Of a DNA stretch of 64,000 bases, positions 1 to 64,000 are shown piece after piece. A model generated the notes under the pieces. It made no database searches, was not told the DNA's origin, and saw nothing but the letters and a program-made list of their open reading frames with translations. Source of the stretch: Porogramme epimiltina (taxonomy: Eukaryota; Basidiomycota; Agaricomycetes; Polyporales; Polyporaceae). Positions within the stretch are counted from its first letter, which is position 1; every line of letters begins with the position of its first letter. The position numbers and the translations under genes were made by a program. Location of the stretch: contig FTLJ01000401.1 in the NCBI GenBank assembly GCA_900155495.1, positions 29,057-93,056 on the forward strand. The letters run 5' to 3'.

Positions 1-709
1 ACACCACCGCATGGATCTGGCGCTCTGGCAACTACGACTATCAGCACTCGGAACCTCAAAGCACTGGCCCCGAGCGTCTCCGATCTCAAGAGATTTCCTC
101 TTCGATGAAGTGCGTACGGTGTTTTAATACTGTTGTTGAGAGCCTGATTTTCAACGACAGTCACAGATAATCCTGCCATTACCCTATAGTATAGATGCCG
201 CTGCCTATTTTTCTTCTGACTTGTGTTGTACTCGAATGAGAAAGTGTATCTATTTAAACAGAGCATGATAAATCGTGACTCGAGCACGGACCGATGGCAT
301 CTGATAGATCAGGAGCAGTTCTTCTTGAGCGCAAACTGCTCGTATATGACCACCAAAGGCAAGACGAGTAGTATGACTACGGAGTTGCTATTTTACTGAG
401 CCTCAAGAAGTGGGGATGTAGTAATATCATGTAATTTGAACATTTGCAGGAATACAAGGTCTTGAACGGCTCTACGTGTTAAATAAGATCTCAAGTACTG
501 GGAAATTTATCTGAACGGGGACGGCGGAGAAGGTCAAGCGGAATATTGAAGAGGGTGGGGCTCGTGCTATGTATTCAAACTCTAGAGGTTGAGCTCTGGA
601 GGGAGCGCCTAGCGGAATTAGTGCCGCCACTCAACCCCGTAGATCTATCATAATCATTTATGTATGTCAAATTCCGCTTTAGTAAATACTAAACATGCAT
701 GTCTATTGC
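1..709. other. left-edge stretch without an assigned gene
   Basis: No convincing gene is visible. The first 170 bases have a plus-strand open frame that could be the last exon of a gene starting outside the window, but nothing in it is recognisable. The rest has stops in all frames and includes the 3' flank of the minus-strand 7TM gene that ends at 710. Confidence 0.4.
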
Positions 710-1845
710 TTACTTTTCTGTAGCATTCTCATCCAGAGAAAACGCGGGCGATGCATCGGGGAGCCGCGAGTTGCGGCGAGGAGAAGCGACCACAAGAGTG
801 GACTCTACGGCGACGCCAAGGCCGACTCGAATGATGATAAGGGTCGGCGCAATGCCCTAATACACGATGAACAAGTTTGTCAGCGTACGTACTAGAGTGA
901 TGCTCAAGGGGTAGGAGAGCGCTACCCACATATATCTGGACTGCTATCACAGCAATTATGCCTTGTGCGGGGTGACCGAGGGCAATGAGGATGACGAAGA
1001 TGAGCTGTACGGCCAGGTACAATGACCCGCTCTCGACGACCATAGCCATGGCAGCCCGTGTGGCACGCGATGTGTACTGGAAAGTCTTCGTCGAGTTGTC
1101 GCTTGAAGCGGTCATCCTCCAGATGCCGTACAGAATGATTCCTGTCGCCATGATATTGGAACACAACGGAAGGACATATCCTGCTGTTTGGAGGGGAATG
1201 AATGCAGCAGGTGCGGCGCTCTCCGGAGAGAGAGATAAGGCAATGTGGGCAACTATAATAATGCATCCTAAGATCATATTTCAGTGTCAACATGCGGCGG
1301 AGAGTAAAAAAGAAACTTACCGAATCCTGCAGCCGCCGAAAGGCCAGGTAAGACCACGACCCAGTAGTTTCTACCCCACATTACCCAACAGCGGTATACG
1401 AGGATAAAGTCTCCAAGGAGGTCGCATACGGAAATCATGAGGTCTGCTCCCAGTAACAGATTTGTCTCGAAGGCAAATCCATAGACATCACCCGCTTCCT
1501 AGAGCGATAATCTCATGATTAATTCAAAGGATCGAGACCATCTGAGAAACTCTCACCATTGCCACGTAGAAGTGGACAAATTGTAGAACGAAATGAGCTG
1601 TGCAAGAGGCGAAAAGAATACAGCTAGCGATGGCGATAGTGATGTTGGCATATCCCTTTTGTCGCGCACGGAATAGCAGCCGGAGAGAAAGAAAGAACAG
1701 TATAACGTATGCGCCTATTAAGTCAGATTGACATCGTTAAGTTCCAATTAGTGACACCTTTTGGTACAGTTGTTAAGTACTTACCCCAAAGGACGGCCTC
1801 ACAGGCGAAGCCCATAAGTCCCGCGATGTGACCAGTAAGTTGCAT
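710..1845 (-). CDS. 7TM receptor-like membrane protein, family A copy 1
   Basis: This gene encodes an integral membrane protein of about 292 residues with seven hydrophobic segments. It belongs to a basidiomycete family of unknown function with receptor-like topology. The five exons are 1785-1845, 1560-1714, 1321-1498, 930-1267 and 710-856, joined in phases 1, 0, 1 and 0 with GT-AG introns. Family hallmarks are GFACEAVLWG in TM1, LLLGADLMISVCDLLGDFIL before TM3, RCWVMWGRNYW, HPAQGIIAVIAVQIY and GIAPTLIIIRVGLG in TM7. The cytoplasmic tail is short (about 35 residues) and polar. The start is the ATG before QLTGHIAG, matching the first-exon length of copies 2, 4 and 5. No frame damage is seen. 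Ligand and signalling role are unknown; calling it a receptor is inference from topology only. Confidence 0.85.
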
Positions 1846-4800
1846 GATAAGTATGGTGGAGAAGCTCGAAGTACGTGGGGTAGCTACCGGTCTGATCTCA
1901 TAGAGAACTATTTTATAGCTGGGTATGGGGTTGGTTCTCAACACCACGCACGCCTAGTTCTGTTGGTAGTCGTTGTGAAGTGAGGTCTGTGTATGCCTGA
2001 ACAGCAATGAGAGACCGCAGTTCTCGTGGATGGGCTCATCTGAGATACCCCCCTAAGCGGGACATGAATTATCTCGCCGACAATAAAGAGAGAGGCTATT
2101 TAAAGAGCGAGCTGGGCAGAAAGTTACGAAATGTCAGTCTAGACTTGACAGCGGACAGCGGGGAACTTACTTCTAACCAACTCCGCAGACCTGAAGCCAA
2201 TTCACACAGCCGCCACATACTGAGCCGCGATACGTAAGGCAAGCGTTCGCAGTCATGAACATTGTACATAGGAACCTACTTGGTGCGCGCATATCGGACG
2301 CCACGATACTACCTTGAATCCCGGCGCGCCCTCACTACCGGGCACCGCCTTTTCTACAGCTACATCACATTCTCCGAACGCAAAGTTAAAATTTCAACGC
2401 TTGCCCACAAACCTAATGCCGGAAGGGGTAAGTCAGTGCTTAGGGCACCACAAATAGCCCTGTCAGTACAGCTTCGGATCCGCCAAAGATAGAGATCACG
2501 ATAAACACGCCTTAGGTCGGACGAGTCCCGCATACACCTCGCTCGCGGCAAGACCTTGGCGGGAAAGAGCTTTATTCTTCATCGCACTGCGGGTTTGCGT
2601 TAGTGACATGCCCTAGCAAGCTATGAGGAGACAGGAGAACGAATCGATGGAGATGTAGTAGTATACGTGTGCGGCGTCTTGTCTGATTGAATGCCTACTT
2701 AATTTTGCAGAATATGCTGTATGGCATGCCTTGCCGAGCTCCAAAATTTGAATCTCTAGCGAATCGGACGACGAAAGACGATGATTCAAATTCGGAGTAG
2801 GCTATGTGCGCGAACTGTTTCTCCCTCTTTCGCGGCAGGTAGTATCCCTTTGGCTAGCTAAGAAGACAGAAACCGGGAACCATGTTAAGACTACTATCAA
2901 TGCATGACGATAATTGGGGCCACTTACTGATAAACATCGAGGGAAGTTGCAACCGAAAAGCCTGCACCTGCCCTGAACTTCTCATCCAGCGCGCCTGGCC
3001 ACGCCGATGGACACTATCTTGGCGCCGAGTGGGCCAATAACGTCACTTGATCTAATCGCTATCTGCGGCATTTCTACCAAAGTAGTCTCACCGTCCTAAT
3101 GGGATGTGTGGGCTTTCTCGCCGCGTTCGAAGTGGAATTGGATGTCTTACTACCTCGCATGACCTACGCCGCGAGCTGACCTGTTTTCCGGTCTCTCTAT
3201 CAGCAGTGATGACTGGAGCTGTACAGCAACGGTCCTAACAGCCTCAGTCTGGTTGCTACAACACGCTAATACATACTATGCTCGGGCCGGGCTTGTCTAG
3301 CGCCCACACTGATGGGCTTCCATGGGGCAGCATTGTGGGTCCTAGACATTAGATCAACGTCACGGACGAACATAAAAGTGTTACGTGTGAAAAACTGTAG
3401 TAGTATGTCTCCTCGCTACTTCAGCATGCTGTACCGTCGCTCCAGACATCTAATAGTTAGTCGAGCTTAATCATTATATCCTTGTGTGAGGTCTCGCTGT
3501 AATGGCCGCCAGGCCTTACGCACCTCACGGGCTCTCTAGATTAGATTTGTCCGCGGGTTGGCATGGGGGTTTTTGTTTAATGACGATGGTGACCACATGT
3601 AACGTAGGGTGTTAAACTGGTGAACTACTCGTGTACATTGCCGGAAAAGACAGTCGTCATGTATGCAATGATTTCGGACGACCCCTCCCATCGCACTCGC
3701 AACACGCAGGAGGCTGGGAGTACTGAGTGGAGCACTACGACCAATTAATGCCTAAGTAGGGTCATGACAAGGAAGAACTGGACAACGGTGTACAAAAGAC
3801 TGCTCTCGCAAACTATGACCCTCGCGAGCTGAGGCATGCGCCACGTTGATGGAATGGCTGTCGCGCGGATCCACCATCCTCCAGTAGCATATACCACTTC
3901 CACAGCTGCTTTGAAGGGAAGTAGGCATGGCGACCCGCTCGGCTCCAGGAGCGAACAAAATGGCGACTGAGGGGATACTCACTGGCATGAAAGGTTAGAA
4001 TGAGCATACTGCGGGGCCAAGCAAAGGGCTTTCACCACATCCGCCAATTGCAATGAGTGACTTCTTCAAACGCGAGGCCACCCGCGATAACGTGATCATC
4101 AGAAAGATTAGACTAGTTAAAGCTCGCACCTAAGCCCTTGCCATTTCGGCCGATGATGGAGATCACGACGATCGTCACAACCCTGGGGCGGACGTGCACC
4201 ACACGCCTTTCCTCGTCTGCGGTATTCCGGAGCGGAGATATCACAAGTAAGACCATATCCCTTACAGGACTGCGTGGAAATAATGTCAGCGACGCGTGAG
4301 GGCTAGCTAGAGGGGAGACAAAAACCAAAGGAGTGCTCGCAGCTGACTGACCATGTACGTCGGTAGGCGTATAAAAAGCCGTGTGGCTGAGAGAAGGAAC
4401 GATAAACCCTAGTGTGTTTTGCATGTGGCTATAACTGTGTGGAATCTGGCGCAGGGAGATGGAAAATCGCGGAAATGACACTTACGTGTCGTGATAAAAT
4501 TGAAGAAGAGAGTGAAGAGGACAACACCTCTTTAAGGGCGACGAAGCTGCACCGAGTAGACAATAACATACTCACCCATGAAGCACCTCCTCCTTAACAT
4601 CACTTTTCGGTCGTAGAGGCCAACGTAGTGGGGTTTGGCCGCATGAATCATCTTGGAAGAGCGTTTTCTTGGTCTTGGGCGCGGGTTCACATGAATTTTG
4701 CGTTCCGTATCGCCGACGTTGGGGTACAAATTTGGGAGTATGTCGATGGTACAGCAGTGGGAGCACGATGGCACTGGTAGTGGTGAGTAGGGAACTTTGT

Positions 4801-5771
4801 TTAATGAATATGATAGATATGTATGTAGGGCCCCGGCGCCAGGCTTTACGCGGCAAACTATGTAGCCAGAGCCTGGTCACGGGACGCGTACCTCAGCTAT
4901 GCGCACAGCTGCGGCGGCCTGCCCCAGGGGACTGCCTTACTGACTCCCTCAGTGTCGTCAGTATCCTCAATGTGGTTGCAATTCTATCGACGGCGTTTCG
5001 CGCACGGAGGTATTGTGTTCGGTGAGTATGTCGTTGGCTGACTTCTTCTACTTGCCTTCGGATGGTCTACCAGTGGCCTAGCTGGGACTTGTAATTGTGA
5101 ATCTCCGAATTCGTCCATAGAACAACGCTAGTGACCTCGTATTTAGAACCTTTACACCAGGAGACTAAGAGCTATATGCTCTAGCACACCAATAGTAGGT
5201 ATGTAGCTATGCTCACCACTTACCACCTCTTCTAAATCCCCCGCCGGGGCCGCCTCAACTTTCTCTGGCAGATCCGATATCGCCAGAGATCGCGCCCACG
5301 CCGCCCATGCCGCATGAATGATCGCAATATGCAAGCTGACAGGTTTGAACAGTACGATCGTCCGTCCCATATGACCGTAGGCAAGAGGAACGAGCTTCCG
5401 GATCGTGTGCCCACCCAGCTCACCCCACTTCCACTGATTGTGGAGATAAACAGGATACACAGTGTACGTTTGTGGTACCCTTTTGAAACTATATCAACCA
5501 CAGAACACGGTATGGCAGTTAATCTCCTCCTGTGAACAGATTCCAGACTGTGATATTCGTCGGGGAACTGCTTCCCCCGAAGATCTCAGAAGTGGCGAGT
5601 GTTCGAACGTGGCCCTACATCTGTTCGTAGTAATCATTGTCCAAATTAATTGGGATGGATAAGCAGAGAGGTCCAGAAACTCCGCAGGTGGATATATACA
5701 TATATATGTACCACCCCATGTACGTCCGATTGTTTTTAGATTTCCCTCACTTACCATACGGCCTTTTGAAT
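1846..5771. other. gene-poor stretch with a P450 relic
   Basis: No intact gene is recognised over almost 4 kb; the open frames are short and random-looking. One decayed cytochrome P450 piece is listed separately. A minus-strand frame at about 5230-5460 (WKWGELGGHTIRKLVPLAYG) reads like former coding sequence, but I could not assign it. A TATATA-rich run at 5692-5708 lies about 70 bp before the small gene at 5772 and may be its promoter. Confidence 0.4.
4113..4262 (-). pseudogene. cytochrome P450 fragment (decayed)
   Basis: The minus-strand translation of 4125-4256 contains PLRNTADEERR, then VVISIIGRN. It aligns colinearly with FPLRNAAGEEVRSV and NVVISILGANRN in the intact P450 at 8748-11249, the stretch between the ExxR helix and the PERF-type motif. 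A stop follows at 4113, and no PERF-type or heme-binding segment can be followed downstream in any frame. I read it as the remnant of a duplicated P450. The match is short, so the identification rests on about 35 residues. Confidence 0.55.
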
Positions 5772-6163
5772 ATGCACTACCGCCTCCTAATCTTCTACTT
5801 TGCATCTACCCTAGCCGGCTGTTCATTTGGAGGTCCTGTCGACACAGCAGCCTCCCCAGTGGCGACATCAACGGCCAAGACCACGCCAGAGGTTGGCCCG
5901 GTGCCAACGAGTGCTGCGTTGTTGCCTATCAGTGAGCGAAGCTTCTTTCGCAGATCTCAAAGCACAACCAATACTCAAGCGCACTATCCCATTATCTCCA
6001 ATTAGACGTCATACCCCCCGCGGCCGACAGCGCCATCGGAAACATACTCTCGCCGGTCAACAGCGCCGTTGAAGGCATATTCTCGCCGATCGAGGAACTT
6101 TGGCATGGGCCGAAGGGCTCACCCAAGACCAAGGGTCACCACACGACTGCGACTCATCATTAG
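5772..6163 (+). CDS. small secreted protein, putative (105 aa)
   Basis: This is a two-exon model. Exon 1 is 5772-5931 and exon 2 is 6006-6163, with a 74-nt intron that has a strong GTGAGC donor and an AATTAG acceptor and splits a codon after its first base. The protein starts MHYRLLIFYFASTLAG, a typical signal peptide. A Ser/Thr/Pro/Ala-rich linker follows, then an alternating hydrophobic segment with two similar halves (IGNILSPVNSA and VEGIFSPIEEL), an LWHG motif, and a Lys/His-rich end. I do not recognise a family. Like the peptide genes at 16.3 and 18.3 kb, it has a leading signal, a phase-1 first intron and a late LW pair, and it converges on the tail of a family A 7TM gene. A shorter unspliced product ending at 6005 is the alternative. 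Confidence 0.5.
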
Positions 6164-6694
6164 CCGAGACTTCGGTGGATGCCTCGACTAGGCATGGTGC
6201 GTCCCACTTCACATCTGTGGTATTGCACTGTGGATGCAGAACACTTAAGCAACATATTCTCAAAGGGCGACGGCGTGTGTTTAGCCTGTTTTCTTGCGTT
6301 TTATTTATGCGACTTTATGCTAGACTTCACGGGGAGAGCTATAGCAACTTCGATGCCGGGCATCGTTTTGTCTCGCCTCGGCTCGGATTGTAGAGGGGGA
6401 AGGGGAGGTGAAGGAGTTGCCAACATATGCCCTGTCGGCTCTTTGTATAGTAGTCACCAGCCCAGCCGGCAAGGAAAACACACTCCTTTAACAGCAAACG
6501 CCTTGGGAACAAATGAACTGAGCATTAGATGGTGCTATGGCCCATCATATATGCTAATGGAGTACATCAAGAATGGAAATCCTCAAGAGTAGAAGCCCAT
6601 GTCAAACACTCAAACTTTCGAAAGCGGACCCACAATACCGTAACCTAGGACGTCGGGGTCACACTTATGCAGAGAACTGCCACGAAATCAGTGC
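6164..6694. other. intergenic, convergent 3' flanks
   Basis: This region lies between the end of the small secreted-protein gene and the end of 7TM copy 2. The frame open on the plus strand across 6179-6592 has no recognisable content. Confidence 0.4.
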
Positions 6695-7843
6695 CTAGTG
6701 GTAGTACCATTGGTATGTCACGCACCTTTCAGCATCTCGGTTTCGAGAATGCACTGAAGTTGCAATGTAGGGCCATGGCGCAAGCCTAATGGCGTCGATA
6801 AAAGGCCTCGATCTTGCGGAGGCGCCTAGACCAACACGAATAATGATGAGGGTCGGTGCGATACCCTAATACCGAGCGGAATGGTCAGCAAGAATATTAG
6901 CATCGCGCTTTGAACGTAGATGGCCGCGACGCACATATATCTGAACCGCCATCACACCGATAATGCTTTGTGCAGGATGGTCGAGAGCGGTGAGGACAAC
7001 AAGCACAAGCTGGACGACAAGGTACAAGGCACCGCTCTCCACCACCATGACCATGATGGCCCTGGAGAGATGCTGTGTCTGCGGGATAATACTCGTGGGG
7101 CTATCATGCGAGGGAGTCGTCCTTCGGATGCCGTACAAGATAATCGCCGTAGCCATTGCATTCGTGCACAGGGGAAGCACGTATCCTGCTGTCTGTAGTT
7201 GAAAGAATGCGGTAGGTAGCTCGTCGCTGGAGGAGAGTGTGAGGGCGATGTGGGCAACTACGGTGATGCATCCTAATTTAGAAAGGTGAGTATTCATGTC
7301 ATAGAGAGGACGATAAAACCTCACCAAATCCTGCAATTGCGGAAAGACTAGGTAGCAATATAACCCAGTAGTTCCTGTCCCATATGGCCCAACAGCGGAA
7401 TATAAGGATGACATGTCCAAGAAGGTCGCATACTGAAATCATCAGGTCCGCTCCTAGCAGTAAATTGTCTTCGTAGGCGTAACCATCGATATCTTCCGCT
7501 ACCTAAATCGACGGTTTGGTCAGCCGGAGGGATCGACGTCGTCTGAGAGTGTTCTTACCGTTTCTAGGAAGAAGTGGACAAACTCTAAGACAAAATGTGT
7601 CGTGCAAGCAGCAAAGAGCACACAGCTAGTAACAGCGATAGGGATGTTGGTATATCCCCTTCGCCGGGCGCGAAAAAGGACCACGAGAGAAAGGAGGAAC
7701 AGTGTCCCGTATACACCTAGAAATACAATAGTCGCACATTCCGTTCAGCGATTGTTCTACAATACAACTGATGAGTACTTGCCCCAGAGGATAGCCTCAC
7801 AGGGGAACCCCACAAGCGCAGCCACTGGGGATGTTAGTTGCAT
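6695..7843 (-). CDS. 7TM receptor-like membrane protein, family A copy 2
   Basis: This encodes about 301 residues and is closest to copy 1. Exons are 7783-7843, 7559-7716, 7325-7502, 6935-7272 and 6695-6865, and the exon lengths and phases match copy 1 apart from small in-frame differences. The first intron starts with GC instead of GT (GGG|GCAAGT), where the other four copies have GT. Conserved pieces are GFPCEAILWG, LLLGADLMISVCDLLG, HPAQSIIGVMAVQIY and GIAPTLIIIRVGLG. After TM7 the tail (from ASARSRPF) is unlike the other copies, and the usual ES(T) motif after TM7 is lost. The gene is open throughout, so it may work with an altered tail or be at the start of decay. Confidence 0.82.
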
Positions 7844-8747
7844 GACGAGGATGGCAGAGGCATGAGCTGGGGGCCAGTCCCATGTCATTGTGAGCCACTT
7901 TATAGGAGAGAAAAACTTGGTCAAACCTGCTTTCGTTGCGCTCTAGTTGTAACGATTGTTGGTCGAGATCTGTCCGTGTCCCGATCGAAGTCGTCGGGAC
8001 GACAGCGTTCGAGGATCGTCACACCATGTCCTGGTCAGTATATAGTGACTGATCTTCCCGCTAGGCGAAACGAAGCCATTGCAAACGGGGACCTGTCAGT
8101 AGAAGTGTGGACATCAGTGGAGAAGTGGCGACAATAATCAGGTAACCCTTACAAGGGCTAAACTCTCCCTACTAGGACGCCCGTAATCAACTTCTTCCTG
8201 GGCCATACAGTCACCCTGGTGACGGATAGTTGCGTGTGTGGCATGAACGTTCAGTAGCACTGTCTGTGAATGGATTAGTGTATGCCAGACCCGTGAATGT
8301 GTACTTTGCCATCTTCTCCTTATCATCATGTCTCTAAGGGAACCTTCCTTGTACCGCCTCCAACATTGGAAGCGGACGGCAACAGCACCAATGAGTACCC
8401 TTTCTCGCATCTAACACGATACGTCACCACGATGAAAAGACCTCAACCGTCGATCTAGTCACACGGGTACCTCGGCCGCCACCCTCTCCTCGTGGTCGAG
8501 TGGCTGCCGCATGACGATCTTTAAGGCACGACATAGCCTAAAGCGTCACGTTCGTAGTCGGCCAATGACACGCGGTATATCAACAAGAAGATCTGTTGTA
8601 TACAGTAAACACTTCAGCAGGATCTAATGTGCGAAGATACAAATGGCACTGCACCGCATTCATTATACTACATACCGGGCCGTAAGTCGTAACACCCTGT
8701 GGTTGGCCATATATCGGGTGGCAGCGCCGTTTCTAAACTACACCTGC
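7844..8747. other. intergenic, no gene seen
   Basis: This is the upstream flank of 7TM copy 2 and the downstream flank of the P450. Only short unsupported open frames are present. Confidence 0.4.
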
Positions 8748-11249
8748 TCATGAAAAGTCGCCCTCCGTCACTAGTCTCACGACTAACGGGACTTGGGGCG
8801 TCTTGAAGTCGCCATGGGGCTCACGGACAACTGGAACCTGAAGGCCATCAATCCGCCAGTATATCTCCTTGCGCACACCATCTCCGTTTACTGCCGTAGG
8901 GAGAGCGAGATGCAGGTGGGACAACAGTGTGGACAACACTTGCTCTAAAGAACAATCAGTGGAAAGAAAGATCTGGCTCAGGATGAGCCACTCACTGATC
9001 TCCATCTCCGCAAACTTGAAACCGATGCAGGCACGACCGCCACCGAGGAAGGTCATCCTGTCAAACAACATCACATCAGCTTCAAGTCCGCAACCCCAAA
9101 ACACATTTCGGAAGCTTACATGGTCGCATACACGCCAGGGTACTTCACCCCAGCCTTGTACCCCGGCGTGCCCTCCCCGCCAGGCGCCGTCTGCTCGCTC
9201 GCCTCGTCCCCCTCTCCGAACGCGAGGTCGAGGCTCCGCCCGCCTGCGAGCCCAACGCGCTCGCCGGAGGGGGTGAGCCAGCGCTCAGGGCGCCACTCGT
9301 CCGCGTCATCCCCCCAGACGGCCTTATTGCGATTCGCGCCGAGGATGGAGATGACGACGTTCGTCCCTGCAGGGACGCGGACTGAGCGCACTTCCTCGCC
9401 GGCGGCATTCCGGAGTGGGAACTCGACGGGCAAAACGGCATCCTTCGTCGCGCTGCAGGGAAGTGTGCGTCAGCTACGTGCACAGGCGGACCACGAGGGA
9501 GAGAGGTGGTGGTGGAAGAGTGATGATACGCACGTGCGGTTGATCATGTTCGTTGGCGGGTGCATGCGGAATGTTTCACGCACGACGGCGTCGAGATACG
9601 GCAGGCCGACGAGTATGTCGTAAGGTAGGCTGACGTCCTCCCAGTTTCCCTCGTCGCCTTGAGTGGCGGCGTATGCGCTCTTGGCCTTGCGAATGTCGGC
9701 GCGTAGACGTGCTTGTGCTTGGGGCTCGCGCGCGAGAATGTAAAGGATGCGACCAAGCGCAGATGTAGTTGTCTCTTGGCCGCCGAGGAGCATAGTGCTA
9801 TGAACGACAGATTAACATGCTTGAAATGAGGGCGTTAAGTGGCAGTACATACTTGATCTGACCGGTGAGTTCAATGTCACTGAGACGCTCCTTCTCGGAT
9901 GTCGACGAGTTGGCCTCCACTACCCAGCTAGGAGTGAGCGAGACTGGGGGACCTTTTGCGAGAAGAAAATGCGTACGCATGATGGTCATCAAATCCCGCC
10001 TGCCATTTTTCGCAGAGTCCGTGGTACCTTGCTGCAGGGCGGTCCGTTTTTCAACGAGAATCTCCCGAGAGTACTTTTCCATGACGTATGACATTTCGCG
10101 GACTTCTCGTGCGGCGGGGAATGGGAGCCAGTCGATCATCTTGTTCCTCCAGTAAGAGGAGAAGTTGCGGACCGCCCACGGTACAAACGGACGAAGGAAG
10201 AAAATCTTGAGCCCCGTGTGACTGCCCATCTCTGGTTAGTCCCGAGGGGGCCAAGGCATGCGAACGAATGTACTCACGAGATATTGCGGATGACATGAAC
10301 GTACTCGTGAGTTTTGTTGGGGTCCAATACGCCAAAGGAAACTCCAAGCACGGCCTGGCCGACGTACTCTATCGTCCCGCGTGCCATCCAAGGGAGGACG
10401 TCTATCTCCTTCGCGCCTGGTTCTCTCGTTCATCAAGGCGACTTGCGACTAGGAATAGCTGACTCACTTCCGTCTGTAGGTATCTCGGCTTTGATCCCTC
10501 GGAGCAGCTCGTTCGCAATTGGCTGGATCACAGGTAGGAGTTGGCGCATGTTTGCCAAGGAGAACACAGGGTTGAGCATCTTCCTTTGTTTGCGATGTTG
10601 TTCTCCTACGACGTCAATAGAGACATTAAAACGCGATGAGAGAGAAGTAGATGGGGAAACACACCGTCCGTTGAGATTAGGCCCTCGCCAAAGAGCAACT
10701 GGTTGGTTCTAATGCGCGATCATAAGAAGGCCGGTGAGAGCCCCGCGCTGTATGCCACTCACTTAAGAAACATCTCAGTCTCGTGGTAGACATCTTGGTC
10801 CTTTACAACAACGTGGTGCAGGGCGCGGGGGTCTGAAACGAAAAGCTGCTCAGACTAGACATCCCACAGTTAGGCAGTGTCATCCAGGAGGTCAAGGTTG
10901 ACGTACCCCGAGCACACCATAGATCTTGATGACGCCTCCATATTCTCCAATTATCTTGAATGTGTAGTCGAACGAGTCCTTGAACAGCCTATGGAGGTTG
11001 CCTGTGGATAGGGAGATGCGCGTGAGGACGTCGAAGCCAGAAGAGAGGACTGCACGGAACAAGCGCCCACACTACCGCCACCACCTCCCCCACCCGTCGC
11101 CGAACGCTGCTAAACTCACCAGTCAACCAATGCTCCTTCTCTGGCCCCCTCACACTCGACAGCCTACTCGGAGTAGCGCGTCGCGACGTAAATTTCCACA
11201 AGGCGTACGCAACACCAAGAGTCCCGACCAACACCGAGAGCGAAGTCAT
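8748..11249 (-). CDS. cytochrome P450 monooxygenase
   Basis: This is a heme-thiolate monooxygenase, membrane-anchored in the ER. The start at 11249 gives an N-terminal hydrophobic anchor (MTSLSVLVGTLGVAYALW). About ten exons follow. Landmarks in order are SDPRALHHVV; LLFGEGLIST with HRKQRKMLNP (helix C region); the I-helix oxygen-binding motif GGQETTTSA (near 9770); ExxR as VVRETFRMHPP (near 9570); the PERF-type motif WRPERWL (near 9285); and the heme-Cys loop FLGGGRACIG (near 9050). All catalytic motifs are intact and the order is complete. The substrate is unknown, and I do not assign a CYP family. It lies about 1.8 kb from the UstYa-like gene, and such pairs occur in fungal peptide and terpenoid clusters. 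Exon borders are approximate. Confidence 0.93.
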
Positions 11250-11671
11250 AGCCGTCCTCGGAATACGGAGATGCGGATTGGGTCCGGAGCGTGAGGGGCG
11301 CCGTGGGGGAGGATAGGAGGGGTCGACGGACCGGGGTAAAGTGAGTGTTCTCCTCTTTACACGGCCCGGGATTTAGGCGTGGAGAAGAGATACCCAGGTC
11401 CCGCTCGGAGAATAGCCCATGGGCATGCAGCTCATGGTGTCCATCAAGCGACCGTCTTGATCAGCATAATAACGTCCTCCGGACCTCCGTTTTGGGCGGT
11501 CTGAGCATGCATGTCGAGGAATCGCTCCGGCTGCAAGAACTTGCCCATCAATATACCCCAGAGGCTGAAAGAGCCGCGCCCCGCCGCGTCCGCCATGTCG
11601 CCCCTTATGTTTAGCGACATAAGCGTCACTCGTTACGGTATACAAGTACACAAGATCCCCGAATGGCGTCG

Positions 11672-11977
11672 TTACCGCCTCTCCCCAGCTGCTTGAGCTA
11701 ACAGCACCTCCAACCCATTCCCCGTGTCTGGTCTCGGGAGCGAGCGCGTGTCTACAATGTCGAGGCTCTCCTGGATGGCATGGTATATTCCTTTCAACCG
11801 TACCGACGCGAAGACCCAAGCAAGGACGTTCACGACGAGGAGTGCAACTATGCCACATACCAGGGCCGTGTGGCCCCGTTGCCGAGGCGGCTTCGCGGTG
11901 GGACCATCGCGTAGATGAGGGTCGTGCTCGTCCAAGTCGTAATCCTCATCTTTTGCGAGTGGGGTATATTCTGACAT
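11672..11977 (-). CDS. small single-pass membrane protein
   Basis: An unspliced frame of 101 residues starts MSEYTPLAKDEDYDLDEHDP, an acidic, Tyr-containing N-terminus. A basic stretch follows, then one transmembrane helix (TALVCGIVALLVVNVLAWVFA, about residues 37-57) and a segment ending IVDTRSLPRPDTGNGL. The layout (short cytosolic N-tail, one helix, then a conserved-looking DTR-LPRPD stretch) resembles the N-terminal part of UstYa-like proteins, but the HxxHC motifs are absent. It could be a stand-alone partner, or the first exon of a longer gene that continues toward 11.4 kb by splicing at about 11695. It lies between the P450 and the UstYa-like gene. Confidence 0.5.
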   Translation of the reverse strand: MSEYTPLAKDEDYDLDEHDPHLRDGPTAKPPRQRGHTALVCGIVALLVVNVLAWVFASVRLKGIYHAIQESLDIVDTRSLPRPDTGNGLEVLLAQAAGERR

Positions 11978-13056
11978 GGCCCTTTCTAGCTCCTTTAGTC
12001 AGGTATTATCTCGAAGCTTCATACACGGACGGTAACATACCCAGTGTTGGCTGTGGCTATATTATCGGTGGAATGAACGGGGTGGGGGTCGTCCTTGGAT
12101 AGCAGGGAGGCTGGACCGGTTTACATGACGTGAGTAAATCACCACCTAGCCGCTCCCATATCTGACATACCTTGAAGCGCTACCGCGACTTTTGTGGAGG
12201 CTTCCCGTGGCGTCCCAAGCTTCCCTGGATGCCGTTTCACCGGCACAGCGGCAGGGGGCCAAATGATGCTTTGATGTCTAGATCGCGCTGTCCCGTGCCA
12301 CACGCGCATGCGCCCTCCCACCTGGCCCCAACGCCGCGCGGTGTTATCGCCCTTATCTGCCTCGCAGTGTTGCGTACGTCACACCGCCACCTGCGACAGC
12401 GGCTAAGACTAGTCGGTGGCTTCGTGGCGGCCAGGAGGCTTGCAAACCGTCCATGACGGAATACCTGTACTCGCTACTCCGGCTCTCCTTGTATTGCGCA
12501 GTTTTTACGGCTTCTTGGCCACAGCTACCCAATATATAAAACCGCCCTGTCCATCGCCTTCCTGATCATCACCGAGCAACAGGGCTAGGGTGAGGGCGTA
12601 GCCTACCTTCTTCCGAGCCCCGCCCACGATTTTCGCCGGAGGCGCCCGTCGGAACAACCGGTCTCGCGGGGCTAGAGGAAAGGGAAAGCGCGCCGAAACG
12701 GGTCTTCCTGATTGCGTTCTGACGCGAAGGGTCCTGCTCCGTGGACCCGTCGGGCGGGCGTCGAGGCGGGTCCGGCGTGTGTCTCGGTGCGAGAAGGAAG
12801 CAATACATTGTGAGAAGGCCAGCGCGCACGCAGGCGGAGTGACAGCGCGCGAGCATACCTGTCCTCGACCGAGTTGAGCCGTCACCGCCCTCGCGCAATA
12901 CGCCGTGGCTCAAGCGGAACGCCCGGCACTGCGACTCCCACATCCACCACCACCTCCAGGCGTGTGCGGGGTCCACACCCACCCCACCCCGCGCGGGCCT
13001 CCGCCCCGACGACAGCCCTCCCCTTCGCTGCTTCCGCCCCCTCCTCCCCCATCGCG
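11978..13056. other. intergenic, divergent promoter region
   Basis: This separates the minus-strand small membrane protein from the plus-strand UstYa-like gene, so it probably holds both promoters. A TATATAAA-like run lies at about 12531-12540. The long frames over 12505-13072 come from GC-rich sequence and carry no recognisable domain. Confidence 0.4.
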
Positions 13057-13703
13057 ATGCACAAAACGACAATATTGCAATACCTCCTCTACGTACTCGC
13101 GCTCTTCACTGTGGCCAACATCGCGTTCATTGGGTTCCTCATACATACAATTGGCAAGCTCGTGCCACCGGAACGCACATACAGTACGTGCGCACACGAG
13201 TCTTCCATTCGCCCGCAGCTGACGTTTCCCCTCGCGCGCCGCCAGGCTACGTGGGCGACGACTTTCCCGCGCAGCTCCCGCTCAAGGTGCCTTCAGTCGG
13301 CCTCGCGCTCGGGACGGGCGAGCCGTACTTCGGGCTGCGCGCGGACGACGACTGGGGCTCGCAGTTCCCGCCCTCGGACGGCTTCACCGACCTCGGCGCG
13401 CAGAACCGCACGTTCCTCGTCTCAATGGTCCACCAGCTACACTGTCTGGACGTCATGCGCGTCGGGTTCGCGACGAACCGGACGGGGTTCGCGCACCACT
13501 TCGAGCACTGCCTGCGCTACATGCGCCAGGTCATCCTGTGCAACGCGGACACGACCCTGGAGCCGGACCATCCTGGGATCAGGGACGGGCAATGGACACA
13601 CGCGGCGGGAGGGGTGGGGAGCATCCATAGGTGCAAGGACTGGACGGCGGTGAGGAAGTATCTGGAGGAGAACCCGGCGCACGACCTCGGGCCCGCACGA
13701 TGA
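13057..13703 (+). CDS. UstYa-like (DUF3328) oxidase
   Basis: This encodes 194 residues from two exons, 13057-13183 and 13246-13703, with a 62-nt phase-1 intron. One N-terminal transmembrane helix covers about residues 5-34, followed by YSYVGDDFP, a usual family start. The family's two HxxHC motifs are both present: H105-QL-H108-C109 (in MVHQLHCLDVMR) and H127-FE-H130-C131 (in HHFEHCLRYMRQ). N-R-T glycosylation sites at residues 96 and 120 suggest a lumenal domain. UstYa-family proteins oxidise, cyclise, hydroxylate or chlorinate peptides and other metabolites in fungal clusters such as those for ustiloxin and cyclochlorotine. The substrate here is unknown; the peptide genes 2.6 and 4.6 kb downstream on the same strand are candidates. 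It converges on 7TM copy 3. Confidence 0.92.
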
Positions 13704-13914
13704 GTTATTCGCATTGTTTTTGTACCTTCTCCGCGCTTGTAGTATATATGACTGTATAATCCCTACGCACTCGTCCGCACGTATTTTAAAGAGAAACGAC
13801 AGTCGAATTCGAGAAAAGAAACTACTAAAGGTATACTAATAGTACATGGCTCACACTCTGCCACAACCCCACAATTCATCGAAGGTCCACCTGCGCGAGC
13901 ACCGAAAAGAAACG

Positions 13915-15323
13915 TCATGCCGCTTTCCCTACATGCGAATTCGACTCTAGGCCTTTCAACTCGACCGCAGATCCATTCTCTGCTTTAGTCGCGGTCGTCC
14001 CTGACGCGCCAGTGCCATCGGTATAATGCCCTGTAGTGAGCATCTCACTGCGCGTAGCCCACGCGAGCGGACCTGTCGAGACAGGCGCTTGCGTAGTCTC
14101 AATCGCGAGACCGAGACCAACCCGAATGACGATGAGCGTCGGCGCAATGCCCTGCGCGGGGAGAAAAGGCGGTGGTTAGCATCGTTCACAGGGGTCGTGG
14201 GGCGCCTGCGCCAAAAATGGAGGTAGGGTTGCCAACAACGAGAAGGAAGCCGCGCCCGGCGGCATGCGGCGGGGGTGGGAGCGGGAAGCGAAGGGAAGCG
14301 AAAGGATCGGCGTCATGAACTTACATAGATCTGCACGGCCATGACGGCGACAATGGCCTGCGCGGGATGCTTGATGTTGACGAGGACGACGAAGACGAGC
14401 TGTGCGGCGAGGTAGAGCACGCCGCTCTCGACGATGATGGACATCGCGGAGCGCGCGACGCGTGACGTGCTCTGCAGCACCTCGCCCGAGGGCCCGAGGC
14501 CGAAGTGCGTCGCGCGCCAGATCTTGTAGACGATGAGGCCCGTCGCCATTACGTTCGTACAGAGCGGAAGAGCATAGCCCGCAGTGGTCAAGGGGACGAT
14601 CGCCTCCGGTGGAACGGGGGAACTTGGGCTGAGTTCGAGGATGAAATGCGCGACTTCGGCGATACAAACTGGTAGAAGAAGCACGGCATGTCGGGGATAG
14701 GTGGGAAGTGTGGAGAGCGGTCAGCGATAGGTACCTGGCGCAGCAGACGATTACTCACTAAAGCCCGCAAGAGCCGTAAGTGACGGAAGTAGGACGATCC
14801 AGTAGTTTTTACCCCACAAAATCCAGCATCGGTACACCAAAATAAAGTCTCCAAATAGGTCGCATAGGGAGATGAGGAGGTCGGCGCCGACCAGAGGTTT
14901 AGTCTCGTTGGCGAACCCGTCGACGCCGGTAGCCCACTGAATGAGAACAGCGCCGTCAATGTTGTGTTCTCGTGACAGTTACCGAACGATGACGCACCAG
15001 GGTTGTATAGAAATGGTTGAATTCCAAGCCAAAATGTGCCGTGCACGCGCCAAATAGAACCAAACTTGCGATCGTGATAGTTAAGCTTGTTGATGCACCT
15101 TTTCTTCTGTGGAAGAGCAGGAGAATGGACACGCCAAAGAGAATGGTATACGCCCCTAGAGGTGGAGAGCAGAGGTCAGACGCGACGGAGATTATTTGCT
15201 AGTGAGATCGGACGCGGCGAGGGCGACGTCGCTTGGCAGGATAATCGACATACCCCAAAGGACCGCCTCACAGGCAAAGCCTATCAGGGCCGCTATGTCG
15301 TTTGGGAGGGCCGCATCCGCCAT
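13915..15323 (-). CDS. 7TM receptor-like membrane protein, family A copy 3
   Basis: This encodes about 328 residues. Exons are 15254-15323, 14998-15155, 14759-14936, 14325-14668 and 13915-14151, in phases 1, 0, 1 and 0. Motifs are GFACEAVLWG, GFANETKPLVGADLLISLCD, RCWILWGKNYW, HPAQAIVAVMAVQIY and GIAPTLIVIRVGLGLAIETT. The tail of about 60 residues is rich in Thr, Gly and Ser and so could be phosphorylated. It is closest to copy 4. Its start lies 963 bp from that of secreted peptide 1 and they are transcribed apart, so they may share regulation. Function is unknown. Confidence 0.88.
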
Positions 15324-16286
15324 GCCTCAAGGCGGGATCCGGATGGGAGGGGAGGAGGTGATGTCGTGGAGGACGTGAAGGTGGCTCAGCTCGTCGCAGT
15401 CGAGTGCATGCCGCCGTTGCGCGCCCGGCCGTGGACGTTGCCCCACTCAGCCAGAATCCCGCGTGGCCCATGCTGAACCCTGATGGGAAAGCGGATGCGA
15501 CGTTGTCTTGTTTCCGCGGAAACCTTCCGCGAGGAGCAACTGGTCCGCTTCGGGCCGCAGACCAATGGGGGATCCCGGGTCCGGCTGGATCCTAGGGCGC
15601 CCAGGCCCGTCCTCGCTTGCAAATGAGTATGGAAGAGCGGGGAACGGCTGCGGAATGAGCTCGGCTAAGGTCATGAGGTTGGTACATCCGCACCATGTTG
15701 TTTGACGGTTGACCTGATATCTTGCAGATGCGGCTCGCAGGAGCGCTGATTCAAGAAGCTGCTCGGGCGAGCACAGTGACGCAGAATGCGTCACTGTGAG
15801 AGACCGGAGCTGTACCCCAAAGGTAACATTTTCCGGCCGACCAACCTTCGCCTGCCTGATTATTGATCACGGCGCCCTGTAGGAAAAAAAGAAGGTTGGC
15901 AATGATGATGCTGAGAACCACGGATACCTGTCCGACCCACCGGGTCCACTTATCGCACGGCGCATGCCAGCGTGCACAGGGATCGAGACTGATCGAGATC
16001 TACGATGGTCGCCTGAGCGCGCGCGTGCGCCCCTTTCGGACGCGTCCTGGTGGCGCAGCGCGGCCGTGAGGCTCTGGTGTCGCGACGCGAGGGAGAAAAT
16101 TACCCGTCATTTCCTCTCTCGTTCACGCTCTGTCATTGTACCGGGCGCTGCACAGGGAACCACAGCCAGCGGTGTACCATAAATACCTGCCAGCGCACCT
16201 CTCACCTGCGGCGACCCTTCTCTATCCGCACCTCGACAAGTACACCTGGGCCTCTCGTCTACTAGTACCTGCTCTGTTTCTTCGTC
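15324..16286. promoter_or_regulatory. divergent intergenic region between 7TM copy 3 and peptide 1
   Basis: No gene is recognised. The 5' ends of a minus-strand 7TM gene and a plus-strand secreted-peptide gene face away from each other across this 963-bp stretch, so both promoters must lie in it or overlap it. Short plus-strand open frames have no supporting features. Confidence 0.5.
16178..16185 (+). promoter_or_regulatory. TATA-like box of peptide gene 1
   Basis: CATAAATA lies about 105 bp before the ATG at 16287. The paralogous peptide gene has TATAAAT at nearly the same distance (104 bp), which supports both as core promoters. Confidence 0.5.
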
Positions 16287-16538
16287 ATGCGCTTCTTCGT
16301 CGCGTTCATCCAACTCGGACTTGTCCTGGCGGCATGGGGCATGCCCATCGCTTCCCCTGAAGCAGATGTCGACCCTGGTAAGCAAATATATCTCATCACA
16401 TTTCCTCGGCACGGCCTGACACTTCCGTTAGCTCCAGGTGCACTCTGGGAAGGCAGCGCCCATGTCGCAGTCAGCAGTGCGTGAAACATTGCCAGTAGAG
16501 TAACGTATTGTTCGCTTACGTTTTAACCTGCAGAGTAA
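16287..16538 (+). CDS. secreted micropeptide precursor 1 (46 aa)
   Basis: This is a three-exon micro-gene: 16287-16377, 16432-16476 and 16534-16538. The first intron splits a codon after base 1. The last intron also splits a codon, leaving a third exon of only five bases that supplies the final Lys and the stop. The product is a signal peptide (MRFFVAFIQLGLVLAAWG), an acidic Ser/Pro spacer, and the C-terminal segment ALWEGSAHVAVSK. It has no Cys and no Lys-Arg Kex2 site. The gene at 18283 repeats this architecture with a similar leader and C-terminus. I do not recognise the family. A UstYa-like oxidase and a P450 upstream suggest a processed (RiPP-like) or signalling peptide; this is inference. 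If the last intron were retained, the protein would end two residues later as SSA. Confidence 0.68.
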
Positions 16539-18178
16539 TACATAAGGGAAATTCTCCCTACTCCCTTCTGAGTATGCACCATCTTGTCGGCCGTCAAATA
16601 GCGGTGCCATGATACTAATTTCCGGGCGGTAGTGCGTTATGGACAATTATCGAGTGTTGGCATTCGATCTATCACCTACTTTTCCAACGTACCTTTGTAT
16701 TACACCAGTATCTTGTAGCCTTGTTATCTAAACTCTATATGGATCCTCCGACAACATCCCCTCCATCATATGGGGTGACCAACGATCACGCTGAGAGAGG
16801 GGGCAATGCTGACCATGAATGATATTCCTCGGTTATGCTCACATTAACTACCCACCGTATTGATATGGTCACACTTCTTGAAAACTGGTCACACCTCCGA
16901 AATCGACGTTAAAAGGAGCAGGGATAGATCTGGGAGAATGAGCGGCGATGCGCTTCAATATGAGAAGATCATGGGGGAGCGCCGGTCGTAGCTGCTTCAA
17001 ACTGAGCGCTTCTTCTTGTCCTGGAACTTCGACCACCATCTCTTTCGTCTTCGTGAACACCTCCCGACCTTCATATGCCCATCACGCCTCCATTTACCCT
17101 GTCGAATAACCCACACGGTGGCAATGACAAGAGGCCTGCCCACGGCGTCAAAAGCTGCACCCAAGTATTCGTCGTGGATCCAGAAAATAGTATCAATTAC
17201 AATCCAGCAACTACGGACATTCTATCAGATCACCGACTCCCCAATTTCGTCCTTTTCCGGGTGTTGAAATAGCGAGGTGTTGAATGGAGATCGCGACAAC
17301 AGGCCGGCGCCGCGGACCTTAGCGTCGGAGAATGTACTGTGCGGATAGCCATCCGGTGCGCGCTGACGTTAGGTTTGACCTGCCGCCCAATATCACCGGT
17401 TAGTACCTGGTGCATACTCCTTTGAAACGCTTCTAGACCCCCAAACCCCCTCATCTGTATCTATTCCGTCCTCCTTGCCAACTACAATGCGCACGCAGAC
17501 CAATGTATTCCTTCAGGCCTCAGAGTTCTGTCGCATAAGGCAGTGCTGCGGCCAACGACAACGTATGATACATCAAGAGAACCGCGATCCTCCTCATACC
17601 TCTTTCCATTCCTGCATCGTTTTCTCTCAGCCGCATCGGTCCCGCGCCCCTGCGATCCCACAAGTGGCCGCATTCGACAAACCCACTGTCAATGACGCGT
17701 CCTCGCATCCATGTGGAGCCAGCACATCAGGCCTTGACGCCGTGCACACGACCTCGCTGCCTCAAGGCCTCACGCGCACGGTTCCATCCCGCACCTCAGA
17801 AGCTACCGAAGGAATCCGGTGCTCCATCACGAGAGAACGCGGCGCGCGGATCTCCTCTCCCGGGATACCCGGGGCGCGCGGTATCCTTCCGGTGCGATTA
17901 GTCCCCGCCTCGAGCCTTACCACATCCGCGGGGCCCTGCGCCCACCTAGAAGCTCTCCTTGAAGGTTCTCGATGCGCCGACGGGAACGCGAGAATGTCTC
18001 GCACTGGCGTCGACAGCGCTGGGACCGCATTGTACTGCATGCGCGCCGACGTACGTGGGCGGTGACAGTGCTGCACCCCGGCTTCTTTTGTGCTCCAGAA
18101 CAGGGATCCGAGGACGATCGCAGCGGGATGGCTCACAGCCCCGTGCGTGTTGCAATTGCTCGATACGCATGTATCGCA
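16539..18178. other. spacer between the two peptide genes
   Basis: No gene is supported. The plus-strand frame at 17475-18065 (196 codons) has no signal peptide, domain or splice context and lies in GC-rich sequence. The region contains the upstream promoter of peptide gene 2. Confidence 0.4.
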
Positions 18179-18185
18179 TATAAAT
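18179..18185 (+). promoter_or_regulatory. TATA box of peptide gene 2
   Basis: A perfect TATAAAT lies 104 bp before the ATG at 18283, matching the placement of the TATA-like box in the paralogue. Confidence 0.6.
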
Positions 18186-18282
18186 CCGCTCCCCGGGGCT
18201 CGTTGAGCGCTCCGCCTCTCACCAATCACCTCCCTGCAGGGCGCCGTTACCTCCTCCCTCTTCCCGTTGTCAAAGGGTCAAG

Positions 18283-18597
18283 ATGCGCTTCTTCCTCGCT
18301 CTCATCCAGCTCGGCCTAGCCCTTGTAGTCATGGGATCGCCTGTCAAGAACACTCGAGCGGTTGCGAATCCCAATGCCGGTAAGTACCCAAACTCGCCTT
18401 TCATGCTTAGGCTTGGGCCAAGATCCTGTCATTGATACTGATATGCGTTCCTTCTCTCAGTAAGCCCCGAGCCAGGCAAGTTGTGGGCTAACGCTGCTCA
18501 CGTTAAGGTCAACCAAGGTAGGTCTCATCTCACAGCTGATAGCTTGGGAACACCCTTCTATCCCTCTAAATTTGCTCACCTGCCCTTCGCAGACTAG
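18283..18597 (+). CDS. secreted micropeptide precursor 2 (52 aa)
   Basis: The exons are 18283-18379, 18461-18522 and 18593-18597. As in peptide gene 1, both introns interrupt codons after base 1, and the last exon is only five bases (the final Asp codon plus the stop). The leader MRFFLALIQLGLALVVMG is nearly the same as that of peptide 1. A more basic spacer (VKNTRAVANPN) follows, then EPGKLWANAAHVKVNQD. The shared C-terminal pattern is P-G-x-L-W, then three residues, then A-H-V-x-V. The conservation lies in the signal and the C-terminal 12-15 residues while the spacer varies, as expected for a precursor with a functional C-terminal core. No Cys or dibasic site is present. It converges on 7TM copy 4, whose end is 434 bp away. 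Confidence 0.7.
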
Positions 18598-19030
18598 CGC
18601 GGACGTAAATGCACGCGAGACCGCATGTGAGGTCGCCGCGCCTTCGAAAGCGCGCTCGCCTAACCAGACGATGTCTCATACGCGCGAACGGGGGGACTCT
18701 TGTTCGGACACTAATTTATTCTCGATGAGATGATGTGAAGCTGCAGCGTGCCCGCCGTGATGTATATCGACGCTGCAGAGGTCCCGGATGACCGCACCTG
18801 GATGTATCCCTCTTCAAGTTGTAGCACTTTCACCCCATGTGACCCCTTAATAACCTCGTATGCATGATTAAAAGTAATACTACAACATGATGTCCCCATG
18901 CCACATGTCGGCGTTACGCCGAACCTCATACCAAGCTCAGTATCCCGAACATGTGCAAGGTGGAAAACCGAACGCAACTCCGGTGAACAACAATGCGGGC
19001 CAGCCACGCAGAGCAAGCCTCTCAACAAGT
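18598..19030. other. convergent 3' flanks
   Basis: This stretch lies between peptide gene 2 and the end of 7TM copy 4. Nothing recognisable is present. Confidence 0.4.
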
Positions 19031-20291
19031 CTACACTGCGCTATGCCGCGTGCTGCCTTGTGAACGGAAACTCTTTAGCTCCAGAGACTGGTTGTCGAGC
19101 TTGGTTGTCGATTGGCCGACGGCGTTGCTGCCGTGGACGGTGCGCGAGTACGCATCTGTGGAGACAATTCCCTCGCTCGTTCTGGCCCACGTGATGGGTT
19201 CTGTGAGCGGAGCATGCGTCGACTCGACCGCAATGCCGAGCCCGACGCGGATGATGATGAGCGTCGGGGCGATGCCCTGTGGGTGACAAATAGCGGAGTC
19301 AGCACAATGGGGTGGGAAGACTGCATATCCGAGTCGCAGAATGATCATGCATGCGGTGGGCGGACGGCTACTCACGTATATCTGCACGGCCATGACGGCG
19401 ACGATGGCCTGCGCGGGGTGCTTGATGTTGACGAGGACGACGAAGACGATCTGGGTGGCAAGGTAGAGCATGCCGCTCTCAATGATGATCATCGCCGCGC
19501 TCCGCGCGATCCGCGACGTGTGAGGAAGCGCAGAGTCGGTGCCTAGCATGGGTCGCGTCGAACGCCAGATCTTGTACACGATGAGCAAGGTGCAAATGCC
19601 ATTTGTGCAGAGGGGGAGCGCATATCCCGCAGTAGTGAGCGGTACGATTGACGCCGGGGGGACGGGCGAGGATGGAGTGAGCGCGAGGACGAACCGCGCG
19701 ACCTCGGCGATGCACCCTGTGAGGGCGACAGTAAGAAAGTGGGGGTAAGGGGGGGCATACGAGGCAAGCTCACCGAAACCTCCGATCGCACAGAGTGTTG
19801 GAAGGATAATGACCCAGTAGTTCTTTCCCCACAGTATCCAGCACCGATAGATGAGGATGAAATCGCCGAAGAGGTCGCACAGAGAGATCAAAATGTCTGC
19901 GCCTACTAGAGGTTTGGTCTCGTTCGCAAAGCCGTCAACGCCGAGGTGCCACTGGTGACGGTGACGACATGAGCACCAATATTGACCTAGATGAGTGAAG
20001 TATGACTCACTAGCGTGATGTAAAAGTGGTTGAACTCGAGCGCGAAGTGTGCTGTGCACGCAGCGAACAAGACACAACTGGCCGTGGCAATAGGGACATT
20101 CAGCAGCCCTCCTTTTCTTCTGCGTAGAAGCAGAACCAAAGAAGTGCCGAAGAGGATCGAATATGCCCCTGTGAGAAGACTGCGTGTGAGCTACAACGGG
20201 ACATCGAAGACGTGAAGAAGCAAACCGTACCCCAAAGAACCGCCTCGCAGGCGAACCCAATCAGGGCCGCGATGTCGTTTGGGAGGGGCAT
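19031..20291 (-). CDS. 7TM receptor-like membrane protein, family A copy 4
   Basis: This encodes about 327 residues. Exons are 20231-20291, 20011-20168, 19774-19951, 19376-19716 and 19031-19276, in phases 1, 0, 1 and 0. It has the same motifs as copy 3 (GFACEAVLWG, GFANETKPLVGADILISLCD, RCWILWGKNYW, HPAQAIVAVMAVQIY, GIAPTLIIIRVGLGIAVEST) and a Ser/Thr-rich tail. Introns 2 to 4 happen to lack stops in one frame, so a single 409-codon open frame spans the gene. That frame does not give the conserved N-terminus, so splicing is the right reading. Copies 3 and 4 flank the two peptide genes. Confidence 0.88.
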
Positions 20292-21748
20292 TTTCGACCG
20301 TTGACAAGGAAGACGGGGTGCAGCTCCTCACAAGAAACGCTTGTTTTATTGCGCCCACCACTCGATAGCGTTTCCAATGTCCGAAATCCGCTTTCTGGAC
20401 GAGATCAGGCACCGGAGACATCGCTGGGAACATTGGTGCTTCGAGTTGATGGCATCGCATATCCTCGGCGACATCATCCTCACAGGAGCGCCAATGAGCA
20501 GTAATTTGTGCCCCGACTTGATCTTCATCCGGTCGACAGCGGCAATATGCTCCGACGGCGAAACGGGGATGGTGTGGGCCGCGTTCACATGGGAAGGTCA
20601 CATTGCATTGGTGCTAAACGTTCGACGATAAGGCGATCATCCTATGATTTACACAATCGCCGCCTCTCACCTTGGTGCCACACTTGACTCAAAATGACGT
20701 TCTAGATGTATAATCGGCTGTGACCGCTGGCTAGAAATCGCAAGGGCGGAGAGACCTCAGTACAGCGTATGCGTTGGAAGTCGACAGGCTTACCTTATGG
20801 CGCTGCTGCGCGTGTTCGTGTGCATGAGAATGCAAGTGGGCCTTCTGGCTGCTGATGTCAAAAGGCCATCAAGATGCCTTCCGGATCAAAAACAGACGCA
20901 AGTCCACTGCGGAGTCTTCTGAGCTACGCAGGGTTCCTAGACCTTCGTGGCGCTCTCAGAAGCACCGCAGTCACATTTCGCCGACCTCTTATGAGGATAG
21001 AGAACCTACATGGGGGGAATATGAAATTTTGGTTGACTGCCGTTCGTACAAGTGATGATATTGCTGCCGCCCGAATGGTGTTGGAGCAGTCTCGTTTGCT
21101 TGACCGGACAACCGTGGACGGTGAGACGTGCTCAGTCTAGACAGCCGTGAGCACAGATGCGTCTATCTAGGAACCATTGAGGAATTGGTGATCAGGAACA
21201 GCTTGCGGCACCGGGAATGTTCTCACCTAATGATGAAGGAACACATAGGAGTTATTTCACACTCCCTCTGGCATTCCGTGAGTGGCGTTGGGAACACCGA
21301 CCATGAGCTTTACACATAATTCGTACTCATGTAGAAATGCATGGCATTCGTGTGAGCGAGGGGAGACATGCCGGGTCGTGACTATAGCAACTGTTGGCTG
21401 TGACACCCATATTCATCACGCCAACTCGCCTTCAAGACCTCCCCACCCTCTTATACCCTCTCTGCATTGCAAGTCCCGAGACCAAGTCTTGTCATGTTCA
21501 CTACCATCACCTTGGCTTGCTGAGTCGGGTGCGGACCGAACCCGCGAAGTCGACTACCTTGAGGTCTTGGGAGATATTCAGCCTTGACAATAGCTCATAA
21601 AAAGGAGTAGGGAGCATCGAATATTCGTAGAAGAAGCCAGCAGTGCAAGACGAGTAAAAGCAGAGCCCAGGCTAGAAAGCGATGACTCAGCCCAAGTAAC
21701 AACCACAATGATTACATAATCATATACGCTCTATTTGTCGATATCATA
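20292..21748. other. intergenic, no gene seen
   Basis: This separates 7TM copy 4 from the HET-domain gene; both are transcribed away from it. Only short unsupported open frames are visible. Confidence 0.4.
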
Positions 21749-24085
21749 GTGCACCACCTTCTTCACTACTGCTGCTGGACGTCATCGGAATCTTCGCCTC
21801 AGTTCTACTCAGTGCCGAGGATGTGTTTGAAGCCCCTTCTAGTTTCTCTTCGCAATCAACGCTACCTCCGGCATGCTAAGCAGCGGCCTAGCAATACCCA
21901 ACCCGTTACTTCTCCCCTCTCCGACACTCTGCAAAGCTCGTGTAATCAGGGAGTCCGCTGCACCGAACAGTCTGCTCCCCCCGGTGGTCGTTTTCACGAA
22001 GAACCTATCGCAGATGCGATCACTTACGGGGATTTTTATACATCCGAAATCGTGGAAGAGCATGTCCTATGTCTGCAATGCAAGGAGTCGGTTGCCACGT
22101 CGTCATCCTTTCAAGAAAATAGTCACCTTTCCCGAGGATCGTCAAATGTCCTTCACTATGCGGATCGCAAGTTTCTTGAGGACTCCGCTGGCGGTATGAC
22201 TGTGCCTCCTCGTTTACCGTGTCATCTTTGCTCCCTCGTTCTCGGTAGTGTCATACAAAGAGAACGACAGCAGCCAGACTTAGCTGCTCCAGCTGGCCCC
22301 ATACAGGTTACCTTGGATGTCTCGCGTTCGGGTGGAGTCACGCTCGTCGTTCAGATAGGGGAACCAAACACGCTCGGTAAAATGGGCGAACTTGTCGTAG
22401 TGCCTGCTGACACAGAAAACTCTACGTTGGCGACGAATCCCAGTAATCCACCCTTCAGGTTCATCGAGGCTACCGCACACATTTACCGAACCGCCCAACT
22501 CGTAAAGTCGCTCGAATCCGAGGCATCTTTCTCTCTGGGGATAGAGTGGCTGGACCAATGCTTGAGAGACCACCCCAGATGTACCGAAGCGGCGCAATTA
22601 GCGTCTGGTCGTCCCTTCAGACTCGTCGATGTTGGACACAACAACGGGACGGATCCAAGGGTCGTGGTGATGGACGTGTCAAAACCTATACCCTCATATC
22701 TTACGCTAAGTCATTGCTGGGGTGGCGCCATTATCCTCCGCCTCCTTCTAGAGAACGTCGACCGACTGACAAGAGGAGTACCTATGCACGAGTTGCCGAA
22801 GACATTCCGTGATGCGGTGATCATAACTCGACGACTAGGGTGAGCTTTATGCCCCCCTATTTGTACATTATTAACATAATGTAACCCTGCTAGATACCGG
22901 TACATCTGGATTGACTCCCTCTGCATCATCCAGGACTCTCCACCGGACTGGCGCACCAATGCTGCCGTCATGGGTGAGATCTACGCGGGCTCCGTTTGCA
23001 CTATCGCGGCGCTCACCGCACGCAACGCGCACGATGGCGGGTGCTTCTTTGAGCATGCGCGCAACCCTCTCTTCTTCCGTCCGTGCCGCCTCAACCCTCG
23101 CTGGTCAGTCGAAGGAAATCCCTACGTCGGGACAGACCTGAGGCTCGGACCGCCGTGGTTAGGACCGTTCCCACTGCATACGCGTGCGTGGGTTGTCCAG
23201 GAGCGTCTGCTTGCTCCACGCACACTCTATTACGGCTATAATGGGCTCGCATGGGAGTGCGCGACATGTTCTGCGACGGAGGGCGTCCCAGAAGGTGAAC
23301 AATCGAGGTTCTCTCCCAAGGCATCCTTCTTCGAGATTATGCGTCAGCTTCCCGGAGAAGATAGAAGCCAGGGGCAAGTCGCGGACCCGGAGCTCCTGGA
23401 GAAGATATATGACCTCTGGACGGACATTCAGATAGCGTACAGCCGTTGTCTCCTGACGCATTTCGACGACAGACTAGTAGCCATCTCAGGTGTCGTCAAG
23501 CGCATCGAGGCAGCGACTGGATGGCGAAGCATGTGGGGGATGTGGAGAGAGCGCATCTTGGCCGACATCCTGTGGTTCACGGAAGAGCCGAGTGCGAGGC
23601 CGAAGACATCAGAATACCTCGCACCGACGTGGTCATGGGCGGGATTGGAAGGTCGAGTAATGACGGCTATCGGCGGGGGAGGAAGGGGGTGTGAATGGAC
23701 TGCTGAGGTGCTCTCCGACGGAAAGCTTACAGACGGTCGTGGTTATCTCCACCTGAAAGCGATGGTGAAGCCGGTCATCCTCACTGCGGGAGGGAGGCTC
23801 AACCCGGGTATCACATCCCCGGCGCAGAGCTGGGAGGAGATCGACTGGAATCCCGACGAGATGCTAGAGGACACTGACGTGGGTTGCGAATTGCAATGCG
23901 TTTCTGTTGTGAGGATCCCAGATTACTTGGGGCCGGGAACCTTCGCTTTTGAAATCGGACTAGTCACCAAGAAGACTTCACAGGATGAAAGTTGGCTGAG
24001 AATAGGTGTATTCAGGCAACTGCGCAATGGGACGGCACTCTTTGGAGAGTCTTTGGAAAACGCTACGGAGTTGACTCTTCTTTAA
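21749..24085 (+). CDS. HET-domain (heterokaryon incompatibility-type) protein
   Basis: The two exons are 21749-22839 and 22894-24085, with a 54-nt phase-2 intron inside the HET domain, giving about 760 residues. The domain starts at YLTLSHCWGG (about residue 318) and continues with LPKTFRDAVIITRRLG, YIWIDSLCIIQDS and DW, then MGEIYAGSVCTIAAL and WVVQERLLAPRTLYYG. These are the usual conserved blocks. HET domains mediate self/non-self recognition and cell death after hyphal fusion in ascomycetes; the role in basidiomycetes is less clear. No NACHT, WD40 or ankyrin partner domain is seen. The N-terminal 310 residues include CxxC pairs (CLQC, CHLC) that could bind metal. A start at 21821 is an alternative. 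Confidence 0.92.
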
Positions 24086-24299
24086 CGTAGCATTTACTAA
24101 GGCAACCTTTGTACACTGCATGAACAGTATTAATCGAGATGTTACACGGAGTCTTCCCAAGATGTAGGCTTGAACCGCGTCCACTGCCTCCCCTTCTTGT
24201 CTGCCAATGAAACACCGAGGTCTCTTAGTTGGCTTGCGATCCTTGCGTTTCCCTTCCGGGAAGATATAAGCTCATTCCTGTCAACGTCTGGGGTCAGCA

Positions 24300-25660
24300 G
24301 TCATTCACAATATCGAGAAAACGGTTCGAGGAGCGGCTTACTGATTCGTGGGCCACGCCAGAGTGGCTACCCGAACTTCACAGAGAGCCGGGAGCTTCGG
24401 CCTGTTGTTTTCAACGAAGCTGACGAGGTTATGCCACATTGGCTCCCAGTAGTAAGCATAGGGGACTATCCCACTGTTACACTGTGAGTGAATAGATGAG
24501 AATTACAGGTACCAGCGGATATTGAGACGTACATCTCACGCGGGGGCTAGAAAACTACCCGTTTGAGAGCTGCATGGGGACGAGACGCAGGGATTGGCAC
24601 GATTATGAGAGGCTACGAGAACAGTTAATGACAGCAAGTATTCCGGAGGAGTTGTCTGCGCTTACGGAATCTTCCGGGAAAACTGTCTTCACCTTTAGTT
24701 CTATTGCATCTGGGCATAAATCAAGGGCCTGCGGCTCTTCGGCATCTCGCTGCTTTGTTGGAGAGGATTGAACGTCAACAAACGTGGTTAGTTTGGCACT
24801 GCAAGAAAGCAATCATGTCTAGACTGTCTTCTGCGCCGAACTCTCGTAGAGCCGGTAAGCTATGGGAAAAATGTAAGGTCAGAGATCAAGTATGGAGTGA
24901 GAGGATCACATACCTCGTCGTACGTAGCACCCTGAGCAGAGAAGCGTCGCAATTTCATAAGTAGAGTACCTCAAGTTTGTCTAGTGCACCTGCGGGAATT
25001 TCACCATCAAATACCTTGCCGCCCCACAGAACTAACGAATGAAGGTTTGATGTCTTGTGAAAAATCGATGGAGGGAATGGTGGAAGCTCCGACAAGTTTT
25101 GTTCCATGTACTTCAGTGGGAGAACGATCCCGTCCGGCCCTTGTTCCACGATAGTACCGAAAACTCCAAACATTCGGTTGACGTGTATGAGGTTGGGCAA
25201 GACGGTAGGAATGATCACTAGCGCAGAGAGGCCGAAGAGTCCATAAATTATCGGGTAGTAGAGCGACCGCACGGCTTCGGCTGCGTTGGGCAGAGCTTTG
25301 AGGTTGTTCACGAATGCGTTCGCTGCCGCCGAACTGGGTATCAGGGGTACGGAGCACATAAACGGCAGACCAAGGTGCTAGAAGAAACGCAATTAATGGG
25401 TATATGGGCGAAAGACACTAAGAGAGAATATCCTGACGTAGAAGCGCTTCGACACTAGCATGATAGCATTGCGCGTATGCTTGAGAGGATTATTCCGATC
25501 GGTCGACCACGCGAACCGCTCTCCATCCATCCGCAAGTCTTCTGGATCCCCTACATGTGTTGCGAGGCCAATAATGCGTCTCCATATGTCGTCTGGCAGA
25601 TCTGCCGGTTGCGGATGTTCTTTGATGACATCTGTCACTATAGGCACTTCCAAGATTGAG
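24300..25660 (-). CDS. F-box-like protein, possibly frame-disrupted
   Basis: The minus strand carries an F-box-like start, ADLPDDIWRRIIGLATHV, then RNAIMLVSKRFY (near 25450). It is spliced to VPLIPSSAAANAFVNNLKALPNAAEAVRSLYYPII and a long leucine-rich body, with a late exon WHNLVSFVENNRPKLPALCEVR (near 24400). This layout is common in basidiomycete F-box proteins, which recruit substrates to SCF ubiquitin ligases through Skp1. Two problems are visible. No in-frame ATG lies just before the F-box. Near 24783 the frame changes by one base, between AEDSLDMIAFLQCQTNHV and CPDAIELKVKTVFPED, without an intron of normal size. It may be a pseudogene, or the start may lie in an upstream exon shared with the neighbour. 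Confidence 0.6.
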
Positions 25661-25666
25661 AAACAA

Positions 25667-26580
25667 CTAACACACAACGACTGACATAAGAAATGGGAAC
25701 GAGGAACAGCAAGGCATGAGCACGTACTTTTCTTCGCCCACGTATAGCTTCTCTAAGAGGGCGTGGGGAAGGGAATGCCATACGAGAAGACGTAGCTGTA
25801 CGAACTGCACACTCGGGTGGCCCCCGAGTATGGCAGACAATTTTGGGCTCATGCGGGCGCACAAACCATTCTTCCCACCGCAGGGTCTATCGTAAAAGCT
25901 AACATGCTTCAAGGTTGTCGAAATCGGCACTATCTCTTCCGCGGATAGAACCATATTCGAACCAAGATCCAGACGATTCTAGAGGGTAACAACGAGTCAG
26001 TAATCAGAAACCAGTTACACCCTCTTCGCCTACGCACCAGCCTCGTCCAGCATTTCACGCCGGCTCGGATCGCGTTGAAGAGGTCCCCCCCGGGCCATAC
26101 ACACTCCAGGACGAGCCGCACCGGGCTGATGCCCCTCAGTGCCCTCGTGAGCCCACGTACCGACTCCTGCCACGGGGGTTCCCCGCTAAGGAATAGCACC
26201 TCAACGCCCCACGCAGCACGGAGCACGCGGGCGAGTCTGCTGTACCCGCCATGCACGCGCAGACGGCGGAGGTACCGCCCACGCCAGACATCCCCGGCGC
26301 CACCGTGAGGCCCTGCGGAACCCAGTGCACGGAGGTAGCCGTCGCACTGCACGCCTGTGTTGAACACGGCGGCCTCGTAGAGCGCGGGCACGCCGAGTGC
26401 GTACCAGCGCGACGAGACGCACAGGATGGACGGTGCTGTGGACGGTGGGGTGGCGGCGAATGTGTATGGCGTGGACCACGCTTCGAAGACCGCAGCGGGG
26501 ATGGTGAGAGCGTGGAACAGGATCTCACTGAGGATTTCGTTCGGGATTCCTTCTGTCATATCTGTTGTGGATGAATGCAC
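25667..26580 (-). CDS. F-box-like protein
   Basis: The frame starts MHSSTTDMTEGIPNEILSEIL; the second Met at 26559 is an equally good start. IPNEILSEILFHAL with SILCVSSRWYALGVPALYEA is an F-box-like N-terminus. A body with GRYLRRLRVHGG and VLFLSGEPPW follows, and an intron of about 63 nt at 26037-25975 joins to NRLDLGSNMVLSAEEIVP. The gene ends near 25667, or by one further splice near 25630. About 280 residues are short for the class. It is head-to-tail with the second F-box unit, and the gap is so small that the two could be one transcript. An SCF adaptor role is inferred from the family. Confidence 0.65.
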
Positions 26581-27176
26581 TGCAACTTGAAAGAAGCTGT
26601 TAGTGGGTTCCTATGGTTTTAGACACTGTGGTATGAGACGAGAATGAGCGGCGCAGTATCAACAACAGTGCGATCGATAGTATCCCACAGTTAGCGCTCA
26701 CTGTCGTTCCGTGCCTTTGAAGATTCGAGAGTCTTGCTATCCCCATTTGGTTCAGGGTCGTGATGCACCCTTGAGCTACTCAGACACCTTCGTTGTGCAG
26801 GTGACTCCCCTGACGGTAGACATAAGAGTGCTATATGCCGCATTAGGATAGTTCATTGTGCAAGCAATCAGGGACGTCAGCAAGAAGTTCGTCGGAGAGG
26901 CACACGGGACGCACAATAGCCTTGCGGTAGGTAGCCGGCACCTCACACATGAACGCATGTCAGATCAGGCACGACGATCGTTCCGTAAGATACCTTAATA
27001 GTCTGTATCATATGCATCTACGAATAAAGAAGTCCGGATGTACACAACAACGCAAACACTACGATATACCTCGAAAATCCAAGAGCCATCATGCGGCCGT
27101 CGACCGGATCGAGCATCTCTGTAAATCAAAGCCCATGCTCCGAGCACAAGCCAAACGCGCGAGGGGTCGTGCGTGT
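26581..27176. other. intergenic, no gene seen
   Basis: This is the 5' flank of the F-box gene and the 3' flank of the transporter. Only short unsupported frames are seen. Confidence 0.4.
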
Positions 27177-28936
27177 TTACTTGCTGCCTGCGGTCTTGTA
27201 CAGGATAAGGCCGACGAGGGCGATCGAGTACCCTGCGCATCATAAACCAATTTAGGTTTACACGCGCAATGATCGACGCAATGAACTCACCGATAACCTG
27301 CAACGGCGTGATCTGCGCGCCGAAGATGAGCACAGAGCCGGTGATGAGCAGGATGTCCTTGAACACGCCCGCAAGCGTGAGGACAAGGCCGCTTCCTGCG
27401 CTGACGAGGAAGACGGCGGCGATGTTTAGCAGGAACGCGACCATAGCGTTCGTGATCAGGATAAGGGGGCTATAGTGCGAAAGTTAGATGCGCGCATCGG
27501 CGAAAGGGGTACTGGGTGAACGTACCCGACACGCATAATCTCGTAGAACGGCGCGAGACCCTCGGTGAAGGGGAGCACAGCGAGGTTGATGAGGGCGCAT
27601 ACAGGCGCGTAGTAGTGCAGAGACACGAGGGGGTTCATCTTCAGGCCGTGCAGGAGGATTTCGATCATCACCAAACGCGATGCTTCAAACTATTCGCAGC
27701 TCGTGAGCTGACCACCCGGGATGGATAATAATATAGCGTTACTCACAGCGACTGCCGCGGCCTGAACGAGGAAACCGAGTAGGTTAAAGCGGAGCTCGCC
27801 GCGCGATGCCAGCGCGACTCCGGAGGAGATCATGAAGACAATCACAGCCAGCCGCTGGTTGGGGTCCTTGATGCGGAACGTCCACGAGATGAGGAGAATT
27901 GCTACTGGCGTAAACGCCTAGAAGGCAACAACGCATTCTCAGCACAACGGCCAGCACTCGGATAAACATCGGAACGCACCTTGAGCATTTGGATGTACGC
28001 CACGGAGAGATACAAGTATGCCGTGTTACTGAGGATGAGAGAGGCGCTGAAGAGGAGGCCGATGGGAAGGATACTCCGGAGGAACATGTCTTTCGACATG
28101 TTCACATCCTTCACTCCGTCAACGAGGTTTGTTGTTCGTTGCAAAACTCGAGTGCCGATCGCCTGCACCGTAGGACACCGTCAGCACCTCACTCGAACGT
28201 CCCTCCAAAAACCGCAAGCGTCTACACCCGGCCTCTCGTCATCCTGGTTGCGAGCGACTGAGGCCCCGATCATCCGCGACCGAGCCCAGTGCGCAGGAGC
28301 CGCGCGGTGGAGCGGTGTCGCCGCCCAACCCACCACCGCAGGCAGTCCACTAACAGATTTGGGCCCCCCTGTCCTTCTACAGCCGCCTGTTCGCCACCGC
28401 CCATGCGAGAACCCTCGTCATGGGCGACAGTCTCCAGCGCGCTCGCGCCGGATACCAACGAACCCTTGCTGACGTCCCGCCGCCTCCGGCCATCGCGCGT
28501 GTCGGTGCTGCGAGCGCCACGGACCTCGAACGAGGTCGGCTTATCTCGGCACGCGCAGCCCCGCCGATACGCGCTAGCAGGAGGCGCGCATCGCGCCGCC
28601 AACGCAACGGAGGAGAGACAGGGGCGGGGGTGGAGCTGAGAGGAAAATGAGACTCACGGCGAAGGTCAGGTGCCAGGTGACGAGGAAGACGGGGAAGCGG
28701 AATTGGAGGGTGTTGTACAGGTAGTTGTTGTAGATGATGACGGAGGAGGAGAGGACGATCCAGACTGGGATGATCATCGTCGCAGAGAGCTTGGGCTGCT
28801 GCTTGCTGCCTGATCCTGCGCGCGGCGTGGTGGCGGAGACAGGGGAGGGGAGGAGCTCGCCCTGGTCCTTCTCGTGAGCCTCGAGCATCTGCACATGCTC
28901 CTCTGCAGTTCCTGTCGGCTTCTCGTCGTGGGGCAT
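27177..28936 (-). CDS. triose-phosphate/nucleotide-sugar-type transporter (TPT/DMT superfamily)
   Basis: This is a multi-pass membrane carrier of the drug/metabolite transporter superfamily, probably in the Golgi or ER. The start MPHDEKPTG gives a cytosolic tail of about 50 residues and then TM1 (IIPVWIVLSSSVIIYNNYLY). Later exons carry ILPIGLLFSASLILSNTAYLY with SVAYIQMLKA, which is the family's signature region. LISWTFRIKDPNQR, GFLVQAAAVAFEASRLVMIEIL, PLVSLHYYAPVCALINL, FLVSAGSGLVLTLAGVFKDI and ITPLQVIGYSIALVGLILYK follow. The protein ends KTAGSK at 27177. About six exons are needed, with approximate borders. The K-D pair after the eighth helix is typical of TPT-like fungal proteins. The substrate cannot be read from the sequence. 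Confidence 0.9.
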
Positions 28937-29876
28937 GTCTGGAGGGTGTGCTGGAGTCGGCGCGGGGAGGGGGAGGGCGGTTCGTGAGAGATAAGAGCCG
29001 GGGAGGAGATCGAGGGGGATAGGAGGGAGAAGAAAAGACAGACAAGGGTCGGAGAACTGGAGTACAGGCAGGGGTCGGAGGTGTTGCACTTCAGCTGACG
29101 CTCTTCTCGTCCGCTTTCAAGCCCCCGCCACGCTCCCACGCCCGCCCCGCCCGACCGCCCCGCCGCACCGGCATATCCCGTGACGCCAAGCCGCTAAACG
29201 TCGCCCAACACTGCGTGGTATTCAACGTCAACAATCTTTGATTGAAACCTCTTTCTTCGCGTACTACGCTACGATAACAGTTGGCCTGTTCACAACAGCA
29301 ACGCTGCGTCGTCGGAAGAGCGGCGAAGCCACACGCCTAGGCCCCTTCTTCGGCCAGCTCAGAACTAGACGCGTTCAATTTATCCCACTCAAGCTCGCCC
29401 CTCGACAGTGGATCGGGTGCACTCTCGGCCTGCTGATCAACGGAGATTATGTCTGCTAGCACCTATTCTCGAGCCTACCGAGTATTCTATAGGGACACGT
29501 CGTTTCTTCACTAACGCCGGCGAAACGCCTGGTTACGCCGGAGCCGTCTAGACTAACGTCATAGTAGGCGTTTTCCGACCGCGAATGGGCCACTTCGTGG
29601 TTTCACCCCGCAGCCGCGCAGGAGAGGTGTCTGAAATAAATGCAATTGATGTCTACGTATCTGTATGCTTGCGAGGATGTTCCAGTGGAGTCTATCACGA
29701 GGTCGGGATGCGGAGGTGCTGAGTACGTATGTGCGATCCACGCGAGGTTGGAGGAATTACTGCCCCGGTTCTATGTGCGTATGTAGTCCGAAGGGAGATT
29801 ATAACATACCGGTATCTACGTGCCACTCCTATACAACGCGGAAGCACGCGAAAGCCATCTCAGCGCAGCTCCCTCG
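28937..29876. other. intergenic, no gene seen
   Basis: This is the 5' flank of the transporter and the 3' flank of the GT61 gene. A pyrimidine/purine-biased stretch at about 28950-29100 is probably the transporter leader or promoter. Confidence 0.4.
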
Positions 29877-32219
29877 TCACGCCGTTCTCCGTGGCGCCTC
29901 TTCACGGATGGTACGCAGGACGGCGTCAACGTCGAGCGGCACAGTGCGATCGCTTCGTGGCGAGGAAGACTGGGAGATGACGGCGGGGAGGTTGTCTACC
30001 GAGAATTTTCTGACGTGCAACATGTCAGCGCTTCTAGGGTCCACCTCGCGGTGATCAAACTGACCTCTCGTCCCACCACGCCATGTAGTCGATGCCCAAA
30101 GCCTGCATAGCGTACTGCTGGTCCCGCACGAAGATCCCAGGGGGGAAGAATTCCATAAGAAGCGGCGGCGTAGGCCGAGGCGCCTCGTCCTTCGCCGTAT
30201 GCGTGTCGCCGTCGGGTGTCTCCTGCGCTATCGGGGAGCGCATGAAGATGCTGTCCGCAAGCTGGTGGCCGTAAGGGCCAAGCACAATCTGCCACCATGT
30301 CTGTCAGCAGTGCGTCCCGCAGCCACCGCTCAAGACACACCAGCCACTCACCGATGACCGCGCAAACGCGCCCATCCTCTCCGTCCACTCCAACGCCTCC
30401 GCGCGGCGCCGCTCCTCCCACCCCAATGCCGGCACGCTCCCATTCCCCTTCACGACGTGCACCGCGCCCAGCAAGCCGTCGCGCTCCATCCGCCTCAGCC
30501 CGTCCACCAGCCTCTGCTCGTCCTCCGCAGACAAGCGCGCCCCAGCACCCTCCGGCTCGCCCAGCATCGACACATAGGTCACCTCCGCCTTCTTTGCGTC
30601 CTTCCTGCCCCAGAAACCGCCACTCGCCTGTGCCGTGGCGTCGTCCGGGATGCGCAGGTACCGCAGGAGCGCCGCGCGCGCCGGCGCCCACCACCCCTTC
30701 GGCGCCTGGAGTCGCTCGAAGGGCGCAGCCCACGCGGGCGCCCCATCCTGCGCCTCACCGCGCCCCCGGAGCGCCGCGCCGCGGTCGGCGACGACGACGC
30801 GCTCGAGGAGGAACGGGACGTGCATCTCGGCGAGGTCCGCCCAGTCCTCCTCGAACCACATGCCCGTGGCGGGGAGGATCGCCTTGGGCGTGAGCGGGTT
30901 CAGGCCGACGTGCGCGCGCTCGCGGGGCGGCGGGTGCGTTTTGTCGTCCTCGCCTGGGCCGGGTGGGATGTGTGGAGTGGAGAAGGTCGGGATGTGGGGA
31001 AAGATGATACGTAGGGGGGCGGGGATCGCGCTCGCTGGTAGCGAGGAAGAGGAGGAGCCGTGTTGCCCATGCGCGGTCTTGAGCAGCGACGAAGAGGTGG
31101 ATGGGGAGGAAAGGGCGGCGTGTGTCCGGAAGAGGGAGAAGAGGTTGTACGGGTCTTGCGCGTCGGCCTTATCGAGCGCGAGCCAAGACGTGCCGTGGAT
31201 CCTGCGTGGTGTCAGCCCGCTCCGCAAATGGCATGGTGAACGGGGAGACATACTTGGCTGCGTACGGACCGAACCACGAACTAGCATCCCTCGTGGTGAG
31301 GGTGTGCCAGTCTTGTGTGCGGGGCTGCTTGGACGGGTCAAGGGAGGACGAGGCAATGTCGCCCAACTTGGGAATCTTCGTCCAGTCATTCGCAACGATG
31401 AAGAGCGTGCCGTTCGCGACAATCACATTGTCCAGTATTGTGAAGCCTTGATCCGCGGATTTCAGCCGTCACCCGCCCATACCTGAGTCAAGGGACGTAC
31501 CAGGCGTGTGCGCGACGAACTTGGTCTGCGGAATCTCCTTTCCCCACTTGATGAACTGGTCCTTCACTGTCACACCCGCGCTGAGACTGACACCCCTGTC
31601 CTCCAAGTGTTGCGATGCCCGCCCGACCCTCCTGTTCGTGCCAAAGTCGTAAATCATCCCATACCGGCCGCTGCCTGACGTCGTGGGACGTCCGCGTGGA
31701 ACCCCTGAGACCTCGCCCTCGCGCCAATCCCAATCTCCTACAATCAAATCTTCAAGCTTGTCTCTCCACTGTGGTGGCCGGCGACCGTCGGCGTCGAATC
31801 CAGGGTCTTTTGTGCCGAGGCCTAGAAGACACATGGCAGTGAGTTACAGGTAGCGTTCACAAGAGAGAGATGAAGAAAGTATATGACGCCGCTCGCACAC
31901 GCAACTCGCCGCCTCGGGGTGCACGAGCACGTAGTCGCGGTCAGGGTCATTGGCGGAGAAGACGAATCCTAAGCCTCCGCTACTACACTCGCCTTCCTCC
32001 CTAACGCTCATCCCGGCAATGTCCTCTATAGATATCACAATGTGTGTAGGACTCACCGACAGCGGATAAATATGACGACGAGAGCCTTTGCGGGTGCACA
32101 CCCACGAGCCCTAATGACGCCTCGAGGTTGTAGGAAAGGACGAAGATGGTGAGGGAGAAGAGGACAAGGGTGAACTCGCGGCGCGTCGGGGGCGCGCTCC
32201 ATGTTCGCTTTTGCGGCAT
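29877..32219 (-). CDS. glycosyltransferase family 61 protein, type II membrane
   Basis: This is a predicted secretory-pathway glycosyltransferase. Exon 1 (from 32219) encodes a short basic cytosolic end and a signal-anchor (REFTLVLFSLTIFVLSYNLE). The next exons include GLGFVFSANDPDRDYVLVHP, SASCVCERR and RRVGRASQHLEDRG, then HGTSWLALDKADAQDPYNLFSL. A long exon (31200-30310) carries MWFEEDWADL, RLQAPKGWWAP and VHVVKGNGSVPALGWEER. The near-terminal exon has LGPYGHQLADSIFM, the place where GT61 (DUF563) proteins have a G-x-H-G-A-G-L-like motif, and LMEFFPPGIF. GT61 enzymes transfer xylose or GlcNAc to proteins or polysaccharides. The long Ser/Pro-rich insert near 31000 is unusual in length. The donor sugar is unknown. 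About seven exons, borders approximate. Confidence 0.82.
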
Positions 32220-32847
32220 GGCCGAGAGAGAGGGATAGGAGTAGCGTGCGACACGTCCTTAGGAAGATACGGGGTCGTAGTGAGAGCTACCCGGAAGCGA
32301 GTCTTGCGGCGGCTTGATAATATTTATCGCGTGGCAGGTGTGGGGCGGGCGGGTATAAAGGGATCTAGGGTAGACGTCGTTCGGCCGCTTTAACTAAGCG
32401 GAGAAGAGAATTAGAGCCCTCTGGGCGCGGCGAAGGTAAGCAGGCCCGAAAGAGTGACAGTAGGGGGGAGATGGAGGGGACAAGAAGAGATGGGGAAGCC
32501 GGCGTCCCTCCTTTGGAGGACGGTGACGGTATGACCGAAAGCCACTGTCGCGGCGCTTCCCGACCCCGTCTGTTCCATTTTCGATCCCGGTTCCGCGCTG
32601 TGCGCATCTCGATCATGCAATATTTCTGGATAAGAGTTGGGATCTCCGCGGTCTGTTGCTTTCACTCGCACGTACCGTATTCTCCGTCAATACATCAATC
32701 ATAACAGCAAGACGGTGAGTAGCAATGGTGAACATTCAACGCGGCAATCTACACAGGAAGATGGCGCGGAGGCCGAGGTAGAAGTAGCGGGTGTAGTAGG
32801 TGGGGTACGTAGTGTATGCAGATATCCGGGGCCAAGTACCGGGGGAA
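32220..32847. other. intergenic, no gene seen
   Basis: This is the 5' flank of the GT61 gene. The short frames here carry no recognisable domain. Confidence 0.4.
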
Positions 32848-34041
32848 CTACGAGGAAGACTTGGGCTTAGCATCCGATGTGCTCTCTGTACCCGACTGTT
32901 CCCGCTTTGACAGCCTGTCTAGCAGGACAGTCGTGCACGTTTGCAGCGCCGAAATCTCTTCCGACTTCGGGTCTGCACAGCCAGCCCAGCGGACTTTCAG
33001 ATTCGGGTCCACGAGGTACACGTACCCGACGTGCTTGTTCGCGATACCCAAGGGTTCACGCAAGTACCTGGATGCATGGAAGGTGTCAGTCTTAGAACGG
33101 CGTTGGCATGGGGTGGGGAACACACTCCATATTCTGGCTCGATATCATGTATGTGGGCCATAAAGGCTCGGGCAGTGTTTTCCGAATGCCAGACGCAAAG
33201 AGGGAGACGAGGAATGACTTTAGGACACTGTCCTGCAAGTTGATCTGCACGAACTGAAAGAGGGGATGCGAAGCAAATTCTTGCTTAGTTGGCTTCACAA
33301 AGGACATGACTTGTAGCTGGTAAAGGTAAGCATCCGATGTGCCGGCCAGAGCGGTGATGCATACCTCGGATATCCGTGTTGTGAGGAGGGCCACAAGTGA
33401 CACCTTGCCTGCTAGTAGATTTGTTGTGTGCGTCTTCTCTTGACTGGTTGCTAGCGACGTCCCATGTATGTCGGGGAAATACAATGCCCTCTAAATGAGG
33501 GTGCTCAGCCGTGTCCGTGCGCACATAGTCATTTCACCTACGTCTTCTCTAATCATGACCTTGGGTGCAATCCAGGACTTGCCGCCATGTCTTCGCGTCG
33601 CGTTCAAGTCCGAGAAATATCCTCTCGTTGCTTCTCTCGCTCTAGTAAGCTCAATAAGATAGCTTTATATAGAAGTGACTGTGCTACATACAGATGATGC
33701 CTCTCTTCAAGTCGTTTATCCTGGTCTAAGAATTTCTCCTTGGTGTCCGACCATGTCTTCACCCTCGCACTCGGTTTTTCCTTCACTCCCAGAGGCCGAT
33801 TCAAGAGGGGAAGCGGTTTTGCATCGGCTGCGGCTTCTGATAATTCAGCGGACTGCGCTGTGGCCTTCTCCTTGCCCTTAACATCCGCGGTAGGGGTAGT
33901 GGGTGCGTCCGAAGCAGAAGCTTGTTCGGAGTGCCTTTGTGGGGTGCCCGAGACAAACCGGCGTTGAGATAAGGGATGCCGTGCACTTGAATTTAGCCGG
34001 ACATGAGGTCTGAGTCGAAGAGAGGCGAGAGAGGGGCGCAT
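32848..34041 (-). CDS. ATP10: mitochondrial ATP synthase assembly factor Atp10
   Basis: Atp10 acts in the mitochondrial inner membrane and is needed to assemble subunit 6 with the subunit 9 ring of the Fo sector. The chosen start (34041) gives an Arg/Ser-rich presequence (MRPSLASLRLRPHVRLNSS) without acids. Landmarks are LLNRPLGVKEKP, DTKEKFLDQDKRLEERHHL, ATRGYFSDLNATRRHGGKSW, ALYFPDIHGTSL, LPEPLWPTYMI and KHVGYVYLVDPNLKVRWAGC, in the family's order. The gene has several short introns. An upstream in-frame Met at 34176 would add 45 residues without targeting character. The conserved, housekeeping setting supports a functional gene. Confidence 0.92.
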
Positions 34042-36689
34042 GCCGTTGAGTAAGGGAGGCGGGGTGGCCGCAAGGCTCAGGGAGAGGCAAGCATGAGCTG
34101 GTGTCTTTTGGCGCCCGTGTGAATTGGCGGTCACGTGGACTGGGACGCGTCGCGTTTCGGCCGCCCGAAAACTCATGACGCGTTTAGTTTTGTAACTCTA
34201 TCTTCCTTCGTGAACACAGACCACACCACCGCCTTGTCCTTCACAATTAAGCTTCCACATGCGCTATGCTACAGCGGCTGACGAGGACGCACACATTCAC
34301 GGAAGAAACTGCGTTCGCGAAGGGGCTGAATTGTTGTACTACTGTCGACCTCTCTCAACTTTGTCTGTGTGCGTCTCATGGAGCATAGAGGAGGGGAGCG
34401 AAGAAGGTGAAGCGCACTCAAACGTTTCCCTGCGTAATCTATCATACTGACCCTATACTCGATGGTCTAGGTGACCCCCCGAATTCACATGCCCTCCTCG
34501 TTTCTTCTCCACCTCGCACGAACCAGCCTGCCCATAGACTAAGACTGCCGACAAACGTTTCATAGCCTCAATACATGCGCAAGTGTGTGGTCTACGGCGC
34601 CGTATCAATGCTTACTCGTGCGTATCGCATTCAATCCAGTCCCCCCAACCCGAGTTGCCGATGCACGCGCTGTCGGCGCGCTGCATGCTGCACAGCGCGG
34701 CGTGGAGGGCGCACGGCGGGGCGCGACTGGCGTGGTTCGCCGTGCGCCCTTCCCTGAAATCACGCCTACCCGCCCCTCCGCTGACGAAGCCCGCAGGAAT
34801 GACCTTGCGCACGCGTCCGGCACCCGCGGTGCGTGTTTTGCACGCTGCGATGGATGGAGTGGAAGCGCCTGCGGCCTCGTTGCCGCGCCATCCCACACGC
34901 ACCCACCGAAGGGTCAATGTGAATGTTCTGCCTCCGTCCGTCTCCGCGCTTCGCCGCATTTCAAGGTTTCGTGTCCAGTCTAGTGACCGTTCGAGCGAAG
35001 GGGCGCTTCCCAAGGGACATCCTCGTGAGGGTGCACAAGACGGATTACGGGACGGACTATTTCCGGATATGAACTGCCCGTGGCACAAGACATCTCTTGG
35101 GCGCACCTATCGAGGTCAGTCGATAGACATATGGATACACGCAGGACGCTTCCGGATGGCTTATCACTCGTGCACGCAGTCCAGCACCCCCGGACCTTGA
35201 GCATAAGTCGTGTGTCGGACATGGAAGATCCACCTCGCTCTTGACCAAGTGTCTTCAAGAATATTCCGTCTGTTCCATCGTACGGACGCGGACCTAGCAC
35301 CGTGTTTCAAAGCCGACCTTGGGTAAGACCCAGAAACACACCCATCAGGTATGCCCGCCGGACATTACCAGTTGCATGCAGTTGGTGCGAAAGTCCGGAG
35401 GACACTCTCCGCGGCCATACTTTGTCGTTGGTAGGGACATCGGCGCAGCTCGAAGATCCTCCTTTGCTGACACAGCATTCATTCAATCTAGGGATGGATA
35501 TCCAGCAATGTACCTATGGGAAATGAGGTTCCTGAACGATATCGCGTAGGGATTACGTTGAATATACGCATGCGGATGGCCACAATCTGCGGTGACGCTT
35601 GTCCGCAGGATTACTAGGCATGGATGCGCTCGGTAAGGCATCGGTCGTTGCCCTCACCCTCATGCTGACCATCTTGACGTCAGCAATGGCGCTCCAAGAC
35701 ACCGCTTGCAAAGCGGTTCGTCCCGTGTCGACTGCGAGTCCAAGCCACCGCCAGTGAAACTCACTGGATTGAACCACGCAAGTCGAGTACCGGATCTTCT
35801 TACATGCACCCCTTTTTCGCCTACCCTACTCTCGCCGAAACATTGAATGGTGTTACATACCTCGCCGGTACCCGAGGCGCTGAGTGGCTCATCGAGCGTC
35901 GGCCAGGGCCCGTTCTCAAATTTCGGAATGGCGGTGCGGAGCCATGAGCTTGTTTGCACCCTGGATCCGCAGAGGTGCGTCGGGCCCCAAATCACGCATG
36001 TCGCTCGTCGTCCGGGAACCGGGAGGGGAGGCGGAGCTGCGCCCAGCGTGCGGCGCTCGTGCGGGCCGACCACGTGCGAGGAACCGGAGATGAGATCTGG
36101 GGACCGGGGGGCTCAACCCGTTCTGATGGGACACCGGGAGACGCCCACGCTCAATTGTGAGTCGGACGCAGGAAGTCCTCCGGTCTCTTGTCCTCTCGCC
36201 ACTGCTAATTCTTACGCATATCCGTAGAAACGCAACAAGACCCGTATAATGCCAGATATAATGGCGTTGTCATTCCAACCTCAGGACATATCGGATGTCG
36301 ATTAGCGAAGGCCATCCACAATAGCATCGAGCGCCACGCTTGTGCCAACCCTCGTTCTCGTAGCGCTTGCGTTGTGCGCGCACAGAACGCCGACAAGGGC
36401 TGGATCACCAGCGGCAACGTCGAGCTTCCGACTCGAGACCGCTTCCGTTTCTCACCTTAATTGGACAGAGTCTCGCCTACTCCCGCGCTCCTCTAGGCGA
36501 TCAGGCTGGGGCGTGGGGGCCATGAGGCAAACCAGCCCTGCGGCACGTTCTGCAGCACACATAAATATAAGGCCCATCCCCGCCGTCCACTTCCCCTCGG
36601 GTCTTCCTCAACGCTCTGCGAGCACTCTTCACGAGCACTTTCGCTCTCCTCCCCCCCTTTACCCCCTCGTCGTCCCCTATTCGGCCACG
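34042..36689. other. long intergenic region, no gene seen
   Basis: This is the 2.6-kb stretch before the kinase gene. Open frames at 34583-35200 and 35847-36227 exist on the plus strand, but they lack domains, a signal or coherent splicing, and overlapping frames are open on the other strand as well. The last 100 bases are pyrimidine-rich, as in strong fungal 5' leaders. Confidence 0.45.
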
Positions 36690-39165
36690 ATGGTCCCCTC
36701 CCCGCAATCCCCGACCTCGCCCACGCCACCCGCGCTCGGCACCTACATCGACGGCGGCGCCCTTCAGCTCGTCGAGATCCTTGGATATGGAGGCTACGGT
36801 ATCGTCTACCGCGCAGTCGACACGCTTTCCTCGACACCGACGTCGTACGCCGTCAAGTGCCTTCCCCACTCTAACAAGCGCAGCGCGGCCCGCCAGCGCC
36901 AACTCCACATCCGTGAGATCACGCTCCACCAACTCGCGTCGGGCCACCCCAACGTCGTCACGCTTCACCGCGTCGTCGAGGACCACCAATACACCTTCAT
37001 CGTCATGGACTACTGCCCTGACGGCGACCTTTTCACTCAAATCCTTCACCGGCGACGCTATTTGGGCAATAATGCTCTCATCAAGGAGGTCTTTCTTCAG
37101 CTGCTGGACGCAGTTGAGTACTGCCACTCCCTGAATATTTATCATCGCGACCTCAAGCCCGAGAACGTCCTCTGCTTCGACGACGGTCTCCGCCTTGCGA
37201 TCACGGACTTCGGGCTCGCCACCACGGAGCGTCTTAGCAACGAGTTCCGCACTGGCAGCGTCTACCATATGAGTCCGGGTACGTCACACACCCTCGGAGA
37301 TACTTCGCGTGTGCTCACGACCTTACTTCACAGAGTGCCAAGGTGGCATCTTCGCGCCCAACCGCAGCTACTCGCCATTATTTAACGACGTCTGGTCACT
37401 GGGTATCATCCTCCTCAACCTCATCACGGGCAGGAATCCATGGAAGTCGGCCTCCGCGGACGACTGCACTTTCCAGGCGTACCTGAAGTCGCCCGCCGAC
37501 TTCCTCCCAACCGTCCTTCCGATCTCCAGGGAGGTCAACCTCCTGCTCACGCGGGCCCTTCAGGTCGATTGGCGGCGGCGCATCACCCTTCGCGAGATGC
37601 GTCATGCGTTCAAGTCCATTCACAACTTCTATTCGCCGGACGTCGTCTTCGAGGACAGCATGGCGCGTTGCCCTTGGGAGGCCGGTCTCAACGTCGACGC
37701 TGATAGCGACTCGTCCGCAGAGGCAGAGCAGGAGCCCCAGGAACTGGAGGCACAGCAGGAGCCTCAGGAGGACTACGCTTCCGCCTCCGCCTGGAGCGAC
37801 AGCTCCGACGCCGAGATGGCCTGCGCCCACAAGCACTCCGTGGCCAAGGACTCATCCTCCTGGACCGCCTCATTTGGCGCCGACCACGGCGATGTCTCCG
37901 CCGCCGCTTCCACTTCCTACTCCCGTTCCATGTCCCCCAGCCCCGATGCCTCACCCCTTTATACTACAACGAAGCTCTTCGAGGCGCTTGAGACCCCCGC
38001 CCACAGCCCCGCCTCCGCGTACTCTGTTCTGTCTTCCGAGCCCTCGATCCCGTCCCCGCCAGTGACTCCACACGCGTGGGAGCAAAGCCACCCTTCCCGT
38101 CCGAAGCTCGTCCTCACCGTCGACACCGACACGTTCAAGCCCGAGTACTACGACAACAGCGTTACTATGCTCTCCGCGACGGCGTCCTCGCTCCACACCG
38201 CCCTGGAGTCTAACTGGGGTGATGGTTACATGTACTCCCCTCTGGTCCCGAGCATGGTGACGACCGCGAAAGCGTCGCCCTACCCAGACGACCTCGAGGA
38301 CGGCATGAGCATCGCCCAGGCAAACGAGGACCACATGGACGAGGACGACGAAGACGAGTATCCCGAGATCGAGACGTACGATTCGCTCCCCTCCGCCCGC
38401 CCCGAGTCCCCCGTGCTGGGGCTCAACCTCGGCGCGAACGAGGCACGACGAGACAACGCGTCAAACTCTGACTCGGGGGAATCGGAGTACAGCTGGGACC
38501 GCATCTGCTCCTGGCTGAACCCCCCGAAGACCGCCGGCTCCCCCAACGCGACCCCGTTCTCTTTTTTTACCGTCCAAGCGACGCCCGCGCCGTCGCGACC
38601 GCCATCGCCGCGCGAGTCCGTGGCATGGCCAGGGTTCTCCTTCGGCCCCTCCGCCGCCGGAACAGCGTCTACTTCGACGCCCCGCTCGCTCCCTGAGAAG
38701 CTCTTCACGACGTCGCGCACGTCCGGGCCCACGCTCCCGCTCCACGCGACTGTCGCCACCGACGCCAGCTCGGGCCGCAAGACACGCGGCGGCGCGTCGA
38801 GCTTCCTTCGCCCGATCCGCCTCGCGTTCCCCCGCCGCTCCGCGTCGCCGGCTTCTCGCCGGTGCTTGTCGCGCAGCCTCGGCGGGCGCGGCAAGACGCG
38901 CCACACGGAGTCTGCGCCTGAGGCGACGAACTGGGTCTTCACCGCGTCGACGAGCGCGTCGCCCGAGCCCCAGCCGTACCTCTGCCTCCCGCCGCCCGTC
39001 ACAGCGCCCGCGCCGACGGTGCAGCCGACGCACGTGCGGATCGAGACGAAGGGGGACGTGCACTCGACGCTGACGGACGACGCGCGCCCGCGGCGCAAGC
39101 GTCTCCGGGTCGCGCGCGACTGGTTCTCCCCCGGCAGGCTGTTCGCGGGGATGATGCCGTCGTGA
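36690..39165 (+). CDS. Ran1/Ksp1-like serine/threonine protein kinase
   Basis: This encodes 806 residues. Exons are 36690-37278 and 37334-39165, with a 55-nt phase-1 intron at the APE-equivalent site (MSP|E). An intact kinase domain covers about residues 25-300. It has a Gly-rich loop (GYGGYGIVYRAV), catalytic Lys56 (YAVKCLP), HRDLKPEN at 152-159, DFG at 173-175, and SPECQGG in place of APE. DVWSLGIILLNLITGRNPW follows. The SPECQGG and NPWKSA sequences fit the fungal Ran1/Pat1-Ksp1-Sks1 group, which controls the switch between growth and sexual development or nutrient responses. The C-terminal 500 residues are low-complexity, Ser/Pro/acidic and probably disordered, with many possible phosphorylation sites. 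The assignment to the group is by motif, so orthology is not certain. Confidence 0.92.
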
Positions 39166-39897
39166 CTAGCACGCCTTGCGGACTGGTTATGGCTCGCGCG
39201 TGCGTGAGCCCGATATCCAACCGTTTGTATCGATAAGTTATTCCGCATTTCCTTGTTTGTATTGTTGCCGCATCATCATCATCCGCATAGCACACGCATC
39301 CCGCATCCTGCATCCTTTACGACCTTCTCCATTCACGACCCCCTGCATTTCCTTATCACCATCTCCGCATACCACGCATTTCACGACCTCTCACGCATCT
39401 GCTGGCCTCTGCCTTGTAACGCCCATATATCCGCGTTTCCCTTTCGGTTTTCGTGTATTACACCGCACCCTCGTATCTTTATCTCGGTAGAGCCGTGTAC
39501 GTTCACATTAGCGATCGGACTGGACCCGCGCAGCATTTGTACAAGTTGTACATGTACACTACTTACCATTGGCATCCCAGCGATCGTCACCGCCCTTATA
39601 TGTGCGCCACTTCTGTTGTACCCCACCGTATGTCTTATGCCCTATGCCCAATCTACTCCCTTCTTGCCGCATCTGACCATCGTGCGTGGCCCTCTGCCGT
39701 GATCACAGCAACATTGAGCGCGTGTGCTGGCTTCGCGCAGCAAGTATATTACGTGCTTCAGAGCTGCTGCACGACGTTGGGATTCATTTCGCTACAGCTA
39801 CGCAGCTGTGAAAGACGGCGAGGCGGCACTGATGTGCCCTGCCGCGTCCACAAAGCTAGAAAGACGTTTCCATTCCGATGTTGGGTACATGCAGCAT
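39166..39897. other. convergent 3' flanks
   Basis: This separates the kinase from the PITH-domain gene and probably carries both 3' UTRs. It is pyrimidine-rich and contains no supported gene. Confidence 0.45.
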
Positions 39898-40824
39898 CTA
39901 CCTGGCCGTCGTCTGCTGCCCACCACTCTTCTCCTGTAGGCGGTCTATAAGCTTCGCGTCTGGTGCGACGGCCGCGGGTATCTCTAGCTTCTGCGTAGCT
40001 TCTTTCCTCTGCTCGCGGCTGTCTCCGCGGAAGCCGATGAAGTATAGCCGGAGCGCCTCCCCGCCAAGCGCCTCGCTCTGTATTTGAGGGCATGAGCACT
40101 ACGCCGCAGAAGAAGACAGAATGATAGAGTCGCCGGGCGCAAGGTGTGATCGAAGAGGGGTAGTGAAGAAGAGAAGAGACGCACAAAGAAGAGCGATAGC
40201 GAGTGTACGTTCGCGAAGGACGCGGTGCGGAGCGGGTACTCGGTGACCCCCACCTCGCCCTCGAGAAGCGAGATATTGAGCTGGGGCGAGACGTCTTCTG
40301 CCTCATCAAAGTCGATGATGTTTGTGCGATTGGCGTAGATGCGGAGCCGCCGGGGCGTGAGTTCTCCGCGGCCTGGGTTGGTTGTGGTGGACTGATCAGC
40401 GCACTAGATGTGTGGGGGCGGCGAACTGGACATGCCTGTTTTCAATAGGAGGGACCGCAGGCGCACATTCTGGGTAAATGGAATGTGTATGATGATCTAC
40501 GGAGGCCCGAGTGAGTACGATGCGAGGGTCCATATTTGCAGGGTCGAGGCCAAATGAAAACGCAACTGATCATGGGCATACCTGATCGTCTACGCCAGAT
40601 TCAGCAAACTTGCTCGTGTCTTCCCGCTCGTCCCAGGGCTTGATGAGGGCCTGGGCGTCCTCTGGAACAGTCAAGTTCAAACCGTGCACACTTGGCTTGT
40701 CATGCTCGTCGTCATTGCGGCACGCACATTTGCATGCTCACTTGGTTTTGTCTATTGTTCCGTAGAGATTCCCAAGATCAATTCCGGACAGCTGCGCCGC
40801 GACGGAGTCCTCGTCATGCGACAT
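39898..40824 (-). CDS. PITH-domain protein (PITHD1-like)
   Basis: The start MSHDEDSVAAQLSGIDLGNLYGTID is followed, through about four introns, by LNLTVPEDAQALIKPWDERED, SKFAESGVDDQ, IPFTQNVRLRSLLLKTG, RLRIYANRTNIIDFDEAEDV, GEVGVTEYPLRTASFANVHS and LRLYFIGFRGDSR. The end QQTTAR is at 39898. This covers the PITH (DUF1000) fold from end to end. The protein is a stand-alone PITH protein like PITHD1, without the thioredoxin domain of TXNL1-type proteins; in those the PITH domain binds the 26S proteasome. It is divergent with the uS5m gene. Confidence 0.92.
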
Positions 40825-41048
40825 GGTGTGGTGGGGTGGTGGTGGTACAATGATGAGTTCCTCTCTCAAGCCCGCACATGGGGTCGGCTCCTCGCTTGCG
40901 CGTCCCGGCACACCCCGGCCCGTCGTATAAGCGCCGGAAGAAAGTGACCGGCGCTTGTGACAGCAAGGCGTTGAATACAGCTCCTCTGCTAGAGACTCTG
41001 CACATAACTTGTCCCCTCGCTGCTCCTCCCGTTCACGCTCTCGACAAG
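40825..41048. promoter_or_regulatory. bidirectional promoter, PITH gene / uS5m gene
   Basis: Only 224 bp separate the two start codons, which point away from each other. The stretch must therefore hold both promoters and leaders. No TATA box is obvious, as usual for housekeeping genes. Confidence 0.6.
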
Positions 41049-42026
41049 ATGAGCTCAAAAGCTGCGAGGGCCCTCCTACATGCCTCCTCAAAGCAGTCAT
41101 GCCGACGACCACTCCCTACGGTGTCGCGCAGCCGTCAGCTCTCCGTCCCTAGCAAACCTCCCCTCGGCGACCTTTCCCTTACGCCTCAGCAGCGACAATT
41201 CGCAGAGGCTATGTCCAATAGCCAGTACTTCCCCGACCTCATGACCCCCGACGTGCTCCTCGACACCCACAAAAGCCGTACATTCGAGCCAAACAAGCAC
41301 ACGCCCCATAGGAACACCGTCATCATCCGCAACAACCCACCCATCTTCCCGCTCGCGCGACAGGTTGAGGAGGGGATCCAAGAGGACACAGTGTTTGTGG
41401 ATGAGGTTGACAACGATGTCGAGAGCTCGACGGACGCGATGAAACCCGTCAAATTCCTCCACCTCCCGGCGGCAGAGCTTCACAAGCTCTACCGCGCGCA
41501 GGTCCTCCGTTTCGTCAAGCAGCAGACCGGCAAGGGCAAGATCGAGCGTTTCGCGGTCCTCATCGTCGTCGGGAACGGCAAGGGCCTCCTTGGCCTGGGC
41601 GAGGGCAAGGGTAACGACTACCCGAGTGCGCTCGGCAAGGCGTTCCCCCAGGCCGTTCGCAACATGGACTACGTCGAGCGTTTCGAGGACCGCACGCTCT
41701 GGACGGAGATGGAGGACAAGTTTGGCTCGACGCGCATCATCCTGCGCCCTCGCCCCGTCGGGTTCGGGCTCGCGTGCAACCCGATCATTCACGAAGTCTT
41801 CAAGGTCGCCGGTATCAAGGACGCGAGCGCGAAGGTGTGGGGGAGCAGGAACCCGTACCAAGTCATGAAGGCGGTCGTGCGCATGCTCCTCCCTGGACAC
41901 ATGCCGACGCTCATGGGCAACGGGGTTGGCGGCGAGGGGCGGACGATGGAGAAGGGCAGGGAGATGCGGTCGGCGATGGAGATTGAGATGGACAGGGGCA
42001 GGCGGATCGTACCGCTTCATACGTGA
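41049..42026 (+). CDS. MRPS5: mitochondrial small-subunit ribosomal protein uS5m
   Basis: A single exon encodes 325 residues of a structural and decoding-site protein of the mitoribosome small subunit. The start MSSKAARALLHASSKQSCRR is a basic, Ser/Ala-rich targeting presequence, and earlier in-frame Mets add non-targeting sequence. The S5 N-terminal domain covers about residues 155-220, with RFAVLIVVGNGKGLLGLGEG as the G-rich signature. The S5 C-terminal domain follows with RIILRPRPVGFGLACNPIIHEVFKVAGI, DASAKVWGSRNPYQVMKA and a short basic end. The long N-terminal extension before the S5 fold is usual for fungal mitochondrial S5. Confidence 0.95.
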   Translation: MSSKAARALLHASSKQSCRRPLPTVSRSRQLSVPSKPPLGDLSLTPQQRQFAEAMSNSQYFPDLMTPDVLLDTHKSRTFEPNKHTPHRNTVIIRNNPPIFPLARQVEEGIQEDTVFVDEVDNDVESSTDAMKPVKFLHLPAAELHKLYRAQVLRFVKQQTGKGKIERFAVLIVVGNGKGLLGLGEGKGNDYPSALGKAFPQAVRNMDYVERFEDRTLWTEMEDKFGSTRIILRPRPVGFGLACNPIIHEVFKVAGIKDASAKVWGSRNPYQVMKAVVRMLLPGHMPTLMGNGVGGEGRTMEKGREMRSAMEIEMDRGRRIVPLHT

Positions 42027-43247
42027 GCCTGTGGTAGAGTGGTCGCGACTACATGTATATCCTGCACTAATTGACTCGCATGCTACAATCCCCATTGCCT
42101 CTCCTCACGGTACGACTTTCGAAAGGTCGACAATGGGCACTACCCAGTTCTCCTTAGGTCGAGGGTTCCGTTTGCTTCTACACGTTCGACCCTCCACCCA
42201 ACAGGAATCGCGGTGTCAAAGTGCTCTGTTAAACAGGTTCTTCTACAACTGAGCCCGTACGCATTATCTTCTATGCCCCATTCAACGCCTACATCTCTTG
42301 CAGAATGCACACTCGCATTCCCCTATGCACGGATTGCAACATTCAGGATACGGGAAAACGATTCATGGAGGTGATCGCTATGTCAGACCGTTCCCCTTGG
42401 GTTTAGCTAGACCCCGTACGTATCACCATCGACCTCCCGTATGGACTGACGCTTCATTTCCAGACGTGTCCGCATCGACTTCTCCGTCGCAGTATCTCCT
42501 TGCCTTGCGTCAACACCACCCTTGCTTAATCTCCCGCTCACCCCCAAGTAGACAGTTACGTCCCTACGTAGCTGGTCTTCGCGTGGCGTCTTGCCCGAAA
42601 GGTGTGCGTGTCCTCCTGTAGCGTATTTCGTGGCCCTTCCTGACAACAACGTCATCCGTAGACCCACGGGTAAACAGGAATCGTCGACGGGAAAAAACAT
42701 CAAACACGTGGATAGGGAGCCGAGACGTCCCTAGTCGATGCTCCCGGAATATTGGTGCCCGACGCATGATATCCCGTCGGAGTCTCGCCGTGGCTGGCTA
42801 GCGGTTCTACGCTCCTCATTCTCGATTCACCGTCGATACTAACCCATACCTGGATCTAACTCGAAGGCGCCTTGCCCTATCGCTGATATAAATACCACTG
42901 ACTCCCCCGTATCTAGTCCATTGAGGTTCTCTAGCTCGCTCGGAGATCAATTTCCGCTGCCTGGCATTGCGGCGTGAAGATTATGTCACCGAAAGCGGGA
43001 GAAACCTCCTGACAAAACGCCCTTAGAACGTGGTGACACAGCCCCGCCTTTCAGTGAGTGGCTACACAGTACGAGGCCCTAGACCAGTCGTTGACGCGTC
43101 CTTGTGCTTGGAATAGCTGCAGCTCACCGGTGGAGCGTATTCACGCATTTCAACCGGAGATAAGGCACGTGAATCGGGTTTGTATTTTTGAATAAATGTA
43201 ATTGGTTCGGATGGCTGTTGTCCGCTCGTGCCCCCTCTCCCCTCGCC
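42027..43247. other. intergenic, no gene seen
   Basis: This lies between uS5m and the APH-like array. Short unsupported frames only. Confidence 0.4.
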
Positions 43248-44117
43248 ATGGGCACTATCCTCAGCCCTGCCACCAATCGCATACGCCGCCTTCTCCTTCC
43301 CAGCCTCATTCCGCGAGCCAAACAACTCAAGGGGACTACGGTCTACCAGCTTAACGCGACCACTGTAGTCAAGGTCACCGATGTTAATATGCACCGCGCA
43401 GAAGTTGACGCTACGAAATATGTGGCCGCAAACACAACGATACCAGTCCCGCGCATATACGACCATTGGGAGCACGGCAGCGATGGCTACATCGTCATGG
43501 AATTCATCGAGGGCGTCACCCTGCGCAAGGCTTGGAAGACGCTCACTGAGGCTCAGCGCGCGCGAATCATGCACACCCTTGTTGGTTACATCCACCAACT
43601 CCGTGCTCTTCCCCAGCCTCCGCCACCGCCCTCGTCGAACCTCCCGCGCACGGGTTGGATAGGTTCCGCGTCTTGTCGTGGGTTCTCCGACATGTTGGCC
43701 TACTCGAACTACACCCCGACTGGGCCGTTGCCCAATCAAACGGCGTGGCACGACTGGCGGCTCTCACTCTACAGGTTCGCCCTATCCAACCCGAGTTCCG
43801 CCGCTCGTCTAGCCCAGGTTCGGAAAGAGTTTCGAGAAGACGACCCTATTGTCTTCACGCACGGCGACCTCAGTATGTTGAACATCATGGTGCGCGTCGA
43901 CGGAGACAGGCCGGAGGATGCGAAGATCACAGCGGTGATAGACTGGGAGCAGGCGGGTTGGCGTCCAATCTATTGGGAAGGCGTGAAATGTCTGTGGATG
44001 GAAAGTAAGCCCGACTGGGTCCAGTTCATACGGGAGGCTCTGAACGCGGGATACGCGTGGGTGGAGGAGTTGGAGGTAGAGCTGGTGGGGCTCGAAGGTG
44101 GCATCCCCCCTGGCTAA
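43248..44117 (+). CDS. APH-fold kinase-like protein, array copy 1
   Basis: A single exon encodes 289 residues. It is an aminoglycoside phosphotransferase-type (protein kinase-like) fold with its catalytic elements intact: lysine in VVKV with the paired RAEVDA glutamate, hinge YIVMEFIEGVTL, Brenner motif HGDLSMLNIMV, and the metal-binding VIDWEQAGWRP. The N-terminus IRRLLLPSLIPRAKQLKG recurs in copies 2 and 3. Family members phosphorylate antibiotics, homoserine, choline or other small molecules; the many fungal paralogues are mostly uncharacterised, so no substrate is given. It is the first of four head-to-tail copies; an upstream in-frame Met at 43188 is less likely. Confidence 0.9.
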   Translation: MGTILSPATNRIRRLLLPSLIPRAKQLKGTTVYQLNATTVVKVTDVNMHRAEVDATKYVAANTTIPVPRIYDHWEHGSDGYIVMEFIEGVTLRKAWKTLTEAQRARIMHTLVGYIHQLRALPQPPPPPSSNLPRTGWIGSASCRGFSDMLAYSNYTPTGPLPNQTAWHDWRLSLYRFALSNPSSAARLAQVRKEFREDDPIVFTHGDLSMLNIMVRVDGDRPEDAKITAVIDWEQAGWRPIYWEGVKCLWMESKPDWVQFIREALNAGYAWVEELEVELVGLEGGIPPG

Positions 44118-44463
44118 GTGCCGTGAACACCTGGGAGTACACACACACTCCGCCCCAAGTGCTTCTCCTTCCTCCGAGCATGACTTTCTCTTCTTCCAAC
44201 TTGAGCAAATGCAGGTTCTTCGGATATTCATGTATTTCCCTATACGCCTATAAGCTCTCCTATGTATTTTTAGGCTCAATGTCTCTGTATGTACATCGTG
44301 TCAGTAGTTGATATGCAATTTTGAAATATGACCCTCATGCGTACATGAGTGGCAAGTAGTCCTGACGGAATCGAAGGGCACGCGGATCCGGTTCGCGTTT
44401 ATATGGACAAATGTCGGCTAGAATTATTCGAACTTACTCGCGTTTCACCCCTTCTTGCAGACC
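44118..44463. other. spacer between APH copies 1 and 2
   Basis: 346 bp with no coding signal. It must carry the end of copy 1 and the promoter of copy 2. Confidence 0.4.
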
Positions 44464-45330
44464 ATGACCACTCTTCTCGATCTCTTGACGAATCGCATAC
44501 GCCGTATATCCCTTCCCTATCTCCGTTCACGCGCCAAGAGACTAAAGGAGAGCGTCTGGCAACTGAACGCTCGAACGATCCTCAAAATCAGCGAGGTCGA
44601 TATCAATCGTGCAGAAGTGGATGCAATGCGTTTCGTCGCCGAGAACACCACTATTCCCATTCCGTGTCTGTACGACCACTGGGAGAAAAGTGGAGAAGGG
44701 TACATCATCATGGAATTTGTGGAGGGCATCACTCTGCGCAGAGCCTGGAAAGCCCTCACCGAGGCCCAACGCGCGCACGTCATGCGTACCATCGCCGGTT
44801 ACGTTTATCAGCTGCGCGCCCTCCCGCAACCGCCTCCCCCTCCAACGTCCGGCCTCCCGCGTACAGGCTGGATAGGCTCCGCGTCGTGCCGTGGGTTCTC
44901 CGACATGCTGGCTTACGCCAACTACACCCCTATAGGACCATTGCCGAACGAGGCGGCGTGGCATGATTGGCGTATACCGCTCTACGACCTCGCGCTCTCG
45001 ATTCCGGTCTACGCGGAACGCCTGGCGCAGATCCGGAAGGAATTTCGGGACGACGACCCCATCGTCTTCACGCACGGCGACCTTAGCATGTTGAACATAC
45101 TTGTGCGCGTCGACGGTGAGGGCCCGGAGGATGTCAAAGTCACGGCGGTGTTGGATTGGGAGCAGGCGGGGTGGCGGCCGATCTACTGGGAAGGCATAAA
45201 GTGGTGGTGGATGGAGGGTAAGCCTGATTGGGTTCAATTTATGCGGGAGAACCTGAACGCTGGATACGAGTGGGCGGAGGCGTTGGAGGCAGAGTTGTTG
45301 AAGCTCGGTGGCGGTCTTCCTCCTGCTTGA
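44464..45330 (+). CDS. APH-fold kinase-like protein, array copy 2
   Basis: A single exon encodes 288 residues, very similar to copy 1 along its length. Motifs are ILKISEVDINRAEVDA (ATP lysine and paired Glu), YIIMEFVEGITLRRAW, GWIGSASCRGFSDMLAY (shared almost exactly with copy 1), HGDLSMLNILV and VLDWEQAGWRPIYWEG. The start is the ATG at 44464, which follows a CTTGCAG run that resembles an intron acceptor, so a 5' non-coding exon is possible. The high similarity to copy 1 suggests a recent duplication. Substrate unknown. Confidence 0.9.
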   Translation: MTTLLDLLTNRIRRISLPYLRSRAKRLKESVWQLNARTILKISEVDINRAEVDAMRFVAENTTIPIPCLYDHWEKSGEGYIIMEFVEGITLRRAWKALTEAQRAHVMRTIAGYVYQLRALPQPPPPPTSGLPRTGWIGSASCRGFSDMLAYANYTPIGPLPNEAAWHDWRIPLYDLALSIPVYAERLAQIRKEFRDDDPIVFTHGDLSMLNILVRVDGEGPEDVKVTAVLDWEQAGWRPIYWEGIKWWWMEGKPDWVQFMRENLNAGYEWAEALEAELLKLGGGLPPA

Positions 45331-45431
45331 TTCTAGAGGCACGTGACATAATGACGGTTGTAGTGTCACTTGTTTGTTTCTTGACTTCCCTGTTTCCTCT
45401 CTGTATTGCCTCCAGAAGTGCCTCCTTCACA

Positions 45432-46316
45432 ATGTTCATCGCCATTTCTACCATTATCACCCTTATCACGGATCATATTCGCCGTCTATTCTTGCCTTTG
45501 CTTCTTTCAAGATCGAAGAAGCTTAAGTACCGTGTTTTCCAAATCACGCCCCACACGATCCTCAAGAATGGCACCGCCTACTTAATTCGCGCCGAAGCCG
45601 AAGCCATGCGCTTCGTTGCTGCAAATACCACGGTGCCCGTGCCACACCTTCATGACCATTGGGAGAAGAACAACAAGGGGTTTCTCGTCATGGATTTCAT
45701 GGAAGGCGTCGTTCTACGCAAGGTGTGGCACACTCTAACTGACCTTCAGCGCACCAACGTCATGCACACGTTGGCAGGATACATAGACCAGCTCCGCGCC
45801 CTCCCTCAGCCCCTTCCACCTCCCGAGTCTGGACTTCCGCCGAGAGGTTGGATTGGCTCCACCCTAGGCCATGGTTTCTCAGACATGCTGGCCCTTTCTC
45901 GGTCGGACAAACCTGTCATGCCTCTACCTAACGAAGCGGCCTTCCACGACTGGCGTATGTCATTGTACCAATGGATCATCAACAAGAACCCCCGGATGGA
46001 AGAGCGTTTCGCGCGCATTCGAAGCGAGTACAAGGATGACGACCTAATCGTTTTCACACATGGGGACCTCAACATGCTGAACATGCTCGTGCGCGTCAAG
46101 GGTCCGGGCCCGGAGGACGTGGAGGTGACTGCGCTTCTGGATTGGGAACAGGCAGGATGGCGGCCTATTTATTGGGAGGGCCTGAAATGGCGGTGGTTGG
46201 ACGAGCGCAAGGCCGAGTGGGTGCGGTTCGAGCAGGAAGTGTTGAACACCGGGTACACGAGGATGGACGCCCTGGAAATAGAGCTAACGGAGATCAATGG
46301 TGGCTTGCCGCCTTAA
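45432..46316 (+). CDS. APH-fold kinase-like protein, array copy 3
   Basis: A single exon encodes 294 residues, more diverged than copies 1 and 2. It keeps ILKNGTAYLIRAEAEA, FLVMDFMEGVVLRKVW, HGDLNMLNMLV and LLDWEQAGWRPIYWEG, so the catalytic residues are complete. The region after GWIGST differs (LGHGFSDMLALSRSDK), and this region often forms part of the substrate pocket in the fold. It starts only 101 bp after copy 2 ends, so its promoter is very short or overlaps the 3' end of copy 2. Confidence 0.9.
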   Translation: MFIAISTIITLITDHIRRLFLPLLLSRSKKLKYRVFQITPHTILKNGTAYLIRAEAEAMRFVAANTTVPVPHLHDHWEKNNKGFLVMDFMEGVVLRKVWHTLTDLQRTNVMHTLAGYIDQLRALPQPLPPPESGLPPRGWIGSTLGHGFSDMLALSRSDKPVMPLPNEAAFHDWRMSLYQWIINKNPRMEERFARIRSEYKDDDLIVFTHGDLNMLNMLVRVKGPGPEDVEVTALLDWEQAGWRPIYWEGLKWRWLDERKAEWVRFEQEVLNTGYTRMDALEIELTEINGGLPP

Positions 46317-46575
46317 TCAGACAGCGGTAGTTAGATCGAGGGCGGCATGTCTCCCTCCCTCTTGGCCTTGACAGAGGCGAAGCAGCGTATGTAAGTACGT
46401 GTTCGCACGTTGCAGACAAACAGTGAGTAGTCACAACACCTTATCGATACCTCTCTCATACGCATTCTTATCAGATTTCGTCATCCCTGCTACTCCCGTG
46501 GGCGGGGAGCTCGTCTTCATTCGCCCCCGACATCGCCTGCGGAGCACATTCAACTTCGCCCCTTCAAGTTACCCA

Positions 46576-47493
46576 ATGGTGGAACGCCCCTCCGAGCCAA
46601 GCTCCATTCCATTCCCATGGATTGTGCCACAAGCCGATACCACCGATACCCGCAGCCTCATCCTATCCATGCGCCCAACGGCCAAACGCCTGAAGGGGCG
46701 TGTGGTCGTCCAGTTGAATGTCCTAGGCGACCCCGTCGTCCTCAAAACTGTTCCACGCCAGCTTGGACGCGCAGAGACCGAAGCCGCGCAATTCGTCTTG
46801 GAACACACGTCGATACCTGTTCCGCGCGTGCGCGATTACTGGGAAGACGACAGAAACGGTTATATCCTAACGGATCACGCCCCTGGAGAATGCCTGGCCG
46901 CGGTTTGGACAGACCTATCCGCCGCTCAACGCACTCATGTCATGCAGACTCTCGCCGGGCTCGTGCGCGAGCTGCGCACCATCCCACAGCCCTCTCCACG
47001 TGGGTCCAACCTCCCGCGCGCTGGATGGCTTGGGTCCGCACGCGGGAACGGGTCTTTCGACGTGCTCATAAACCAACGTAATGATGCGATTGGGCCATGG
47101 CCAGACGAGCGCACGTTCAACGAATGGCGCATCTCGCTCTACAAGATGTTTGGTGACGCTCATCAGCCCACCGCGGAGCGCCTTGCCCAGATCCAGGACG
47201 AGTACCCCGTCGACAGCCCCATCGTGTTCACACACGGGGACATCAGTGGGCTGAACGTGCTCGTACGCGTCAATGGCGATGGGGCGGACGACGTCGAGGT
47301 TACCGCGCTCCTCGACTGGGCGCAGGCGGGGTGGCGGCCGTTATACTGGGAGGGCGTGAAGTGGTGGCGGATGGAGCCATATTGGGACGAGTGGCTCGCG
47401 TTCAACAGGGCGCACATCTACCCTGGCTACGAGCGGGTGCAGGCGTTGGAGGTCGAGCTGCTGCAGACTTCTGGGCTCCCGCCGTGCTGGTGA
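46576..47493 (+). CDS. APH-fold kinase-like protein, array copy 4 (divergent)
   Basis: A single exon from 46576 encodes 305 residues. It is the most diverged copy, with a different N-terminus (MVERPSEPSSIPFPW), VVLKTVPRQLGRAETEA, ILTDHAPGECLAAVW, HGDISGLNVLV and LLDWAQAGWRPLYWEG. The Asp, Asn and His catalytic positions are kept, but the usual Glu after DW is Ala, a residue next to the metal-binding Asp. In-frame Mets further upstream (to 46399) would lengthen it by 59 residues. It ends 52 bp from the end of 7TM copy 5, so the 3' UTRs must overlap. Confidence 0.88.
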   Translation: MVERPSEPSSIPFPWIVPQADTTDTRSLILSMRPTAKRLKGRVVVQLNVLGDPVVLKTVPRQLGRAETEAAQFVLEHTSIPVPRVRDYWEDDRNGYILTDHAPGECLAAVWTDLSAAQRTHVMQTLAGLVRELRTIPQPSPRGSNLPRAGWLGSARGNGSFDVLINQRNDAIGPWPDERTFNEWRISLYKMFGDAHQPTAERLAQIQDEYPVDSPIVFTHGDISGLNVLVRVNGDGADDVEVTALLDWAQAGWRPLYWEGVKWWRMEPYWDEWLAFNRAHIYPGYERVQALEVELLQTSGLPPCW

Positions 47494-47544
47494 CTTACGT
47501 AGAATTTGAGCGTCAGTCGCGAACACATGATTATGTACATGTCC

Positions 47545-48822
47545 TCAAATAGCGTATCCGTGATCCTGTGTCGTCTGGGTTTCCACTCGCCGCAATGCAA
47601 GAAACTTCATCTCCATCCTATCCTTGGGCGCCGCCTCTTCACGTGGGCCTTTGAGACCCACGACGTTCGCACCGCCGAACGACACGCCGGGCAGGAGCGC
47701 GTCCTGTGGTTCTGGTGAACGTTCCCCACCCGACGCCACCTGCGTTGCCTGAGACGCCGCAGAGGACCCTCGCGGGGGCGGCGACTCGCTCGAGAACCCG
47801 AGCGCAACCTGCATGACCATGAGAGTCGGCGCGATACCCTAGACCAGGAGAGCGTCAGCGTTTACAGTTTGCCGCGTTTGCCGTCAACCCGCACTCACGT
47901 AGATCTGCGCCGCCATGACCGAGACGATCGCGAGCGCGGGGTGCCTCACGGCGAAGAGGACAACGAAGGTGAGCTGTGTCGCGAGGTAGAGTGCCCCGCT
48001 CTCGACGATGATCGTCATCGCACGCATGGCCGCGCGCACGGTGCTCGCCTCGCGCGTTGGGTCGCGTTGTGCCCGGCGGGCGGTGAGGTAGAGCCTGGCG
48101 ACAATGAGGGCGGTCGCGATGGCGTTTGTGACGAGAGGGAGGGTGTAGCCTGTGAGGCCGAGAGGGAACGCGACGGTGGACGGCCGGGGCGCGGTTGGGT
48201 CTGTAGTGGCGATGATGTGGGCTACGGCTGCGATGCATGCTGAAGGTAGTACGGGAGGTCGGGTGTCTTGGGATGAGCGCAGGTAAATCATGAGAATGAA
48301 GGGGGCGTACCAAAGCCGCACAATGCCGTGATGAATGGAAAGAGCACGACCCAAAAGTTTCGTCCCCATATTACCCAACATCGATAAAGAAGTACGAGCT
48401 GTCCTATGAAATTGCTGAGCGAGACCAAGAGGTCTGCGCCGACTAGTCCCTTGGTCTCGTTTGCGAATCCCTTCACTCCTATGGTGCTCTGCTCTCAGGA
48501 TGAGCACACAGCCGTAGTCATCTGTTCGGATGGACTCACCAAGGTGGTAAAGTAATGGCTCAATTCAAGCAAGAAGTGGGCAGTGCATGATGCAAATAGG
48601 GCGCAGTTGGCGGTGAAGATGGGGATATTCATATCACCTGCACGCTGGCTACGGCGGAGGAAGACAACCGTTGATGCAACGAAAAGAACGTAATAGGCTC
48701 CTAAGCAACATGCTATTAGACCCCTAGGTAGTAAGCAAAGATAAGACAGGGGAGGACGCACCCCATAAGACGGCCTCGCACGCGAACCCGACGAGAGCTG
48801 AAAGATCCTTTGAAAGTACCAT
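47545..48822 (-). CDS. 7TM receptor-like membrane protein, family A copy 5
   Basis: This encodes about 344 residues. Exons are 48762-48822, 48540-48700, 48311-48488, 47899-48239 and 47545-47838, again in phases 1, 0, 1 and 0. Motifs are GFACEAVLWG, GFANETKGLVGADLLVSLSNF, RCWVIWGRNFW, HPALAIVSVMAAQIY and GIAPTLMVMQVALGFSSES. It is the most diverged of the five and lies 27 kb from the others. It has the longest tail (about 80 residues), rich in Ser, Pro and Gln. It overlaps at the 3' side with the end of the APH array. Confidence 0.87.
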
Positions 48823-50477
48823 AGTACGGACGATGAGGGAAACTGGGCTGGCGCGGGGGGCGAGAAGCCTCGAGGGGGCTGAGAGCAAGGTAGCCTTTCT
48901 ACTTGTCCCGCCCCGGCCAGGCTATTCAACGACCCGGGGGAAGATTAGCATGTTGGTGAACCTTCGAAGTTCGGAGAGCAGGGTGCCCCGAGGCACTGCC
49001 GCCCTCGTGCTTCTTTATGCCGGCAGCGCTACGTCTTTGGGTACTTGGTATCCACGCATGTTTGGAGACATCCGGATACCTCGAGGCTCGGCCATGGGTA
49101 ATGAAGAGGAAGGTCTGGCCGTCCCCATGGCATCCGGGCGAAAGCGCGCCATGAAGCTCTGGGAATGGGGCTCCTGTCCGGCGAGGAAACCGAGGGCGTA
49201 GCTTCAATAATCTCCGCCACCAACATGCGCCGAGGATGAGAGTAACGAAGTAGACCCCGTCGGCGCGGGAGCAGTTAAAATTTTGCTCCTCTACTGCGCG
49301 GCCACCCTGGGTAGTACGAGGGCGGACTCTGGACTTGGGACGTGAGGCCGTGAGCCAAAGTGTTCTGTAACGGGAGGTCTATTTCAATATGACATTCAAG
49401 GCTTGCACGCGACTCACCCGAACCTATGGATGGCATTTCCAGGGCACTACAGTCTACCCAAGCCACCTATACTTTGCGCACAGACTGTTGAGACCGTAGG
49501 TCTTCTCGGGAAGAGCTCCCGAGGGGTCGGGACAGGTTAATAGGTCGCCCAACAGCTAAGGCGATCATATATTAGGTCATTAAACGCCCAAAACAAACAC
49601 GGAGCCAGGCCATACATGCTCCAAGGACGAGATCGTCACGCGTTATACCCGACGCGACTCACCTAGAGCCTCGAATCACGTCGACGGGCTCGAGGAAACA
49701 GGCCCCGGCGCGCGCACACCGCTTGACAAGTTCAGCTTGCAAAGAAGCACGACTCGTCGGGCCGGGAGCTTGAAATGCTTGTCCTGCTCGGTAGGGATGC
49801 CGCAAGGACTGCCGGGTGACGCCGCACTGTGCGAACTTGGCCATGGTGGCCGAGAGATGGCGACAGACCACCGGGAGCACTAGGAGCTCATTCCGAGTCC
49901 ACGACCCGGGTATGAGTAACGTCGGCCAGTCGAACGGTTCGGCCACACCGGCGAAGCAGGTGGCAGGGGTCGTTCCCATCCCGGGTCCCATCGGCTTACT
50001 TAAGCGTATCCCTAGCGCCGCGGGCGGACACCGGGTTGTATCTGAGCGCCGACTCTGGACGACCACTCTTGCCTTCTGTATGCACTGTGCTTTTCCATAG
50101 TATTCATAGCATCCATACAACTGGTGCTACTGACTATTTATGACACTGAAGGACCTCTCAATACGACAGCCGTGCTTATTTGCAGAGCAGCTACGACTTA
50201 CAGAGCATGTTCTAGTGGCATTGCATGCAGTATCTTGGACGGATATTCAACAACAGCGGTGAGCTTCATAGGTTGACCTGGATGTGTCCAGCACGCTGAC
50301 CTCAGTACGACTGTCTACTAGTCCCCTATAACTACTCTGGGCCGTGTGGCTGCTGTGGAATGTTTGGAAATCTCAGGCTGCCTCGTGTGGTCCGGGCCAC
50401 TGGGCGCTACACAGCATCTGCACGGACAAAGCGAGCATCTAGGGTGGCGGCAGGCAGCCCAAGCGAGTGGTCTGCAC
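48823..50477. other. intergenic, no gene seen
   Basis: The upstream flank of 7TM copy 5 and the distal promoter of the HMG-box gene. The minus-strand frame at 49659-50120 (153 codons) has no recognisable content. Confidence 0.4.
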
Positions 50478-50537
50478 GCCAAAGCGTGAGCTCTTCGGCC
50501 AAAGTGCGAGCTCGTTGGCCAAAGTGCGAAGTCGTGG
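50478..50537 (+). repeat. three 20-bp direct repeats in the HMG-gene promoter
   Basis: GCCAAAGCGTGAGCTCTTCG, GCCAAAGTGCGAGCTCGTTG and GCCAAAGTGCGAAGTCGTGG follow one another without gaps at 50478, 50498 and 50518. All share GCCAAAG in the same place. They end 19 bp before the TATA box at 50557. The spacing of about two helical turns suggests an array of binding sites on one DNA face. Confidence 0.8.
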
Positions 50538-50556
50538 CCCGGCCGCGATGGCCCGC

Positions 50557-50564
50557 TATAAAAG
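50557..50564 (+). promoter_or_regulatory. TATA box of the HMG-box gene
   Basis: A consensus TATAAAAG lies 114 bp before the ATG at 50671, just after three 20-bp direct repeats. Confidence 0.7.
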
Positions 50565-50670
50565 GAGTGTCTTAGTACTCGCTGACAGCAACTCTTCTTG
50601 ACCTCCAGCACGCCGCCCTTGTCCTCTCTCCGCCCTCTGTGTTCTTCCTCTTGTTCTTCCAGAGCTTCTC

Positions 50671-51769
50671 ATGGCACCCACACGCACCAATCACATCAAG
50701 AGGCCCAGTAACCCCTTTATCTGCTACCGATCTTGGATCATCAAGACAGGCGTATCGGCGAGGACGTTCGGCTGTTCTCAGAAAGAACTATCGAAAATAA
50801 TTGGAAAGATGTGGAACGAGCTCCCCGCAGAAGAGAAAGCCCCGCACATAGACAAGGCAAGGCAGGAAGCAGCTGATCACAAGCTCCGCTATCCAGACTA
50901 TAAGTTCACGCCCAAGAAGATGAAGAGATTGTCCAAAACGTCTCCAAACGATCGCAAACGCGAGGGCAAGTCTGCAGCCTTAGCGACCTCGACGTCGGCC
51001 TCGTCATCCTTGTCTCCAAGCCCCCCTGAACCATCCGCCTCGGGCAGTGTATCGCCACTGGCCGACTCCCCTTCTGCTCTCGATGATGGACCGGGGTCCT
51101 CTTCCTCGAGCTCTTCCTCGAGCTCGGTGTGTACTGTTTGTACTATCAGCCATGTCTCCCACTCACTTTTCAATCAGACACTCTACACTCCTGTACATAG
51201 CGGTTACACCTCATACTTCGGCGCGCCGGAAACGTCAACCGCCATTCCCTATCTGCCCTTCAGAGTGCGTAACCTGCTACCGTCTGGTCGTCATGTGTCT
51301 GACCACCTCCTAGCCTGACATCGTTTCGGCGCACGCTCCTTTCGTCCTCGGTCCGTGGGACTCCAGCTGCCCGCCCCTTGACGCAGGATTCTGCAACTTC
51401 GGCGTGGCTTGGGGGCATGCACTTGCTGCGGGAGCACCACCCTTCGTCTCCGCACACACGACGTCGGACAGTTCCGCGCCTCGGTGGCAGGAACCACAGT
51501 ACGTCGGGGGACCAGCCGGTTACCTCCCTCCCCCACTCATGTCGGGCTTCGTATTCCCTCCGTTCGTCGCCCCTCAGGATGCCGGTCCTGCGGTGGATGC
51601 TCCGAGTCTGGCGTCCAGCGCTGCTGCAACGCCATTTCAATGTGACGACGACCTGAGCTCCTACATCGACCCGGCGCTCCTGGAGGACCTGCCATCCGAT
51701 CCCTTCGTGGATCTCCCGCCGGAGTCGGTTTGGCCTAAGGAGCTCGAGGGTCAAGGACTCGGATGGTAA
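50671..51769 (+). CDS. HMG-box (MATA-HMG type) transcription factor
   Basis: This encodes about 349 residues. Exons are 50671-51264 and 51314-51769, with a 49-nt phase-0 intron. The HMG box covers about residues 8-78: HIKRPSNPFICYRSWI, then SQKELSKIIGKMWNELPAEEK and YPDYKFTPKK. This is the sequence-specific, MATA/Sox-like single-box type found in fungal sexual-development and mating regulators. A basic stretch (KKMKRLSKTSPNDRKREGK) can serve as a nuclear localisation signal. A Ser/Pro-rich linker and an acidic, aromatic C-terminus (DDDLSSYIDPALLEDLPSDPF) that resembles an activation domain follow. The target genes are unknown, and I see no homeodomain or pheromone genes beside it that would make this a mating-type locus. 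Confidence 0.92.
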
Positions 51770-52006
51770 CGTCCCTCCATGCAGCCACCAACGTCGCACG
51801 TCAATCTATCTATACACAATCTTCCTCTTCACATATATATATCAATCATAGCTTGTACGACCACCATGTACCAAAGCTCCTCTATTCAATGATAGAATCG
51901 GATAGAATCAACTTCGTAGCGTGAACAGCAAGACAAACATAGTTCGATATAAGGGATATAACTGCGTCGAGAGCTTCCATACATATAATCGTAACTACCC
52001 CGCGCG

Positions 52007-54835
52007 TTACGCCTTGCGCTTGCGCGTCTTCGTTGTCGTGCCTCCTGTCTTACTCGCGACGCTAGTAGCCGATACACTTGGAGCAAGCGATACTTTCTTC
52101 GTCTTGCGTGTCGCCCGACCCACTGAAGGTTTTTGTGGCGATATGGGCTCAGGTGAAGACGACCCGATGGACGATACCGTCGATAAGCGCGACGACCGCC
52201 GGACACGCCCTGCAGCAGGAGAAGTAGCCGCAGCCGCAGCTGCAGTTGCGGCGCCCGAGGCCCGCGATTTGCGTGGAGGCTGTCTGCGGGCGGGCGTCGG
52301 AAGCGGCGCGATTTGGTCATCTTTCTCGTCGTCCTCTGTATGGATACGAAGCCGGGTGCGGGGAGGGGTCTTCTGCACCTCTTCCTGCTCGTCGGCTGAG
52401 GTATCGTCGTCGTCTTCGTCGTCCATGAACCCGCCAGGAACACTCCGCTTCAGCGACGCCGAACCTCGCCCGCGCGACCGCACCGATGACGACCGCGCCG
52501 ACGAGAGGGAGGGCGCCGGGTCCTCCACAGGTTTGGGTTCGGGTTCGGGGACCACCACCTCCTCCTCAAGTTCGGGTTCACCCTCAGAGGCGTTAGCTAC
52601 TAAGGAGGGAGCGATGGCAGGGGATGCTGAATCCACGGGCGAGGGAGGGACAGGCTCCGCTTTGTGCCGCGCGCGCGCGTTCTTGACCAGCTTCGTCGCC
52701 GCGCGTTGTCGCGCACGCTCCCGCTCCCACTTCTCCTTCTCCGTCTCCTCGCGAGCTGGGGTACCGTCGATCACGGCCTGCAGGTCCTCGTCCAGCGCGA
52801 TATCCGGGCTTTCCGGGACATCCATAGTAACGCGCTTCTCCACGTGGTGTGCTAGCTCGTGCTCGTCGTCGGGAAGGAACGCGCCAGGGGGGAGGTGCGC
52901 CTCCGTCTCCGTGCGCGCGATGCGCATAGCACCGGATATCGCGGGTCGCCTCGTGCTCTCTCCGCGCCCGAAGACCGAGACGCTAAAGCTCGCGTCCATG
53001 TCCATGCTCATGTCCGCGCTATCGTCGAGAGCGCGTGAGACCGCAAAAGACGACTCGCCACCACGCGCCGAGTCGCTCTCCGACAGCTCCGAGAGCATGC
53101 TAACGTCGAGGTCGTCCACGCCGCTCCCAGAGGTGTCGGCGCCAATACCGGATTTGCGTCCGGACTTTCTGCCTTTGCTTGAGAGGGAGGCTGCGAGGGC
53201 CGCGAAAGCCGAGACAGGTGCCGGCTTAGCAGACGCCGAGCCGAAGAGAGACGTGTGACTGCTACTAGGCGGCTGGTAGAAGGCATTCGGAGCAGCGTTT
53301 GCACTCCCCGACGTCTCGAAGAGAGATTGTCGGCCGTTAGAGATGCCACCAAAGAGTCGCTGGCTATTTGCGGTACTACCGTTGGTGCTCTTGGGGACCC
53401 AGCCGTTTGTTGACGATGGGCTTTGTGACGTGATTCCGCCGAAAAGGAACTGTTCATGTGATGGCGGTTTGGGTATTTGGGCGCCTGAAGTTGAAGTGGG
53501 GATAGAGCCAGATGGACGGGCGCCGTGAGATATTGAAGGGAACAGTTCCTCCACGTCGTGCTCGGGAGGGGTTCGTGTGGGGCCACCGAAGCGAGGTGCG
53601 CCAGAACGTTGAGGGATGCCGGAGACGGCGCTGGTGCGGACGACGCCACTCGTGCTTGGGGGGCGGATCTGCTCCCACGACATACTGATATCTGACGCTC
53701 TCCCTTTGCCCTTCCCGTTAGCCATGCCGCGTCCTTGTGAAAACTCCTCAAGCTCCAACTCCAGTAACAGGCGTTCTGATGCCGGCATGGCAGACTTGAG
53801 CTCGTCCAGTATTTGCCTGCGGTCGTGTGCGGCTTTGAGACCCTTCTCGCCACCTCGGGGAACGGACGAGAATTGACGATCCAGTTTGATGGCCTCGGCA
53901 TGCTGTCCGCCCTGCACAAGCCGTACACAAACGAGGTCTTGGATCACGGGGATGGATGAGACAGGAAGGTGTTCTGGTGGCTCCAGGGCATAGTCATGAA
54001 CGAGCGACTGTTCATATGGCGAGAATGGGAGGGCGAGCAGGTGTGTGAGAGAAGTAGGGCGCGGTTTGGCTGGAATACGGTCATTATGAATGTGGAACAT
54101 GTGACGAATACACACTATACTCACGCGTCAAGCACCAGTCGAGAATTTTGTTCACGAGACGTGAACGCGTTTTGCTCGCTTCAGAGAATGACCGCTGGTA
54201 CGTCCAAGCCTCCGTGAGACTTGACTCAGCCAGAGCAATTGTAAACGCGTCAATGTCGTTGGGTTCGGTCAAGATGGGTTTTGCGGTGCGGACGTATGTG
54301 CGGATGAGAGTATGGGGTTCTTCAGCGAGAGCCAAGGCCTCAAGCACCTTTGATGTATAGTCCCGTGTGATTCGTGAGTCGCTGAGGATTGACACGGCTC
54401 GCTGTTTCCATGAGTATAGATGCCAAAATGAATAAAGCAAGCTGGGCGCACCGCAATATGAATGCCCGAGTCCAAATGCCAATACGCGTCCGCCAGCCCC
54501 GAGAATTGTGGCGGAATGCACCTCCTAATTTTGAATTCCTCCTCGCGTCCATCCTGATGCCACTTGAGCAAGAAATATACGAGGCAGTCGCGCTTGAGAG
54601 CATCGTAGGTCGAGTTCGCGATCGCGTCAAGGAGATCTTGGAGCGCTTCTGGAGTGGCTGGCGGGTAGAGGGCGTCGGGGTGTCCAATTCCACCACTTGA
54701 GAGGAGAATGTCAAAGATGAGCACGTCGGTCATGTGGGCTCGTCGCATTTCGATCTCTTGGGGTCGAGGAGAGCGCCATGGGAAGTTGGTAGGCGAAACG
54801 TCGAAGTATGACATGTAGTCATGGCCCAATGACAT
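52007..54835 (-). CDS. ELYS-like nuclear pore/chromatin protein
   Basis: Exon 1 starts at 54835 (MSLGHDYMSYFDVSPTNFPWRSP). It carries the ELYS-like domain: LIFDILLSSGGI, LYPPATPEALQDLLDAI, LKRDCLVYFLLKWHQDGREEEF, FSGLADAYWHLDSGIH, then SSLTEAWTYQRSFSE in exon 2. The last large exon (about 54060-52007) has VHDYALEPP and VCVRLVQGGQHAEAIKLDRQF, then a long disordered, Ser/Glu-rich part ending in basic RKSRASG, GRATRKTKK and KTRKRKA patches that could bind DNA. ELYS/Mel-28 recruits the Nup107-160 complex to chromatin; fungal relatives are Ely5-type nucleoporins. The length of about 850 residues exceeds that of many fungal relatives because of the C-terminus. Confidence 0.87.
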
Positions 54836-55520
54836 GGAAACGTCCTGTAAATTGTTTTAAGTGGCTGAAGCAAGCACATCCATGCATTGTACTTACGCCG
54901 TCCATGGTGGTCATCCGTGGTTGAACAAGACAGACTTTGAATACAATAGCAGAGTACACGTGTTGAGGATGGGGGACTTGCGGAACGGCGTGGACGGGAG
55001 GTAGCTTAGAGGCGGAGGTGCCGGAGGCCCGGAATGTGTCGCCAGTGGGTCTGACGTTGAGAAAGACGTTGTCCTCGTCGCCGACGCGCCGCCACAAGAC
55101 AGGCGAGTGCGTCACGTGCACGACGCGTCTGTGGTGTTGAATCGGAGACGGCGGAGCTTGAATTACAGGCTCATAGGCAGTCGTTATTTCACCGATGTTT
55201 CCCCGCGTCTCTGCTCCAACTAATGCTTCTACAGCTTCGCCCTTGTGTCTATACGAAGGAAAAGAGAAACCAAATGTAATATGTTGGCTCACATGCATTC
55301 TCGGAAGATCGCATATACTGAGCTTGTGTGCTCACTCACTTACAATTGGTCGGTCTTGTCGACGAGACTTATTCTGCTCTTCAGCCGCGTAAGAGCCTAG
55401 CGGAGATGGGTTCCAAACCTTTGGGTAGGTCGCCTGATACAACGGAACAGTCGAGTCAAGGTATTTCCCCAGGGTATATGACTCGGAGATCAGGCGGTAC
55501 TCTGTTCCTTTCCCCCGACC
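54836..55520. other. divergent promoter region with an unexplained open frame
   Basis: This separates the ELYS-like and MFS genes. A minus-strand frame (55298 to 54819; for example TAYEPVIQAPPSPIQHHRR) is open for 159 codons and looks protein-like, but it matches no family I know. Splicing it to the ELYS exon puts it in the wrong frame (stop after HVIGP), so it is either a separate short gene or chance. Confidence 0.4.
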
Positions 55521-57511
55521 ATGGCGTCCACCGCAGCCTCCACCTCCCCCGAAAAGGCTCTCGCTGTTCTCGAGAATGTGGTCCCCTCCACACCTACTGA
55601 CGAGGAGAAGTGCATTGAGAAGGAGATGGTGGCCGGGGCGGCTGGGGCTGAGCAGGGATGCAAAAGCCCGCCCACGGAGGTGACTGCATCCATGAAGCGA
55701 AAGTCATGGGTACAGTTCGCGGCACTATGTTTCGCCATCTATGTTGCCGGATGGGGCGATGGGACACTCGGACCTCTTTTACCTCGTCTGCAGGAGGTGT
55801 ACCACGTACGTGTTTTCTACCTCTACATCCCCTCTATCCCACAATTCCCTTAACAACCTTCAGGTCGGATATGCCGTAGTATCTTTAATCTTTGTCGTTA
55901 GCTGCACGGTGCGTAATACAAGCTACGTATGTACTCCACCACTCACCCCTTTGCCTCAGGGATCCTTCATAGGCGCCTCGTCGTACTTGTACCTCACAGA
56001 CCGATTTGGATTTGGCGTGGTAATGTCCTATTTGTTCTGGTGATACACATCGTAACTGACTGGCCCACGTCACGCAGGCGACCGTAGTTGGTATGTACCA
56101 GTTCATGAGCGTCCTCCTAACCGACCAAATTCTTACCGCTTCGCAGCTTCAAGTATTGCTGCTATCGGATATGCTATCCAGGTCTCGGGGCCCCCGTTCC
56201 CTGCGTATGTCGTCAGTTTCATATTCAGCGGATATGGGATGGCGTTCCTCGTAAGTCTCGTTCCAGATGCCCCTGAGAGTTTTCGTTAAAGTGTCATTAT
56301 AGGACGCGGGCTCAAACTCCTTCCTCGCTAGCATAACTGGAGATACCTCCGTACGGATGGGTATCATGCATGCCATCTACGGGGTGGGGGCGATGTGTTC
56401 TCCGCTCGTCTCTACTCAGTTCGCACACCTTGGGCGATGGTCGTTCGTCTACCTTACACACATCGGGCTGACTGTTGCCAATATAGCCAGTCTAGTGCTC
56501 GTTTTCCGGTTCCATTCTCAGGAAGGTGTGTCACATCCTGGCCGTTTTTGTACACGGGCTGATTACTTGTGGCAGAATGCTTGCGGGAAATCGGACAGGA
56601 ACCTCCGGAGAAGACGAAAGCGTCTGAGGAAGGGGTCAACAAGTACAAGCAGATATTTCGACTCCGCACGGTTCACCTCATGGCGCTCTTCATCTTTCTC
56701 TACGTCGGTGTAGAGGTCAGCATTTCAGGTAAACCTAGCATAACTCTCCAAATCTGTGGCTTTACTAACCTACCCGTGAAACTCTCAGGCTGGATTGTAA
56801 CCTACGTGATCAACGAGCGGCACGGCGGTGTCAATGCAGGATATATCTCTTCTGGATTTTGGGGAGGTAAGATGAGTGCCTCATCACCTGCAAACATGTG
56901 ATTGACATGCTTTCGATAGGAATCACTCTTGGGAGGATTGTTCTCATTTGGTTCAGTAACCGAGTAGGCTTCGTTAGGGCTCGGACATTCTGCGAGCCTC
57001 GCTGATGAATTTATAGGTCGGAGAATGGCGTGTCATTTTCGTCTACATCACACTGGTCCTCGGGTATAGTACTCTCCTTTACTTATGCCACCACCACGCT
57101 AACATCCATACGTCTTACGCACATGACGATAGCCTCGAGCTCGTAGTCTGGCTCGTTCCCCACCTCATATCTAGCGCGATCTGTGTTGCCTTCGTCGGAT
57201 TCTTCCTCGGGCCCATATTTCCAATCGTTATGAACCATGCTGGTCGCATCCTCCCTCCGGAGCTCATCTCTGGCGCTATTGGCTGGATTTCTAGCTTTAG
57301 CGCGGCGGGGGCTGCTGCGTTTCCGTTCATTACGGGGGCCATCGCTTCTGGGACGAACATCGGGAGCTTACAGCCTTTGTGAGTATGCTTCCCCAAAGCG
57401 TGTCACGTTGACTGACTGAAGATTCTCTTCGTAAACAGGTTGATAGCGATGATGGGTTTGTTGCTCTTGATCTGGGGTTTCGTACCTCGCACCCTGGAGC
57501 AACTCAAGTAG
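55521..57511 (+). CDS. MFS transporter
   Basis: A major facilitator superfamily carrier in about eight exons. The N-terminal cytosolic region of about 65 residues (MASTAASTSPEKALAVLENV) precedes TM1 (QFAALCFAIYVAGWGDGTLGPLLPRLQ), which matches fungal BSC6-like MFS proteins. Later segments are GASSYLYLTDRFGFG, IAAIGYAIQVSGPPFP, FLDAGSNSFLASITGD, MGIMHAIYGVGAMCSPLVST, LFIFLYVGVEVSISGWIVTY, ERHGGVNAGYISSGFWGG, FVGFFLGPIFPIVMNHAGRI and GWISSFSAAGAAAFPFITGA. It ends LIWGFVPRTLEQLK at 57511. The central loop (GQEPPEKTKASEEG) is hydrophilic, as usual. The substrate is unknown. Confidence 0.93.
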
Positions 57512-60500
57512 AACAAGGAGAGGAGCCACTATCCTCTCCTTAGGTTTCATTAGATTTTAGGTAAGCTGTGTGCTACATCTCTTTGACACAGCGATTGAAT
57601 AGTCGGGTTGCAGACTTTTGCTTGCATGTACAGGATTGTTCGTCCTGCGTACCACAAGATGACGATAGATCATGATCACGTTTCGACCTTTTTCATCCCC
57701 ACCGTGGCTATGTCAGTCCTTGCGTGCTCACGACTGATAAGTCAGCTTGAAGCATGCCGTTTACACAGCAAGTCACGGAAAGAAACAAGCAGCCACACGC
57801 CTCATGGGCGCAAGCCGCTCGTCCGGGTCCTCTCTCCTTGAATTGGCCCATCTACTCGTGAGTCCTTGAACGTGGTGCACACATGGATTTAGCACTTATC
57901 AGCCTTTAGGCCTCAGGCCTCAGGTATCAAGCAGCGATAGGGGCCTATTCGCTTCCCTCTAGTCTGGTAGTGTGCTGCGGCTGTGCAAGTACCACCGCGA
58001 ACGATCGGTCGGACGCGTGCACACCAGATTCCACGGAATCTGTTCGCCTGTCGCACACACCACCCACCACGGTCCACAGCTGAGTCAAAGTCGTCGCAAA
58101 AGGCATGACTTTCCGCTTCTGTCGCCTGACGTACTGCACCGTTAGGCGTCGAGTGCGCTCAGATCTGAATCTGCGCGCGGGGAGCGTGCGTAGACCAGAT
58201 CCCGTCCGCGCGCGAGATCGTGGTGCCCGCGCGGGTTCGCGCATTTATTTCGTTCTGACGACGCGCACAGGCCCCGCCGTGCCTCAGCCCTTCCAGAATG
58301 CATGGGAGCCCCACATGCCTCCCATTAGCATAAGCATACACCCAAGCCCGTCGACGCCGACGTGGCCTGAACTGCGCGCGAGAACGCGGAGGGGGAGGGG
58401 GGGAGATCAACATCAGAGGGAGGGATCTTCGATCACGGCGGGAGGCGACCACTCGCTCACACCTGAACAAACTAACGTCCCGTTTCGGAATAGGCACGCA
58501 CCGCTCCGCGCTCAATCTCCAAGCGGGATCTTGACCCCCAAAGTGGCGGCCCCGCGCTTCTAGCCCAACGCCCGTGCGGCAGCGCGTGCAGAACAGACGT
58601 CGCTGACGCTGTCTGCGCACATCGCGCGCGCCGCGGTGGCGGCGGCGGGCGAAGTGCGCACGACCCCCACGCGCTCGCAGCCCTCAGATGGTTTCGAGGG
58701 GAACCGGTGGATGTCCTGGTGGGGACTTTCTCTGGCTTTTCCGGGATGCCCAGGCACCGCGCACGCCGCGACGATGTTGAGTACGCGCACGGTGGGAAGA
58801 CGTGCAGGAACAGGAAGCCCGCGACTGCCAGGCGGACGCCCCCTGCGGCGCGGCGAAGCCCCCAGCTCCCGCGCGCGCACGCGAGAAAATCCGACGCACC
58901 CGCATTGGGCGCACGGCCGTGCCGACTGCGAGGAAGAAGACGAAAGGGCGAAAGAAGCCCCGGGCTCTGAGCGCCGGGCGGCGGGGGCGCGCGCTCCCGA
59001 ACGGCGCGACTGCGTCCGAGAGTTACGGCAGTGCGCGCAGAGGGGGGTTGCCCGTGGCACCTCGCCGTGCGGTGCGCAGCCTGCCCACGGGCCACGGCGC
59101 GCACGCGCTGTCCTCCTCCGCCGTGCGTGGCGCGGCGTGCGGCGTCACGATGTCCCCCTTTGCAGCAGCAGCAGCGGGAGCGCGGGTCCCCAAGTCGAAC
59201 GGCATCAGGTCGATCGCCATACCAACCCTCCCCATCTCTGCGCGCGGGCGCGCGCTCAGGCTCGCAGACAGGCTCCCCTCGAGGCTCGAGGCCTTGCGCA
59301 ATGCGCACCGCCCCGAATATCTCTGGCAACCTTCTCGAACCACCGCTGCTGCTGCTCTGGTGACGAAAGATTGCGCGAGGCGCATGCCTACTACTTACTA
59401 GCCGGACAGAGCCATCTTCGCGCGCGTACCCGTCACCGCTGGCAGCCTTCAACGTTTTGACGCGGCGTCGGGTCCGCCAGAGAAGCCCCCGCCCGCTCGC
59501 TCGCCTCTCCGCCCCTCCGTCCTTCGCAGAAGATTTCGCGCAATCTGCGCGTGCGCAGGCGGTGGCCAGCGGCGGACGATCGTGACCGCGCGTGCTACAT
59601 ACTATACTGTAAGTAAGGCGCGCAGCTCGCGGCGGGCCTCGCCTCCGCCGGCTCTCCCCGCGCCACGTCGGCCCCGGCGATCGGTATGATCCCCGATCGG
59701 GACCTGGCGCACGCGCGCTTGCTTGCGGGGGTTGCTTGGCCTGTGCTGGCGAGGGCCCCTGAGCCCGCCCCGCCCCGCCGCCGCTCTCCCCGCCGCGGAT
59801 CCATTTCGGGGACTTGGTGGCGTCGCGTGTCGTTGATCCGTCGTTCAGGGACTTGGGGGCCCTGCATGCATTTACAACCCCAGGTTGACTTGAAGGCCGC
59901 ACGGGCGGACGTGTCTACCTTGAGAGCGGCCCGCGGATGCGTCTTCACAGGCAACGGGGGTGCCTTCAAAACAACTCGCGCGACGGCGGACAGCGGTAGC
60001 GGCAATGCCGTTCAAAGTTGGGCTCTGTCACGGTGCGCCGGCAGTGACAGCCTGAAGTGCAGTCTAACCCGCCTCGAGCCCTCGCTTGCCGTGCGCGGGC
60101 GGACAGGAATACAAACGGGCGACCCCGGTTAGAGCGGGCATCAGCATTTGCCCGCGCGCCCGTCACCCAACCCCGGCACCCAGCCCCCCCCCACCCTGTC
60201 CCGCTCCCACCATAGCAGCAGCGCGCGGGCTTGGCTAAACGTCGGTGCTAAACGTGCACGCATGCGTAGACCCCGCGCACGCCCGCGCGCCATCACCGCC
60301 CCGCCCGACGGCGCGTCGTGCCCCTCAGGGTCGCCCGGCCACCGGCCACCTGTGTGGTCTGGGATCTGGGGTCTGGGGGGCTCGGGGCTCGGGACTCGGG
60401 GCTCTGGGGGCGCGCGCGCGAATTCAGCGGAACACCGTCACGGCCGGCCTGCGCGCGAAGCTTGCGCACATCATGTCATCATCGTCCCTCGAAAACCGCC

Positions 60501-61267
60501 CGACGCGAAGCAGCGAGCTAGAAGGCGAAGGCGCATACGGAGGCCGCGTCGGGGCCCGCGCGCGCACACTGGGAGATAGGACGGGCCCTGTGTTTGCGCG
60601 TGGGACGGGCGGGTGACGCCGCGCTCGAGCAAAGTCGTGAGAAGGGGGCAGGGTTGAAGGGAGGAATTGACAGACGCAGACGGCAGACGGCATGCTCGGT
60701 CTTCCCAGAGTTGGCCCGCCGGGAGCAGTGATAGCTGAATTGTGTTGTGTGTATGTGCTGTACGTTAGACATCGAGCATTGACCGGTGGGACTGGGACCC
60801 GTGCTCCCAGATTCCGAGGCGGCCCCGCCGGCGATGTGTCCAAGGCCAAGCTTGGAACGTAGAAAGGGGAGCGGCCGACGCCGCGCACGCACGCACGCTT
60901 CGCACTCTGTCGATCTTCGCGGCGTTTTGACGCGGACCGCACAACAAAGCCAATCGCGAAAGGGACTTGACGCGGTGACGGGTTCTTGCGGCGGCGGCGA
61001 GCGCACCCGGCGTGTTGTGGAGGCACGAGCCTTCGGAGGAACATTCAAGTTGGGGGAGACTGCGGGGAAGGGTTTCGAGTTCAACACGTAGTACGGAGTG
61101 ATATATCTAGTATGCAGGACGCGGGGCGCCGACGGCGAGCGTGCGTGAGGGGTTGGCGTAGCAAATGCAGCGTCCGGGTGCGGGTGCGGTGGGCGGGTCT
61201 AGTACTAAGTGGCAACGACGGTAAGTAGGTTATCACAATAACACCCATCTATGAAGGCCCAGACAAG
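57512..61267. other. long GC-rich gene-poor region
   Basis: There is no recognisable gene in 3.7 kb. From about 58.1 to 61.1 kb the sequence is strongly GC-rich, so all six frames have long open runs. The longest is a 476-codon frame on the minus strand at 58472-59902. Its composition is Arg/Ala/Pro-rich without domains or hydrophobic pattern. The region has runs of G near 60361-60410. Confidence 0.5.
60361..60410 (+). repeat. G-rich imperfect repeat (GGGGCTC-like)
   Basis: Repeated G3-G6 runs are separated by 2-4 bases (GGGATCTGGGGTCTGGGGGG, then CTCGGGGCTCGGGACTCGGG). The sequence is able in principle to form a G-quadruplex. It is followed at once by an alternating CG run. Confidence 0.55.
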
Positions 61268-61282
61268 GAGAGAGAGAGAGAG
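61268..61282 (+). repeat. GA microsatellite
   Basis: A run of GA dinucleotides (GAGAGAGAGAGAGAG) with no further context. Confidence 0.7.
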
Positions 61283-61356
61283 TTAACAGCGTCCGACGGG
61301 GTAGTGGGGGACAGTAACAGGTGTGAATAAGGTGTACGATGGATGCGGGGTGCGCG

Positions 61357-61406
61357 GTGTGTGCAAAGGAGAGTGAGTGTGTGCAAAGGAACGTGTGTGC
61401 AAGCGA
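61357..61406 (+). repeat. GTGTGTGCAAAGGA tandem repeat
   Basis: Two identical 14-base copies start at 61357 and 61377 (20-bp period), and a third with differences (GTGTGTGCAAGCGA) starts at 61393. Confidence 0.65.
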
Positions 61407-62379
61407 GTGTGGGTGAAAACGAGCGGACAGATGAGCGATGCGTGCTGTCTGCGAGCGCGGTGGGGGTTCCGGAAGGGGCAATGACAATAGGGAGAGGGAC
61501 GAGGGAACGGACGGACGGTTCGCGTGGGCGCAGAGGACGATTGAGTTGCGTCGCGGGAGACGCACGCGCGCGTCGGGCCGCGCGAAACAGACGTCGAGAC
61601 GTCGCAAAGACCCCGAGAGGAAGAGGGCAGTAGAAGAGCGTGCGCACGCGTGCACATGACGGAGAGCCGGAGAGAAGCACGCCCCGACGATTGCGCAGAC
61701 CAAAGCAAACGCCGAACCGGAAAAAGAAAAAAAAAATACGTTGGCCTCAGCACACCATTCACGCACACAGGGCACAGCGCCCGGAAAAGATTGGGAAAAA
61801 ACGATGCGCACTTTTATACAGCAAAGGCAAGAACGCGAGCAGCAGCAGCGATGTACAAATGACAGCAACGAGCGAGGTATTGATGTTTGCGACAGGTATC
61901 AACTTCCGTGGACGACGACGGGTGTGGTGGGAGTGTAGGTGTAAAAAAGCGGAGGAGCATGCGGGCGGACGGGGTGTGAATGCGAGTGTTTGTTGTTTTG
62001 TAGCGTTTTCGTCTGGGACTGGGACGAGGGAACGGCGGGCCGGACTCGATCGTTCGCTGGGGGGACGACAACGAAGGTGCGAGGAGGGGGTGTGTGGGGT
62101 GTAAGGATGTGTTAGTAGGTCAAAGGGACGTATGGGGTAAAAAATCTGCCGGTTAGATCTTCCTCCAATGCGCGGGGGGTCCAGTAAGGTACGCAAGACG
62201 CGCGGAAAAAATCGCGAGGGAACCATTATAATGTAAGGTCCAGAAAGTACCACCCGTCGCGCGGCCCGCTCTATACGTGTGTCTGTATGCCGCACCGTCC
62301 CGATTCAATGTGGGCGGGCGCACTCGGGTGCGCGCGCAGCCCGTAGTGGCTGCGGTGGCCACACCCCAGTTACCGCGGC
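61407..62379. other. 3' flank of the right-edge 7TM gene, no gene seen
   Basis: This is purine-rich on the plus strand and pyrimidine-rich in the transcribed direction of the gene ending at 62380, so it is probably its 3' UTR or downstream spacer. The open frames are low-complexity. Confidence 0.45.
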
Positions 62380-63977
62380 CTAGTACGGCGGGCGCTTGAA
62401 CTCGGCGCTGATCTCCGCGTCGCCGGCCTCGGGGTCGGGCAGGCGCGTCTTCTGCGCGTCGTCCGAGTTGTAGTCGGACATGTGGTCGTCCGCGACGGTG
62501 AACGTCTGCATCTGCACGTGCACGCCCGCGCCGTTCTTGATGGTGCCCGCGTGCGACATGGGGCTCGCGGGGCCCGTCATGCCCGTCATGCGGCTGCCCG
62601 TGGGCGCGGCGCGGAAGCTGTGGCCGGTGCTCGAGCTGTGGGGAGAGACGGGTGAGGAACGGGGGTGGGGTGGGAAGGGGAGGAGGGGACGTACAAGACT
62701 TCTGGGCCCTTCTGGGAGAAGTTGGTGAGTCGACGCACTGCGCGGCAGGCGACGATCTAAAGGCAGGGAAACGTGAGCGGGGACCAATTTATCCCGAGGC
62801 AAAGAACCGTACCGTCGAGAAGATGGCGGCGGGGACGTTGAAGATGACGCTCATGATCGCGTTCAGGTTGAGGAGGATGAACACGACCGCGAGGAGGTTC
62901 GAGAAGAACGCGATGAAGAAGTAGACGAGGCCGTCCTTGAAGAGGAGCGTCATGAGCTGCGAGCGGCCGCCCTTGACGCCGAGGACGAGCTTGTACATGC
63001 TCATGAGGAGGATGAGCAGGTCGAAGACCATCGAGTAGATGAACGTCGCGGCGAGGATCGTGTTGTTCGTGCTCGTCACGACGCAGCCCGTGCCGGGGAC
63101 CCAGGACGCCTTCACGAGCACGCCCTGCAGGATGAGCGACCAGTGCCCGAGGATGATGAGGATGATCGGGTACACGACGCGCTTGTCGTGCGACCAGAGC
63201 GCCATACTGCGGGAAAAGAGGGGGGAGGGGGAACCGCATCATCAGTATCACTGGACGGCGTGCGTGGCTCGAGAGCGGCGGGGGAAACTTACGTGCGGAT
63301 CGACAGGTTGATGCTCGCGAGGCCAGACGCAGACTGGCCCATGAGCTGGTTGAAGGTGTAGAGCGCCTGGCAGTTGATCTCGCTGCGCGCAAGCGAAATG
63401 AGGACGGGTGAGCGGGGCGGGCGCCGGCGGCGGACGCGGGTGAGCGACTCACGACGTGGTGTCGAGGGCGATCAGACTGGAGTTAATTAACGCGATAAGT
63501 CTTCAAGGGTCCCGGCGGGTCATGGACGGGGAATAACTTACATGCCGACCATCGTGAACAGGAGGCAGTATCTGTTCAGGAAGTAGAAGATCTACCCGGG
63601 GCGAGTTCAGCTGCGCGCACGGCGGGGAAGGGCGTCGGACGGGGCCACGTACGGCGGGGTAGTGGAAGCGCTTCGTGCCCATAAGGAAGGACCACTCGAA
63701 GTCGAGGGAGGTGACCCACTCCCAGCTGGGTGTGAAGGGCGAAACGGCAGAGGGTCAGGACGCGGCGGCATGGAAGGGTAGGACAGGGACGCGGGGACTG
63801 ACAAGTAGAGGCCGGAGAGCGCGTGCATGAACTTGAGGAAGACGACTAGAAGTAGGCGAAGCGTTTGAGCATGGCGGGCGCGGAGGCGGGGACGGCGCGA
63901 AGGACGCGCAGGGCGGAAGGGAACGTACCGCCGTCGACGGCGAGCTCCGCGGTTGAGTTCCAGTCGACCATGATGAC
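62380..63977 (-). CDS. 7TM membrane protein, family B (5' partial)
   Basis: This is the 3' part of a basidiomycete seven-helix family distinct from family A. The first visible exon starts at an acceptor at 63977 (VIMVDWNSTAELAVDG). Upstream exons lie outside the window. Landmarks in order are EWSFLMGTKRFHYP, FYFLNRYCLLFTMVGM, LDTTSEINCQALYTFNQLMG, SINLSIRTMALWSHDKRVVYP, IILGHWSLILQGV, LFKDGLVYFFIAFFSNLLAVVF with LNLNAIMSVIFNVPAAIFST, and IVACRAVRRLTNF. The C-tail (GSRMTGMTGPASPMSHAG to ISAEFKRPPY) is soluble and Ser/Asp-rich. The cysteines and the DGLVYF and N-x-P-A-A motifs fit the family. Function is unknown. A Met within the exon (VDWN) is not the true start, as an in-frame acceptor precedes it. 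Confidence 0.85.
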
Positions 63978-64000
63978 CTAAGTTGGGTGGGGCGGGGACC

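What the first reader, a model, noticed from the sequence alone, without database searches (positions are those of the whole stretch)
16287..18597. A pair of paralogous 46/52-residue secreted peptides with a peculiar three-exon structure
Two genes 2 kb apart encode tiny proteins with nearly identical signal peptides (MRFF-A-IQLGL-L). Their spacers vary, and they share a C-terminal pattern: PG-LW, three residues, AHV-V. Both have two introns in phase 1, and the last exon is five bases long in each, giving only the final codon remainder and the stop. The shared structure argues for real genes that annotation pipelines would miss. The absence of Cys and Kex2 sites makes them unlike known ustiloxin-type precursors.
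Basis: partly seen in the sequence, partly recalled or inferred. Interest (0 to 1): 0.88.

Follow-up and report, generated by a model that had tools for sequence, protein, structure and literature searches.

The report
Mushroom peptide and receptor gene array
Two very small secreted-peptide genes in a mushroom genome look real and sit in a repeated gene array with a peptide-tailoring enzyme and receptor-like membrane proteins, which suggests an undescribed peptide signalling system.

Summary
P1 (16287-16538) and P2 (18283-18597) are paralogues with two phase-1 introns and a 5-base last exon. A third member, P3, with the same architecture lies on contig C223.

The surroundings change the interpretation:
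- A UstYa (DUF3328) gene starts 3.2 kb before P1; P3 lies beside a UstYa of the same clade.
- Nine strong relatives of one 7TM protein were found in the genome, all on three contigs that each carry a UstYa of that clade.
- In named fungal records, 20 of 26 UstYa contigs also carry a listed 7TM relative (1.1 expected).
- Two 7TM models match Ste2, the yeast alpha-factor receptor, best, by a small margin. By sequence it is neither STE2 nor DUF6534.

After the signal peptide the "variable spacers" are X-Ala/X-Pro ladders in register, the leader type removed by dipeptidyl aminopeptidase, which would explain the missing Kex2 sites. Release would give LWEGSAHVAVSK, LWANAAHVKVNQD and WNLANHVVVDQ.

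Best explanation: secreted ligands, trimmed by DPAP, probably tailored by UstYa, sensed by the neighbouring 7TM. Gene reality is well supported; UstYa tailoring is likely; the receptor link is inferred. No RNA or peptide data were available.

The parts
16287..16538 (+). P1 peptide gene; exons 16287-16377, 16432-16476 (or 16438-16476), 16534-16538; 46 (or 44) aa
18283..18597 (+). P2 peptide gene; exons 18283-18379, 18461-18517 (or 18476-18517), 18593-18597; 52 (or 47) aa
16178..16185 (+). TATA-like box of P1 (CATAAATA, 109 bases before the ATG)
18179..18185 (+). TATA-like box of P2 (TATAAAT, 104 bases before the ATG)
13057..13703 (+). UstYa (DUF3328) gene, exons 13057-13183 and 13246-13703, both HxxHC motifs present
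   Evidence: PF11807 2.7e-18, 5.5e-18 for the spliced protein; model; motifs
11373..11977 (-). Gene 'M': acidic N-terminus and one membrane segment, divergent from UstYa; reading frame after about 11680 uncertain, may be decayed
   Evidence: homologue beside P3 and its UstYa, 51% over 47 aa; no Pfam family at 0.01
8750..11240 (-). Cytochrome P450 gene, borders approximate
   Evidence: exon 9470-9811 matches PF00067, 2.7e-16
13915..15323 (-). 7TM gene w3, tail-to-tail with UstYa; 3' exon border uncertain
19031..20291 (-). 7TM gene w4, tail-to-tail with P2 (433 bases between the stops)
710..1845 (-). 7TM gene w1
6695..7843 (-). 7TM gene w2, tail-to-tail with S1; first exon aligns with gaps
47721..48822 (-). 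7TM gene w5, 3' end uncertain; no peptide candidate beside it
5772..6163 (+). S1, candidate secreted peptide gene (exons 5772-5931, 6006-6163) with ELWHG
   Evidence: candidate only
1..170 (+). Possible last exon of S3, whose first exon is at C326:28762 (L022 9706-9862), left of the window; acceptor uncertain
   Evidence: weak candidate

Best explanation
P1 and P2 encode secreted peptide ligands in a ligand-enzyme-receptor array. (1) The signal peptide is removed after Gly18 (inferred from small residues at -3/-1 and a conserved Pro at +2). (2) The X-Ala/X-Pro pro-leader is removed two residues at a time by a dipeptidyl aminopeptidase of STE13 type (the pattern is shown, the cleavage inferred), releasing an 11-13-residue peptide that begins at (Leu-)Trp. 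(3) In the secretory lumen the membrane-anchored UstYa enzyme modifies it, most likely at the conserved Trp and/or His, possibly as a Trp-His crosslink (inferred), perhaps helped by the P450. (4) The product is exported and sensed by the neighbouring 7TM protein, whose relatives are predicted to have a GPCR fold (pairing inferred from linkage and tail-to-tail gene order). The peptide and 7TM paralogues would be diversified ligand-receptor pairs, outside the STE3 mating-type locus.
For: Genes. Leader: Ala/Pro at the second position in 16-17 of 25-28 dipeptides and at the first in 0-3 of 25-29 over four splice combinations, 0 to 22 of 100,000 shuffles as extreme; one DPPIV_N gene in the genome. 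UstYa; clade A of 5 among 19, support 100/98; P3 beside its C223 member. 7TM: 9 strong matches, all on three contigs with a clade-A UstYa; 33 DUF6534 pieces, none on those contigs. Other fungi: 20 of 26 contigs shared, 1.1 expected; locus tags GSI_14645/14644, AcW1_002871/002873, QCA50_013819/013821. Fold: Ste2 first in both models. Gene order: P2-w4 and P3-7TM tail-to-tail.
Against: No RNA, peptide or binding data. No peptide found in another species. Clade-A UstYa loci on C99 and C782 show no convincing peptide, C782 no 7TM, and 7TM genes t0, w5 and C99 no peptide. In named Boletales the 7TM is listed without a clade-A UstYa. 6 of 26 contigs are not shared, and 13 of 43 named UstYa rows are in species or strains with no listed 7TM.
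Confidence: 0.45

Rival explanations
1. The locus is a UstYa-type RiPP pathway for a bioactive metabolite. P1-P3 are single-core precursors; the 7TM regulates production or senses or tolerates the product, and is not a dedicated signal receptor.
For: UstYa, P450 and small precursors together; DUF3328 proteins tailor peptides (PMC12435403); GPCR genes inside biosynthetic clusters are on record (PMC12842992, passages).
Against: Expanded 7TM array and tail-to-tail pairing with peptides; no transporter or tyrosinase was identified, but the genes were not annotated exhaustively.
Confidence: 0.31
2. P1-P3 are unmodified secreted peptides sensed by the 7TM; UstYa acts on another substrate of the array.
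For: Alpha-factor-like leader and short linear core; two 7TM models closest to Ste2; no Tyr in the cores.
Against: UstYa of one clade lies near P1/P2 and near P3 and is linked to the 7TM in other fungi; Trp and His are invariant in the three cores.
Confidence: 0.18
3. The peptides are not genes, or are decaying copies; the similarity is chance or residual.
For: No RNA evidence; very short; alternative acceptors; P1-P3 and P2-P3 show a weaker third-position excess (18/16/26 and 22/19/28).
Against: Third copy with the same three-exon structure, synonymous changes at 17 of 24 identical degenerate codons of P1-P2, TATA-like boxes at -104 to -110, rarity of the architecture.
Confidence: 0.04

Closest known systems
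Ustiloxin-type RiPPs / dikaritins (UstYa, DUF3328)
   Same: Secreted ribosomal precursor next to a UstYa gene with both HxxHC motifs; P450 nearby.
   Different: One core at the C-terminus instead of repeats; no Kex2 site; no Tyr in the core; DPAP-type leader; 7TM genes linked.
Yeast alpha-factor and Ste2 (class D GPCR)
   Same: Short Trp-containing secreted peptide, STE13-type dipeptide leader (alpha-factor details recalled), 7TM whose best structural match is Ste2.
   Different: No Kex2 repeats; receptor not STE2 by sequence; UstYa beside it; basidiomycete, whereas STE2-like receptors are reported only from Ascomycota (PMC12842992, passages).
Basidiomycete lipopeptide pheromones with STE3 (B mating locus)
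   Same: Small peptide genes and several 7TM genes in one array.
   Different: No CAAX end; STE3 genes lie on another contig, C92.
KEPs with STE13 signature in Basidiomycota (PMC6339444, passages; PMC7329392, passages)
   Same: Secreted precursors with X-A/X-P dipeptides; possible hormones; some KEP genes lie near DUF3328 genes.
   Different: KEPs are defined by repeats cut by Kex2, absent here, so these surveys would not list P1-P3.
Agaricomycete DUF6534 7TM proteins proposed as GPCRs (PMC12842992, passages)
   Same: Seven-helix membrane proteins expanded in Agaricomycetes.
   Different: Not a member by Pfam; DUF6534 pieces lie on other contigs.
Plant burpitides such as moroidin
   Same: Copper enzyme acting on a core with Trp and His; moroidin has an imidazole-indole crosslink (PMC11764418, passages).
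   Different: Unrelated enzyme family; here a crosslink is only conjecture.

Membership tests
Ustiloxin-type RiPP (dikaritin) | UstYa/DUF3328 gene close to the precursor gene | tested here: met
   UstYa ends 2.6 kb before P1; P3 is 1.6 kb from its UstYa start
Ustiloxin-type RiPP (dikaritin) | Repeated cores separated by Kex2 dibasic sites | tested here: not met
   one core each, no dibasic pair in P1-P3 (sequences)
Ustiloxin-type RiPP (dikaritin) | Tyr in the core as crosslink site (common, not universal; 65.6% of DUF3328-linked KEP repeats hold Tyr, PMC7329392) | tested here: not met
   no Tyr in P1-P3
Ustiloxin-type RiPP (dikaritin) | Oxidative modification of the core by UstYa | not testable with these tools
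   needs expression or mass spectrometry
DUF3328 copper enzyme | HxxHC(x)nHxxHC | tested here: met
   HQLHC and HFEHC in the window's protein; the six residues invariant in 30 aligned relatives
Kex2-processed repeat protein (KEP) | Repeats delimited by Kex2 sites | tested here: not met
Alpha-factor/Ste2 system | STE13-type X-A/X-P leader | tested here: met
   with the choices of register stated
Alpha-factor/Ste2 system | Receptor matching STE2 (PF02116) | tested here: not met
   no Pfam family at 0.01 for 3 spliced 7TM models; no STE2 at E 1 in 7 relatives; no STE2 piece on C326, C99 or C223
Alpha-factor/Ste2 system | Receptor of Ste2 fold | tested here: inconclusive
a-factor/STE3 mating pheromones | C-terminal CAAX and STE3 (PF02076) neighbours | tested here: not met
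   no Cys in P1-P3; the 17 STE3 pieces are all on C92
DUF6534 7TM | PF20152 over its cut-off | tested here: not met
   best 17.5 bits against 28.2, one exon of w3; none at E 1 in 7 relatives; none of 33 genome pieces on the array contigs

The most novel reading that the evidence does not exclude
A class of fungal intercellular peptide signals: DPAP-trimmed, UstYa-tailored 11-13-mers with conserved Trp and His, paired with a dedicated receptor family of Ste2-like fold and arranged as tail-to-tail ligand-receptor pairs, in mushrooms, where alpha-factor/Ste2 signalling is not known.
Probability: 0.37. Interest if true: 0.94.

Novelty: new variant of a known kind. Interest (0 to 1): 0.82.

Why it matters
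Mushroom genomes hold many 7TM proteins without known ligands. This locus names, from sequence alone, a candidate ligand, its maturing enzyme and its receptor, and the enzyme-receptor linkage recurs across Polyporales and Russulales. If true, UstYa chemistry would extend from toxins to signalling, RiPP mining would gain a precursor type without Kex2 sites, and pairing of orphan receptors in basidiomycetes would become directly testable in yeast.

Tried and rejected
Mating pheromones: no CAAX, and the STE3 genes are elsewhere. 7TM as DUF6534 or STE2 by sequence: not met. PDB by sequence with the 7TM profile: 0 matches at E up to 10. Whole-genome search with P1 finds P1 and P2 only and misses P3, so it is not proof that there are no more. 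Peptide on C99 or C782: C99:125350 (...HLWEQHERGG) judged noise: poor signal, no TATA-like box. The first UstYa tree used minus-strand loci in the wrong orientation and was discarded; one search corrected the orientation but stopped at the display; the tree used is.

S1-S3 were found by looking beside 7TM genes, and the Trp-His scan was built after S1 and S2 were seen. Strict form: 4 starts, all on C326 (S2, S1, P1, P2), 0 in reversed DNA, P3 missed by its donor. Relaxed form (257 kb): 9 starts = 5 genes (P1, P2, P3, S1, S2), an internal ATG of S2 and 3 others; 2 in reversed DNA. Wider patterns in the same call gave more noise. Leader scan: 10 starts (P1-P3, S1, S3, an internal ATG of S2 and 4 others) against 2 in reversed DNA. 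S1-S3 do not show a clean ladder. Co-divergence of peptide type and 7TM clade: too few rows (45-55 of 500 shuffles as low). Separately, the three leaders reach 0.010, 0.026 and 0.032 only. P0001 has the same ORF as P3, and P0002 is the P1 ORF with 2 changes, one in the intron: near-identical strains, not conservation.

Literature: (open-licence papers, listings; passages of five papers and the main text of PMC12435403); none of what I saw joins UstYa, a 7TM and such peptides. Subscription papers were not searched.

Full report
WHAT WAS CHECKED. The window is C326:29057-93056 of an unnamed 41.9-Mb genome in 926 contigs. A degenerate DNA pattern for the C-terminal motif hits only these two places in the genome; read backwards it hits none. 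An architecture scan over 263.6 kb gave 13 models at 7 starts; P1, P2 and one more scored 108, 108 and 96, the next -1.3, reversed DNA at best 16.7.

THIRD MEMBER. P3 lies on contig C223 (L033, minus strand, 2979-2707): MRFTLILVQLVFFAVALGIPIEHETDEAEVEPSPDVGPWNLANHVVVDQ, with two phase-1 introns and again a 5-base last exon. TATA-like boxes lie 109, 104 and 110 bases before the ATGs of P1-P3. P1 and P2 agree in 26 of 45 aligned residues while 17 of 24 degenerate identical codons differ synonymously, with differences by codon position 14/14/27 (P1-P3 18/16/26, P2-P3 22/19/28). Outside a 32-bp match at the start of exon 1 the two regions show only a 15-bp chance-level match (E 0.28). So the protein, not the DNA, has been kept.

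WHY NO KEX2 SITE. After Gly18 the spacer reads as dipeptides. P1: MP.IA.SP.EA.DV.DP.AP.GA, then LWEGSAHVAVSK. P2 with the alternative acceptor: SP.VK.NT.RA.VA.NP.NA.GK, then LWANAAHVKVNQD. P3: IP.IE.HE.TD.EA.EV.EP.SP.DV.GP, then WNLANHVVVDQ. Ala/Pro stands second in 16-17 of 25-28 dipeptides and first in 0-3 of 25-29, over four splice combinations; 0 to 22 of 100,000 shuffles are as extreme. Singly the leaders reach 0.010, 0.026 and 0.032. I chose the ends and register after looking. Dipeptidyl aminopeptidases remove such ladders; the likeness to yeast alpha-factor leaders and pro-melittin is recalled. The genome holds one DPPIV_N gene.

THE ENZYME. The gene at 13057-13703 is UstYa (PF11807 2.7e-18; spliced 5.5e-18). 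The genome has 19 matches. Five form one clade, support 100/98: this one, C326:21.6 kb, and those on C223, C99 and C782. P3 lies between its UstYa and a 7TM gene. Gene M (11373-11977, minus), divergent from UstYa, has a homologue beside P3 and its UstYa (51% over 47 aa, E 2.6e-12 in a search of that 10-kb stretch alone). A P450 exon lies at 9470-9811. The DUF3328 hydroxylase CctR is a copper enzyme with its catalytic part in an organelle lumen (PMC12435403, abstract and main text).

THE 7TM PARTNER. An exon of w4 finds 11 matches in the genome: nine of 73-183 bits, seven on C326 and one each on C99 and C223, then two of 26.7 and 26.6 bits. All three contigs carry a clade-A UstYa; C782, the fourth, has no strong 7TM match. 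As a specificity control, 33 DUF6534 pieces lie on other contigs. In other fungi the clade-A UstYa exon gives 89 hits and the 7TM 206, 120 of them listed. Among distinct contigs in species or strains with a listed 7TM it is 20 of 26, with 1.1 expected for independent placement in 40 Mb. Contig length stands in for contig identity. Locus tags are adjacent in Ganoderma sinense (GSI_14645/14644) and two apart in Taiwanofungus (AcW1_002871/002873) and Cerrena (QCA50_013819/013821). Named Boletales appear in the 7TM listing but not in the UstYa listing.

GENE ORDER. P2 and w4 are tail-to-tail with 433 bases between the stops, P3 and its 7TM with 735. UstYa and w3, and the C99 UstYa and 7TM, are also tail-to-tail. 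Looking into other gaps turned up S1 (5772-6163), S2 (C326:24.05 kb) and S3 (C326:28.76 kb), each a secreted start with a TATA-like box and a phase-1 donor, each tail-to-tail with a 7TM; S1 and S2 hold [LI]WHG. They are candidates only. The 7TM genes beside them form one clade (100/99). No candidate with a TATA-like box was seen beside t0, w5 or the C99 7TM.

READING. Gene reality is close to certain short of RNA. The DPAP-type leader is well supported. UstYa tailoring is likely from repeated linkage; its chemistry is conjecture. The receptor role rests on exclusive linkage, gene order and fold. The array is not the STE3 locus, which is on C92.

Noticed in passing
window 43188-47493: Four APH-family phosphotransferase ORFs in tandem (PF01636, 4.8e-19 to 4.6e-12).
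   Followed up: partly
window 50671-51318: HMG-box ORF (PF00505 1.4e-13).
   Followed up: no
window 21749-24085: Two ORFs, the first with a sub-threshold HET match (18.9 bits against 22.5).
   Followed up: no
L033 3510-3777 (C223) and window 11373-11977: Gene M and its homologue: one membrane segment and a ..D[IV]V[ED]TRSLP.. motif, perhaps a UstYa-like protein without the HxxHC domain or a decayed copy.
   Followed up: partly
P0003 (ENA): UstYa ORF near-identical to the window's at first and like the C782 copy at its end: recombination or assembly chimera.
   Followed up: no
G000:C63:11664-11870: Borderline STE2 (PF02116) piece, 27 bits, with a stop inside, in a basidiomycete genome.
   Followed up: no
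L038 298-441 (C293): Secreted start with an Ala/Pro-rich stretch after the signal, near two divergent UstYa genes.
   Followed up: no
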